DNA of 64,000 nt from Strobilurus pachycystidiatus (taxonomy: Eukaryota > Basidiomycota > Agaricomycetes > Agaricales > Physalacriaceae): the NCBI GenBank assembly GCA_019915135.1, contig JAHLMK010000006.1, positions 1,426,001-1,490,000 of the forward strand, in the 5' to 3' direction. The notes beneath the pieces are model-generated. The model did not search any database. It was not told the origin of the DNA and saw only the letters and a program-made list of their open reading frames with translations. Position numbers and translations under genes: made by a program. This document shows, one piece after another, positions 1-64,000 of this stretch. Numbering within the stretch: the first letter of the stretch is position 1; every line of letters begins with the position of its first letter.

Positions 1-385
1 ATGCCAATCGATCATGATCCACGATCAAGGACCACCCCGAAAGCAGGGTGTATTACCACTTTAAGAAAGCACTCCCCTGTAGTGTCTGCGCTCGAAAGGA
101 CGTTCTTAACGGTCTCCATCCAACCTATTTACAAGAAAGCAAGTGTTCATAGGACCTTGCATCATAAAGATACCTAAGGATCAAAGTCCTTATCGAACCT
201 CAATCTCCTGGGCCCAAGGATTATACCATACCGCCAAGGTGGCGTATATGGTTAAAGGACCAAGCGGCCTGTCCGCAGTTGTTTCGACCAGGGATAGCCA
301 ATATGAATCTAGCATTTGTATGACTCGAATGCCCAATGTATCCAATCCTAGAATAGATGCTTACTCAGTAGGAGACCACCAGTAG

Positions 386-393
386 TATAAAAG
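386..393 (+). promoter_or_regulatory. TATA box of the E1 LTR
   Basis: TATAAAAG at the position expected from the E2 LTR, where TATAAAAA also lies 817 nt before the LTR end. Predicted RNA start about 30 nt downstream. Confidence 0.5.
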
Positions 394-784
394 AGCCCAA
401 AGGACCCATAATTTGGTAGCTTAGAGCCCCCTCCAGTAGTCGCTAGTCAGACGCAGCCATTGTAGTGAATCTATCTCGAGTTTTGACTCATTTCTGAAAA
501 GTACCTAAAGACCCCAAAGACCTTTCCAAGATTTAGAGACATCAGGTGTTGCCAAACTCCTTGAAAGACTCAAAAGAACCTTATTCCGACGTACCAAGTC
601 AAGTATCAACGAATCTACTTGGTGTTAGAACCTTGTATTCGCAAGAAGGCCGGTTTGTAAGTGGTTCTGCCCTGAACTCACGCTCCTTCGTGAAGTACTT
701 CCCTTTGAGGAATAAGTTGAGTTTGAACGAGTGTTGTCAACGTCTGAGACACCTTTCGGAACCTTTGGTCCCGGTGCAAGACAC

Positions 785-1257
785 TAGACATGATCACGAG
801 TGTCTATTCGGATATATCCGACATCCGAACGACGAATATGTGCACCCCAAACCCAGATATTCGTATTCGGATGGACATCCGACATTCTATCCGAGTTAAA
901 TGACCAATATCCGAATATCTGCGGATATTCATTCAAATATATCCGAATATATTTGAATATCCATGAATATTGGATTATAATTGCATCAATCACAGTCTAA
1001 AACTATACATACTGTGAAGTTATGATAGTAAACTGGGTGTGAATGTCAATTAGAGTCACATAGCTAATACAGAACACTCTCATATTATAGTCACAACTAT
1101 CATGGTTCGGATGTTTGCTCAGGAAGTGAACATCCGACATCCGAGAGGTATCCGACATCCGAAGGATATCCGACATCCGACATCCGAATAACTTCGGATG
1201 TCGGATACGAATATAATTGAAATATCCGAAAATATCCGACATTCGTGCTCATGTCTA
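785..1257. mobile_element. hAT-like MITE, family A, copy 1 (473 bp)
   Basis: Terminal inverted repeats TAGACATGATCACGAGTGTC and, at the other end on the opposite strand, TAGACATGAGCACGAATGTC. Flanked by a perfect 8-bp duplication CAAGACAC (777-784 and 1258-1265). The interior is rich in CATCCGA and TATCCGAATAT motifs in both orientations and has no credible coding region. It sits in the E1 LTR. A second copy of the same length is at 8432-8904. Confidence 0.92.
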
Positions 1258-1689
1258 CAAGACACTAGAAGTTTGGTTTAAGTGCAAGAAGGAGTCCTTA
1301 TCATTAGCAGTCCAGTGGCATAAAACCTGCGGTAGCGGCCTGACAATTCCAAGACAAAGTCCTTGTACACCAGAGCACTTGATAGGTAGAAGCTACATTG
1401 CCTCGCGCTGTTTAAGGTCTTCATACGTCAAGAGGTTTGGCCTACAACTTCGAGGTTTTCTTGTGTCATTTCGATCAGAATCCCTACACCCCCAAAAACA
1501 ATTCGTAGTTTAACTACAGCATTCGGAATACATCTCTATTTTTCCATTACCCAAAAGCACCTCGTTCTCTCGAACCTTTGTGCACCCCAGCTCCTTTATG
1601 AGGAGTACTAGTTGTGATAAGGATTGATAGTGTGGTTAGACGATAACTTTTTTTTCAGAGGTCTATTCCGAACTTGCACATCATATTTT

Positions 1690-1708
1690 AGAGCCCACCG
1701 TGAGGGGG
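1690..1708 (+). other. Primer-binding-site-like stretch of E1
   Basis: AGAGCCCACCGTGAGGGGG shortly after the LTR end matches the E2 stretch at 19642 apart from a few transitions. Its conservation between diverged copies suggests a primer site. I could not assign the priming RNA. Confidence 0.45.
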
Positions 1709-2260
1709 TGTAAATTTTGATTTTGAAAGAGACTTCTAAGTTGATCTTGAGATCAGAATCTCCATAAACAAAAGACACTGGTTGCAAGGAACTCTGGTCG
1801 TTACACCAACAGCCAGAACCGCGCAGATCCACAACCACCAAAAAGAGACCCAGTTATTGCCGGATCTTCAAATCCAGCAACCTCTGGTATCACTAGTTGC
1901 CTAAGAAGCAATCGCCCAATTGCCGGCTCACTTTATAACGGTTTACCTAGTGAAGTAGCTCAAGCACAGCGACGCTTTGCAGACCCGACTACTCCCAAGA
2001 ACTAAAAGAAGAAACGTACGCAAGTACCACCTTCAACACCTACTGCCTCTAGGATCAGATCTTCTTCAGATCCTGAATTACCTTCGAGAACTCCAACCAG
2101 TATCCGAAGACATTTGGACTCTAGAACTTCACCTAGTCCCGCATTTGTGACACCTTTCGGAAGTCCTTTGACTGACCTTGAAGACTCTGAAAGTCCAGAA
2201 CCTATTACCCCCTTCATTGACTTTAACACGTCTACCTAAAACACGATACCAGTTCCAGTA

Positions 2261-3706
2261 ATGGCAGTACGAGCAATTGTACCTTCCGAGGAGCTTAGTG
2301 CTGAAGCTAAGAAAGAGATCCAAGGCAAGAAGATTCCGATACCATTCTTAAGGGATGCTCCCAAATTCAAGGGACACTCCGGCGATGATGTGAGGGAGTT
2401 CTTCACGATGTGCAACTGGATCTTTGATCAGACAGGAATTACCGAACAAGGTACTAAGTTGGAAGTAGCCGCGCTATACGCCGGCCACGAACAACGTATT
2501 AGGTGGCACAAAAACCTAGACTACTTGAAAGGTGTCTGGGCGGACTTCCAAGAATCAGTTCTCTCCTCATACTCAAAGGGAAAGAACGATGCTACGTACG
2601 TCCCGGCCGACCTAAAGGATGCCTTGGACCCGTACCTGGCTAGGCCAATAGCCAACAAGCAAAAGTGGGAAAGCTTTCAGCGCAAAGTGCTCCATATCAT
2701 GGGACATCTTATCACGTCGGGAGAACTTACCAATAAGGGTGCCATAGAAGATATCAAGTCCTCTATCACAGAGGGAGTTTGGCATAACGTCCTTGAGGAT
2801 CTCAGGCGCGATGCGAAAGCTAATGCAGCAGCCGAGACTACCCCCGCCTATGACTTCACGTTGTCAGAGGTCGAGGCAGCAATCTCCAACTACTTCTTGA
2901 CCGATAAATGAATGAGCAAGAGCGCAAAGGACAGTTCTTACAACAGGGAACTGGTCCCTGCCTCTACCACCCAAATCAAGACAGAGGAGTTGGATGAATA
3001 CCTTAACAGGGTAACTAGCCTTCAGGACATTATCCAGAAAGGAGAAAAGGAACGCAAAGAGGCTCACAAGGCTGATCAGAAGATGATGGCAGAACTTCTC
3101 CATACCTTACAGCGTGGAGGTCCGCAAGGACTCCGCACACAAGGTTTTGTACAAGAAGCCTCGCCGGTTTATCTATAAACACCTGCTCAAAGTGTCTCAG
3201 TCCCGACCAACTTACCAAACGGACTCTACAAAGCTCCTCCGAGCACGTTCCCAGGAAACAAGTTCGTAGTTAACGACGGAAGGTGCTACTTCTGTCGTGA
3301 ACTAGGGCATATTGTAGCAAATTGTCCTACAAAGGAAATGTGCGAAAGCAATGGTCATATCTACAAGCCTGGCGGTACCAACATATATCATGTAACGAAT
3401 GGAACTACTAGTCAACCTATTCAAAGAGTTAGTCCTAAGCAGCCTCTCAGTCCTTGGGAACAAGTTCAGAAGTTTCAACAAGAAAATGCACCTAAGGTAT
3501 CGGCGTTCCAATCTCAAGAAGATGAGTTTGCACCTGAGGTCTCGATGTATGTTCAAACCCCAACCCAAGAAGAGAATTTGTCCCCGACGCCTATCAGGGT
3601 TTTGGCAGGGCTCAATGAAGGAAGGAGTGCAGTTAGCACATACTCCTCCGGAGAGCCAGTTCACTGTAGAAACTTGTCAGACTCGTCAGAGCGCAAAAGC
3701 ACCTAG
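2261..3706 (+). pseudogene. gag of E1, interrupted by stops
   Basis: One frame carries a gag-like protein resembling the E2 gag (20075-21457): an N-terminal helical capsid-like part, a coiled stretch around 2990-3110, and a CCHC zinc knuckle CYFCRELGHIVANC near 3290-3330. In-frame stops at 2909 (TGA) and about 3175 (TAA) break it, and it ends at 3706. Just upstream, 2000-2260 reads as an open Ser/Pro-rich stretch in the same frame, apart from a TAA near 2236, as in E2. Retroelement nucleocapsid role is inferred from the family. Confidence 0.75.
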
Positions 3707-4417
3707 TGCACCTGTGGATTCAACTCCACAAAAGAAGGTAACCTCATGGCCTAAGAACCGGGTGTCCGTGGTCATTCCAAAAGCAGCGCCGCCTAAGATA
3801 TCATTGTCCACGCCGGAAGTCACTCAAGAAGTAGAACCTGTTGACCAGGAACTTCTTGACGAAGTCCTGGCGATGGAAGAACCCGACCCGGTGCCGCAAC
3901 CAAAAGCAGATTCAACTCTGCCAGAAAAGAACCAACCAAAGGTTCACTCTAAGGAACCTAAGGTCAAGAGTTTCCAACGCCGTAGCCTGGCAGAAGAACT
4001 CTTGCACAAGAATCCCAGTTGGCGTGAAGCCTGGAAATTCTTGTTACCCGAAGCGCTATTAGCTACCAACCCCCCTTGGCAGCAGAGTATTTTGAACTTC
4101 ATCAGGAAACGCAACACGCCTGTGGCTGTATTCAAGACGGAAGTAGTGGCCAAGACGGTACAAGATCACTTCTAGCCCGAGCTATATTCAGTCAACTTTC
4201 ATGAGCAAGGTGACTTACCTATTGGTGGGATTGTAGTCCACAATGCGGTAGAACAGTTTGTAAACCTTTCCGAAGGTCACTATACTGGTCCCTTTCAAAT
4301 GATAAGTGGCAACATGGCGCCGGAAAATGCAGATCTACAAACCTTTTAGCCCTTGATCAACAAGAATGGTAAAAAGGAGAGTTTAGTGGATGGTGGATCA
4401 CAGATCGCCTCTAGACG
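3690..4417 (+). pseudogene. Protease region of E1, truncated
   Basis: The frame after gag encodes a linker resembling the E2 protease ORF, with the shared pattern LLEEN/ELLHKNP..W+EAWK..LPE.LLATN. A TAG at 4173 is followed by a readable segment up to the retropepsin active-site motif LVDGGSQIAS near 4385-4415. Homology stops right after the active site, so the flap and C-terminal half are gone. The break marks the truncation of E1. Confidence 0.7.
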
Positions 4418-4929
4418 TCCAGGAAGACAAGGACGAAAATAATCGCCACTACCGCGCAAAATCCGCCAACTACGGAGCATATCGGGCTATGCTTCGCAGA
4501 AAATCGAGATAGATAGGAAGGTGGCTCATCGCCTGGAGCCAGTCTTCGCAAAGGGTAAGTATCCTACTGGACGTTAGCTCCAACGGAAAAAGCACGTGCG
4601 AACAGCCAACCCTCTTAACTGACGGCGTCGCGATAAAGGTCGTCGGACGCCGGCAAAATGTACTGGAGTCGCTATAGCGGGCCTCAAACTGGCTCTCTAG
4701 ATTATCCTCAGAGTTCGCGTATTGAGGCTGAGTCTGGTCATTAATCCAATGAACCGACGTCCTGCCAGTGCATGCTGAGGACCCCATACCCACCACCTGG
4801 GCAAGCTGAGTTTCAAAATGGGTGGAAGCTGTGACAAGGAATAACCAGAGGAGATGAGAATTTTGAGAAAGAACACTTACGCGTTGTTTGAGAAGTAGAC
4901 AAGGCATTTGCGCGCGCTTCAGTATCTCC

Positions 4930-5391
4930 TAGAGATGTCCACGAATATGTATTCGAGTATATTCTTATTCATGCACACAAATAATCCCCCCTTCAAGGGT
5001 CATAATTGTTATTCATGAATATACTCTTAATCTTATTTGTCAACTTAATCTTCACTGCAAATATTTTGCTTTTATTCATGAATATTCATGAATATACAAG
5101 TATGACCATCTCAATGTCACTCAAGATTACAATTAAAGTTATTGAATGACCTATAAATCATTCAAACAGCATCTACATTCACCATAAACTTGTCTTTGAT
5201 ACTGGAAATTCAGTATTGTCAGACACTCATGAATGAGTTGAGGATTATGTGAACTTGAAGGTTCATATTCTATATTCGTCAACTTATTCTTATTCACGAA
5301 TATAATATATTCATCATATTCATATTCATGAATAAGATTAGGAATATATTCATGAATATTCTCCTTTACTCCTTATTTGTGGTCATGTCTA
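4930..5391. mobile_element. hAT-like MITE, family B, copy 1 (462 bp)
   Basis: Ends TAGAGATGTCCACGAATATG and (opposite strand) TAGACATGACCACAAATAAG. Perfect 8-bp duplication GTATCTCC at 4922-4929 and 5392-5399. AT-rich interior with many TTCATGAATA palindromes and no coding capacity. Inserted in an exon of the coiled-coil gene. The second copy at 14321-14782 is nearly identical. Confidence 0.92.
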
Positions 5392-5447
5392 GTATCTCCT
5401 CTGGATTCCGTGAGCTTCGTGCTGAGGCTCTCATTCTGCGCTGCTAT

Positions 5448-6130
5448 GTGTTCGGCCCGTAGACGCAGCGCTTTGTGTTCGTCCGTCAAGATCGCCACTA
5501 CGCACGGTATCAGAGGAAAATTGTTCCGGGAAAGGAGACTCACGAGTCGTTTGAGCATCTGACAAGGCGCTTGCACACGCTTCACTCTCTGCTCGGGATG
5601 CCATGAGCTGGGTACTGAGACTCTCATTCTGCGCTGCTATTTGTTCGGCCCGGAGACGCAGCGCATTCTTCTCGTCCGTCAAGATCGCGACTACACACGA
5701 TATCAGAGGCAGGTAGGTAGAAACGGCACAAAATCGTTCCAGGAAAGGAGACTCACGAGTCGTTTGAGCATCTGACAAGGCGTTTGCACACGCTTCACTC
5801 TCTCCTCGGGATGCCATGAGCTGGGTACTGAGACTCTCATTCTGCGCTGCTATTTGTTCGGCCCGGAGACGCAGCGCATTCTTCTCGTCCGTCAAGATTG
5901 CGACTACACACGATATCAGAGGCAGGTAGGTAGAAACGGCACAAAATCGTTCCAGGAAAGGAGACTCACGAGCCGTTTGAGCATCTGACAAGGCGTTTGC
6001 ACACGCTTTACTCTCTCCTCGGGATGCCGTGAGTTGCGCGCTGAGACTTTCGTTCTGCGCGGCTACTTGTTCGGCCTGTAGACGAAACGCATTCTTCTCA
6101 TTCGTCAAAATGTCGACTACGCACAATGTC
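5448..6130 (-). repeat. Tandem exon-intron units of the coiled-coil gene
   Basis: The same exon segment (GTTCGGCC..GACGCAGCGC on the plus strand) recurs at about 5448, 5641, 5854 and 6067, a spacing of 193, 213 and 213 bp. Each unit holds one coiled-coil exon and one short GTGAGT..TAG intron, so whole exon-intron blocks were duplicated and the protein grew by roughly 45 residues per unit. Confidence 0.8.
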
Positions 6131-7664
6131 AGAGGAAGATCAATCTGAGAAAGGACGTGCACCCTTTTTCTCAGCTGCATCCAAAGCCCATTCCTGTTCC
6201 TCATTCCTTTGTCGGAATTCTGCAAGTTACTTGCTGAGATTGTTCTCTTCATTTATCCTTTCCTCAACACGTCGGTTGAGCGCACCCTTCCTTGAATCGA
6301 CCAGCTCCAGGTGCCGCTGTAGCTTCTCCGTGACTTGGTCAATCTGTGAACGGACGTGCTGAATTTGACTCGACGTAGTGTCAGCATGTGGATTCTCAGG
6401 ATACTGGCGCTGGGGATTAGTAGACTCCGCACATTGACCGGTGGAACCCAAAACTGTTCCTGCGGTCTCGAAACTGCCCGTCTCCTAAGTCAAGTGTGGA
6501 TTGGCGATTTACCGGACAAAGACTGGTAGGAACGTACATGGGAGGCATGCGAGATGTCAAATACCATTCCAAGAAATAAGGACTCTGTTGAGCTGTCGAG
6601 GCTCGAGGCCTTTGGTGAAATCAACGGAAGCTCGGACTGGAGCGTGCACTGCGTTGGGGGGTCGGGCGAGTACTGCACGCAAAACGGTCAGATATGGTCA
6701 TAGAATTCGAAACCACGTTTCGCTTGTCGTACCTCTGACAGACTAGAAAGGCTGGCAACCTTGGGGCAGGATTATCGTAAGGATCCAGATGAGGTTAGTC
6801 AACTCACTCACCGAACGAAGCGATTTTGTGAGCAGTGTCCTGGAATTGCGATTGAAGGACTGTAAGCCGCCCCCACACTTGTCCAAGAGTGTCCGGGAGC
6901 CAATTGGCGGAGTACCAACGTCTGATTCAGTGCCGTAGCTATATTGGTCTTGCGGGTCCTATCAAACGACGAATGCTGTGATTTCTGATGTCCAAGAATA
7001 AAGAAAGTCCTCACGGTGTGATGCGCCTCTCTAATCTGAATGAGATCTTGAGTGATCTGTGCCACAGCGGCTGCATTACCATACTCGGCCTCGCGTATGA
7101 AGTCATACTTTTCAGAGATGGTGGCGAGTAAGGACTGCAATGTGTCGGGTGGCGTACTTCAAAGCCGGCGCGAAACTCACCTGGTACATGCTTTGCTGTC
7201 GGCGCAATGCCATATCCAGTTGCCGCGACTTGGAGTATTGGCCGTCCTTATACTTGCGAAGCTTCCGTTTCTGTCTCGATCTATAGGTGAGGAATACTTC
7301 TTCCATCAGAATTCTTCTCTCGCGCTCTTGAGTGAGAGCTCTGTGGAACTCTTGGAGCCGCGTTTGTAAATCGTCTTTGAGTTCCGCGCCCATGCTGGCG
7401 AAACATGTAATGGAGTCATGCAGTTTGAATTCCGTCGAGTTTCTGAATGTCTTGAAGGATGTCACGACGGGTTTAGCAGATAGCAAAGAACGCACGTCAA
7501 AGTCTTCATGAAGAGTGGCAACGCGCCTACTGATGTCGCCATTCTCAGAGTCCAGATCCAAGAGCCTATCGTCTATCTTTTGAAGGTGCAGATCGTTATC
7601 CTCTGTGAAAAGTCAACGTCTGAGCAATGGACCGAACATAAATCATACCGCTACTATCGACCAT

Positions 7665-8268
7665 GTTCGTCAAAGAGAAGGCGCGTCTGAGGCGCGTCGG
7701 TCATTGCCGGACCTTCATTAAGCTTACTAAGTATGCGTACTGTACCCCAGAACGTCATATCCATTATACTAAGTATACATGTCCAAATACGGACCTTTCA
7801 CGCCGGAAGGAGTACACGCCCGTCCGGCAAAAATAGTTTCGAATTACCTACGGCGTGAAGTATTCTAGGAAAGAGGTGTTTGCTGATCGGGGGGTATGCT
7901 ATGTACTAACTGCCACGGTCGCATATTTGAATCGCCTAAGCGCATGATTTGTGAGGACTTTGTACAAAGGCCTACCCAGTGAAGCCAATCGAGCGACTCC
8001 GTGCGTCTGCTCGCCTTTGGCAATGCGCCCTTGTAAGACTGAGTCCGTCGAAGACGCCACCTTGAATTCGCGGGCACTATCAAGTACCAGCCGTGGGCAT
8101 GACGCTTATGTTGCGGCGTTTTCGTAGCGCTTGATAGCTGGGAGGCGTATTCAAGTAAGTCAGATCGTTATTCACAAAAAATTGAACGTAGGTGTGCCTA
8201 TGGTACGTTTGTGAGCACACTCCAAACAGCTAATACTTCGCTCTCTATAGATCTTCAAGGTGAATTCA
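7665..8268. other. Intergenic region
   Basis: No convincing gene. It lies between the 5' end of the coiled-coil gene and the 3' end of the next minus-strand gene. Short open frames here lack splice-consistent continuation. Confidence 0.4.
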
Positions 8269-9780
8269 AGGGTTGCTACGAAGGTGCCGGCCGTACCTTC
8301 TTGCTAGAGGGGCGGTCCCGATATTCGTCGTCCTCGTCCTCGTCCTCGCCTTCGTCACCGTCGTACCGGTCATCATCGTCGCCGTCGTCAAGGCCTGAGG
8401 ACTGGAAGGAATAAGGCTCCGCATGTTCCACTAGACATGATCACGAGTGTCTATTCGGATATATCCGACATCCGAATGACAAATATGTGCACCCCAAACC
8501 CAGATATTTGTATTCGGATGGACATCCGACATTCTATCCGAGTTAAATGACCAATATCCGAATATCTGCGGATATTCATTCAAATATATCCGAATATATT
8601 TGAATATCCATGAATATTGGATTATAATTGCATCAATCACAGTCTAAAACTATACATACTGTGAAGTTATGATAGTAAACTGGGTGTGAATGTCAATTAG
8701 AGTCACATAGCTAATACAGAACACTCTCATATTATAGTCACAACTATCATGGTTCGGATGTTTGCTCAGGAAGTGAACATCCGACATCCGAGAGGTATCC
8801 GACATCCGAAGGATATCTGACATCCGACATCCGAATAACTTCGGATGTCGGATACAAATATAATTGAAATATCCGAAAATATCCGACATTCGTGCTCATG
8901 TCTATGTTCCACATGTACGAGAGAAATTCCACACTTACCGCGCCCGGTCCATTAGCACTTGGACTGGCCACATTAGCGGGGGGTCCCTCCGAGACATTCT
9001 GCGACTGGAAGTGTTGAGGTGCGGGAGTAAAACTATGTAAACTGGATAAATACGCACCTGGAACTGCTTTTTACCGTCGTCAATGGTAAGCTTGGTCTCG
9101 AAGTAAGGTGAGTTTGCGGCATAGAACCGTCGCATAGAAGCGCACCGAGAGCAATTCCGAAAGCCCTGTGACTGGCACGGGAAGAGTGGGCTTTGACAAA
9201 GCGGGTGTTATGAAGTGGCCAGAAATGACGACTGCGCTATTTCTCAATGAGTAACCTGAATTTCAGTCGGTCATAAGGTGCGCACTTGTCGCCAGTCACG
9301 GTGAAGGATAAAGAAGTGCCCTTCACAAGCAGAAACTCGTGGGTGCTGTACTCGCTCTGTAGACGATCTATCAACATGGGGTGGAGGACGAGGCGGCCAA
9401 CCGCACCAAACCGGCCGCGAGCAGTCCCAAAAGAACCTTATGGAGGGTCTGGCCTGGACGTCCATAGGACAGCCATATCCCAGATCGCTGTCCAGAGGCT
9501 TTGATACCCTCCTCAGGAGAGAATGAGAACAGGGTAACTTTGATGTTTCTCTGGGCTATCCACGGAGCTTGCGTGCCCGGACGTACGGTGACCGCCCTAA
9601 AAATCGGTGCAACGATGTAGTGAGAAGCGTACAAGACAGGGCATGAGAAAGCATACCACACTCCAAACTCTTTCATCGTCAAAGTCATCGCTGAGTACTG
9701 AGTGGCTATCGTGGAAGTGACAAGATGAAAGAGTCGGGATCGTGACACTCGGATCATCATGATCATCGCCATCATCATGG
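8269..9780 (-). CDS. Unrecognised multi-exon gene with acidic C terminus; MITE in an intron
   Basis: Several minus-strand segments join at plausible introns. They are an exon with SFTVTGDKCAPYDRLKF (about 9250-9370), an exon with FYAANSPYFETKLTIDDG (about 9060-9150), a Ser/Pro stretch, and a very acidic stretch (DDGDDDDRYDGDEGEDEDEDDE, 8290-8400) ending near 8269. The intron 8402-8938 has GTAAGT and TTCCAG ends and contains MITE-A copy 2; without the MITE it would be 56 nt. The 5' end is uncertain. The phrase LSFTVTGD resembles LTFDVTGD in the gene at 11283-16498, a weak hint of kinship. Function unknown. Confidence 0.4.
8432..8904. mobile_element. hAT-like MITE, family A, copy 2 (473 bp)
   Basis: Same ends and length as copy 1, with perfect 8-bp duplication TGTTCCAC (8424-8431, 8905-8912). 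Located in an intron of the minus-strand gene. By eye it differs from copy 1 at only five positions, all CpG in copy 1 and TpG or CpA here. Confidence 0.93.
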
Positions 9781-10149
9781 ACCCGCCCTCCGTGCCGTGT
9801 ATGTAATGATTTCAGATTGATACATAAGTAAGGGCACATGGCACAACGCCGTCCAATACACCAGCTTAAAATTGACTCCATGGTCATGAAGTGTCGGTCG
9901 GGAGATCTTAGGTCTGTGGAGCCGGTGGCCTGAGTCACCAACGGAATCTACGGAAGTACTTGCTGCGTACGAAAGGATCCACAACATTTATCACTTGAAA
10001 ATTGTAGCATAGGTCAAGAGCAGAGCGCTCCGATTCGTATAGAGCCTGTATAGAGTGTCGCTGATCAACAAGCTACGAAATGAAGAATACACCCAGGGCC
10101 CTAGCATAGGTGACGCTAAGACTGACCTCCCCCAACGGTCAGTCGGGTG

Positions 10150-11010
10150 GAATGACGATGCATACAACCTGCAGTGCACTGTGATGGGTGCGGTAACACG
10201 CATCACAGCGCTGTAGGTCGCCGTCCGGGACGAAAGCGCCCTATACACACCATCCTTGCCAGAATATTTAGCAATATCAAGGCCCACATCGAGCGGTCCG
10301 TGCTCGAGAAGCTGGCGGTCGACGAGAGCGGTGGGAGTCCTACAAGGGGATGGAGATCAGTCGGGTCAAAGTAACAAGACATGCAAACAATCCTCCAATG
10401 GGTGCGTAGCGCCCTGTTGCCTGCAGTAGTCCTCAGCGCTGTAGGCCGTCGTCTGGTGCCGAGATTGTGTTGAGACTGCTCGCGGTCGGCGCCGTCGTGG
10501 GGGTCTGGGGCGTCGGCGCTTGAGGGGGCAATGGGACGTCCAACGTCGAGGATCGACGCGGTCGAGGTCGGTCGACGGCGGGATGCCGTAGTCGAGCGAG
10601 ATACAGGATAGAGGATGCGGCCGTACCCGGGAAGTCTGAAACGTGAACGTGGCCCTCGAGCTCGATGGCGCCTTGAAGGGGAGATGGGAGGCTGGAGTCG
10701 ACCTGAACGGCCTCCACGACGCAATTGGAGGCTTAGCATCGGTCGAGGGTGTTGCGCATGCGTACACTCGACGCCTATGGGGGGTTAGGGCGGCGTCACG
10801 AGTCGATACCGGCCGCGCACCTTGAGTAAGTGCGCAGCTATGAGCTCCCGGAAACAAGTGAAGGATGTGATGAGAAAGAGCCCGACGACATCCAGGACTA
10901 TCGGCAGTCGGCGCCGCGTCCTCACCGGGGAAGGTGCGTGCGTACGGCTCGTGCGTCTAGTCAAGGGTTGTCGGGTGTGCGAGGCGCAGAATTGTAGGGG
11001 CACACCTTCA
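10150..11010 (-). pseudogene. Relic of the N-terminal half of a TET/JBP-family gene
   Basis: On the minus strand this region resembles the plus-strand TET/JBP gene at 37.9-38.8 kb. Shared features are the upstream CTTGACYAGAC.CACGRGCCGTACG stretch, the segment AVQVD..L..LQ.A.ELE..V.V, the Pro-rich TP.TP linker, and DVGLDIA..SGKDGVYRALSSR against VDVDLADLRAKKGAYTAFSSK. The matches change frame several times. No HxD or C-terminal catalytic sequence follows, so this is a decayed N-terminal fragment. Confidence 0.55.
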
Positions 11011-12779
11011 TATCTGCTTTATAAAGCGGCACCGAGTCCCGATGCATAAACAAGATTCAGCAAACAGCGTGGTCGCGGTCGTGATGGCGTCAGATTTAGG
11101 CAGAAAATTTCTCAGACCGCAGTTCGCCAAGGTGATGATCGACCCGACCCGGGTCCGTACGAGTTAGGCAACTAAATAATCGCGAGGGTGCGCAGTGAAC
11201 CAAGACTACTATTACTGATACTAATAGTAATATTAATACGCATCCTACTCGCAGACGTTCGATTCGAATAAATGATGTTGCGCTATTTACGGGCCTTGTA
11301 CTGATCCTGACATAAGAGCAGCTCATTTCGACTTGCCAGGTGTCTTCTGCTGCGCAAGTATGCCAAATTTGGCTTTCTGCACCCAACTGTGTCATAGAGC
11401 TCAACTTTGGTGTCAGATTTATAGCATGAAGGGTACGTACGCATAAACCTGGGGGTTGAACCGCAAATCGTCCAGTGCAATGAGCGGCTTTGGTCTCAGT
11501 GCTGCATAGGTGAGAGGGTTATCTCGACGCAAGGCTTGCAAGTAGGAGGCGTCGTAGAAATTCGACGGCAGCCCAGGTACTGCAGGAGACACGGATGACT
11601 TCTTCGAACAAACACGAGTTCTGGGTAGATTTCCAGCCCTCCTCCTTGTAGACCCCGGCTTGAAATGTGTGGAAAGATGGAGGTAATCCGCGGTTTGAAG
11701 AAGATTTTCGATTCTCAAATCTTGAGACCTCCACGGATAGGTTCTAACCTGATAGGTCTTCTTCGACGGTTCAGCCTCATCTTCACTCATGAAGGCTGTT
11801 GGAAGACTTCTGAGCAGGGCATAATTGCGCTTGCATGAGTCGTCCACCTCGGCGTGTTGAATCAGTCCGTTCAATCGGTTCTTATGCAACTGGAAGCCAG
11901 ATGAATGGATGGATAGAAATAGAGGGAGCGGAAACGCACTGTACGCATTCGGGTCTTGATAGCTGCTTCCTGCTTCTTGTTGGAAACTTGTACTTGAACC
12001 TCCGGAGAATCAAGGTCGCGCATTTGTTGCTCAATGTAGCAAGTCCTGCGATATCTGTAATGAGTGGCAACGATACCTCAAAGCATATTTGGATCGACGT
12101 CGCGATGTTGAGGCCTTCTCAGTATGTCTTCAACAAAGACCTCCACATGGCGTTTGTTCCACCGAGAAGACATGTCTCCAGTCACGTCGAACGTGAGGGA
12201 TTGCGCGGTAGGTTCGACGGGAGCACGTCCGGTCATATTGAATCTATCCACCGTGTGCACATTTGCCTCTGAAACGGGCAGAGAGCCATGTATAACGTTG
12301 TGAACAATGGTCTAGACTCAGAGTCAAAAATCAACAAGGGTTACAATATAGGGAACTTACGCGAAGGCATTTGTAACGGTGTGCATCCCTAGCATCCGTC
12401 TTAGAATCAGGCATATTGTGACGCAACTATGACTCCGTAAGATCACTGATTGGAAATAGGCCAAAACTTACTTGGCGCAAGGCACGGCGATCTGCTTTCC
12501 GTTGAAGTTCCGCATCAAGCTCGACATCAATAACGTCGTCTTCAGAATCGACCTGAACGGCGGCAATCTCAGACCCAAAATCCTCAGCTTCATCTCTACA
12601 ATGAGTAGGAGCAGGCGGGCGAGCAAGAGGACTGGCAGGAGGTCTTGGATGAACTGCTGGCACAAGTGAGTGGGGATGAGTGGAGAGCGGTACCGGAGGG
12701 GGAGAGGGACGAAACCCTGGATTGAATTGTTCCCAAGAAGACACTGGAACCGAGGGAGAGACAATAGAGCGGTGGATGG

Positions 12780-13260
12780 GCGGCGCAGTTGGACGAGCTG
12801 GTGGCTGAGGTGCGGTGGGACGAGCTGGCGGCGGAGGACGAGCTGCTAGAGGAGGCGCACTCGGACGAGCTGGTGGCGGAGGACGAGCTGCTAGAGGGGG
12901 TGCAATCGGACGAGCTGGTGACAGAGGCGCGGTCTGAGGGGGTGGTAGTGAAGGCGCGGTCTGACGAGCTGGTGGCTGAGGTGCGGTGGGACGAGCTGGC
13001 GGCGGAGGACGAGCTCCTAGAGGTGGCGCACTTGGACGAGCTGGTGGCGGAGTACGAGCTGTTAGAAGGGGTGCAATTGGACGAGCTGGTGGCGGAGGCG
13101 CAGTTGGACGAGGTGGTGGCGGAGGCGCAGTTGGACGAGCTGGGGGCAGAGGCGCGGTCTGACGAGCTGGGGGCAGAGGCGCGGTCTGACGAGGCAGTTG
13201 CTGAGGACGAGCTGGTGGTGGTGGTGGTGGATGAGCCGGTAGCGGAGGGTGGGATGTTAT
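12780..13260 (-). repeat. Low-complexity proline-rich repeat within the gene
   Basis: Degenerate tandem units of about 24-36 bp encode repeats of the type ARPTAPPPPARP on the minus strand. All frames are open here because of the base composition, giving spurious acidic and Ser-rich frames on either strand. Confidence 0.8.
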
Positions 13261-14320
13261 CGGAGTCGAGTGTGGAAGGGCTGGGGGTGGCCAAATAGAC
13301 GTCAAAGAGGCCTGAGCGTTTGAATCGCTCGGGTTCGGCTTGTCTGGCATAGAATCGTCGCCCCACCTTTTGCAGGTTGCAGGTAAGTTCCGCCATCTGG
13401 AGGATGAGGCGGCATTTAGTTGAGTTTGCTCGGTGGGAGTGAGAGAAGAAGATGAGCAATTGGACTGTTCCAGGGGAGTAGAAATGAGGGGTGTAGATGG
13501 GACTTGTTTGTCATGACTTTCAGAGATTGCGGGGAGCATTGCGCCAGGATACCGGGATGCTGGAGCAGCCAACCGTCTCCTCTGAGGTTTGGCGGCCAAC
13601 GGTTTGGATTTCAAGTTTCTGTCAGTGACGGAGCTGAAGATGGACGAGGTGCCTGGGTGGGCAAGACCAGGCAACGGAGAAGACGGTGGTGGCATACTGA
13701 AGGTACCGGGACGACGAGTTGGCGTAATAAATTCTCTTGCCTGTGAACCATATGCGGGGGTGTCTTCGGCCGAAGATAGATTATCTCTGTGCGGCGTAAA
13801 ATGAGGGGATGGCGGAACTCGGCGTGGCTGAGTAGGAGTAGGTGCGGGCGTCATATACCCATTCTGTAGAGTGTGATATACGGCCATGTCAGGGGGAGTA
13901 GCGTCTATGTCCATCGGCATCACGCTCGGTATTGACGAGGTCGATGGATGGTCTTCTGTGATGACATATAAAACGTGGGGCATTTCAACCAGAACATAGA
14001 CAAACCTTGTTCCGTGTGCGACCTGGTGAGATGCAAAAACGTAGAGAAGTCGTCTCCTGGCGAAGAGGTGAGCAAAATTTGCGCAATGCATAAAAAATGC
14101 AGACCTTCGCGATTGACTGCCGATGTACCAGCTGTCAAGAGAGCGCCGCTAGTTGCTTCACCGCCAACTATATCTGGATTCGCTTTCTGACCACATCCAG
14201 TTGAGTGCGATGTCACGTCTGGGCGTTCAAGCATCCCTTCATTGAGGGTTTGAGCTGAGCGCACCCCCTGATGCGGATTGTGTGACTCCCCAGTGGCAGG
14301 CGGGCTCTCCCCGTCAGGAC

Positions 14321-14782
14321 TAGAGATGTCCACGAATATGTATTCGAGTATATTCTTATTCATGCACACAAATAATCCCCCCTTCAAGGGTCATAATTGT
14401 TATTCATGAATATACTCTTAATCTTATTCGTCAACTTAATCTTCACTGCGAATATTTTGCTTTTATTCATGAATATTCATGAATATACAAGTATAATCAT
14501 CTCAATGTCACTCAAGATTACAATTAAAGTTATTGAATGACCTATAAATCATTCAAACAGCATCTACAATTACCATAAACTTGTCTTTGATACTGGAAAT
14601 TCAGTATTGTCAGACACTCATGAATGAGTTGAGGATTATGTGAACTTGAAGGTTCATATTCTATATTCGTCAACTTATTCTTATTCACGAATATAATATA
14701 TTCATCATATTCATATTCATGAATAAGATTAGGAATATATTCATGAATATTCTCCTTTACTCCTTATTTGTGGTCATGTCTA
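14321..14782. mobile_element. hAT-like MITE, family B, copy 2 (462 bp)
   Basis: Same ends as copy 1; perfect 8-bp duplication GTCAGGAC (14313-14320, 14783-14790). Removing one duplication and the MITE joins two open segments of the minus-strand gene. Differences from copy 1 are few, mostly transitions. Confidence 0.93.
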
Positions 14783-15099
14783 GTCAGGACTGACAGTAGA
14801 ACCACCAATACCGGTGTTGCTAGCGCTGCCTGATTGGTGGTTTGACGAGACGTCGGTTGTCAAGTCGTCGTTGAGTTCGTGATCACCATTGAGCAAATGT
14901 TGCCCGTACACGGGGCCCGTAAATGAACTAGAACCGTTGCCCAGGTCGTTCATAGAGTCATCCTCTTCGACTACATAGCCTCCACGAGACAGGGTCGCGA
15001 CGTCGTCGTTGAGTGTGTGGTCACCACCGGAAGGATGTTGCTCGTGCATGGGGCTCGCGACTGAGATTGAACCGTTGCCCAGCTCGTCCATGAAGTCGT

Positions 15100-15560
15100 C
15101 TTCGTCGACTGCAAAGCCACCACCGGGAAGATATTCTTCGCGCATAGAACCCTGCACCGAAAGCTCGTCTGTGATTGGGTTCGAGGTAGAGCCTACCGCA
15201 ATGTCGTCGTTATTATTGAGTTCGTGATCACCACTGGGCAGATGCTGCCCATACATGGGGCTCGGGAGTGAACCTGAACCGTTGCCAAGCCCGTCCATAG
15301 AGTCGTCTTCGTCGACTGCATAGCCACCGCCGGGAAGATATTCTTCGCGCATGGAACCCTGCACCGAAAGCTCGTCTGTGATTGGGTTCGAGGTAGAGCC
15401 TACCGCAATGTCGTCGTTATTATTGAGTTTGTGATCACCACTGGGCAGATGCTGCCCATACATGGGGCTCGGGAGTGAACCTGAACCGTTGCCAAGCCCG
15501 TCCACAGAGTCGTCTTCGTCGACTGCATAGCCACTACCGGGAAGATATTCTTCGCGCATG
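15100..15560 (-). repeat. Tandem 207-bp coding repeat (LPGGG units)
   Basis: Two nearly identical units of 207 bp (69 codons; compare 15221 with 15428), flanked by more diverged copies out to about 14.9 and 15.9 kb. Each encodes EEYLPGGGYAVDEDD, then GLGNGSGSL, then QHLPSGDHELNNND. In-frame length and near identity point to recent duplication in a coding region. Confidence 0.8.
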
Positions 15561-16498
15561 GAACTCCTCACCAAAGGCTCGCCAGCGATCAGGTTCGACA
15601 ACAAGCCATCGTAAGCGCCGTGCAACGGGGTATCGGTCGCGATGTCGTCGTTGAGTTCGTGGTCGCCACCGGGCAGATGTTGCCCATAAATGGCGGCCAT
15701 GACGGTATGAGAACCGTTGCCCAGCTCGTCCATAGAGTGGTGTTCGTCGACTTGTAAGCCACCGGGCAAATATTCCCCTGTCGCTTCAGGATTGAGCAGC
15801 CGTGTTTCTCCAGAGAGCTGGCCCGGCCAGTCCTCGTCAAAGACGGCCGCTTGTCCGTGTTCTCCATCAATGTCGATACCTCCGCCAGGTAGGTTGACCC
15901 CTTCTCCTGCACTCTTTGACGCGTGTTGCTCGAGAGAATGGTCTGGGCCGCTTCTGGTCAGTAGGAAGGCGTCTAGAACGGCGTAAGAAACATACCTGCT
16001 TGTGGCATGTAGTCTCCCCATGAGTCCAGTGTGAACAGAGGGTCTGAGTCGCCCCACATTCCCATCGGATCTTCAAAGTGATACCCGTCAATGGCAATTC
16101 CGCCACCGGGTAAATATTCTTCTCGGCCATAGTTCTCAACGGGGGTCGCCATAAAGTCGTGAATTTCGGTTTCCCCACCAGCCAGGTACTCGAATGAAGA
16201 CTCCCGCGGCGGATCTAATTGCCTTCAGCAACGTCAAGTCTATGAGCACAGAATGCAACTCACAGCTCGGCCTGATATAATGGTCGTTGTCATACGATAT
16301 TTCCGATATTAACTCGACGCGTTCTTCCTGTGAGAAGACTGGAAGGGAAGGAGGGGAGGGTCCGGTTGTTGAAAGAAGGATCGACTGAAGCACGAGCCGA
16401 CACTCACGACTTTCCCCATCGCTATCATCGACACCATCATCTCTGTAGACATTGGGTCTCACTACGTGTTCATCGTCACAGTCGTCGTCTGGAGTCAT

Positions 16499-17058
16499 CG
16501 CAAAGGGCCTGAAGTAGGTTAAGAAGGGGGGGAGTCTGTCTTAGAGAGCCCTGCGACCCACCTCTCTCGAATGTGTGGAATGTCGTCTGCTACGTTGCAC
16601 GGAATTCAATGGCGAAGAGATTTGATGAAAGGAACTGTTGGGGACGATATATCTAGGCAATGAGAACAAAGAAACGGTACGATAAGGGTCGTACCGCTAC
16701 ACGTTGCCGCCGGAACTGGCGAATAACAGCAGTGCTGAATACATCAGAGGTGAGATGCGTATACATGGGACCTGACTATCAAGGATTCTCAAGCTGGAAT
16801 GCGTTGAGAGAGGCGCCCAGCATGCGCCGCAAGTCAAAGATGCATATTAGCGTCGGCCCGGTATGGCAAAAGTTGAATAAATTATAAGTCGATCATATCT
16901 CGCGTGGCAAAATTGCGTAAGTACACGATCATTACAAATACACTATACCATGTAAGTAGCTGTAAGTAGTGATGCTAACTGCGTACGGGATTCTTGCCGG
17001 CAATCATATGACACATCAACGACTGGTTTGTTTCCGCTTGGTACCATCACTCAAAGAG
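16499..17058. other. Intergenic region
   Basis: Lies between the start of the LPGGG gene (16498, minus) and the stop of the WD40 gene (17059, minus), so it should hold the LPGGG-gene promoter and the WD40 terminator. I see no strong motif and no credible gene. Confidence 0.4.
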
Positions 17059-17803
17059 CTAAACCTGTCTAGATAAGACGCGAGACCAATGGACAGGACC
17101 GTCGTAGAACAGAAGGCACCCCAATGCAAAGACGGTCATGGAGATGGCCGTAGTAAGAGACGCTGAAGTAGTTTGAGGCTAATGAAGCAGGCGTGCAGAG
17201 AGAACTGACCGGCGCGTATAACGCTATGCTTATCCTCGTCGAGTATCACAGTCTCTGTAGGTCTGGCTTCCCACAAAAAGACAGAATCTGAACTTGTTGT
17301 TGCCAGATGGTGAATCCAATCACCGCCGCGGCGGCAGGATAAGAACTGTGAGTTAGTCTTATGAGATCATACCAATGTTCGCACTAAACGAATGAGCTTA
17401 CCGCGATAGGACCTCTTTGCACCGCATTTTGCTCTCTCAGTCTCAGAGGTTGAATTAGAGAATCGCTCCGAGCAGTATCCCATAACTTGACCCCACTCCT
17501 CGATGCGATGACTACGCAAGTATCACTGTGACAGAAATGAGCTCTCCCAGCACAATGTATATCTTCTTGATCCGACAACTCGAAGTGGGTGCCCTTTGTC
17601 CCCGGCAAAGAGTATGTGAAGACTGCCCTTCCCGGACCATGAACCGCGGGACCTTCAATTAGGAAGAGATTTCTGTTGGAGGCAGATGACAGCCTGAGGA
17701 TATTGGGAAAAGTTGGACCGAGAAGAACGCAGAAGACTAACCAGAAACATTGAGGCGGCAGCGGGTGTTCGATCAAGGCAACTGCGCCGCGCTTTGTGTA
17801 CGT
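17059..17803 (-). pseudogene. WD40-repeat gene, 3' part, separated from its 5' part by E2
   Basis: Continues the gene whose 5' part is at 35532-36238. Exons encode TYTKRGAVALIEH, then RNLFLIEGPAV, then WD40-like blades (DTCVVIASRSGVKLWDTA and SDSVFLWEARP). A last exon carries a hydrophobic segment (AISMTVFALGCLLFYDG), then VLSRQV and TAG at 17059. Introns GTTAGT..CTCAG, GTAAGC..CACAG and GTCAGT..TTCAG keep the frame. The C-terminal membrane segment suggests a membrane-anchored WD40 protein. E2 with an ACGT duplication lies inside an exon, so no full product is expected. Confidence 0.7.
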
Positions 17804-19635
17804 TGACACGCTTTATGCGCGCCTGAGCCTAGAAACCGAGAATTTTGCGATTTCTAGATAAGACTCGAAGCCGAAATGCACGATACATCTAACGAGAGAC
17901 CATAAGATTGCCAGTGATAATACGGAGACCTCATTAGGGCAAGAATGAGCCTCCAGGAGAAATTCATCTTCGAATATCACCATCCAAAGTGCCCGCTTGA
18001 TTTATCAAGTCAACATCACGTACGCATTCTTAAAGAGGACTCGTCTAAGAAACGAACTCGAGTTCCAAGTAATTCGGACTCGACTTTGTCAGTATTGTTC
18101 ATAGACGATTAGAGTTCGATTAGCTCACTTCCTGATGATAAGTAGAATGGGGTTAAGCTACAGAATGGTCTAGGTCAGCATAAATGGGGATGAAAGCCCA
18201 GTAATGTTATCACACGATACAACTATCCCCTTGGAATTCTAAGTCTAGAACCCACGATAGCACAAAATCGAGTAACAGCCGAGCTATTCGAAGAAGCCAA
18301 TCAAGATAAAGATGATCAAGTGTTCTTCATGAATAATCCGCAGTACGCCAAGAGCGTTAAGAATCAAGAAGCCAAGCTTCTTCAGATCTCAGGTGATTAA
18401 ATCTGACCTGAAATCAGTAGAGATTGGAACAAGCAGACAGATTGCGAACAACAAGTCAATGATCTATCATGGATCTTAGAGTGGATTCTTAAGCGAAATG
18501 AAGCTCTAGACTCAATCAGATAATCGAGACTGAATTGGTGACGCAATCTGAAGAATCCGAGTCGCAAAGAAGCATTCAGAACAATTAAGAGCCAAGAGAA
18601 GACGAACCCCATGTGATAGATTCGACCGATAGCACGCAAGGATGTTGCAATCCGAGCTTGAAATTAGTCAACGTGGATCAACTCTAGAGGGTTTGTCATG
18701 AGTAAACTGGCATAATAAGGAAATGGAAGCGCCTAGACTGGTGTCTACAGCGCGGAAATTAACTCCAAGTGGCTATTAGTTAGTAAGTTAAGATTAGTGT
18801 ACAGTAGGGACCCGTTTGTATAAAAAGAAGTGTCGATACAGTATAGTAGTTTAGTTTAGTGACCCGCAGCCACGAGCCCACAAAGCTCTACTGTAGTAAT
18901 CTAACTCTGTACAAAATCGAATTCGATTTGCACGCACCCAAAGAAACTCGAATTCGAGTCAAACCTAAGAACAAAAGAACAAACCTAACGCACTAAGAGC
19001 AAGGGTTTAGAACAAAAGTGAACTTAATCGAAGAGCAAAGTTCCTTGAATTCAACGTACTAGAGGCGGTGTTTTTGAGCATAGTATCTCCCTAGAGACAC
19101 TACAGAGACTTTGCAGTCTGAGCCAGCCTTTCCCTAGAGAGGACCGTTCAGTCGCGAAAAGCGTTAACCAGCATAACCTCTTGAGAGTTCAAGTGCAATT
19201 CGAGCACGATTTGGTCTAAAACCCACGCAAACACTAAAACTCAAAGAATAAGCTCCTACCGAGGTTATAAGAAACATACCAAGTGTGGCAATAGACTATT
19301 GTGTTCTTGATACAACCCCTCCAGCGCGAGGATTGAGAAAGTCGCATAGTTTAAGTTCAGTCAGAGGCTTGTGTATTGTTCCCTGAAAACCAGACGATTT
19401 GTCAATCGGTCAAAATCCCTACCACCCCCTTCAAACTCGCACTTTGTGCACACCTACGTTTCTGTTACGCAAGAACCTTGTTTTTCAAGTGTAGTGTTGT
19501 AGTAAATCAAGCTCGATTTTCTATTGCAAAAACCCAATATCCCAAAACCGCAGAAACCTTACTCTCATTCGGAGTATTAAGAGTTGTGTTGTTTGTTAGG
19601 TGTGATTCTACGCCTCGAAAATAACGTGCACATCA
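17804..19635 (+). repeat. 5' LTR of E2
   Basis: Begins TGACACGCTTTATGCG and ends GTGCACATCA; repeated at 33701-35531. TATA at 18819, so U3 is about 1.0 kb and R-U5 about 0.8 kb. The small open frames inside lack any support as genes. Confidence 0.92.
18819..18826 (+). promoter_or_regulatory. TATA box of the E2 5' LTR
   Basis: TATAAAAA 1015 nt into the LTR, conserved in the 3' LTR and, as TATAAAAG at the same distance from the end, in E1. Confidence 0.6.
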
Positions 19636-19641
19636 ACTTTT

Positions 19642-19660
19642 TGGAGCCCACCGCGAGGGG
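19642..19660 (+). other. Primer-binding-site-like stretch of E2
   Basis: TGGAGCCCACCGCGAGGGG begins 6 nt after the LTR with TGG, the complement of a tRNA CCA end. Conserved in E1 at 1690. The tRNA was not identified. Unlike E3 and E4, I found no self-complementary match at the predicted RNA start. Confidence 0.5.
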
Positions 19661-20074
19661 GTCCTATATTTTGATCAACCAAATCGGTGGTCTTTATATC
19701 CAAAAACGTCTAAGAAAGGCAGACAGTCTGCTAAATACACCCGAAGTCAACTAGACGCAAACCCGGAAACACCACCGGTTGCTAGTGGATCTCGAATTGC
19801 TCCTGAAGAATCTGAACTACAAAGTGTCCAAGTAGGAACTAGAAGTTTAAGAAAGAACAGACCACGAGTAGGAGCCCTATTCAACGATCAACCAGAAAAA
19901 GTACGGGAAAAAGTTCGCAGGTTAGCTGAGCATCCCCCGCCAATTCGAAGAAGATTAGCTCCTAGAAAGAGTTATTCTGATCTTGAACAATCCGAACTTG
20001 AATTTCTACTTTTAAGCCGAGCCTTAGAAAATTACCAAGATCTTTTAAACATTCCTACGTTTATACCTCCAAGA

Positions 20075-21457
20075 ATGACTACTGTTCGAGCGCTAGTCAT
20101 CGATGAATTTCCTTCTCTGAAGTGGAGAGAAGACATAAAAGACAAAAAGATACCCAAGTATGGCACCAGCAATGCGCCAAACTTTAATGGAAAATCGGAA
20201 AACATAGCTGATTTTCTAAGGGTGATTGAACAAATCATTGGCGAGTCTGGTATTACGGATGAAGGCACGATGATTGAAATCGCGTGTAACTTTGTGCCAG
20301 AAACCATTCGAGACCAATGGTTAAATATGCCTACTTTCATTAGAGGAGAGTGGAAAGAATTCAAGTCGGCTTTGTTGTCTAGCTATAACAGAGGCAAAGA
20401 TGACACCAAGTATTCTCTAGACGATCTAGAGGATGCTATTGTCAAATTCGAAAAACGGCCTGTTGACCACAAAGACAGGTGGAATGTTTTTCAAAGAGAA
20501 GTACTGCACATATTGCGGTACTTAGTTAAGAAGGGTGAAATCACGGACAAGAAAGCCGTGGAAAGAATCCAAGACTGTGTAACAAATGCAGTTTGGGCCA
20601 GTACTACTGGTCATTTAAGAACCAACAAACCGGCAGCAACAACGGTGTTGGATTGGTACAACAACATCACCAATGTTGTAGGCGCTATTACCAGCGTGTT
20701 GGAAGAAACGGCAGTCTATAGGACCAAAGGGTCCCACAAGACAGAAACCGGTACTTCAAGAGTCAAGACTGAAGATTTGACGGATACCAATAGTGCACTC
20801 AATGCACTAAGGGATATCCTGATACAATCAGAAAAAGCTAGAGAAAAAGATCGAGTAGAGATGGCGCGCGAGAAGGAAGAAAATCAAAAGAATCATCAAC
20901 AATTCCTTGATACAATCAACGCTTCCTTGTTGAATGCGAGAACAATGAATTACCAAGATACCAATTTGATCTCGAATTTTGTTCAATCGGCACCTATCAC
21001 TGTTCAACCGCCTATGGGTACGAACAGATCCAACCAGATACCCTATACGGGAGGGAACACTGCAAATCCGACTCGAATTTTGCAGAACCCTAACTGTCTG
21101 GTACCAGCTGGTCAAACTACGTCGTATTCACAACCCGGGCGCTGCTTTTTCTGTGAAGAACCTGGTCATATGCGTGATCAGTGTAAGAAAAGATTTGACT
21201 TGCAAACGGAAGGTTGGCTAGTGATTACGGAAGCCAACTGGGACTTTTTCAACAATGGCCTTCCGATTTTGAGAAAGGAAAGGGCTGGTGGAAAGTCACC
21301 TTTACAACAGGTTCTTAAGTACAAAGAAGATAGTCTTCGAGAAGTTAAAGCGCAAACCACTATTGGGCAAACGGATGACTTCGCACCAGAAGACATGCGT
21401 TTGGATACCTCGTATGCAAATACTATGGTACCTCACAATCAAGGGGGTTTCAACTGA
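20075..21457 (+). CDS. gag protein of E2
   Basis: 460 codons from the first ATG to TGA. The N-terminal half (to about residue 220) is helical and capsid-like and matches E1 gag. Residues about 245-285 are charged and coiled-coil-like (EKAREKDRVEMAREKEE). A CCHC zinc knuckle CFFCEEPGHMRDQC lies near residue 355. It should form the particle and bind element RNA. The same frame is open without any ATG back to 19625, reading DQPNRWSLYPKTSKK and SYSDLEQSELEF. The real start may therefore lie upstream, through splicing or a non-AUG codon. The protease frame follows, shifted by -1. Confidence 0.85.
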   Translation: MTTVRALVIDEFPSLKWREDIKDKKIPKYGTSNAPNFNGKSENIADFLRVIEQIIGESGITDEGTMIEIACNFVPETIRDQWLNMPTFIRGEWKEFKSALLSSYNRGKDDTKYSLDDLEDAIVKFEKRPVDHKDRWNVFQREVLHILRYLVKKGEITDKKAVERIQDCVTNAVWASTTGHLRTNKPAATTVLDWYNNITNVVGAITSVLEETAVYRTKGSHKTETGTSRVKTEDLTDTNSALNALRDILIQSEKAREKDRVEMAREKEENQKNHQQFLDTINASLLNARTMNYQDTNLISNFVQSAPITVQPPMGTNRSNQIPYTGGNTANPTRILQNPNCLVPAGQTTSYSQPGRCFFCEEPGHMRDQCKKRFDLQTEGWLVITEANWDFFNNGLPILRKERAGGKSPLQQVLKYKEDSLREVKAQTTIGQTDDFAPEDMRLDTSYANTMVPHNQGGFN

Positions 21458-21462
21458 GCTTG

Positions 21463-22602
21463 ATGAAGGAAGAAGATACAGTATCTTTACCGGAAAGCTC
21501 ATACGCTGTTAATACTCGAAGTCAGAATAAGAATCAGAACGGTTTACAATTCGAAACCGAAATGCCTAAGACTACAGTACCGACTAAGACGGTATGGCCA
21601 AGACAGAAGGTCACGGTAGAAATACCAAAGCGACCTACTACAACAGTTCAACCTAAGCAAGTTAGCTTTGAAGATAAAGGTGAAGAAGACAGTTCATCTG
21701 ACGAAGAGTCAGAAGGTGGGGAAGTTGAAAAGCAAGTAAAAGACGCTGCTAATCAACCAGAACCAAAAATCGAACTCGATTTACCTAAATCTTCCACGGT
21801 AGATTCAACTCTACCTAAAATAGAAAAGTTCAAGTCGTACAAAAGAAAATCGGAAATCGATTTGCTTCTTGAAGAAAATCCTCAATGGAAAGAAGCTTGG
21901 AAGGAACTTTTACCAGAGAAGTTACTTGCAACTAACATTGAGTGGCGAAAGAACCTAGAGAAATTGTTAAAGACAAGGAATGTTAAGACTACCTCTAAGC
22001 ATGTCTATTCGATTTCGCAAATCGAGTCTGAAGAGGTCCCTAAAGGGTCAATAGTCGTACAAGATCCTATAGAACAATTTTTCAACACGACGCAATTCCA
22101 AGGACCATACCATGTCTCTAAGTTGTACATGGCACCAGAAAGTGTAGACCTCAGAACCCTATGGTTAAGAATCAACCATGGAAATCGAAAAGAGTGTCTC
22201 CTAGACGGGGGATCACAGATTGCCTCGATGTCTCTCAAGACAGCATTCGAGCTCGGTTTAGCGTACGACCCAAGTTTTAAGATCACTATGGAAAGTGCAG
22301 ATAAAGGAAGAACGGTAACATTAGGCTTAGCGCGAAATGTACCGGTAAACTGTGAAGGAATTGTGTATTACCTTCAGTTTCACATTCTACAAGATCCTGC
22401 CTATGACATTCTACTGGGTAGACCGTTTGAGACTGTGTCTCAAGCAAGCCTACAAACGTCGGCGGCCGGTCTAACCACAGTAACTGTTGTAGACCCAGGG
22501 AATGGTCAAAGAATGACTTTACCCACTTATGCAAGGGGTCAGATACCAAGTCATCAAACTAAGGCTGAACCCGTGGGTTTTCACCCAAACTCGAGGACTT
22601 GA
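21463..22602 (+). CDS. Retropepsin-type protease region of E2
   Basis: Open frame of about 380 codons, -1 relative to gag, starting just after the gag stop. The first half is an acidic/basic linker with a segment shared with E1 (ENPQWKEAWKELLPEKLLATN). The aspartyl protease active site is LLDGGSQIASMS near residue 250, followed by the C-terminal protease motif DILLGRPF near residue 325. DGG replaces the usual DSG/DTG; the same occurs in E1 (VDGG). It overlaps the next frame by a few bases at 22599, again -1. It would cleave Gag and Pol; no start of its own is needed if made by frameshift. Confidence 0.8.
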   Translation: MKEEDTVSLPESSYAVNTRSQNKNQNGLQFETEMPKTTVPTKTVWPRQKVTVEIPKRPTTTVQPKQVSFEDKGEEDSSSDEESEGGEVEKQVKDAANQPEPKIELDLPKSSTVDSTLPKIEKFKSYKRKSEIDLLLEENPQWKEAWKELLPEKLLATNIEWRKNLEKLLKTRNVKTTSKHVYSISQIESEEVPKGSIVVQDPIEQFFNTTQFQGPYHVSKLYMAPESVDLRTLWLRINHGNRKECLLDGGSQIASMSLKTAFELGLAYDPSFKITMESADKGRTVTLGLARNVPVNCEGIVYYLQFHILQDPAYDILLGRPFETVSQASLQTSAAGLTTVTVVDPGNGQRMTLPTYARGQIPSHQTKAEPVGFHPNSRT

Positions 22603-23198
22603 ACGAATATCAAGGAGAGTTGGCATTGGTGATTGAGAAGGGTCTGAATGGTGAAATTAAGATTAAGCAAATGTATGTTCCAAATGGTGGGCAGGACACG
22701 TTTGACCCAGAAGCAATAACTAGTCGGTACCTTCGAAAATCCTCTGATAGAGTGAATCAACTAGTAAAACCAAGTCGAAATCAGTATCGATTTATGAAAC
22801 AAGGAGTGGAACCATTTATGGTAACACCACCTAGTAAATCGAATTCGAATTTCCCTACTAAAGAAGTATTTGGTTTTAAGAAGTTGTTCGATATTCAAAA
22901 AGAGAAAATCAATTTGGACTTGCCAGAAATCAAAGCCATGTCTACTATGGACATGTTTTATGGCGTACCTAATGGACTAGAAGAAGTGTTCAGCAATTTC
23001 AAGGTATCAATGCCTATAGATTATGTTGGACAAGCAAGAAAGGAATTCCTTTCGAATATCAAGGAAGAAAGACGTAGTCGGGGAGTATTTGCTACAAAGA
23101 AATATAAACCCGTACACTTGAAGACCAAGGCTCATTTAGGAACCTTACCAGAAGAATTTCGGATTCAACGACATATTGTAGGAGATCCCTTCAAATGA
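22599..23198 (+). pseudogene. N-terminal pol fragment of E2; RT onward deleted
   Basis: About 200 codons resembling the start of the E5 pol ORF: VIEKG..GEIKIKQMYVPN, FYGVPNGLEEVF, LKTKAHLGTLPEEFRIQRHI, then GDPFK and a stop. In E5 the same point continues through a proline-rich link into the RT. Here everything after it (RT with YxDD, RNase H, integrase) is gone. Upstream genes remain open, so the deletion looks specific to the polymerase part. Confidence 0.8.
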
Positions 23199-23521
23199 AA
23201 CAGTCCGTATCCTCCTATAATGATCTAGGAAGTGAGACGGAGCCAATCGGTCAATTTGGGGCCAAACGGAGTATTTTGCCTTTTCTGGCGCGGAAAATGA
23301 TCCAATCGACGATCGGACTTCAGATTTGGAATCCTGGCATCGATATCTACCAGAATCACTTTTCAAAGTGAAAAACGGTCTATTCCTTACTGTCGGTCTA
23401 ATGGGGTAAGGAAAGTTTAAAATCGATGGGGGCCAATTCAAGTTTGATTTGACCTGGGTACATTTGGACAAGTAAGAAACATAATTGTCATAGTAAAAAA
23501 AAGCTTCAGAGCTTAGTAAAG
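23199..23521. other. E2 non-coding stretch between pol fragment and solo LTR
   Basis: No gene. It may hold the deletion junction of pol and part of the upstream region of accessory gene 1. Contains a run of A near 23495. Confidence 0.4.
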
Positions 23522-23935
23522 GCGTCGGGCCTATTCGTCTATAGCGAGGGCGCACGAGGCAACGACTGGAGAGCGGTGTAAAGGGTGGTGTATTGAATCC
23601 CGGGGGAAAGACAACGGTTCTCTGAAGAACTACTCTACTGACTACTGACTCTTTTATACAGTTCCCGACGCCCGACGCCCGATGGGCGCGGGTGCGCCCC
23701 TCTGACTCATTCCCGAGTCATCGCACGAGTCATCGCGCCATCCCGCCCGTGATTGGTCGGGAGCGCGCCCTATCCCGCCCGATCCCGCTTTCCCGTCAGC
23801 CGAGCTCCGCCACCATGTGCTACCGTCGGACGGCCGTCGGATAGATCCCGACGATGGGCGCGATACCGTTGCTCCCGCCCGCGCAGGCGTCGCCTTCGAT
23901 CGGCTAGGCGTCGGTGGCGCAGTCAAGTCATGACA
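23522..23935 (-). repeat. Solo LTR of the E3 family inside E2
   Basis: Nearly identical to the E3 LTRs (39493-39904, 46111-46529) from GCGTCGGGCC to the end GTCATGACA, but missing the outermost TGTCA. Flanks TAAAG on the left and GAAAG on the right agree in four of five bases, consistent with a decayed 5-bp duplication. Strand given as for E3. It ends 20 bp before the TATA box of accessory gene 1. Confidence 0.85.
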
Positions 23936-23955
23936 GAAAGCGATAATCGGTGTCG

Positions 23956-23963
23956 TATAAAAG
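23956..23963 (+). promoter_or_regulatory. TATA box of accessory gene 1 in E2
   Basis: TATAAAAG 113 bp before the ATG at 24076. With a pyrimidine-rich stretch (23987-24001) between them, this is a good internal RNA polymerase II promoter separate from the LTR. Confidence 0.55.
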
Positions 23964-24075
23964 CTGGGTCTTCGAGTCTGAAAAACTCTTTTTCCCCCCC
24001 ACGACGCCTACCACTCGCACTACGACCCTCGATTTTGATTTCCACCTTTTCAACCTCGAATTTCTTTCCACCACC

Positions 24076-25164
24076 ATGCCCATGAAAGACATCGTAGCCG
24101 CTATGGACCAGACTCAAAACAAGGGACAGCTTAGGGTTGGCGGAGTCAACATTACGAAGGGCCACAACTTCTTGTTTTTGGGCCGGAAACATGTGGACCC
24201 CCTCATTTATGTCCCCGTCTTCTCCACACAAGTCACTGCAGCTCAGTTGTGGTACTTCCCGGATTCGTTGCGCAAGCTAGCGCCCAAACACCATTTCTAC
24301 GAATTCGCGGCTCGATATGCTAGCACCATCAATCCGCTCGACTTCCAACTGGAATTCGAGATCGAAAAGGTCGATGCCCTGCTTTTCAAAGCCTACGTGC
24401 TATGGTTCGTTTGGACGCTTGCACAAGGAGAACCGGAGCGGGAAGATGAAATCGACATTGAGTGGATGGTTCAAGAATACGAGGTTTTGCTGAGCTCGGT
24501 AAAGATTCAAGAATAGACAAGATTCGGACCGAAGCTAATAAAACCTTCTAGCCGCAACTTGTTTTGAAACAGATGCGAGAAATCGCAGAAGAAAAAGAGT
24601 GGCCTCTGGAACGGCCTACAGTGTTCAATGAAGAGGTAAGTAAAGAAATTCGAACGCGAATTCCTTACTTAACAAAGATAAGATTTTCTTTGACGATGAA
24701 GACGACGAGTCCGCCTCAGAGACGGACAGCGAAGATCAAGAGTCGGAGTTGACAACCAGAAACACGACCCCGAAATCCTCCACACCCCTTTCCACGCCCA
24801 AGCCTAGACCTCGACCCACGCCGTTGAAGTCTGCCGAAGCGAAGGCAAGGATGGAGAAAGAAAAAGGGAAGCCAGCTAGAGCTGAGACACCGGTAAGAAA
24901 ATCGACTTTGAATATCTTCAATTTGAACTAGATTTTCTTATGCCCTATCCAGCGCACCCCAATAGCTTCCACCTCCAAGCAAGCGTTGGAACCCGAACCA
25001 GGAAATTCGCCTTCGAATTCCCTGCCAACGCCCAAGGCCCTTTCCCATTCCCCTCAGCCAGCGCCTAAACGAATTCGAAAGCGAAAACGTGCCGCGACCC
25101 CAGTGGAGGAGGAAGAGGAAGCGCCAGAGCCCAATAAACCGAAGACCAATTCGAAGCCGAAATC
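24076..25164 (+). pseudogene. Accessory gene 1 (acc1) of E2, 5' part: helical domain and Ser/Pro/Lys linker
   Basis: Exons 24076-24498, 24552-24635, 24683-24892 and 24953-25164 join in phase 0 at GTAAAG..CTAG, GTAAGT..TAAG and GTAAGA..CCAG. The product starts MPMKDIVAAMDQ. It has an alpha-helical domain of about 140 residues with an aromatic-rich end (AYVLWFVWTLAQ), a helix (QMREIAEEKEW), an acidic patch (FFDDEDDESASETDSEDQE) and a Ser/Thr/Pro/Lys linker with basic RIRKRKRA. The frame is cut by E4 after KPKS and resumes at 29679 with a cysteine cluster. It corresponds in position to acc1 of E5. No database family recognised; a nuclear DNA-binding role is inferred from the cysteine cluster. 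Confidence 0.65.
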
Positions 25165-26048
25165 TGTCATGACTCGGTTGTGGACCTGTCACGAGATCGC
25201 GCACGAACTATAGATTGGGTGCGCCACATAGGAGAGAACTTATCCCGAAGAACAGGTCGCGCCATCACGGGAGTTGCCGATGGAACGCGATCAGATCCCT
25301 ACGCGCCTCGCCGCGCCTCGCTAGCCGGACCAACGTCACATCCGTCGGCCGCCTCCCCTCGATTCCCGCCACTCCGTACGAGCGACGCCCCATTGGGTCG
25401 AGGAATGACTCAATGATCGCTATCTTCTGATCAGTCCCGCATGGCATGGGCGGCGGCCCGCCCTATCCCGCTTCATCCCGCCTTATCCCGCCCATCGTCC
25501 AATCAGCGGTGCTCGATCTAGCGCGCCTTCCTTGCTCGATCAAAGGTACCATGCGCTACCGCAGCACATCGCTCCCGACGCGTCGGGAGCGCTCCCGACG
25601 GAACCTTCGAGAAGAGGAGTTATTCATCAAGAGGTCGACGTATAAATACAGACGCTCTTTGTAGTAGATAGCCAGACTTCGTCCTTATCAAGTTTCCTTC
25701 CGCATTCTCTTGCCGGATACTCTGACTCCCTCTGAGCAAGGGCTCCCCCCATGCCCTCCCTCGGTGACTCCGGTATCGCCCCCCACTCCTCGAACGAAGG
25801 ATCTCAATGCGCCACATCTCGGACCGGGTCCGATGAAGCGCGCAACACCAGGAGACGGGGTCTCCTGGGTGTTCACTCTCTGGGCGATACGGAGGAGCAT
25901 CCGTCGAGGTCCTCCGCGATCCCTCCCAAGCGACTGGACGGAAGCGTCCCGGAGATATGCGTGTTGTGCCCGCAGGAAAGCCACGGTTGGAGCGTAGAGG
26001 CGCGCCATCGTGAGCGAGTCCTTGTCACGGCGGGATCAGGTCGTAACA
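25165..26048 (+). repeat. 5' LTR of E4
   Basis: Starts TGTCATGACTCGGT, ends GGTCGTAACA. Contains TATAAATA at 25641 and CCCGCC-rich sequence with CCAATCA near 25498. Confidence 0.92.
25641..25648 (+). promoter_or_regulatory. TATA box of the E4 LTR
   Basis: TATAAATA lies 33 nt before AGACTTCGTCCT (25674), the predicted RNA 5' end, which is complementary to the site after the LTR. Confidence 0.6.
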
Positions 26049-26707
26049 ATAGGACGAAGTCTCCCTACTGCCCGTACAACACCATATCAATAACTCAAGG
26101 CCCGTTCACAACAACTACTCTGGTACTCAGCACCACCTCGCACGAAGCTCCATCCCTCGATCCACTCGACCAAACCGACATACGGTTATTCTCCCAACTC
26201 CGATATATCTCCTCTCAGGTGACGATCTTACGCGACGAAGAGGAGGGGACACCACCCCACCTAGAAGTAACACGAAGGGTACTACGGATAATGGACGTGG
26301 TCCACCAAATATCTCGAACAGTGGAGGACTGGCCCCTCCTCCGTTCCTTTGTAAAAGGGTATACACTCGCCCTGGCAACATTCTCACAGATATCCGGGGG
26401 ACACCTCCCCGCCTCGCAACGACGAACCCGACGACACCTGCACCATTTCTCCCAGTACTACCTGGAGAAACCCCTTCGACGAATACGGTCCCCTGGGTTC
26501 ATCAGAGAACTTCACATCGAACCGATATACTCAATCGAATCACCATTGACTAGTAATGGAGTGGTTCGTTATAATCCTCTCTCAAAGGAACTCCAACGTC
26601 GTTCCCGTTTACAAAGACGCAATGCTCGAAACCCTTCCAACAGCGTCTGGCGCGAAATTCACTACGTCGACGACGTTGTATTCTTCCTCGACGAAAAAGA
26701 GGACTGA
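25751..26707 (+). CDS. E4 ORF1, starts inside the LTR, unknown protein
   Basis: 318 codons from an ATG in the R-U5 part of the LTR, across the priming site, into the interior. The LTR-encoded part is low complexity. The internal part reads as a helical protein (QTDIRLFSQLRYISSQVTILRDEEEG, then MDVVHQISRTVEDW) with an Arg-rich patch and ends EIHYVDDVVFFLDEKED. No gag zinc knuckle and no known family. The ATG lies about 77 nt from the predicted RNA start and is the first good one. It could be a highly diverged gag-like protein or host-derived; I cannot decide. Confidence 0.45.
   Translation: MPSLGDSGIAPHSSNEGSQCATSRTGSDEARNTRRRGLLGVHSLGDTEEHPSRSSAIPPKRLDGSVPEICVLCPQESHGWSVEARHRERVLVTAGSGRNNRTKSPYCPYNTISITQGPFTTTTLVLSTTSHEAPSLDPLDQTDIRLFSQLRYISSQVTILRDEEEGTPPHLEVTRRVLRIMDVVHQISRTVEDWPLLRSFVKGYTLALATFSQISGGHLPASQRRTRRHLHHFSQYYLEKPLRRIRSPGFIRELHIEPIYSIESPLTSNGVVRYNPLSKELQRRSRLQRRNARNPSNSVWREIHYVDDVVFFLDEKED
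26051..26062 (+). other. Self-priming type primer-binding site of E4
   Basis: AGGACGAAGTCT, two bases after the LTR, is a perfect 12-nt complement of AGACTTCGTCCT at 25674-25685, which is where RNA should start from the TATA box. This matches the Tf1/sushi mechanism, in which the 5' end of the element's own RNA primes minus-strand synthesis. Confidence 0.7.
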
Positions 26708-27187
26708 TGGGTTTTGCGCAACGCGCCCCCCCCATTTTCGGAAACAACATTTATTCGGCACGGACAACCCAGGACTCAGATAATTAGGCAATTCGACAGG
26801 GCCCCGCGTAACGAAAAACGGTCCTCAGAACCTCGGGGAGGTCGAACTGGAAAACGCGAAGAGAAATAGAGGGCTCCCACTCAGCGGAAGCGGTAACCCA
26901 ACCACTCGGCGATCAGGGCCGAGGGCCCGATCCCACGAACCGCGTTGCAATCAGTCGATCGCGACGCGTGAACGCGACAAGTTCCGACGCCTCACCAAAG
27001 GTCCTCGACCTAGGAGAATTGTCTCCTCGCTCGACCAACACCAAAACGACATCAAGACAGGTGCATAGATTTATAAAAAGTACAAGAGGCGCGGATCGAG
27101 AACTACTATCGAAGACGTATTGGGTCCATGCCCGTACCTATGCATTCAAAAAATCCCCACGACATCCCCTCGAAGCGACCACATCCC

Positions 27188-28001
27188 TCACCAACCCTGC
27201 GCCGAGTCCATCGACCGGGACCACTCCTCAAAAGTCATGTTCCAACGGGTCGCCGATCCTGGGGTCTCCTCCGCAGTCATGAACTCATGAAAACAGGCGG
27301 CAATGGCCGGATCCCGCTCCGACGCCCAAAGGATGGCGATGAGGCGACGGATGGAGAGGTGATCCCAAAGATAGCGAAGGATGAGGTCGAAGGCGTCGAC
27401 ACAGTACATCGTCGTGTCCGGCGCCGACCCAGGAAAGGCATTGACTAAAAAGTCCAAGGAAAACATCCCGGTTAGTAAAGTATCGCGAGGCGATAGACGA
27501 AAACCACACTGTGAGGGGCGAACAGGAGCCAAGCACAGGTCGAGAACGCCCGCAGGGTAGCCGAAGGAGACGGGCGCGTCAAAGCCCACCACGACAAGGG
27601 CGGACGAAAGAACACCCTCCCCAAATGTGCGATCGATGAGCAAAACAGGACGAACTAGGAAAACGACTCCGTTAAAACCAACCTCGGGGCCAAAAGGAAA
27701 AGAGGCTTACTAGTGAAGCCCATACCAAGGGATCAGTAATCTCTTTCGACGATGTCGAGGCCATTCGGAGGGCCTCGGTTATGCAACCGACGCAGCGCGA
27801 CCAGGCCTCCACGATCGCGGGTGAAGGACGAGCAATATCACCTCGCACCCAAACCAGGAAACCGTCCCGGGACAGCAAACGAATTCCGTTGACCACCAGC
27901 GGGGCCGACACGAAGAGAGTGCTCAAACGACGAGGGGTAGACACCCGCGGAGGAGTGGGCGAGCGAGTGGGCGAGCGCAACAACGAAGACACGGACGACA
28001 T
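27188..28001 (-). CDS. E4 ORF2, antisense two-exon gene, unknown protein
   Basis: Exon 28001-27711 (MSSVSSLLRSPTRSPTPPRV...) joins in phase 0 to exon 27654-27188 through an intron GTAAGC..CCTAG. Together about 250 codons of well-formed helical, hydrophobic protein (AIVEAWSRCVGCITEALRMA, DAFDLILRYLWDHLSIRRLI), ending DSAQGW and a stop. It runs antisense to the element and converges on ORF1, the same layout as the accessory genes of E2 and E5, though I see no clear sequence match to those. Function unknown. Confidence 0.5.
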
Positions 28002-28789
28002 GGCAGGGAAGGAATGAGGAAGGAATTGGACGCAGAAAGAGTTTTTGTACTCCAATCCCTTCCTGGAGGCCCTGCCGGGAATTACCTTCCCATCCCCCAG
28101 AATCAGGACGATTCCCGAATCAGAAAACTTTAAGCTTTGGACAGTTGGGACGAACCGGATTCTCGACATATATTCGACGGAGGCGCGCTAAGAACTTCCG
28201 CTGGATTAGGAAATTACCGTCCTCGAAAAGGACGATCCAGTATGAGAAAATGCCATCGGCAGAAGTTAACGACATCGGGGTCTGAGCGCGCGGCGTTCCA
28301 AACAGATCTCCAGGGAACGGCGATCATTGATAAGGCGCCTTGACGAAATCAGGCGTCGGGAAATCACTGGAGTACGACGGGATGCCTACGCCACCACTCT
28401 ATTCGGACTGTCCTATACCAAGCGGAGAGGCCTCCCGGCGTGAAGAGGCGTGCACGGCCATGTGACGAACGCGCCTGTAACCCACTCAAATCCAGGGACC
28501 CGCATTGTACCCGAAAGAAGTCACAGCTAAAAGAAGCGCACAGCCTTGGGCTCGTATCAAGAAACCAACGAACGTGCGGGCCCTTGTCCATTAAACTTTT
28601 GGTCTCCACCAAAATCAGCACTGGAGGGGGGATTCCCCAGAGAATCCCCAGGAGTATGACGCCCGTCACGTTGGAGATGACTCGACTGAATGTCCGACTC
28701 GGACTTGGTCCTTTCCCAAAATCGAAAAGGCGCTGCCTACGGAAGCTCCTCTTACGTTTCTCGGGACGAGAAACTTAAAGAGGGGATAT
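28002..28789. other. E4 interior, right part
   Basis: Probable promoter region of ORF2, then sequence with small open frames on both strands, for example 28440-28778 (+) and 28364-28669 (-). None has supporting structure. Ends with the polypurine tract AAGAGGGGATAT (28778-28789). Confidence 0.4.
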
Positions 28790-29673
28790 TGTCATGACTC
28801 GGTCGTGGACCTGTCACGAGATCGCGCACGAACTATAGATTGGGTGCGCCACATAGGAGAGAACTTATCCCGAAGAACAGGTCGCGCCATCACGGGAGTT
28901 GCCGATGGAACGCGATCAGATCCCTACGCGCCTCGCCGCGCCTCGCTAGCCGGACCAACGTCACATCCGTCGGCCGCCTCCCCTCGATTCCCGCCACTCC
29001 GTACGAGCGACGCCCCATTGGGTCGAGGAATGACTCAATGATCGCTATCTTCTGCTCAGTCCCGCATGGCATGGGCGGCGGCCCGCCCTATCCCGCTTCA
29101 TCCCGCCTTATCCCGCCCATCGTCCAATCAGCGGTGCTCGATCTAGCGCGCCTTCCTTGCTCGATCAAAGGTACCATGCGCTACCGCAGCACATCGCTCC
29201 CGACGCGTCGGGAGCGCTCCCGACGGAACCTTTGAGAAGAGGAGTTATTCATCAAGAGGTCGACGTATAAATACAGACGCTCTTTGTAGTAGATAGTCAG
29301 ACTTCGTCCTTATCAAGTTTCCTTCCGCATTCTCTTGCCGGATACTCTGACTCCCTCTGAGCAAGGGCTCCCCCCATGCCCTCCCTCGGTGACTCCGGTA
29401 TCGCCCCCCACTCCTCGAACGAAGGATCTCAATGCGCCACATCTCGGACCGGGTCCGATGAAGCGCGCGACACCAGGAGACGGGGTCTCCTGGGTGTTCA
29501 CTCTCTGGGCGATACGGAGGAGCATCCGTCGAGGTCCTCCGCGATCCCTCCCAAGCGACTGGACGGAAGCGTCCCGGAGATATGCGTGTTGTGCCCGCAG
29601 AAAAGCCACGGTTGGAGCGTAGAGGCGCGCCATCGTGAGCAAGTCCTTGTCACGGCGGGATCAGGTTGTAACA
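28790..29673 (+). repeat. 3' LTR of E4
   Basis: 884 bp, same ends as the 5' LTR; about eight substitutions relative to it, several C/T at CpG. Confidence 0.92.
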
Positions 29674-30048
29674 AAATCCTCCACTAGCCGCCCGTCCAAA
29701 GCGGACAAGCACGGCAAAGTGTTGGACAACAAGGCGATGCAGAAGAAGATCAACGTGGATCGCAAGTGTCTCACCTGCGAGCAGCGAGGGCAAGAGTGTA
29801 CCTGGGAGTATATGCTGAATCAGCGGGACCACCCAGATACCGTCAAGACAAAGACTTGTGTATCTTGCGACTGTTGCCGGGTCAAAAGGTACACTTGTTC
29901 ACCGCCCAAGCGCCGCTACGATTACTTCAAGCACAAATCCAAGAAGGATGTCGAATTGGACAAGGCGGCTGAAGAGTTGACGAAGGCAAAAGAAGAGATC
30001 GACAAGCTTAAGAAGAAGTTGAAGAAGGCGAAGAAAGCGAAGGAGTGA
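29674..30048 (+). pseudogene. Accessory gene 1 (acc1) of E2, 3' part: Zn2Cys6-like cluster and coiled coil
   Basis: After the AAATC duplication the acc1 frame resumes (STSRPSKADKHGK). It has a cysteine cluster: CLTC, then six residues, C, then 19 residues, CVSC, then nine residues, C (29768-29910). This C-x2-C-x6-C-x19-C-x2-C-x9-C array resembles the fungal Zn2Cys6 binuclear cluster with a longer middle loop. The E5 homologue has the same spacing with a 17-residue loop. A strongly basic/acidic coiled coil (DKAAEELTKAKEEIDKLKKK) ends the protein at 30048. In known Zn2Cys6 proteins a coiled coil after the cluster mediates dimerisation. DNA binding is inferred. Confidence 0.7.
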
Positions 30049-30312
30049 TTCGAGCTCGATTTTCTAAAATAGACAATCGGACTAGTTTTACTTACTGGAC
30101 TTTAACTTTTTCCTTTTACAAACACGCATTTCTTGTAGACTGTAAAATTTTTACTTGACGCTTCTAACGCTTTGAAGAACGAAAAAGATTAAGATGCAAA
30201 TAAGAAATTCAAGATCGAATTGTAGAAACTTGATGTGTATAAAAGACATGTTGATTTTCAACAATTCGGTACAAGGAATTCAAAGTTAAAGGGAGACATA
30301 TAAGAAATGTAA

Positions 30313-33300
30313 CTACTCCCTCCAATGCGGCTCTATACAAAAGTGTCGAAACAAAGGACTGTTACCTCTATTATACAGCCTAGTATAAAAAGTATAAAGT
30401 TGTTCAGGCAACAAGGAAGCTACAACGTGTTGTAAGAGGCGAATGTCCGCAGCAGAGGCAGTTGACCAAGTAATTTCCCAAAAACGTTTAGGTATATTGG
30501 GAAAATCCTGATCGATAAGCCTGTTAAGAAAGAAGTCAGAAATTCGAATTCGAGTTTCTAACAAATGCTTACGTGGGATATATAGGGCCTGCAGCATTAA
30601 GACCTTGGCGAAGAGTAGAGAAACTGAACTCGCGATCACGAAATAGTCCTTGACTACCAGGCATAGGGTCAAGAACCTGGTTTTCATAGAAACGTGGAAT
30701 CCAAGTAATCAGCTCGCGAATGTCCACTGGAATGCCTCGCGTGGAGGGAGGGATGCTGCGCATCCATTCGACGTCCTCGGGTGACATTATGGTGTTCAAG
30801 TACCGAGGCAATGATTGTTCGGTAGAAAAGAACGCGGTTTCCTATGAAGTAATAAGCAAATCGATCTCGAATTTCTAAGCCAAGAAATAACATACCAAAG
30901 ATTGCATGGTAACCGCTAGGAACTTCTCTCGAAATTCACCAAATGACAAGCGAATAATCGATGAAGGTAAGATATGGGGAAGAGTAACCCCATCCAATCC
31001 GCGAAGCGGTTCCTCGTGAAAGAAGGACATCACAAGATGCCAACAGAGAATGTACATGGACAGAAAGCTATTTTCCACACCACGAGCAGTAACGGGGGCA
31101 ACATGTCGCCATAAGTTACTGTAACGTCGCTAGGAGGATAGTCAGAGAAATTTGAACAAGGAATGCTAGCTCGATTTTCTCACCAGCACATACACCATAT
31201 ACCGCAAGGTAGGAACGTCCAAGTTACCGTGGTGTCCACCAAAGAAAAGATGACGATCCGTATGGAAAGCCGTCTCTCGATGATCCACGTCGCCCAAGCT
31301 ACCGTCGGGCTCTCGTTCCACCATCACAAAGTCGCGGTGTACGCTATAAAGATCCAGAGCGGACGCAACCGCTAATTCAGCCTCGAGAAACACGGCAACA
31401 TCGTCGGGAATAATGGCGAAGCTGGAGTGAAGATTGCGGAACCTAAGTTCGCAGAGAAAAGGGAAATTCATCTGAGTCATGGTGATGAATTTCCACCACT
31501 CAAAAAGATCAAATTTATAAGAATCGAGAAGAAAGGTACCAAACCGATTAAGAAAAGAACCAAGACCTAAGTAAAGAAACCAATAGGAGATAATCGAACC
31601 CGAATTTCTCGGGTCCGATTATCGAATCCAAGATCAAGAGTAAGAATGTCTATATGCAGACCGACAGATAATAATACATGCGCGAGTAGACTAAAAAGAT
31701 AAAGGTCCGTCGCGTAAGCCCCAAGCCTCCGGTACACTAGTCACAGTTCAAGCCAAGATTTCCGACTAGTTACTTTGTAAAGAACAAGTCATCAATTACT
31801 TATGCTAAGAAGTATCAATGATGACTTGGCTCCCGATGATCTAAGGGACCAAAGAATCAGTCGCGGCCAGGTACAGGTCCCTCGTGCGCAGGAAGGTTTG
31901 AACCTCCCCGTGAGCCCTGTTCATGGTCAAGGACAACTCGTGGCGATAGCCGTGTTCCGCGGCTACCATCGACGCGGAAAGAGCCAAGTCCGCGGGAAGC
32001 GCAGCCAAGATCTGCATTCTGCGAACAATGGCAGAACTGGCACCTTGGTAAGCGTTGACCAACTGAGCGGCTGTCAAGAAAACAAATTCGAGTTAGATTA
32101 ACCCAAAATCGAAATCAAATTTGTTACTCACTAGATGACAACTGATCAATGAGGACGGGCTCGATGTTAAACTCAGCGGGTTTAAGAGCCTTGGCCATCC
32201 TCTTGGATTCAGGAAGAGCAACAGTGGCCTTGCGCTTGGGAGCCGTCTCCAACTGAGCAGTAGGAGTGGATCCCGACGTCGCCACAGCCTTGTGATACAA
32301 GGAAGAATTAGTATCCAGGCCGGGTACTTCACAATAGTAAAGATATTTTACCGAGCGAGCAGACTATATAAAAGTCAAAAATCGAGCTCGAAAAGCTAAA
32401 GAACCAATAACTCACGGCTTCAGAGGCTGTAGAAACGGGAGGTGTAGCAACCTCGACCACTTCTTCATCGCTATCCTCTTCGTCGGAAGACTCCACGGAG
32501 AGCTGTTTAAGAAAAGCAGCCAGATCAGCCTCGTAATCTAGACCGAAAAGGCATTAGAAGCTTACTTCGGAGTCGGAAGAGTTTACTTCACCCATTTCTG
32601 AATGATCATCAGCCCACTGGAAGCCATTAGTAAAAGAAGATTTACTAATGTCGCCAGAGGCAAATCAAATAGGATCGTCCAGAACGGTGGCAGAAGAAGA
32701 AGCCTTCTATAACATAAGACATAAGAAATTCGAACTTGAAATACAGAAAATCGAAATACGAACCAGAACTTTGAGCTTGTTCTTACCCTTGGGTTCGGGA
32801 GATTTAGCCTTCTCCTTACCCTTGGAAGAGGAAGCCTCGATGAGTTTCTTCCATTTGGGATGGAGGGGATGGATCGAAGGAAGACTGGCAGCTTCCGCCG
32901 CGATAGTACCCTTCTTGGTGCAAGTCATGACGAACGCGTTAAGCACATTGGCCAGATTAACGGTATGCAAGTGAGGGCTGACACCCAACTCGGAAACCGC
33001 CAAACCTAAGAACGATCGCAGATTGCAGAAGAACGTGGCGAGCTTCTCGGGATAAATGCAACCGGAGACGTTGTCCTTGGGAAGGTTCGCTCCCTTATAA
33101 AGATTTTAGAAAATCGAGCACGAATTCATAAGAAGAGAAATTTGACTCACAAGAACCTTGATGATGACCATGTCCAAAGACGCGGCCTTATCCTTGGCGG
33201 AAGCCTTGGAGCGGTCCATGTACTCGACCGATTTAAGGACCAACGGACAGAGGCTGTTGTAAAGCGTCAAGACGGCGGGAACCAAACCCGTAGCAGGCGG

Positions 33301-33441
33301 ATCCCAATATTTAATATGGATGAAGAGCGCTTTGCCATCAGCGAGGCGACGTTCAACTAGCTCGGGGACGGTGTCGGGAGCCTCATCAGGGATAAGGTTG
33401 ACGATTCCGGTCCACGATTTCTTGGAAACAAGAGAAGGCAT
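30313..33441 (-). CDS. Accessory gene 2 (acc2) of E2, antisense multi-exon gene
   Basis: Start ATG at 33441 (MPSLVSKKSW), stop at 30313. Exons encode an N-terminal domain (LFIHIKYWDPPATGLVPAVL, LRSFLGLAVSELGVSPHLHT), a Lys/Ser-rich acidic middle (KGKEKAKSPEPKGKNK, MGEVNSSDSE), then PGLDTNSSLYHKAV..APKRK, FNIEPVLIDQL, HRDFVMVEREPDGSLG, NLDVPTLRYMVYVLV and a C-terminal helical part (FWEITWSTASAADIRLLQ). The last blocks match the gene at 61856-64000 in E5. Introns are short with GTGAGT/GTAAGT-type donors. One TGA near 32660 may be intronic or a defect. It converges on acc1 with 264 bp between them. Function unknown. Confidence 0.6.
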
Positions 33442-33691
33442 TGTGAGAGGTGTAGAAGAATTTCGAGGGTGAAATGGTTAGCAGGTGCTGGGGCAAATCG
33501 ACCAGAAACCGCCGACTATTTAACCAAGTTGCAAAGATAACACGAAGACCCAGCGAGCGCTTTGTTCGTGCCAACTGGAGTTGGGATTGCATCCGTGCAG
33601 ACAAAACCCGAAGAGAGAACCAGAAAAATAAGCGAAATGAATTACGGTTCAGGGTGAAGATCTTGATGTTGCGGACAACATATCGAAAGTT

Positions 33692-33700
33692 AAAGGGAGA
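33692..33700 (+). other. Polypurine tract of E2
   Basis: AAAGGGAGA directly before the 3' LTR start TGACACGC; the expected plus-strand primer. Confidence 0.7.
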
Positions 33701-35531
33701 TGACACGCTTTATGCGCGCCTGAGCCTAGAAACCGAGAATTTTGCGATTTCTAGATAAGACTCGAAGCCGAAATGCACGATACATCTAACGAGAGACCAT
33801 AAGATTGCCAGTGATAATACGGAGACCTCATTAGGGCAAGAATGAGCCTCCAGGAGAAATTCATCTTCGAATATCACCATCCAAAGTGCCCGCTTGATTT
33901 ATCAAGTCAACATCACGTACGCATTCTTAAAGAGGACTCGTCCAAGAAACGAACTCGAGTTCCAAGTAATTCGGACTCGACTTTGTCAGTATTGTTCATA
34001 GACGATTAGAGTTCGATTAGCTCACTTCCTGATGATAAGTAGAATGGGGTTAAGCTACAGAATGGTCTAGGTCAGCATAAATGGGGATGAAAGCCCAGTA
34101 ATGTTATCACACGATACAACTATCCCCTTGGAATTCTAAGTCTAGAACCCACGATAGCACAAAATCGAGTAACAGCCGAGCTATTCAAAGAAGCCAATCA
34201 AGATAAAGATGATCAAGTGTTCTTCATGAATAATCCGCAGTACGCCAAGAGCGTTAAGAATCAAGAAGCCAAGCTTCTTCAGATCTCAGGTGATTAAATC
34301 TGACCTGAAATCAGTAGAGATTGGAACAAGCAGACAGATTGCGAACAACAAGTCAACGATCTATCATGGATCTTAGAGTGAATTCTTAAGCGAAATGAAG
34401 CTCTAGACTCAATCAGATAATTGAGACTGAATTGGTGACGCAATCTGAAGAATCCGAGTCGCAAAGAAGCATTCAGAACAAATAAGAGCCAAGAGAAGAC
34501 AAACCCCATGTGATAGATTCGACCGATAGCACGCAAGGATGTTGCAATCCGAGCTTGAAATTAGTCAACGTGGATCAACTCTAGAGGGTTTGTCATGAGT
34601 AAACTGGCATAATAAGGAAATGGAAGCGCCTAGACTGGTGTCTACAGCGCGGAAATTAACTCCAAGTGGCTATTAGTTAGTAAGTTAAGATTAGTGTACA
34701 GTAGGGACCCGTTTGTATAAAAAGAAGTGTCGATACAGTATAGTAGTTTAGTTTAGTGACCCGCAGCCACGAGCCCACAAAGCTCTACTGTAGTAATCTA
34801 ACTCTGTACAAAATCGAATTCGATTTGCACGCACCAAAGAAACTCGAATTCGAGTCAAACCTAAGAACAAAAGAACAAACCTAACGCACTAAGAGCAAGG
34901 GTTTAGAACAAAAGTGAACTTAATCGAAGAGCAAAGTTCCTTGAATTCAACGTACTAGAGGCGGTGTTTTTGAGCATAGTATCTCCCTAGAGACACTACA
35001 GAGACTTTGCAGTCTGAGCCAGCCTTTCTCTAGAGAGGACCGTTCAGTCGCGAAAAGCGTTAACCAGCATAACCTCTTGAGAGTTCAAGTGCAATTCGAG
35101 CACGATTTGGTCTAAAACCCACGCAAACACTAAAACTCAAAGAATAAGCTCCTACCGAGGTTATAAGAAACATACCAAGTGTGGCAATAGACTATTGTGT
35201 TCTTGATACAACCCCTCCAGCGCGAGGATTGAGAAAGTCGCATAGTTTAAGTTCAGTCAGAGGCTTGTGTATTGTTCCCTGAAAACCAGACGATTTGTCA
35301 ATCGGTCAAGTTCCCTACCACCCCCTTCAAACTCGCACTTTGTGCACACCTACGTTTCTGTTACGCAAGAACCTTGTTTTTCAAGTGTAGTGTTGTAGTA
35401 AATCAAGCTCGATTTTCTATTGCAAAAACCCAATATCCCAAAACCGCAGAAACCTTACTCTCATTCGGAGTATTAAGAGTTGTGTTGTTTGTTAGGTGTG
35501 ATTCTACGCCTCGAAAATAACGTGCACATCA
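33701..35531 (+). repeat. 3' LTR of E2
   Basis: 1831 bp. Differs from the 5' copy by about ten substitutions, mostly transitions, and one missing C. Ends CACATCA followed by the ACGT duplication. Confidence 0.93.
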
Positions 35532-36238
35532 ACGTGCATTGTCTTTTGGAAAGAAGTAAGTGCGTGTGATAGTTGCATCCAGGAACTCTCTCACAAAATG
35601 GGTAAGTCGCCCCGCACGATGTATATTGTGTCGTCGGGTCGACTCTGCGTGGACCAAGTCACCGACGTAACTGGGGAAGGGCGATCAAAGGATATGTTCA
35701 TGCTTTGAGCCCATGTCCATTTCCCATTGCGCCCATGGCCCTCCAATATCTGCACGCCTGATACTAGCGCGATGACGAGAAGGCACTTCCTTTCGTTTAG
35801 CGCCAATCCAACAACAGCCTGGTTTAACGACATCAACACCTTGTAGCTCACATTGACTGAGTTCTGGGAACGTTTAGTATCACGTTGAATTGATGACTCA
35901 AAACGGCGCTAGCGAGCCCCAACCTTGTTATACCCCAGCGTTTGAACCATTGCTACGACTCCATCAGAAAAGCCACACACCCAGGTGAGGTCGTCCAGCC
36001 ATATCAGAGCAGTTACAGGAGAGTGACCTTGCAGACTGAACACCGATGGATCTGAATCACCGGTAAAGTCATCGAGGATCACAGGTGACGCCTGAGGAGA
36101 ATGCAGATCCAAGATGAAGACGCGTCTATCCGAGGCGAGGGCAAGCCAGGATCCCTCTTCGGAAAAAGAGACAAGAGATACTGTGCCTTCTCGGAGGCGG
36201 TACGTTGCAGATATCGAGTATTCAAGGCACCTCACCAT
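35532..36238 (-). pseudogene. WD40-repeat gene, 5' part
   Basis: From ATG 36238 (MVRCLEYSISATYRL). WD40-like blades: SLVSFSEEGSWLALASD..VFILDL, HSPVTALIWLDDLTWVCGFSDGVVAM, then after an intron VVGLALNERKCLLVIAL and SPVTSVTWSTQSRPDDTIYIV. After DLPIL an intron (GTGAGAGAG..AAAAG) leads into an exon that continues at 17803 across E2 with one ACGT copy (QC-TYTKRGAV). An intact ancestor would encode a multi-blade WD40 protein with a C-terminal membrane segment. E2 breaks it in mid-exon. Confidence 0.7.
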
Positions 36239-36761
36239 GGCGCGAGTGGCAAGCTTGGCGGAGTAGAATGAAGGAGCTTTGATCGCATCATTTTCTGCAC
36301 AGTCCGACGATCAAGACGGTCCGTGCCAAGTGTGATATATCAATGATAGAATCGACCATTAATAGTAATTACACGGACGCAGCGTAGCTACGACAAGATG
36401 CTACATACGTCCGTAAGAAGTCTGCCCCACTAGATAGACTTCCTGGAGCTGAAATACGGCTCTGCTTATAGCTTCGAAGCCAAGTGCCAAAGTTTCCGTG
36501 GTGAATACGGTAATATAACTGTTGTGTCATGGAGCGTATCCTTGCTGTAGATGCTTCAGCACGGTGGCTCGGTTTGTCAAGTACGCTGCAAAAGGAGCTC
36601 TCCAAAGATATCACCTGGAAATGAAAGGACTGGACATGAATTGACATAAGTAAATAATACAACGTCTATACAGCAGTAGATCCGGTTTACACGTAGCAGC
36701 GAGCGAGCCCATGAAGTGAGTGAGTCCATGCAGAGCCCGACGTCGATAACAGATGACTGGT

Positions 36762-37150
36762 GGTCCTGTCCATACGGAGCAGCGAGTTCGTCCATACGGA
36801 GCGAAAACCACCGACCTACCAACAACGGCCGCCTAGGCAAAGCAGGGAGCGAGTCCAAGCGGAGCCCGACGGCGACAAGAGAGGAGAATGGAGGGTTGGC
36901 GGGTACTCGAGCATAACGACGAAAGAAAGACTGATGGTCCCGTCCATACGGAGCGGCGAGTTCGTCCATACGGAGCGAAAACCACCAGCCTGCCAACGCC
37001 TGCCTAGACGAAGCAGGGAGCGAGTCCAACGGCGACAAGAGAGGAGAACGGAGGGTTGGCGAGTAGTCGGGCGTGGCGACGAAAGAAAGACTAATGGTCC
37101 CGTCCATACGGAGCAGCGAGTTCGTCCATACGGAGCGAAAACCACCAGTC
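36762..37150. repeat. Short tandem repeat array
   Basis: About 2.4 units of 160-174 bp starting GGTCC.GTCCATACGG at 36762, 36936 and 37096, each containing two copies of TCGTCCATACGGAGC. Open frames on both strands come from the repeat. It lies upstream of the WD40 gene start. Confidence 0.8.
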
Positions 37151-38083
37151 GAATTCAGAGCCGCCAGTATAGTGCTCCGGGGGGGGGGGTGGGGCGAAAG
37201 AGCAGAGCGAACGAGGGTTGGCGTTATCTATAGTCCGCCAAGCCACGCCCAGCCACGCCACGCCCTGCCACGCCAAGGGCACGATCACGCGATTACATTT
37301 GTCCGATGAGCCGAGAATCGAGATGGACCCAGAGCGGACCGGAAGCGGACCGCAATCTTCTCCTGAGTCCTGAAACAGTCCACCCTCCGTTGCCCTCCGT
37401 CTCAGCGTCGTCTCCCTTGTCATGTTGCGGACAAAGAACACGGCGAAGAAGACGACTGGCGCCTACGCCGCGCGCATCGATACGATACGCCTTTCACGCA
37501 GAAAACTAAGAGCGTACGACGCCGTGCTTACCAGTGCTTCGCGCCCCGACATTTGACGCGTTTCAAATTCCTGCCAAGACAGGCGGGTAGTTCTGAGTAA
37601 GTTCCTATCACCCTGTGACTGCAAGTAGTTTTGCGGCGGGCCGACATAGCCGACCTGATGGTACGGTGTAAGACTCAAGTACTCAAGTACCATGCGGACT
37701 TGCCTCTATGTTACCTCTGAGTCTACGCAGGGCTCGGTTCGCTTCCAAATTGGAAGACGCGCGTGAGGAACTCATTTGGAGAATTTTGTTCCCGTTCCGA
37801 GTCCCAACTTTCCTCCTCACGAGCGCGACGACAGTGCGGTCCGTGTGATTACGACCAGGACCGCTGTATCTCAGTGCAAGCCCAAAGGTGCTTTCTCTTC
37901 TACCTGCACTGCGAACACTGACAACATGGGCTCCCTTGACCAGACCCACGGGCCGTACGTACGCGCCATTCCTGGTGACCGCGCGGTGCTGACCAGCGCT
38001 GACTGATAAACTTTTTGGACTGCAGTCTGCCAATTCTCTCTTCGCTTTCTCCAGCGTAGATTTGCGTCCTTGAGCTCACCGTC
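37151..38083. other. Intergenic region between WD40 and TET/JBP genes
   Basis: Contains a G11 run near 37180, a CCACGCC-type microsatellite (37235-37285) and GC-rich sequence with overlapping open frames on both strands. A minus-strand coiled-coil-like frame (37463-38085) has some splice-like signals, but I could not assemble a gene. Confidence 0.35.
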
Positions 38084-39492
38084 ATGCACCTGCTAAAAGT
38101 ATGTGCTTAAAGTTGCCCTTTAGACTGTTGCTGACTTCTATTAGACACGCAGTGGCCGTATCTACAACGACCCGGGCAAGTACTACGCGTCCGACCGCAT
38201 CGTCGAGGCCGTGCAGGTGGACGTCGATCTCTCACCCCTCCTCCAAGCCGCGGTCGAGCTCGAGAACCGCGTTGACGTCGACCACCTTCCGGGGCACGAC
38301 GTTCGTCTCCCCTACCCTCTTGACAACGGCGTCCCACCACTTACCAACCTCGATGACATCGACATCATCCCCGAGTCGGACGATCCATTGCCCCTTCCAA
38401 ACCCCAACGCCCCAGACCCCCACGACAACGCCGAACGCGAGGAACGCGATGCAAAAGGCGGCACGAAAGGTCTGAGCCGCAAGCGTCGCAAGCTTGCTGC
38501 CCAGGACCGCCAGTTCTGGACGGCTGACGCCGACTCGCACGCCATTCAAGAGGTAGCCGGCCTCATGGACGAGCCCGTGATGGTGGACGTTGACCTCGCC
38601 GACTTACGCGCGAAGAAAGGCGCATATACCGCGTTCTCCTCAAAGTACAAAGACCGGACGGTCCAGTATACTCCAGAAGACCTTGATGCTCTTGGGCTTC
38701 AGCCAATCTGGTGTAATGGGCCCAACGGCGGGTGGGTAGTTCGGTCATTTCAAATTGAAGCCCAATAACCTGTGTCACCTTCAGTAACCCCACTGCCATC
38801 TGTGACCGCCAGGGGGTCATTGCCGCCGTTTGTTTCGGTCAGCCCGACGATCCAACGTATGGTGTTGCTACGTCCAGCGCTCTCACCAAGATGCGCGAGG
38901 TTGCAGGCCGCGCACAGTTCAAACCAAAACAAACCCAACACAAACGAGGCCCGTTCCCTGCCGTCAATGTGGGTTATGCATACGGTCAAGGCCAGCTCCG
39001 AGCAACTCGTCTCGATAATGGCAAGATTGCTCCACTGATGGAGGAGCTTCTCGAGGACAGGAATATTCGCCGCATACTCGGTTTCCAATCAGGTGATCTT
39101 CCTTGTTATTGAACTCATTCTGTTCCAGTTCTTATTGAACTCTGTAGGTGGACTGCGCATTTGGGCCCCGCGACTCTACGCCTACGCTCGCAATCGCGTC
39201 AAAGCTATGTTTGACTATCTTGGAATTGCCCCACTTGTACCCCGCTCCATCTATCCAACTGTAGCCTTCAATCTTGGCTCAAATGTCTGGTCGTGGAAGC
39301 ACAAGGATGTGATGAACCTTGCTTTCTTTTGGTCTGCTATCACAGCCTTGGGCAACCATAACTCAAAGAAGGGTGGCTTCATCATTCTTTGGGAGCTTGG
39401 TGTCTATCTTGAGTTTCCGCATGGATGCACTGTGGCCATTCCCTCTGCCACTATTACTCATTCCAATGTTCCTGTTGCCAGCGATGAAGTAC
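38084..39492 (+). pseudogene. TET/JBP-family 2-oxoglutarate/Fe(II) dioxygenase gene, 5' part, split by E3
   Basis: Likely start ATG 38084 (MHLLK, intron, TRSGRIYNDPGK). A variable N-terminal region (to 38730) is followed by an intron and a conserved part: FPAVNVGYAYGQGQ, DRNIRRILGFQS, an intron, then WAPRLYAYARNRV. Next is the double-stranded beta-helix core PTVAFNLGSN with H-K-D iron ligands (39300-39308), ITALGNHNSKKGGFIILWEL, FPHGCTVAIPSATITHSN with the distal iron His at 39459. Fungal TET/JBP enzymes oxidise 5-methylcytosine or related bases using iron and 2-oxoglutarate. E3 enters just before the 2-oxoglutarate-binding Arg, which is in the 3' part (46530-46725). Confidence 0.82.
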
Positions 39493-39904
39493 TGTCAGCG
39501 TCGGGCCTATTCGTCTATAGCGAGGGCGCACGAGGCAACGACTGGAGAGCGGTGTAAAGGGTGGTGTATTGAATCCCGGGGGAAAGACAACGGTTCTCTG
39601 AAGAACTACTCTACTGACTACTGACTCTTTTATACAGTTCCCGACGCCCGATGGGCGCGGGTGCGCCCCTCTGACTCATTCCCGAGTCATCGCACGAGTC
39701 ATCGCGCCATCCCGCCCGTGATTGGTCGGGAGCGCGCCCTATCCCGCCCGATCCCGCTTTCCCGTCGGCCGAGCTCCGCCACCATGTGCTACCGTCGGAC
39801 GGCCGTCGGATAGATCCCGACGATGGGCGCGATACCGTTGCTCCCGCCCGCGCAGGCGTCGCCTTCGATCGGCTAGGCGTCGGTGGCGCAGTCAAGTCAT
39901 GACA
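39493..39904 (-). repeat. 3' LTR of E3
   Basis: 412 bp; TGTCA..TGACA inverted ends. Preceded on the coding strand by polypurine tract AAGAGGGGATAT. The pol frame continues about 97 codons into it. Confidence 0.95.
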
Positions 39905-42788
39905 ATATCCCCTCTTCAAGGCGCATGTCCCCATGGCGCGAATCTTAGCGCGACGCTGCGATCGGGACTGACTCCCTGCTGGTAGAACGTCGGCTACGAT
40001 CCCTTCGCTCTTCTTATAAGCCCGGAGAAGGGCCGGTGCTTGAATATCCGCTTCGTACGTCCAAGTGTTCTCCTCTAGGGGGTATCCTTTCCATTTGAGG
40101 AGGTATTGGGTCCGTCCACGGAACTTCTTGTGTCCCACGATTTTCTCGACTTCCCATTGTTCCTCGTCATCCACGATGACGGGATCGGGTCGCGTATAGG
40201 TCTGGTGAGGGAGTCCTTCGATGTAGGGTCGGAGGTAAACCGTGTTGAAGACATTGTGTATCTTGAACGAGGCAGGGAGTTGAATGCGATACGATGCCTT
40301 ACCGATCTTCTTCAGGACTTTGAAAGGCCCGTATCGTTTATCGGCGAGTTTCATAGAGGGACGATCAATCTTGAGATTGGTGGTCTCGAGAAGTACTTTG
40401 TCCCCGACTTTGTAGTCCGGATCCGGTCGTCGTTTCTTGTCGTAAAACCTCTTCATAGTGGCGGCGGCGGCCGTCAGGGCGGCGCGAGCTTCCTCCCGAG
40501 CCCCGTCCAGGCGAGTGACGAACTCGTCCGCACTCTCGTTCCGGGTGGCGGTGCGGGGTTCCGTGCCTCGAAGCGGGTTGATGCCATACATCAGTTGGAA
40601 GGGGGATTTCTTCGTAGACGAGCTGGCTTTGTCGTTATAAGAGAATTCCGCTTGGGACAGCCAGGATGCCCAGTCGTTTTGTTGGTGATTGGTGAAGACG
40701 CAGAGGTACTGTTCCAGTTCCTGATTGATACGTTCCGTCTGTCCGTCTGTCTGTGGATGGTACGCGGTGGATGCTCGCTGTTTGACGCCAAGTCCTTGGT
40801 ATAGTGCCGTGGTGAACTGGCCCACGAATTGGCCTCCTCGATCACTGATGACACTTATCGGGAATCCGAAGTCCTTCCAGACGTGATCCTGGAACAGCCT
40901 CGCTGCTCCTTCTCCCGTAATGTGAGTGGTGGTGGGCATGAACCTTGCCATCTTCGTAAATCGGTCGACCACTACCATGATGGAGTCGTATCCGAGGGAC
41001 TCGGGGAGTTCGACGATTAGGTCGACGCTGATATGCTGCCAGGGCGCCGAGGGGATCTCGTTAGGTTGCAGTTGTCCGACTTTGAGTTGTCGGGACGATT
41101 TGGTCCTCTGACAGTCGAGGCATCCGTTACAATAACGCGCCACGTCTGCGTATAGTCCGGGCCACCAATAGTTCCGTAGCACTAACTCCGTGGTTCGGAA
41201 TCGTCCAGGGTGGCCCGCTATTGCGGTGTCGTGATGTTGCCGCATGATTCGTTGGCGTAGTGTGCGGTTGGCCGGGACATAGAGTAGTCCTTCTTTGGTA
41301 AGGTATCCTCCCTTATCTTCTACGGTCTTCCCGACCATCTTCTTCACTTTCTCCTCCCACTCGTCCTTCGCGGCGATTATTCGGTCCATAAAGTCGTTCC
41401 CTTCGGTGGCGATCGTGACTTCATCCATTGCCCGAATATGGTTATAATCGTCGATCGAGATTGGCGTGGCGAAGATGCGGCTGAGATATTCCTTTTTGAG
41501 TAATACGGTGTCGCGGTTGTCGTCCGCCCCCCTCTCATGTCCTTGTCGTCTCGACAAGAGATCGGCCTTTTTGTTCTGCGCCCCCGGGCGGTGAACCAGC
41601 GTGAAGTTGTATTCCGCCAGATCGAGTGACCACCGTGCCTGGCGGCGATTAAGCTTCTTGGCCTGCATGAAAACTTCGAGGTTCTTGTGATCCGTCAGGA
41701 TGAGGGTTGGTTCCGGTGCTCCGAGAACGTAATGCCTCCAGTCGGCCAGGGCTCTCATGATGGCCAACATTTCCTTGTCGTGTATGTCGTAGTTTCGCTC
41801 CGCGGGACTCAGTGATTTGGACATGAATGCGATGGGGACCGTCTTGCCGTCTTGCTCCTGGCTTAAGACGCCGCCCGTTGCGAATTCCAATGCGTCCACC
41901 TCGATGCGGTAGCGACCCGTTTGTGTTGGGAAGTGCAGGATGGGTTCCGAAGTGATTCGTTCCTTCAGATCCGCGAAGGCTTCCTCCTCCGCGTCTCCCC
42001 ATCTCCAGGGGATATCCTTCTTCGAGAGGGAGTGGAGGGGCTTTGCTACCTGTGCAAACCCCTCGATGAACCGCCGGTAGAAGTTGGCGAATCCGAGGAA
42101 GGATTGGACCTCTTTGACGGTTCTGGGTGTGGGCCACGCCCTAACACCCTCGACTTTGACAGGATCCATACGGAACTGTCCGTTTCCCACAATCAGTCCC
42201 AAGTACTCCACTTCTGATTTCTCGAAATCGCATTTGGATCCTTGTACGCTGAGATTGTTGTCTTGAAGGATGCGTAGGACCTCCTTCATAACCTGTCGAT
42301 GTTCATCGATGCCCTCGGTGAACACCAGGATGTCGTCCATGTATACGATCACCTTGCCGCGCAAGATCAAATCGTGGAACAGGTCGTTCATCATGGTCTG
42401 GAATGTCGCCGGACTATTCGTTAGTCCAAAGAACATGACTAGAGGTTCAAAGAGTCCTCGGTTGGTGATGAAGGTGGCTTTATGTTCGTCGCCTTCGACG
42501 ATGCGGACATTGTTGTATCCCCACCGAACGTCCAGTTTAGAAAACAGCTTCGCGTTTCGTAGTTTGTGAAGGACGTCGGAGAGGAGGGGAAGGGGGTACG
42601 AGTTCTTCACCGTCATGGTGTTGAGCTGGCGATAGTCTTGGATGGGGCGGAGGCGCCCGTCTTTCTTCTTGACGAAGAAGAATGGAGAGGTGTAGGGGGA
42701 TTTGGAGACGCGGATTCTCCCTGACTGGAGGTGTTCTTCGATGAACTTGTCGAGTTCCACCTGTTCGGAGGGGGCGAGGGGGTATATC
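39611..42788 (-). pseudogene. E3 pol: RT, RNase H, integrase and chromodomain (upstream part cut off by insert)
   Basis: About 1050 codons. RT: RPIQDYRQLN, FSKLDVRWGYNN, VYMDDILVF (about residue 140). RNase H: VDALEFATGGVLSQ and TDHKNLEVF. Integrase: zinc-binding H..H..C..C (HPGRFRTTELV to CNGCLDC), then DDE signatures around SVDLIVELP, VISDRGGQF and YHPQTDGQTERINQ. Chromodomain near residue 862 (EVEKIVGHKKFRGRTQYLLKWKGYP). Chromodomains of this class direct integration to modified histones. RNase H reads DALEFATG where DAS is usual. The N-terminal link to the protease is cut by the hAT-like insert; removing it with one duplication gives an open frame through GKIYPLAPSEQ. Confidence 0.93.
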
Positions 42789-43840
42789 TAAGGACCCCCA
42801 CGAGTTACGCGGGTCGCGGATATACCCGCGTACCCGACTCGTCGGACATCTCGGATACTCGACCCGTTTGATCCGCGGGTTTAGGCAACCCGAGTAGCAA
42901 ACGGGTCGCGAGTACGGGCTTGGAAGCATGAGTACTCGAGACGGATACTCATGATCACCCGCCGTTACCTGCTCATGTCAATGAGCGGGCAAAGAAGTGC
43001 AAAGAGCGTTGTTCGCAGTCACGAACAACGCCCAGGTGATTGATCCGATCATCCGAGATGACAATACAATCATCTCGGTTGATCGATCGTGGTCTCTTTC
43101 AACCACCACCACCACACCTGGGCCTGACAATTGTCAGCCCAGCCAGTCTGACGATTGTCAGCTGGCCTCTCACTGGACGACCCCTCGCGTGCCAGAGGGC
43201 AGAGACGACATCCGCGGGCCGTTGCTAGGGCGTCGCGGCCCTAGCAACGGGCCAACCACGACGCGTAAGCCCCTGCAAACGGGCAGCACTCAATGGAGAG
43301 CAACAACGACGGCCCCCAATAGGCCATATTGCAGAAGAGGGACATTTCGGCGGCTGCAGGACAGCACCTGAGTTATGCAAGGTGTGCGTGCGCCGCGGCG
43401 CGTCTGCTGACGACACCGTGTCAGTTACGGTATGTTCAATTTTGTTCGTGGACGGTGTCGATTGATGCTGTCATTGTATGCTGATCTTTGCAGATACTCT
43501 CACTACTACCTCCCGCCATACACCACCACCCCGCCACTGGCATACCACCACCGTCGGTACAATTCCCCAACGCCTTCCTCGACTCCCCTCAAACCCCTAC
43601 CACCTCCCCCAACTTACTGGGATCATGCACGGCTGAGATCCCCGGTGCCATTGCCCCGGGGAGATCATCGGGCATGAACTGCGGGTATTTTGCGAGTACC
43701 CGCCTGCGGATACTCGACCCGTCAAACTCGCGGGTATACTATACTCGAGTATGACGCGGATCGTGAGTATCAGATTGTGGGCACGGATACTTGCGCAACG
43801 AGTCACGGGTTTACCCGAGTATGACTCGTTAAGGTCCTTA
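42789..43840. mobile_element. Non-autonomous hAT-like element, family D (1052 bp)
   Basis: Ends TAAGGACCCCCACGAGTTAC and (opposite strand) TAAGGACCTTAACGAGTCAT; perfect 8-bp duplication GGTATATC (42781-42788, 43841-43848). Subterminal zones are rich in ACTCG and CGGGTA motifs (GATACTCGACCCGT type, both orientations); the middle has GC-rich palindromes. No transposase. Confidence 0.92.
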
Positions 43841-44978
43841 GGTATATCTTCCCCTTGAACTCCGTTGCGTCGGGTTTAAGTTCGATAGCGTGGTCCCACT
43901 TCCTACGCTCCGGCAACCGATCGAACTCGGTTTTCTCGAACACCCGTCGGAATTCCTCTAAATATTGCGGGGGAACGAGTTCTTCTAAGGGCGCCTCGCC
44001 CTTAGCTTTTGCTTGGTCCCCCGCTAACTGGGTCGATTTAGTGGCGAAAGCGCGGATTCGTTCCGCGTCGAGCTTTCTTTGCCCGTACCGATTCTGCGGG
44101 ACGTCCCACATCTTCACGACTAGAATTCGATCTCCCTCCTCGAGATCTTCTTCATCTTCTTCTCGCCATACGCGGCGAGCCTGGCGTCGTTGACACTCTG
44201 GCGGACACCTCGTGAACGCCAGGGTTCCCTTGACCCAGTCGACCTCGGGATTATGCTTTTTCAGCCATTCGTATCCCAGGATAATGTCGACGTCGCCGGT
44301 GTTAGTCACTGCGAACGTGAAAACATCTTCGTGTTCGTTGTCGGTTACGACCCGCAGATCCACGATCTGCTCTATTGGCCCGTTATTGTTGGGGGTTCCG
44401 TCGACGTTGGACACAGCGATAGGGCGTGGCAGTCGTTGGGTGTCCATTCCTTCGTTTTTGGCGAAGTCTCGATTGACATAGGCTCCGGTAGCTCCGGAGT
44501 CGATGAGGGCGACCACAGTGAGGGCCTTGCCACTATTCAGGAATTTGAGGGTGATGGGGATTTTCATACAGCGCCCCGGGCGTGTAGATCGAATCCAACG
44601 ACGAGGTTGTCGGAATTCCTGGATAGCTGCTTGGGCGTGGCGGGAGTCCAGGCCCAAGATGTCCTGGACCGCCTCCTGGGTGACCTCGGACTCCCTATCA
44701 GTCCGAGCGTATTTCCGGAGTACTTTGAGAGCTTGGCGGGGGTTAACCTGCATTTCGTGCCAGATGAAAGGGAGGGTCCCGCGGACGTGCTTGATGGGTT
44801 TGATCCGCGAACTTCCCTTTTTGGCTATTTTGTTCTTTCTTTCACGCGAGGGTTTTGGTTCGTCGAAGTCCATGGGATCGGATTGTTCGTTACTACTGTC
44901 ACTGGCTTCAACAAGTAGACTACTGAATCGATTGGTCCATGGACCCGAGGAAGGGGGACTGGAAGACTCGCTCTTCAC
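43841..44978 (-). CDS. E3 protease and start of pol
   Basis: Follows gag with an overlap of a few bases in the -1 frame (gag stop at 44975-44977). Retropepsin active site LIDSGATGAYVNRDFA near residue 160, then the flap region and DIILGYEWLKKHNPEVDW. The frame continues with the chromovirus link to RT (VPPQYLEEFRRVFEK, LPERRKWDHAIELKP, EFKGKIY), where the hAT-like insert interrupts it. Cleaves the Gag-Pol precursor. Confidence 0.88.
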
Positions 44979-46075
44979 TCCAGTCCCGCGCCAAAACCCT
45001 GCTCCTGCAGCGTCTGAGCAAGATCCTCTCGTTCTTCGTTGCTAAGACCTTCTACGAGTCCCTTGACGGATTCGCGTCTCTCCGTGCAATTCCTCGCGAA
45101 GTGCCCGGATTTCCCGCAGTTGTAGCATTTTAACGAGGCCGCGCCTCGCGTTCTGTCAATGCTCATGGGTTTGCCTTTTCCTCCGTAGGTGATTCCGGTG
45201 GCTGGGGGATTGTTGATTACTGTCGTAGTACTAGGACGCGGGAAGTTTTTGGAAACGAAGGGGGCAGGGTTCTTGTATCCCTGGGTGGGGGCCGTACCTC
45301 GATTAGCGTCGAATCGAGTGGCGAACTTCTTGTACGCATCGTAGGTCTCGGGGATATTCTCCATTTCGGTGATGCGTTCAACCAGAGAGGAGTCCAGTTG
45401 GTGGCGTAGGAGGGAGATGAGGGCATCGTCGTTGAAACCTGTGTCGGCTTTGTACTCTTCGAAGTCGATGAAGAAGGACTGGGCGTCCTGTCCTTTCTTC
45501 TGTTTCAATTTCTTGATCTCCTCCTGGGCGATCGTCTTCGAGTTGGTCCCTCCGAAGGCTCTTTTCAAGGCGTCCTTGAAGTCCGTATAAGTCAGGTATG
45601 GCTCCTCTCCTTTCTCGTAGAGGGCGGTCTGCGTGCTGGCCCATTTGATAACAGCGGGCCCCTCGGTCATGTACGATAGCGCGGCGAACACTCTGTTGCG
45701 CGCGGTCTCGTAGGCTCGAGGTTCGGAGGCGAAGAGGATGTGGAGTTGGGAGAAGAACGGCTCGATGCCGTCCGACTTCCCGCTAAACTTGGCCGGGGTC
45801 CCGAAGCGCGCCTTGGATGCGCGATGTTGCGCGGCTTGCGCCTGTGCTTGGGACGCGGCCAGCTGGACGCCGCTGAGCTCGCTGATACGCTGAAGAAGTT
45901 GAGCGTGGAGGTTCGCCACCTCGTGGCTCCTGTTGATTTCGTCCTGCGCGATGGTAGTGATGCGCTGGTTCAGATTGTCGAGGGCCGTCCCTATGCCACT
46001 GAACATGCTATGCAGCTCTCTCTGCTCGTTGGTGGGCTCGGTGGCCGGGGCCATGGGGGCGTCTTTGGTGCTCAT
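44975..46075 (-). CDS. E3 gag
   Basis: 366 codons from the ATG at 46075, only about 35 nt after the 5' LTR. Capsid-type domain about residues 90-260 (KFSGKSDGIEPFFSQLHILF, SYMTEGPAVIKWASTQ, DFKDALKRAFGG) and a CCHC knuckle CYNCGKSGHFARNC near residue 320. Intact. Forms the particle and packages RNA. Confidence 0.92.
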   Translation of the reverse strand: MSTKDAPMAPATEPTNEQRELHSMFSGIGTALDNLNQRITTIAQDEINRSHEVANLHAQLLQRISELSGVQLAASQAQAQAAQHRASKARFGTPAKFSGKSDGIEPFFSQLHILFASEPRAYETARNRVFAALSYMTEGPAVIKWASTQTALYEKGEEPYLTYTDFKDALKRAFGGTNSKTIAQEEIKKLKQKKGQDAQSFFIDFEEYKADTGFNDDALISLLRHQLDSSLVERITEMENIPETYDAYKKFATRFDANRGTAPTQGYKNPAPFVSKNFPRPSTTTVINNPPATGITYGGKGKPMSIDRTRGAASLKCYNCGKSGHFARNCTERRESVKGLVEGLSNEEREDLAQTLQEQGFGAGLE

Positions 46076-46098
46076 AGTCGTTGGGTCGTCGAAAGGGG

Positions 46099-46108
46099 AG
46101 AGAACCGT
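46099..46108 (-). other. Self-priming type primer-binding site of E3
   Basis: On the coding strand ACGGTTCTCT lies 2 nt after the 5' LTR and is a perfect 10-nt complement of AGAGAACCGT in the LTR (46208-46217), about 35 nt downstream of TATAAAA. There is no tRNA-type TGG site. Confidence 0.7.
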
Positions 46109-46110
46109 AT

Positions 46111-46529
46111 TGTCAGCGTCGGGCCTATTCGTCTATAGCGAGGGCGCACGAGGCAACGACTGGAGAGCGGTGTAAAGGGTGGTGTATTGAATCCCGGGGG
46201 AAAGACAACGGTTCTCTGAAGAACTACTCTACTGACTACTGACTCTTTTATACAGTTCCCGACGCCCGACGCCCGATGGGCGCGGGTGCGCCCCTCTGAC
46301 TCATTCCCGAGTCATCGCACGAGTCATCGCGCCATCCCGCCCGTGATTGGTCGGGAGCGCGCCCTATCCCGCCCGATCCCGCTTTCCCGTCGGCCGAGCT
46401 CCGCCACCATGTGCTACCGTCGGACGGCCGTCGGATAGATCCCGACGATGGGCGCGATACCGTTGCTCCCGCCCGCGCAGGCGTCGCCTTTGATCGGCTA
46501 GGCGTCGGTGGCGCAGTCAAGTCATGACA
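46111..46529 (-). repeat. 5' LTR of E3
   Basis: 419 bp; has one extra 7-bp GACGCCC unit compared with the 3' LTR and TTTGATCGG in place of TTCGATCGG. Confidence 0.95.
46246..46252 (-). promoter_or_regulatory. TATA box of the E3 5' LTR
   Basis: TATAAAA on the minus strand, about 35 nt upstream of AGAGAACCGT, the predicted RNA start. Confidence 0.65.
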
Positions 46530-46725
46530 AGTACGCATGTCCATTACCCAGTTCTTGCCAGGTGGAATAGCCCGTTGGGTCGATAATAGTTTCAGGACAG
46601 AAGCAAAGGTCAAGAGTGATAGCAAGGCTGAATATGCGGAGATGTAGGCAAAGAAGGCCAATCGTTGGATGCTGGGATTAGCTTTACTACCAAAACTTGC
46701 AGAGATACTTCAACTTGTAGACTAA
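46530..46725 (+). pseudogene. TET/JBP gene, 3' part
   Basis: Continues the frame of 38084-39492 across E3 using one AGTAC copy: EVRMSITQFLPGG, then ARWVDNSFRTE. This is the last beta-helix strand, with the Arg expected to bind 2-oxoglutarate. A TAG after AEYAEM is followed by a still family-like tail (AKKANRWMLGLALLPKLAEIL) to TAA at 46723. That TAG may be a second inactivating change or simply the gene's end. Confidence 0.78.
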
Positions 46726-47771
46726 TTCTTGAATTTATCACCAAAAACGATGCTCAGGATACCCCATGACATAGTCCATAGCCAGTAGAATGTCTGCTTG
46801 TAGTTTATATCTTGTTGAAGCAAGCGAAGAAAGGCCACGTAGTTTGAGTCCAAATGCGACCGTTCGGCGGGAGGAGAGTGTGAGAACACATGAACCACAT
46901 CCATTATTTGACTACCTAACTCGTACAAACCGCGGTAAGCCGTTCTGATGCGGTGATCCGCGGTGCGGCAGGCAGGCTTCGGATGGGAGTCGGATGGGAC
47001 ATTCAAACACACTCTCTTTTAGACGTTGACGCAATCAAGATTGTCCACTGCTTATTTTGAGCTGCAGGTGCATTTCCTCAATGCTGGCGGGTACAATTGC
47101 CCTACTACCTGGCCTCTCAACACCGAGAATGAATCTACGTGTGAGATAATACCCGGTATCCCTCCCTTTTTCCCGCACCCCCTTGTGAAAGAGGAAGACC
47201 GCCCTTTGTAAGTTGGTTGTCATGGCACCTATGGAGAATATATAAACTTCAATGCCGTCAATCTAGATCTCCAAGCTCAGACATGAGACAATTTGCCACT
47301 CAAGACCGTTCATTCCCATGGTAAGTCCTACATATCTCTTCCCCCAATGTCTTGACAAGTTCATCTATAAGGGAGTGTGTGGCTACCAAGGGGCCAAGCA
47401 CGCGCTCAGTGGCCCGGGTGGCAGCTGAAAATATCTTGATATGTGAAGTCGATCTGCTATCTCCTCTCACCGGGCCTGGGCGGTCTACCCTTGTGTTGCA
47501 GACTTTTGATTCCCCCCAAACGTCACGAATCCAGATTTGCCGTCTTATGTGTCATCCAGTGAGTCTAGCTTTGTCTTGTCAATATTATCACTTAGTACAG
47601 CCGTAGGCGCATTACTGCATCACCCCGCCCATCGTTATCCATGAGGGTACGTCCTACCACTTGTCGATATCCAGCAGCCACAAGCAGCCTGTTTCTGCTC
47701 GAGTGATAGGTCAAATTGGCAGGTATGTGCTCAAAATTCCCTCTAGTATGAAATTCAACGTCTCACTTCAG
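46726..47771. other. Region upstream of the F-box exon, gene structure unclear
   Basis: An ATG at 47283 (MRQFATQDRSFPW) with a GTAAGT donor, and an open stretch ECVATKGPSTRSVARVAAENIL (47376-47560) with GTGAGT donor, suggest exons of a small gene or of the F-box gene's 5' end. The joins could not be settled. A minus-strand frame at 46722-47012 looks protein-like but has no family match I recognise. Confidence 0.3.
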
Positions 47772-48966
47772 GTTTGGAAACGGTCACGCCGCCGTTCTTC
47801 GCCTGCCTACCGAGGTTCTAGTCCTAATCCTTGAAGAATGGCAATCTCTTGGTGGACGTGATCTAACCAATCTTGCCGCCGTCTGCCGTCTGTGGCGGAA
47901 TATCATCTTTGGGACGAGCTCATTGTGGACTCACGTTCGTGCAGTCTTATCCTCCCACCATCTCAGGCCAGGTTATTCTGAGCACATATCGCGACAGCTG
48001 AACAACTCCCTTTCTCGCCCAATCACTATCACCGTAATCGACCGCCTGAATCTTGAACCCACACTGCTGTTGTCGTATCAAACCGCTCGCAATGAATTCA
48101 TTGCGATCGTCCGTGTCTTGATGACTGGTATGCCACGATGCACGGATATTGCTATACTCAACCTCCATCCCACCACTGGAGGGATGTCGGAGGTATTCGA
48201 TTTTGCTGGAGATATGCTGGAGCTATTCGATTGCTCTCCAGTACCCACGCGCCTCAAGCGGATTACGTTCTTGCTGCCTCCAACACATTTCTATCCTTAC
48301 ATCCCTATCTACTACCGGAAAATATTCCAAGTCCCTCAGGATCTTCGCCGCCTACACACCATTGGGAGCGTGGATCTACCATGGCAAATTGCAGACTGCC
48401 ACATACCTCGTAGGCTGGAGGAGGTGGTTTTCCAGGCAACGCCTCGCTATCCCGCATCCTTCCACACCATTGCCATGTTTCCTGATCTAACTTCTGCGAC
48501 TATGCTTCCATGTGCGTACCCCAAGGGTGCCGCCCACTACGCCCCAAGGTTCTCTCTTGCTCCCCTCAGGCACCGACACCTTCGCGTATTGTCATTCTAC
48601 ATTCATCCCCAAACACAAGCCAATCTGAACCATTTACTTGGTGAACTCTCACTGCCTTCGTTGCAGACATTAATGGTTGCCGCATCCCCTGCTCCGCGAG
48701 GGTTTTGCGCAGACACATCTGGGTTGCGAAACCTCCTGGTACGGTCATCCGCCCAGCTACAGACGTTTTTTCTGTCCAGAGTGCCCATTCGGGGACAGGA
48801 CATGGAAAGCATCCTTGCACTCATGCCATCTTTGACGATGTTGTCGATTGAGGATCCTCCTCACAGTCTTCGTAGTTGCTGCCCTGCAGCTCACGCGCTA
48901 TCCCTGGTGCTGAACAATCCATCAAGCAGCCTGAGGAGTTTACATTTGGTTGGTCACAATCTTTGA
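47772..48966 (+). CDS. F-box protein
   Basis: The main exon starts after a TTCAG acceptor at 47771 and runs to TGA near 48966, about 397 codons. It opens with an F-box: LRLPTEVLVLILEEW, LTNLAAVCRLWRNIIFGTSSLWTHV. A long leucine-rich C-terminal part follows (LKRITFLLPP, LRRLHTIGSVDLPW, LRVLSFYIHP, LPSLQTLMVAASP, LTMLSIEDPP), the usual basidiomycete F-box/LRR-like layout. Such proteins bind Skp1 through the F-box and present substrates to an SCF ubiquitin ligase. The 5' exon(s) lie upstream but are uncertain. No defect seen. Confidence 0.75.
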
Positions 48967-49423
48967 TTGTTCGAATCTGCGGTTCAGGAGCTCCGAGTCA
49001 ATAACATTGAGGTTGTCGAGACATTGCAGTCGCAGGCGCTTGATGAATTGATTCGTCTCGGCGCAGAGAGTATCGATACATACTGTTTAATTTAGTTGCT
49101 GCAATTGCATACTGTGTGTATTAAACTCAAGGGGCTTGGGGATTTGCAGATGTGTGATGATTGAATCAGAACACAAATGAAAGGAAGGAAGGAAGGAAGT
49201 GTATTATACTTGACCGGGTCCCGAAGGAACTGCTGAGTTGTAAGGACTATCTACGTAATACTTGACCAAGGTATGTCGTGACATTGAACTCCTACTGGTG
49301 AGACAAGCTCGCCGTGTTTAAAGACTGTAGATCTCTCCAGCAGTGGTACGATTCAAGAGTTATCAAGGTCTCCGCAGACTCTCATTGATCGTTTACTTTG
49401 TGTTATGATAAGGACACCACCAG

Positions 49424-49760
49424 TCAAAACATCGGGTGATCCTCGTAGAGATCCAATATATCTGCAACCAAACTAGCAGCTAGTTGCGCACACTCTCTAT
49501 GGAATATCAAGGCTTTGAGAACCTGCAGTGCATTTCTGGGCTCAATGGCAAGCTTTGGGTCACATAGCTGGGGGAATTGAGAAGCTAACTTGATAAAGGC
49601 ATTGCGTCTGAGTTGTACCAGGTCCTTAGATGCCTCACAAAGCAGGATGGCGTGCTCCGGCAACTCTGATTTGGACTGACAGAACCAAAACACTGCCTTG
49701 ATCAATGTGTGGGCGAAGAGAGGTTTGGCGCCCAGGTCTGGGCTATTGGCGAAGAGTGCT
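49424..49760 (-). pseudogene. 3' exon of an unknown gene from which the satellite arose
   Basis: Minus-strand open stretch of helical protein (KDLVQLRRNAFIKLASQFPQL, ALQVLKALIFHRECAQLAASL) ending DHPMF and stop at 49424. Its upstream part reads ESGPVGQKALFANSPDLGAK then AHTLIKAVF, the same protein unit that repeats in degenerate form in the array to the right. The gene is therefore the likely source of the tandem repeat; its 5' part is replaced by the array. Confidence 0.45.
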
Positions 49761-52010
49761 TTCTGGCCAACGGGACCACTTTCAATCACGTTGTAGGGTC
49801 TGAAATTCCCTTGGAACAGGACTCCAAGTACGTGCAACACTGCCTTGACCTATGCGTGAGGCCAAGAAATGTGCCGCACTCCAGTCTGGGCTACGAACAG
49901 AGGAAGAGAGGTACGGCGCCCAAGTCTGGGCTATCGACGGGGAGTGCTTTCTGGGCAAAGGGACCACTTTCAATCGCTTTGTAGGGTCAGAAAACCCCTC
50001 TGAGGAGCATCCAAGGTATGTGCAACACCGCCTTGATCTATGTGTGAGGCGAAGAGAGGTACGGCGCCCAAGTCTGGGCTATCGACGGGGAGTGCTTTCT
50101 GAGCAACGGGACCACTTTCAATCACATCGTAGGGTCAGAAAACCCCTCAGAACAGCATCCAAGGTATGTGCAACACCGCCTTGATCTATGTCTGAGGCGA
50201 AGAGAGGTATGGCGCCCAAGTCTGGGCTATCGACGGGGAGTGCTTTCTGGGCAGCGAGACCACTTTCAATCGCTTTGTAGGGTCAGAAACCCCCTCAGAA
50301 CGGCATCCAAGGTATGTGCAACACCGCCTTGATCTATGTGTGAGGCAAAGAGAGGTACGGCGCCCAAGTCTGGGCTATGGACAGGGAGTGTCTTTTGGGC
50401 AACAGGACCACTTTCATTCGCTTTGTTGCGTCTGGAAGCCCCCTGAAATAGCAATCAAAGTATGTGCAACACTGCCTTGACCTATATGTGTGGCAAAGAG
50501 AGGTACGGCGCCCAAGTCTGGGCTATCAACGGGGAGTGCTTTCTGGGCAAAGGGACCACTTTCAATCGCTTTGTAGGGTCAGAAAACCCCTCCGAAGAGC
50601 ATCCAAGGTATGTGCAACACCGCCTTGACGTATGCGTGAGGCAAAGAGAGGTACGGCGCCCAAGTCTGGGCTATCGACGGGGAGTGCCTTCTGGGCAACA
50701 GGACCACTTTCAATCCCTTTGTTGCGTCAGAAAACCCCTCAGAACAGCATCCAAGGTATGTGCAACACTGCCTTGACGTATGCGTGAGGCGAAAAGAGGT
50801 ACGGCGCCCAAGTCTGGGCTATTGACGGGGAGTGCTTTTTGGGCAGCGAGACCACTTTCAATCGCTTTGGAGGGTCAGAAAACCCCTCAGAACGGCATCC
50901 AAGGTATGTGCAACACCGCCTTGATCTATGTGTGAGGCAAAGAGAGGTACGGCGCCCAAGTCTGGGCTATGGACAGGGAGTGTCTTTTGGGCAACAGGAC
51001 CACTTTCATTCGCTTTGTTGCGTCTGGAAGCCCCCTGAAATAGCAATCAAAGTATGTGCAACACTGCCTTGACCTATATGTGTGGCAAAGAGAGGTACGG
51101 CGCCCAAGTCTGGGCTATCGACGAGGAGTGCTTTCTGGGCAAAGGGACCACTTTCAATTGCTTTGTTGCGTCAGAAAACCCCTCAGAACAGCATCCAAGG
51201 TATGTGCAACACCGCCTTGACCTATATGTGTGGCAAAGAGAGGTTTGGCGCCCAAGTCTGGGCTATTGGCAGAGAGTGCTTTCTGAGCGACAGGACCACT
51301 TTCAATCACATCGTAGGGTCAGAAAACCCCTCCAAACAGCATCCAAGGTATGTGCAACACCGCCTTGATCTATGTGTGGGGCAAAGAGAGGTACGGCGCC
51401 CAAGTCTGGGCTATCAACGGAGAGTGCCTTCTGGGCAAAGGGACCACTTTCAATCGATTTGTAGGGTCTGAAAACCCCCTCCAGCCCAGGTTTGACTGAC
51501 AACAAGGCACCCTTGTGCTACGTACATGACGAGGAGGTGCTACTGCGCTCAAGTTCGGGCTATTGCAGAGCTTTGAGTTCTGGACTGTGGGACCTCTTTC
51601 AATTGATTTGTAGGGCTTGAAAACCCCCTCCAGCCCAGTTTTGACTGACAACAAGGCACCCTTATGCTACGTACAGTATGAGGAGGTGCTACTGCGCTCA
51701 AGTTCACTATTGCAGGGCTTTATTTTCTGGACTGTGGGACTACTTTCAATCAATTTGTAGGGCCTGAAAACCCCTTCCAACCCAGTTTTGACAGACGACA
51801 AGTCTCTCTTGTGCCACGTACATGACGAGGAGGTGCTACTGCGCTCAAGTTTGGGCTATTGCAAAGCTCTAATTTCTGGACTGTGGGACCACTTTCAATC
51901 AAATTGTAGGACTTGAAAACCCCCTTTAACACAGTTTTAATTGAAGACAAGGCACTCGTATGCTACATTCAGAATGAGAAGGTGCTACTGCGCTCATTTT
52001 TCTAGGAATT
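49690..52010. repeat. About 148-bp tandem satellite derived from a coding unit
   Basis: About 15 units. The core GGCGCCCAAGTCTGGGCTAT recurs near 50066, 50213, 50361, 50509, 50657, 50805, 50953, 51101, 51249 and 51397. Diverged units (GCGCTCAAGTT.GGGCTATT) follow near 51545, 51692, 51840 and 51988. Period 147-148 bp. A higher-order repeat of 592 bp (four units) is visible: the stretch from about 50340 recurs from 50932 nearly unchanged. Divergence rises to the right. Confidence 0.9.
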
Positions 52011-52780
52011 GATTATAAAAACTCCCTTCAGCCTAGTTGTAATTAACAATAAGACAATGTTGAGAATTTCTAATTATCTATATTTATCATTTATTCACAA
52101 TTTTGGATTGCATATATTCACCACCTAATACGAACTTGCCTTTTTTAGCATTTATCCACTGGGATTGCATTTATTCATCAGGATTGCATTTTTTCATGTA
52201 ATTGAATTTTTTCATTTATTTGCATATTTTGATCATATTTTCATTATATATATATTTTTGTTTTATAACATTTTTTCATCTTTAATTATACTCACTTCTA
52301 CATATATATTATATCATTAAGTATATCATTTCTATTCAATATATTTATCATATCTTGATTGCTTGATTCTATAAACATATGCATAAAAAATGATGTAAAT
52401 AAGTTTATAATTTATATGATAATAAATTTCTGGATAGTTAAGTAAATAAGCTTCAAGTATTCTTGTTGAAAAAATTTTAATATTATTGTATTTTTTTATA
52501 TGTTGTTTCATCATATTTTCACTGTTTATATATTACTTTTTGAACCAAAATTATGAAAAATTGCTAGTTTTTCTAATGAAAAATTGTGTAAAAATATATT
52601 ATAAATATTATGTTTGTTTAACTTAATTTTTATAGCATATATTCATTCTCTATCTATCATTTTTTTATTTCCTTATTTATGTATTATTTTAACATTTTTT
52701 CATCAATTTTAAAGTGAAAAAATGCTAAAAAAATTTTACATTTTTTTAGCATATTTTTGCCGAAAATATCTTATGTTTCA
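52011..52780. other. Very AT-rich block
   Basis: Extremely AT-rich with runs such as TATATATATATTTTTG and many ATTTTTTCAT-like motifs; no gene. It contrasts sharply with both neighbours and ends where the E5 protease remnant begins. Confidence 0.75.
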
Positions 52781-52785
52781 TGCAG

Positions 52786-53548
52786 TGTATGGAAAGTGCG
52801 GACAAGGGACAAATCAGTACCTTGGGATTGGCTTGTAATATACCTTTTGACTTTGAAGGTATTGTCTATTATCTCCAGCTGCATGTGTTGCAGGATCCCG
52901 CCTATGAGGTCCTACTGGGATGACCTTTCGAGATCGTTTCCAACTAGAGATCCCCACGAGTTATTCAATGATCTGAACCTTGATCCTCAGAGAGGATATC
53001 CTCTCCAAAATTAAATAAACCTTGATCCTTTCAATGATCCTTGAGTTCGGATCATTGAGCAGTTCAAATCAAGGATCATTGAATGATCCTTCTATGTTTG
53101 GGTGATAGATGTCTGATGTCTGATAGAATATGCATGCATAATCATCAATATGTACCATTGAAAGCTGTTTAAGTACTGTGGAAGCTTTTTTGTACTTGTA
53201 TTTGCATAAAGTTAATGATTCAACAATGATCATTCAATGATTTTTACCTTCAGTGAATGAACCTTGATCCTTACAATGATCCTTAGGTTCAGATCATTGA
53301 CATGTTAATGATTTAAACTTTGGATCAAAGTCAAGGTTCGGATCAAGGATATTCTCTACTTCTAATGACTCGTGAAGATCTCTATTTCCAACCTGGTCAT
53401 CACGAACCTTCCCAACGAGAACGCGATAGGGACCCTCATGGATAACACTAATGGGAAGAAATTATCATTACCTTCTTATTGTTGAGGTCAAATTCCAAGG
53501 CATATGATTCCAGGAGGACAAACGGGTTTTCACGGGAACCTAAGGACA
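52786..53548 (+). pseudogene. Protease C-terminal remnant of E5, split by MITE-C
   Basis: Left of the MITE: MESADKGQISTLGLACNIP, then YYLQLHVLQDPAYEVLLG and a TGA, matching the E2 protease (MESADKGRTVTLGLARNVP, DPAYDILLGRPF). Right of the MITE: LVITNLPNENAIGTL to GFHGNLRT and stop, matching the E2 C terminus. The active-site half is absent. Confidence 0.75.
52945..53384. mobile_element. hAT-like MITE, family C (440 bp)
   Basis: Ends TAGAGATCCCCACGAGTTAT and (opposite strand) TAGAGATCTTCACGAGTCAT; perfect 8-bp duplication TTTCCAAC (52937-52944, 53385-53392). The interior carries many CAATGATC and TTGATCC motifs in both orientations; no coding. Confidence 0.92.
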
Positions 53549-56500
53549 TAGGAAATTCCTACGAAGAGGCCGTGTTGATTCTTGAAAGGTCACCAGAAGG
53601 AAACATTGAAGTAAAACAAAGTTGGGTACCTGGTGATAACAGGGAGACTTTCGGGGAAGGGAACTTAATGTCCTTATACATGAAGAAGTCACCCAATCAG
53701 GTTCATCAGGCAGCCAAAAAGCTAAGGAAACAACACACCTTTATGCATGCATTGATGCACCAGGCATCGATACATATGACAGTCCCAAAACATATGGTGA
53801 CACCTACGGGACTACTAAAGGTCCCAACCAAGACTCAAGGCTTTTGCAAGGTATTCAATATCAAACAGATTGCGGAAGATCAAGAAGAACTTAAGTCCTA
53901 CGCCACGGCAACTTTGAATCTCTTCTATGGGGTACCAAAGAAGCTAGAACAGGTCTTTACGGGCTTGTCGGTAACCTTACCAAAGGATTACTTGGCAGAG
54001 GCACAACAGGAGTTTCTAAAGTTGGAAAGTCAGATTCTTAAGAGGAGTGTATTCGTAAGAAAGAAGTACAAGCTAGTAGCCTTAAAAACCAAAGCTCACC
54101 TTGGAACCTTACCTGAAGAATTCAGGATCAAGCGCCATATTCATGGAGACCCACTTGCTGAGATGCCTGAGTTAGTACCTGATCCACCACCCTTCGTACC
54201 CACAGGTAGATATACCGCCGAAAGGAGGGAACAGATACAAGCCGACCATGTAGGAGACTTCCTGACGGATGCAGAAAGACGGATTATAGACTCCGTCTTC
54301 TGTAACCAGAACGAAGGTTTTGCCTGGGAAGAATCTGAGAAAAGACACTTCAAACCAGAGTTCTTTCCACCAGTGGATATCCTGGTAATACCACACACAC
54401 CTTAGGTATTAAGGAATATACCAATTCCACCAGGAATCTACGATGAAGTCTGTAAAATTATCAAACACAGACTAAACTTGGGCGTGTATGAGCCTTCGAA
54501 CTCCTCATACCGCTTTAGGTGGTTCTGTGTTGTTAAGAAGGATGGAAAAAAACTTTGCCTAGTGCATAGTCTGGAACCACTTAATGCGGTGACCATTGCA
54601 CACTTAGGGTTACTTCCAGCCACGGAGGAACTAGCGGAGTCCTTTGCAGGACGAAGTTGTGGAGGAACTTTGGACCTGTTCGTTGGATACGACGAACGGC
54701 TCCCTGCCACCGCGTTTCGCAATATGACCACCTTCTCGACACCTTACGGAGCGTTAAGGTTAAAAACCTTACCGATGGGCTGGACTAACTCAGTACCTAT
54801 CTTTCATGACGACGTTACAACAATTTTCAAAGATGAAATACCAGCCTTTACCAGACCTTATATCGATGATGTGCCCGTCTGCGGGCCCGCCACGCGATAT
54901 GAACAAGCTGATGGTACCTACGAAACGCTTCCAGGTCATCCTGAAGTGAGGCGTTTCGTTTGGGAACACCTTGTGAACATGAACAGAATCATACAACGAA
55001 TGAAACATGCCGGAGGGACCTTTTTGGGTCACAAGGCTATCATTTGTGCAGAAGAGATTGTGGTAGTGGGACATGTCTGTACCTACGAAGGTAGAAAGCC
55101 AGCCGAAGATTGTGTTAAGGTGATCTCGGATTGGCCCCCTTGTAAGGCGCTGACGGAAGTCCGTTTGTTCCTAGGAACGGCTGGAATCTTCAGAGCATTC
55201 GTAAAGGACTACTCTAAGAAGGCGTTACCTTTGACCAGGTTAACAAAAGACATTACCAAGTTCAGATGGACGAACGAGGAGCAGGAAAGTATGAATACCT
55301 TAAAGAAAGACATACGAACTTGTCCGATGCTGAAACCACTGAATTATGAATGGTCCACACCAATCACGCTGTCGGTAGACACCTCTTACCAGGTAGTAGG
55401 TTTCTATCTATCCCAAGTAGATCCCAATGACCCCAAAAAACGATACTTTGCAAAGTTTATGTCTCTAACACTGAACAAAAGAGAAGCAAGGTACTCACAA
55501 GCCAAACGAGAACTATTCGAGCTCTTCAGAGCTCTGTCAGCGTGCAAGTACTACCTTCTAGGTTGTAGAAAACTAGAAATTGAAGTAGATGCCAAATACA
55601 TCAAAAGCATGTTATCCAACGTGAACTCCTTAGCGAACACAAACCTGCAAAGGTGGGCTGAGGAGATCTTGATGTACCACTTTACACTTGTACACGTACC
55701 AGGAAAGGTTCATGGCCCGGATGGTTTAAGTTGCCGTCCAGCTTCAGCGCATGATGTGGTAGTACCCAGACCTCACGTAAACATAGAGGATGACGAAGTC
55801 AATACCTTTGAGTACCAGGAGCCCAAAGGTCTGCCTATAGAGAAGCAACTTTTAGACTTTGACACTTTCAGGAATGACATTGACAGTAGGGGAGGCTTCT
55901 TCCAAGAAATAGTACAGAGTCCTTTATCAGACCATATAAAGGTTTTTAAAGCGGTAAGGACTTTGGGACTAATCAACGTTAAAGATATTGAAGGATGGAT
56001 GCATATCACAGAGTTCCCGAAGCTCAATAAAAGCAAATGGGAGCAGTTGTGGGAGACCTATTTGCCCAAACTTCAACCTTACTTACAATCAGAAGATGTA
56101 CTTGAGGATGAAGACTTGAAGAAATGGAGCAAAGACTTCTTTGTCCAGCATGAAAGGTTATACCGAACTCATTCGGACTCCCATCCCCGTCGAGTGTTAC
56201 TCCCAAACGAACAAATCTTGGTTTGTAAGGCTTTACATGACCGGGCAGGACATAAAGGGCAATATTTCGTATTACAACTCATCATGAAACGATTCTGGTG
56301 ACCAGGTATGGAGATCGACATATGATGGTATGTAAGGACCTGCGTACTATGCCAGAAACGCCAGAAACGTAACATAAAGGTTGCACCAACAATTACTTCG
56401 ACTCCAAGTATCTACGAAAGAGCTTATATAGACACCTTCAGGATGCCTAAGGCAGGAGAGGAATCCATTCGAAAAAAACGACCTTCAAAATGGGTCGGCT

Positions 56501-57417
56501 TCAATGCTGTGACCGTAGCAAGGTGTGGATTAACAAGTTGGCCAGAGGCAAGGGCTCTCAAGGAAGAGACCGCCAAGTCACTGGGAGAATGGATCTTCAA
56601 GGACATTCTGTGCAGGTGGTGATGTATCAAGGAAATTGTAACCGATAATGGGCCAGCAATCAAGAAGGCCTTAGTACATATTGAACAGAAATATGGTATT
56701 ACAGGTATCTTGATCACGGCGTACAATAAGCAAGCCAACGGAAAGATTGAACGAGGACACTGGGATATCCGGCAATCTCTCTTCAAGGTATGCAAGGGTA
56801 AACCCAAGCAATGGCCAGAGTTCCTACACGAGATCCTTTGGGCGGAGCGCATTATCATAAAGAGAAGTCTAGGCACTTCAGCGTTCCAGGCAGTAACCGG
56901 TTGTAAACCAATAATGCCAATGGACCTGGAGGAATTGACGTGGCTAGTTGAAGCACCAGACCGGATGGTCTCCCATTCGGACCTTGTTGCCTTCCGAGCT
57001 AGACAGCTCATCAAGCACAAAGAAGATACTGTTAAACTAAGGTCAAAGGTCCTTCTAAATAAACAGAAGGCCGCTGCAAAGTTCCTGGAGGACTTCCAGA
57101 ATAGTATACCTTGCTACAAATTCAAAACTGGTGAATTGGTACTAGTAAGGAATACTAGGATCAAATCAGAGATGAATGCGAAGTTCAAGGAAAGGTTTAT
57201 GGGACCTTACGCAGTAGTAACAAGGACCTCGGCAGGAAACTATGTTGTCTGCGAGTTGAACGGAACAATCTACAAAGACAAGATAGCTCAGTTCCGTGTA
57301 ATACCTTTTGTATCGCGACGGGATCCAATAGACCTTGGAAAACAGTTCTTTGATCGACTACACTTCATAAGTAAGCCGATCATACAGACCTTAGATATCC
57401 TGGCAAAAACTACGTGA
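53549..57417 (+). pseudogene. E5 pol: RT, RNase H and integrase with stop codons
   Basis: N-terminal region shared with the E2 fragment (FYGVPKKLEQVF, LGTLPEEFRIKRHIHGDP), then RT: RWFCVVKKDGKKL, LDLFVGYDERLP, TLPMGWTNSVPIFHDD, YIDDVPVCGP. RNase H: LSVDTSYQVVGFYLSQ. Integrase zinc part: HDRAGHKG..CVLCQKR. DDE: YIDTFRMP, IVTDNGPA, QANGKIERGH. Stops at 54403 (TAG), 56299 (TGA), about 56323 (TGA) and about 56620 (TGA); at least two read as TGG-to-TGA changes. All catalytic residues are still visible. The YIDDVP/FVGYDER form is the widespread Agaricomycete Gypsy lineage. No chromodomain seen. Confidence 0.88.
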
Positions 57418-57539
57418 CCGTGAGTGCCCAGGAATGAACCAAAGGTTCTAAGAAAGCCAAGGTACCATACCAGATGACGGGGACGTCATCAGAAAAGTAA
57501 AGAGGGAATAGAGGGACATCGGTCCATTTATTCAAAGAC

Positions 57540-57547
57540 TATAAAAA
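57540..57547 (+). promoter_or_regulatory. TATA box upstream of accessory gene 1 in E5
   Basis: TATAAAAA between the pol stop (57417) and the first acc1 ATG (57757), paralleling the internal promoter of E2. Confidence 0.4.
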
Positions 57548-57756
57548 TTTTATTTAAGACTTATTCTGTGCCCAGCTGGCTACAATAGTAGCTAAGGTAG
57601 CCTTGAACTAAGGACAGAATAAGGAAGCAAGACAAGGCACGAGGCATCAGAGAAGTGGCGGGGTGCGAACCAAGAAAAGCTTAAAGGTGATGAAGCCGTA
57701 AGGTGATGTGGTAAACGCAAAAAGGAAGCACCACGCACCAAACCACCATCACAACA

Positions 57757-59806
57757 ATGCCAACAAGTTCGCCTCAAGACACCGAGCGCAAGGAGGACGT
57801 GAAGGTAAGCAACCAACACGATCACCGGCAGGGCGGCATGCAAACTTACTTACCAAAAGGAGCAGTCGCCGCCGCCGCCGCCAACGTCGCTATAAGGACA
57901 TCAGGAGCCTCCCGCAGCTCAGGAGGAAGAGGAAAAAGAGGCGCTAGCGCAGGAACAGGTGAGTGACGGGCAACGACGCGTAAAAATACACAAAAACTTA
58001 CCACCGCAACTCTTCGCGCTAGCCTCCACCCATTGCCTGTGAAGCCAGGCCCGACCATGTCAAGATGACTCGCCCCCTGTTTAATTACAGCGGCTTCCTC
58101 ACGAACATGACAGCACCACCGGAGCTGGACGCAGGGATCAGTCTGCGCCTGGCCGAGTCGCTGTGCGCCAGCCCAGCGTCAACCCGAGACATCCTGCAGG
58201 AGGCTGGTTACAAGGGGTACCTCCGTAACGGAGTCTTTTGGTAACTGGTTGACTTTTCAGGACGCACTCGGGTTGACCCCAGCAGACAAGGCCACTCCGC
58301 TGGAACGCGTCGAGATGGCGCTGAGCGTCGCGTGGCGCGACGCCACGTCCTACAGGAGGCAGGTCCGCCCTCTCTACAATATCACCTTCCTAGACAACGA
58401 CCGCATCGCCCCCGAGCTCGCGATCCGACTTTCAGAGGACGACACCCAGCGTTGTTTTCTGGAGCTGGATCACCTCTGGAATTTCGTACACGACCAGGAC
58501 CGGGCCAACTTGTTCTGGGGCGCGCTGCTTGTGGAAATGAGAAGACAGCGCGGTGAAACCGCCATCCAAGGATCGTTCTACAAAACAATGGACAACCTGA
58601 TCAAGCAGGCAATAACCGAGCTCAGAATTACCAACTATGAGCGCGATGGGACGCCCAGCCTCGACAGCAAGGTCGAGGACGAGGATACGCCGCGCCCCAC
58701 GATGCAGGAGATTGCAAAGGAGGAGTCGCCCAGTCCCCGCGACTCGCAAACTCTGTCCCCGGCGCCCTCCTCGCACCATGAACCCACGACCAAGCCCGAG
58801 GTGGAACCCCCCAAGCGCAAACCGTACGTCACGGCAAGCAAGGGCAGTCCCAAATCAAGCATCAAGTACGTCCGCCGCACCATCGCGCCCCTAACGTTTG
58901 CTGACGCCTCGACAAGGCCAAAGGCCGTTGCCGTAAAGGTAGAGCCAAAGGACAAGGACATTGAACCTGGCAGGAGAATATCGGTCGCGCGCGCCACCAC
59001 CGGTGGAAGCCAGAAGCGCAAGTTTGGCGAGGAAGAGCCGGAGGAGGACCAGCTGGATGAGGACGCCAAGGCCAGTGATGGGGAGGAGGACAACTTCGTC
59101 CTTGACGTACGCAACAAGAGCAATCCGCGCATCCCTCTCCACCGCGACGACGGTGTCTGCGTCCCCTGCATCAAGCAGCGGTTGACATGCACCTACTTCA
59201 GGATCCACGCCACGCCCGCGGAGAAGAACAACAGCTTCACGTGCGACCAATGCAAGGAGAAGGACAGGCAGCATGGTCCGTGCTGGGTCGCGTGGAGGCA
59301 AAGTCAGGTCCCCGAGCCGTGGAAGGAGGTCGCGCTGAAGGTCCGCGCCCAGTTGCAGGTCGTGGCGAGGAGTAAGCCCGATTCCCAGATCCGGGCCCAT
59401 TGCCACCAGGACTACTCCGACGCCGCCCAAGCTATCGCCAAGGAAGCGGACCAGCGGTGGAAGGAGGAGAAGCAGCGGAAGAAGGACGAGCCCGCGGCGA
59501 AATGCCGTCGCGTCGAGAACGCCGCCGGAAAGAAGGGCAAGGCGAAGAAGGAGGAGACGTCGGACGAAGAGGAGACCGGCGACTCCAACATCGAGGAGGT
59601 CCAAGCGCCCCGTACCCGCCTCCAGAAGGGAAAGGTCAGCGCCACCCCACCTCCCGCCTCGACCAAGTCCTCGAAGGGGGCCACCACGTCGATCAGCGCA
59701 GTCAAGCGCCAGGACAAGGGCGAAGGTGCCAGCCGTCAAGACGTGCCGTCCTCCGTCTCCAACAGCTGCGTCGACCCCGCCGAAGACGTAGACAAGGTCC
59801 TCGCGC
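57757..59806 (+). pseudogene. Accessory gene 1 (acc1) of E5, main part, with Zn2Cys6-like cluster
   Basis: Starts MPTSSPQDTERKEDVK. Short exons (acidic EEEEKEALAQEQ; then PPIACEARPDHVKMTRPLF) join in phase 0. A long exon to 59806 has a helical domain (PLERVEMALSVAWRDA, QRCFLELDHLWNFVHDQDRANLFW) and a Ser/Pro/acidic linker. The cysteine cluster follows: CVPC, six residues, C, 17 residues, CDQC, nine residues, C (59157-59283). A helical, Lys/Glu-rich tail follows. Spacing matches acc1 of E2 except for the loop length. A solo LTR interrupts the last codons. Coding GC is higher than in pol. Confidence 0.65.
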
Positions 59807-61360
59807 TGTCATGATGCGTCTCCAGGCAGACCACTTGTCTCATCTACACAGCCACACGGCTCATCGCCACAGCCACAACTCTGGCTTGCTATGGCTGCAC
59901 ACACATCTATGATCTATCTTCCATGCCACAGAAGCTCTACCGGGAAGTAAAGCAGGATGATGACAGAGTCTAGACGCTTCAGGAGCTCCGGGAGCACCTG
60001 CGCATACTCGAGTCACAGTGGATCAATGTGAACACCAGGGAACCGGTACTTGTCACAGCATGACAGTAACTTCTCTTGGTCTTGGATCACTTCTCAGACC
60101 ATTGCACACATCGTTGTAATGGCCACAACACTCAGGAGCAGCTACAGCACTCAAGAAGGAAGCACACACAAGGTACCACTACCAGGAATCGCTCTAGAGA
60201 CTCGTGGAGTCATCTAGAGGTATATCTATTGAAGGAGAAGTCACAACACTAACACTCGACGCTTGGAGAGCCTCTGGACCGCAGGAGAAGGTTGTAGAAT
60301 CTTAGAGAAGGTTCCAGAAGGTTCAGGGCGCCTCCAGAACGTCATCCCGCCGCATTGGGCGCTCTGACTCACTCAGGAGTCGCTGCAGCATGTGGAGCGG
60401 CGGGATCCCGCCCTTTACCCGCTCTGACTCATTCAGGAGTCTCCAGAGTCATCCCAGGAACTTCTTGGCAGCCTATGACTCGAGCCAAGTCTATACTTAG
60501 GCGCATGAGCGCATGCTCCCGCCATTCCCGCCCTCCCGACCAATGGCAGCCCGCCGATCGGGCGCCCCGCCCCTTGAAACAGTGGATTAAGTATCTTCCA
60601 TCGCATCCGACACAGTGGGAGCTCTGACTCAGTCAGTAACCAATTTGGGGCACTAGAACAGTATATAAGTCGAAGTACATTCCCCTATGTACTTCAGAGC
60701 TGGACATTATTGCATCTGCGCTATTGTATATTCCTTTGCAGTACCCTTTGGCATCTTGCCTCTGCCATTGGGGAATTGCTCTCTAAGGGGCCCTCTCTCA
60801 TTGTACGCTTCACTCTCTGCTGAATTGTACTCTTACTCGTCATCCTCTCCTCCCTCTCCACTATCCTTTTGCCACAGGATTGTCCTTGCGTCACTGAGTA
60901 CGCCGTCGACATGCCATGCAACTGGACGCTCGCTCTCATTGATGGTATCCCGCGGGGATCTCTGTCGAGTGGGTCAGGGATGAAGATGGATGGATCTCTC
61001 GGACACTGGCTGTACGTTTGCTCTCGTCGAGGACGAGGCAATGGTGCAGTCACTGTTAGATTGCTGTCTATGCACCGAGGGTGCTAGACATTGATCCCCG
61101 CTTGTGTAGCGCTACCCTAATGGAGTGTAATGAGTGGTGCAGGTGAATAGGATCCACAACGACACAATGGGTCTACCATTGAGCAAGACAACGGCTAGAC
61201 AAGATGAACAGGAGTCTTACTAGGCAGAGTGCCTAGGAGGTCTCTTGGCCTCCACCCCGAGGACGGCTTTGGGACATGGGATTCACATATGGAGGTGTGC
61301 AGTTGCCGTGTGGCGCTGTATGAGCTTGAGCACGTGAGAGTGCTGGCTCAGGTCCTAACA
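59807..61360 (+). repeat. Solo LTR (E6 family, 1554 bp) in acc1 of E5
   Basis: TGTCATGATG..CCTAACA with perfect 5-bp duplication CGCGC (59802-59806, 61361-61365). TATATAAG at 60662. Ends resemble those of E4 (TGTCATGAC..TAACA). No internal region, so it was left by LTR-LTR recombination. The orientation is inferred from the TATA box. Confidence 0.82.
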
Positions 61361-61436
61361 CGCGCTGTACTTCGCCCTCAACGAGAAAAGCCGGCGGAAG
61401 TTTAGGAAGATCGCAGAGATCGTGGTGGAACGTTAG
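61361..61436 (+). pseudogene. acc1 of E5, last codons after the solo LTR
   Basis: With one CGCGC copy the frame runs VLAL-YFALNEKSRRKFRKIAE and ends at TAG 61434. A charged amphipathic tail, showing that the uninterrupted gene was about 25 codons longer. Confidence 0.7.
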
Positions 61437-61855
61437 TAGCGTCCCGCTGCTAGTTTTTGTTTGATATACATACATACGAGTCAGTGCCAAAAGGACACTC
61501 CTATACACGCATCGCCCGCCCACCCCCCCCCCCCCCCCTCGTTGTAATTTATACAAAAAATTACGAATTCTTGTACTTAAAGAACCGTTTGAAAACCACC
61601 AAAGTGCAAGAACAAGGAACCTTAATTGGAACCTTAAGTCAAGGGGAGAGTCCAGGACTCTCCTTGATATAGCAAAGGTCGCAAAGGTCAGGGGCTGGGA
61701 ACCTTAAAAGTCAAAAAGGTCCACAAGGAACTACGTTGCAAGTAAAGTAAATACAGGCAAAAGCAATGTGACTATAAGGACCATTTGTAAGGAAGAAAAG
61801 AAAGGCGACCTTTAGATCAAAAAAAAAAGTCAATTAAGGACTAAGCAAAACGACT

Positions 61856-64000
61856 TCAATCAGGAGGGACCGCAAGGTTCGCAAGGCGCGCATAGAAAGG
61901 ACCTGCGTTGCGAAGGTCGACTGCTAACATACTAGCAGCAAGGAGTTCGTAGTCTACTTCAGTGGCCTCCGACCAGTTGATGAGCCAGAGCAGTGGATCA
62001 ATGATAGGCAGTGACTGGTTGGGGCGCTGGAAACACAGAAGTTACAAACGGACCTCAAACTACGAAGTTGATCACGGACCCGATTGGCGGGAAGGTCAAT
62101 CTCGGGGATCAACCGACGCATATTGGGAGGTCTATCCAACGCGTAGACGTTGTCCCAGTCATAAAGAGCAGAGTTCTGACGTTGGAACTCTGGCCACCAC
62201 TTCATAACCGTGACAAGGTCGGCAGGAAGGTCCCCATACTGGACGGAGGAAACCTTCAGATCGTCGGACCCGATGTAAAGCGAGCGAAGAAGTGTGGAAA
62301 AGCCAGAGTAACCACCAAAATGGGCCTCAACCTACGTCTAAGGTCAGAACCGACCACAAGATATGAAAGGAAAAAGACCAGGATTAACTCACCATGAAAG
62401 GTCGACGAACTCTTAGGTAAACCAAGGGTGACTTGCAAGGATGTCTATGTTAAGGTCCCCCAGGTGGAAGCGGGCGCCTTCACCATCAAAGGTGTTTCCT
62501 TCGGCGAACCAAGCCTTGCAAAGTTCAACGGCGGCGTAGTACAAAGGAAAGAAGTGCGCCTTGAAACCGTGAGGAATGGCCCCGTTCTGGAAGTGAAAAG
62601 CGGGTTCCCAAATATAACGAAAGCGAACCTAGGACCATCCGTTAATCAAGGAAGGTGTCGAGGCAAAGTCAACTAGACTTACCAGGACGTGCAAAAGATA
62701 GCGCAAGGTTGGGACGTCTAGAGGTTTGTCGCGGCCAAAGGCATGAACAGGAGGCTTGAGCTGGGGAAGGAGGCAAGTGTCGTCCTCCGTAGCTAGAGTC
62801 CCATCAGGACGACGAACTACCGCAACGAAGTAGCGTGTATAGTTGTACATCTCCATGGCGCAGCTCAGCGCAAGGTCCGCTGTGACTAAGTCATGTTGAA
62901 AGGAGGTCAAAGGCGAGCGAAGTCGAACGCCCTGAATGCGCGTATCTGCAAAAGAAGGCAGGACGGGTGCGGGCATGATCAAAGATGAGAATCCCGTCTC
63001 CAGGACCGACTTAAAAGAGGACCCCCGCCAGTTAAAGGTCCAAACAAGCTGATAAAATGCAAAGTTTAGGCGCCACCAGTCTAAAGGTAGGTACGATCGG
63101 CGATAGCCGATTGAACTAAGTTTGATCTTAGACCTACTAAGAGGCGGTCAGGAAAACTTTGAGGGTTCAAATTGAAAGGAGTTGGATTATGCACCAACTG
63201 GGCCTAGAGTAGTCTAAGGAAATAAAGTGACTACCGCTCCTACAAGTGGAAAAGAAATCCGAAACCAGTATAAAGACGAAGTAGCAAAAACTATGAGTAG
63301 TACTGGTTAAGACTTGGCGAAAGCTAAGCTAAAGTAGGATCTTGTAGTCTACTGAGCCTGGTCAATCGCGTCTAAGGCCGAGATATAAAGGTTGCGAGTC
63401 GACTGCAGGACTTGGATACGGCCCTGAATCTCGTTGAAAGTCAAGATAATGTCGTGCCGGTACTGGCGTTTCAAAATGACCAAGTTGGGCGAGATGTTGG
63501 GATCGTCAAGACCAGACAACCTTGAAATACACTTGTGGACTTGGGCCAATGCAGCGGACAGACCATTGATGTACTGGTTCGCTAAAAAGAAGTAACCAGG
63601 AATCAACAAGGCAAGCCAAGAAGTGAGGAAGAAGCACCTTACTGCCTTCAAGTTGTTTAAGAACAACGGGTTCGACCCCAAAGGTCGAAGATCGGGCCGC
63701 CTTAACAACACGACGAGCGTTCTCATTGTTAAGCTTACGCTTAGGAGGAGCTTCTTGACCATTGATCGCGCCTAAGGTTTGAAGGGCTTTCTGGTAAACA
63801 CGGGCGTTAATGTCCATACCCGGAAGAGCTGCGAAAGGAAGGTAACGGACGGAGGATGACTATTAAAAACATCATAAGGAAGTTGTTAAGACCGTGTCCC
63901 AGACCAAGTCAATCGGATGTCCGAAACCAGATTTCTTGATAAGCACAGTACAAGCGGTGCTCCGAGCCTGTGAAGGAATAAGCGTAGAAGTGTTTAAAAG
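61856..64000 (-). pseudogene. Accessory gene 2 (acc2) of E5, antisense; 5' part outside the window
   Basis: Matches acc2 of E2 block by block: ALPGMDINARVYQKALQ..APPKRK (E2 PGLDTNSSLYHKAV..APKRK); FGVEPVVLKQLEGS (FNIEPVLIDQLSSS); RYFVAVVRRPDGTLA (RDFVMVEREPDGSLG); LDVPTLRYLLHVLV (LDVPTLRYMVYVLV); LLWLINWSEATEVDYELL (FWEITWSTASAADIRLL); stop at 61856. Exons are separated by short introns as in E2. One in-frame TAA (WFT-stop-EFV, near 62415) suggests decay. Function unknown. Confidence 0.65.

What the first reader, a model, noticed from the sequence alone, without database searches (positions are those of the whole stretch)
20075..33441. Giant Gypsy-type element family carrying two conserved extra genes, one of them antisense
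E2 (17804-35531) and E5 (52781-64000) share the order pol region, acc1 (+), acc2 (-, convergent), end of element. The acc2 proteins match in at least five separate blocks (for example LDVPTLRY, APKRK, F.[IV]EPV, RPDG[ST]L, W.I.WS.A) yet are strongly diverged. That argues the gene has been kept through element evolution and was not picked up once by chance. Standard Ty3/Gypsy elements have neither gene. Antisense genes near the 3' LTR are known from a few plant and viral lineages, but I do not recognise this one.
Basis: partly seen in the sequence, partly recalled or inferred. Interest (0 to 1): 0.87.

Follow-up and report, generated by a model that had tools for sequence, protein, structure and literature searches.

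The report
Mushroom retrotransposons with antisense gene
A lineage of large jumping elements in the genome of what is likely a mushroom-type fungus carries two extra protein genes kept by natural selection, one of them written backwards next to the element's end, and they would likely serve as helpers that control the element, as has been proposed for antisense genes of some plant elements and retroviruses.

Summary
The finding is real and larger than described. E2 (17804-35531) is a damaged copy: about 7.3 kb with RT, RNase H, integrase and one acc1 gene is missing, and a nested element splits the other acc1. Elsewhere in the same genome 15 LTR pairs span 20.3-20.8 kb. acc1 (sense) and acc2 (antisense, starting 198-260 nt from the 3' LTR) occur in three families (E2, E5, and a third, L030), in the same order and orientation. 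acc2 has 816-890 predicted residues in 10-12 predicted exons; dN/dS is 0.16 between E5 and a close copy, and 0.21 for acc1. 70 of 81 acc2 loci have an opposite-strand integrase upstream; no clear stand-alone host copy was found. acc1 has a six-cysteine cluster and a predicted long helix; acc2 has a conserved NLS-like motif; neither reaches a Pfam cut-off. Derivatives lacking acc1 and most of acc2 have multiplied, so the genes are not needed in cis. Best explanation: trans-acting nuclear regulators of the element, analogous to (not members of) plant antisense aORFs and HTLV HBZ. Unexpected extra: 25 of 26 evaluable insertions carry a 4-bp target duplication NCGN.

The parts
17804..19635 (+). 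5' LTR of E2 (TG...CA); left flank ends in ACGT
19625..21457 (+). gag-like frame, 610 aa stop to stop, zinc knuckle CFFCEEPGHMRDQC (zf-CCHC E 0.0067, below Pfam cut-off)
21379..22602 (+). aspartic-protease region (gag-asp_proteas E 0.0021, below cut-off)
22569..23195 (+). first part of pol; the frame runs on for 1062 aa through RT and RNase H in copy c2, but is cut here
23189..23204 (.). junction of a deletion of about 7.3 kb (RT, RNase H, integrase and the first acc1 gene of copy c2 are missing in this copy)
   Evidence: eight of eleven copies (c2-c6, c8-c10) carry 7.2-7.4 kb here; c7 and c16 were fetched only in part, and c1 holds further insertions so that its stretch ended before
23522..23935 (.). 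414-bp LTR of another element, in place of about 315 bp found in copy c2
   Evidence: (99.5% to 46116-46529)
23936..25164 (+). acc1 (second copy), 5' part
25165..29674 (.). nested LTR element (885-bp LTRs, direct repeat AATC at its ends) splitting acc1
29674..30048 (+). acc1 3' part: CLTCEQRGQEC...CVSCDCCRVKRYTC cluster and charged, coiled-coil-like tail
30313..33441 (-). acc2, antisense; ATG at 33441 (260 nt from the 3' LTR), stop near 30313; 12 exons predicted in the matching stretch of copy c2
33701..35531 (+). 3' LTR of E2, preceded by polypurine tract AAAGTTAAAGGGAGA; right flank begins ACGT
53452..57417 (+). E5 pol remains: RT motif YIDD, RNase H (PF17919 E 3e-15), integrase; 69% identical to the pol of E2-family copy c2 over the frames compared
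58023..59814 (+). E5 acc1 (567-aa open frame from 58111; N-terminus in another frame)
61856..63850 (-). E5 acc2, downstream exons; first exon lies outside the window at 65584-65300

Best explanation
This is a lineage of LTR retrotransposons with Ty3/Gypsy-type pol, in three families of one genome, whose complete copies carry two genes under purifying selection beyond gag-pol, acc1 in sense and acc2 (predicted to contain introns) in antisense beside the 3' LTR, and the two proteins would likely act in trans in the nucleus as regulators of the element. Shown: anatomy, copy number, order and orientation, purifying selection, and spread of derivatives without acc1 and most of acc2. Inferred: acc2 is transcribed from, or from just inside, the 3' LTR; because it is antisense, its introns are not splice sites in the genomic RNA and so survive reverse transcription; its conserved basic motif (KRK-x6..8-[KR]R-x2-KA) takes it to the nucleus; acc1, with a six-cysteine cluster, basic linker and predicted helical tail, binds DNA or chromatin, plausibly as a dimer; together they set the level or timing of LTR transcription, and the derivatives borrow them from complete copies.
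For: Same order in three families. acc2 dN/dS 0.159 (521 codons), acc1 0.205 (452 codons); substitutions by codon position 20/8/51, and only the acc2 frame is free of stops in the compared exons (14-26 stops in the other frames of that strand, 8-34 on the other strand). 70 of 81 acc2 loci have an opposite-strand integrase upstream within 15 kb. acc2 ATG 260, 202 and 198 nt from the 3' LTR start in E2, E5 and L030. Basic motif in 4 of 4 acc2 types laid side by side. Cysteine cluster in the three acc1 proteins aligned and in L030. E5-family LTR pairs: 22 of 39 have integrase, acc1 and acc2 hits, 15 of these being 16.3-16.4 kb; 10 of 11.3-12.2 kb have no acc1 hit; 2 of 13.5 kb have acc1 but no acc2 hit.
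Against: No transcript, protein or localisation data. No Pfam or PDB match supports a function; Pfam Zn_clus does not match acc1. AlphaFold models were unusable (mean pLDDT 35 and 43). Derivatives without acc1 and most of acc2 multiplied, which equally fits genes with no role in mobility. acc1 of E2 is split between frames in copy c2 and may have sense introns (candidate sites for the first copy only), so intron survival may not need antisense orientation. Intron and exon mismatch between E5 and L033 are close (6.3% and 5.5%).
Confidence: 0.42

Rival explanations
1. acc1 and/or acc2 guide integration: they tether the pre-integration complex to CpG-containing DNA, which would explain the NCGN target duplications.
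For: 25 of 26 evaluable insertions in the three families have an identical 4-bp NCGN duplication, CpG being about 5% of positions; acc1 has a cysteine cluster of a DNA-binding look.
Against: Four of four derivatives examined that lack acc1 and most of acc2 also have NCGN duplications, so the preference may lie in integrase; supply in trans cannot be excluded.
Confidence: 0.18
2. acc1/acc2 counter host silencing (for example small-RNA or chromatin silencing) rather than regulate the LTR.
For: Kept under selection though dispensable in cis; wide divergence between families (predicted acc2 of E2 28-31% identical to the other two) fits an arms race as well as plain time.
Against: No similarity to a known suppressor in Pfam; no direct data.
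Confidence: 0.2
3. acc1/acc2 serve particle assembly, RNA packaging or cell-to-cell spread (an env-like or structural role).
For: Position between pol and 3' LTR, where env-like genes sit in other elements.
Against: No strongly hydrophobic segment in predicted acc2 (highest 19-residue Kyte-Doolittle mean 1.62-1.83); basic nuclear-type motif; antisense orientation is not that of env genes.
Confidence: 0.1
4. Passenger genes or chance open frames without function for the element.
For: Derivatives without acc1 and most of acc2 spread.
Against: dN/dS 0.16 and 0.21; conserved frames and some shared predicted intron positions across diverged families.
Confidence: 0.05

Closest known systems
[quoted passage not shown]
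   Same: Large Gypsy elements; conserved antisense ORF between pol and 3' LTR; nuclear or DNA-binding role suggested; recently active incomplete copies exist (PMC7264820 passages; PMC11963269 passages and Discussion)
   Different: Host likely a fungus; no TRP28 (PF04195) match; acc2 is split by many predicted introns; a sense gene acc1 lies upstream
HTLV-1 HBZ (antisense gene of a retrovirus, named in PMC11963269 passages)
   Same: Antisense gene beginning next to the 3' LTR (start in the LTR region recalled and from PMC7264820 passages), thought to regulate the provirus
   Different: No bZIP or other Pfam match; no transcript shown here; not a retrovirus
Fungal Zn(II)2Cys6 cluster proteins (PF00172)
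   Same: acc1 has C-x2-C-x6-C ... C-x2-C-x6..9-C followed by a predicted long helix
   Different: Spacer of 15-22 residues between the halves, an order of half-motifs that looks swapped against my recollection of Gal4-type clusters, and no match to the Pfam model
Giant LTR elements Ogre and Burro (PMC6431247 passages)
   Same: Total length around 20 kb or more, extra ORFs
   Different: The extra genes were not compared by sequence; host likely a fungus
Errantiviruses such as ZAM (PMC5408687 passages, one from its abstract)
   Same: Specific 4-bp targets (CGCG, TATA or ATAT there; NCGN here)
   Different: No env-like gene seen; the review calls sequence-specific integration exclusive to errantiviruses and their derivatives

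Membership tests
Ty3/Gypsy LTR retrotransposon | Paired LTRs, primer-site-like stretch and polypurine tract, target duplication | tested here: met
Ty3/Gypsy LTR retrotransposon | Order protease - RT - RNase H - integrase | tested here: met
   protease hits below cut-off, RT by YIDD motif only (RVT_1 not reported for the E5 frame), RNase H E 3e-15, integrase H2C2 (E 0.014) and SH3-like hits below cut-off; relatives carry precomputed RVT_1, RNase H, H2C2 and some rve domains
Chromovirus (chromodomain Gypsy) | Chromodomain at the end of integrase | tested here: not met
   none in the E5 integrase frame, the only one scanned; the unrelated element at 39611-42787 does have one
Retand-type plant elements | Antisense ORF between pol and 3' LTR | tested here: met
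Retand-type plant elements | TRP28 domain (PF04195) in the antisense protein | tested here: not met
   no PF04195; one protein was full length and two were only the first half; searches scanned single exons
HBZ-like antisense retroviral gene | Antisense message starting in the 3' LTR | not testable with these tools
   no RNA data; only the 198-260 nt distance of the ATG from the LTR
HBZ-like antisense retroviral gene | bZIP domain | tested here: not met
   with the same limits on length
Zn(II)2Cys6 fungal transcription factor | PF00172 match | tested here: not met
Zn(II)2Cys6 fungal transcription factor | Six cysteines in two CX2CX6-9C groups | tested here: met
   pattern recalled, spacer longer than recalled for typical members
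Errantivirus | env gene | tested here: inconclusive
   no env-like Pfam hit in the acc1 or acc2 proteins scanned; no dedicated search

The most novel reading that the evidence does not exclude
A fungal retrotransposon lineage has evolved its own two-gene control module: an antisense, intron-bearing gene fired from the 3' LTR and a sense cysteine-cluster gene (duplicated in one family) that together govern transcription and steer integration to CpG sites, with deletion derivatives living as parasites of the complete copies.
Probability: 0.13. Interest if true: 0.85.

Novelty: new variant of a known kind. Interest (0 to 1): 0.63.

Why it matters
[quoted passage not shown] Here a compact genome holds many near-identical copies, three diverged families, and natural derivatives lacking acc1 and most of acc2, or acc2 alone, which makes the role of such a gene directly testable. 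If acc2 regulates the element, antisense control would be a recurrent solution in plants, fungi and retroviruses. The NCGN target rule, if confirmed, adds a sequence-specific integration system outside the errantiviruses.

Tried and rejected
Homologues elsewhere: acc2 and acc1 alignments found nothing at E 0.01 and 0.001 among 7997 and 7996 scored candidates, whereas pol found 943 relatives among 6778 candidates; the organisms named in the 120 rows shown are Trametes versicolor, Mycena sanguinolenta, Meripilus lineatus and Moniliophthora perniciosa (Agaricomycetes by my own knowledge). The candidate lists for acc1/acc2 were full, and multi-exon genes may be poorly represented in such data, so this is no proof of absence. 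Viral contigs held no match to six pol patterns; no metagenome scan was open.

Stand-alone host gene: of the 11 acc2 rows without a nearby integrase, nine are LTR-bounded, truncated or rearranged element copies (two rows are the window's own E2; the others judged from LTR positions); C4:2555148 is a degraded remnant; C3:2783928 was not read. The 81 loci were collapsed by hand and hold at least three genes entered twice; searches scored only 62 of 325 and 82 of 411 candidates, so counts are lower bounds. The integrase list has 126 of the 138 rows; the 12 left out are mostly second fragments of the same place and weak hits.

acc1 as an ordinary Zn2Cys6 protein: no Pfam match. acc1a's C-terminus gave DUF7179 at E 0.0011, below cut-off; amphiphysin and Cdc24 PDB hits are at E 0.09-0.8; both set aside as coiled-coil or chance. 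Fold searches were not run because the models were poor. hhalign of acc1 with the cysteine-cluster ORF of a distant element: probability 5%, not counted as homology.
Full report
What is there. E2 occupies 17804-35531: LTRs of 1.83 kb, 99.4% identical, starting TG and ending CA, with ACGT on both sides, a primer-site-like stretch after the 5' LTR and a polypurine tract before the 3' LTR. It holds gag, protease and the first part of pol, then acc1 in sense and acc2 in antisense. Eleven other copies were fetched in whole or part. Eight of them carry 7.2-7.4 kb that the window copy lacks at 23195; the other three (c1 with further insertions, c7 and c16 fetched in part) could not show it. The window copy also has a 414-bp LTR of another element in place of about 315 bp, and a nested 4.5-kb element. 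Copy c2 (C1:3089195) shows the fuller plan: gag 610 aa, protease frame, a 1062-aa pol frame with RT and RNase H, an integrase frame of 246 aa, two acc1 genes, and acc2 in antisense. In other copies pol is one frame of 1304 aa. LTR starts of this family number 54; 23 pairs were drawn by position and 15 of them give 20.28-20.82 kb.

Three families. E5 belongs to a second family: 136 LTR starts, of which the first 100 were listed. A third (L030, C1:1079400) has 53 LTR starts. In both, acc1 is one frame of about 615 aa in many copies and acc2 lies in antisense, collinear with E2's. Pairwise identity of predicted acc2: L033 (E5 family) to L030 432 of 787, L033 to E2 213 of 748, L030 to E2 236 of 752 aligned positions.

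acc2 is a gene. In E5 against L033, 521 codons give dN 0.023, dS 0.147, ratio 0.159 (bootstrap 0.096-0.253); E5 against L030 0.224 and against E2 0.25, with synonymous sites near saturation. Substitutions fall 20, 8 and 51 at codon positions 1, 2 and 3, and only the acc2 frame is free of stops. Introns are predicted, not shown, and the prediction was helped by similarity to the E2 and E5 proteins: 9 in L033, 11 in L030, 11 in E2 copy c2. Two positions coincide in alignment column and phase in all three, four more in two of three, and three of those four have an E2 intron within 3 columns. Mismatch between E5 and L033 is 6.3% in introns and 5.5% in exons. acc1 gives dN/dS 0.205 (0.155-0.272, 452 codons); E5 against L030 acc1 gives 0.525, at high divergence.

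Where acc2 occurs. I collapsed the hits by hand to 81 loci; 70 have an integrase hit on the opposite strand upstream within 15 kb. Of 103 integrase hits of at least 60% identity, 71 had an acc2 hit downstream in antisense within 16 kb; 32 did not. By my comparison of the lists, 11 of these 32 have one when the third family's own acc2 is the query, and 7 lie in LTR pairs that one search shows as shortened. None of the 23 more distant integrases had an acc2 hit. acc1's cluster region found 47 and 63 matches; their neighbourhood was counted only inside the pairs. One marginal match (C2:2416680, E 0.008) was not followed.

A natural deletion series. Among 39 LTR pairs drawn by position from the 100 listed starts of the E5 family, 22 have integrase, acc1 and acc2 hits (15 of them 16.3-16.4 kb); 10 of 11.3-12.2 kb have integrase but no acc1 hit, four of them with an acc2 exon-1 hit; 2 of 13.5 kb have acc1 and no acc2 hit; 5 are otherwise incomplete. 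Nine loci, six of them inside those ten pairs, carry the same 60-64-residue stub of acc2 exon 2 (a capped list). Six derivatives differ by under 50 bp in length, and four of four examined have their own target duplication, so the shortened form has very likely moved as a unit. The genes are thus not needed in cis; the choice between supply in trans and dispensability is open.

CpG targets. Eleven E2-family elements (ten fetched, plus the window's), ten E5-family and seven third-family elements were read at both ends. Two third-family ones were not evaluable (one left side is a polypurine tract and so no junction; one LTR end was not found). Of 26 evaluable, 25 have an identical 4-bp duplication and all 25 are NCGN; the other has CCGT and GCGT. 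CpG makes up 5.1% of positions in the longer fetched loci and 6.0% in the window. As a contrast, the nested element 25165-29674 has AATC, and four short repeats at 782, 4929, 8429 and 14320 have 5-bp direct repeats without CG; the ends of two further LTR stretches (23522-23935, 39489-46530) were not resolved.

What the proteins look like. acc1: helical N-terminal part, basic linker, C-x2-C-x6-C ... C-x2-C-x6..9-C, long helix (residues 424-474 of E5 acc1, which hold the only confident part of a model with mean pLDDT 43). acc2: no Pfam family at E below 0.1, no PDB relative, a conserved KRK...[KR]R..KA motif, no strongly hydrophobic segment. A distant element family carries antisense ORFs, some with similar cysteine groups: the 439-aa one is in the 4 copies whose integrase is 41% identical, and not beside those at 39 and 42%. 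Homology of these to acc1 is not shown.

Known context. [quoted passage not shown] in Retand 97% of clusters encode a TRP28 domain predicted to bind DNA, and a regulatory role by analogy with retroviral genes is proposed (PMC11963269, passages and Discussion). A review of giant elements describes Ogre and Burro (PMC6431247, passages). Sequence-specific integration is called exclusive to errantiviruses and their derivatives (PMC5408687, passages). Searches for a fungal Gypsy element with an antisense gene, with cysteine-cluster accessory genes, or with CpG targets showed no such paper in the titles and abstract starts listed; apart from the four papers named, only listings were read, and the library lacks most subscription papers.

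Verdict. Real, in three families, under selection, not matched to a described family: a new variant of a known kind. The regulatory role is an inference.

Noticed in passing
17800-17803 and 35532-35535; flanks of 28 elements (L037-L090 and window): 4-bp target duplications of the form NCGN in 25 of 26 evaluable insertions of the three families, suggesting CpG-specific integration.
   Followed up: partly
L031:1538-4724 (C13:1091937-1095123): A distantly related Gypsy family has antisense ORFs with cysteine groups; the 439-aa ORF is in the 4 copies whose integrase is 41% identical, opposite the integrase each time.
   Followed up: partly
49712-52700: Tandem array of about 148-bp units shortly upstream of the truncated 5' end of E5.
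   Followed up: no
1-1678 and window numbering 65786-67450 (L029): E5-family LTRs: the window opens inside one (E1), and E5's 3' LTR lies just past the window, its last bases missing.
   Followed up: partly
4929-5393, 14320-14784, 64019-64481, 64739-65201; 782-1257, 8429-8904: Two kinds of short repeat (about 465 and 476 bp) with inverted-looking ends and, for the four checked (782, 4929, 8429, 14320), a 5-bp direct repeat each; two copies with a 257-bp spacer split acc2 of E5.
   Followed up: partly
39489-46530: A separate chromodomain Gypsy element on the minus strand with 0.41-kb LTRs.
   Followed up: no
12427-14148 and 14780-16072, minus strand: Two long frames full of internal tandem repeats (27- and 207-bp spacings), no credible Pfam family.
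   Followed up: no
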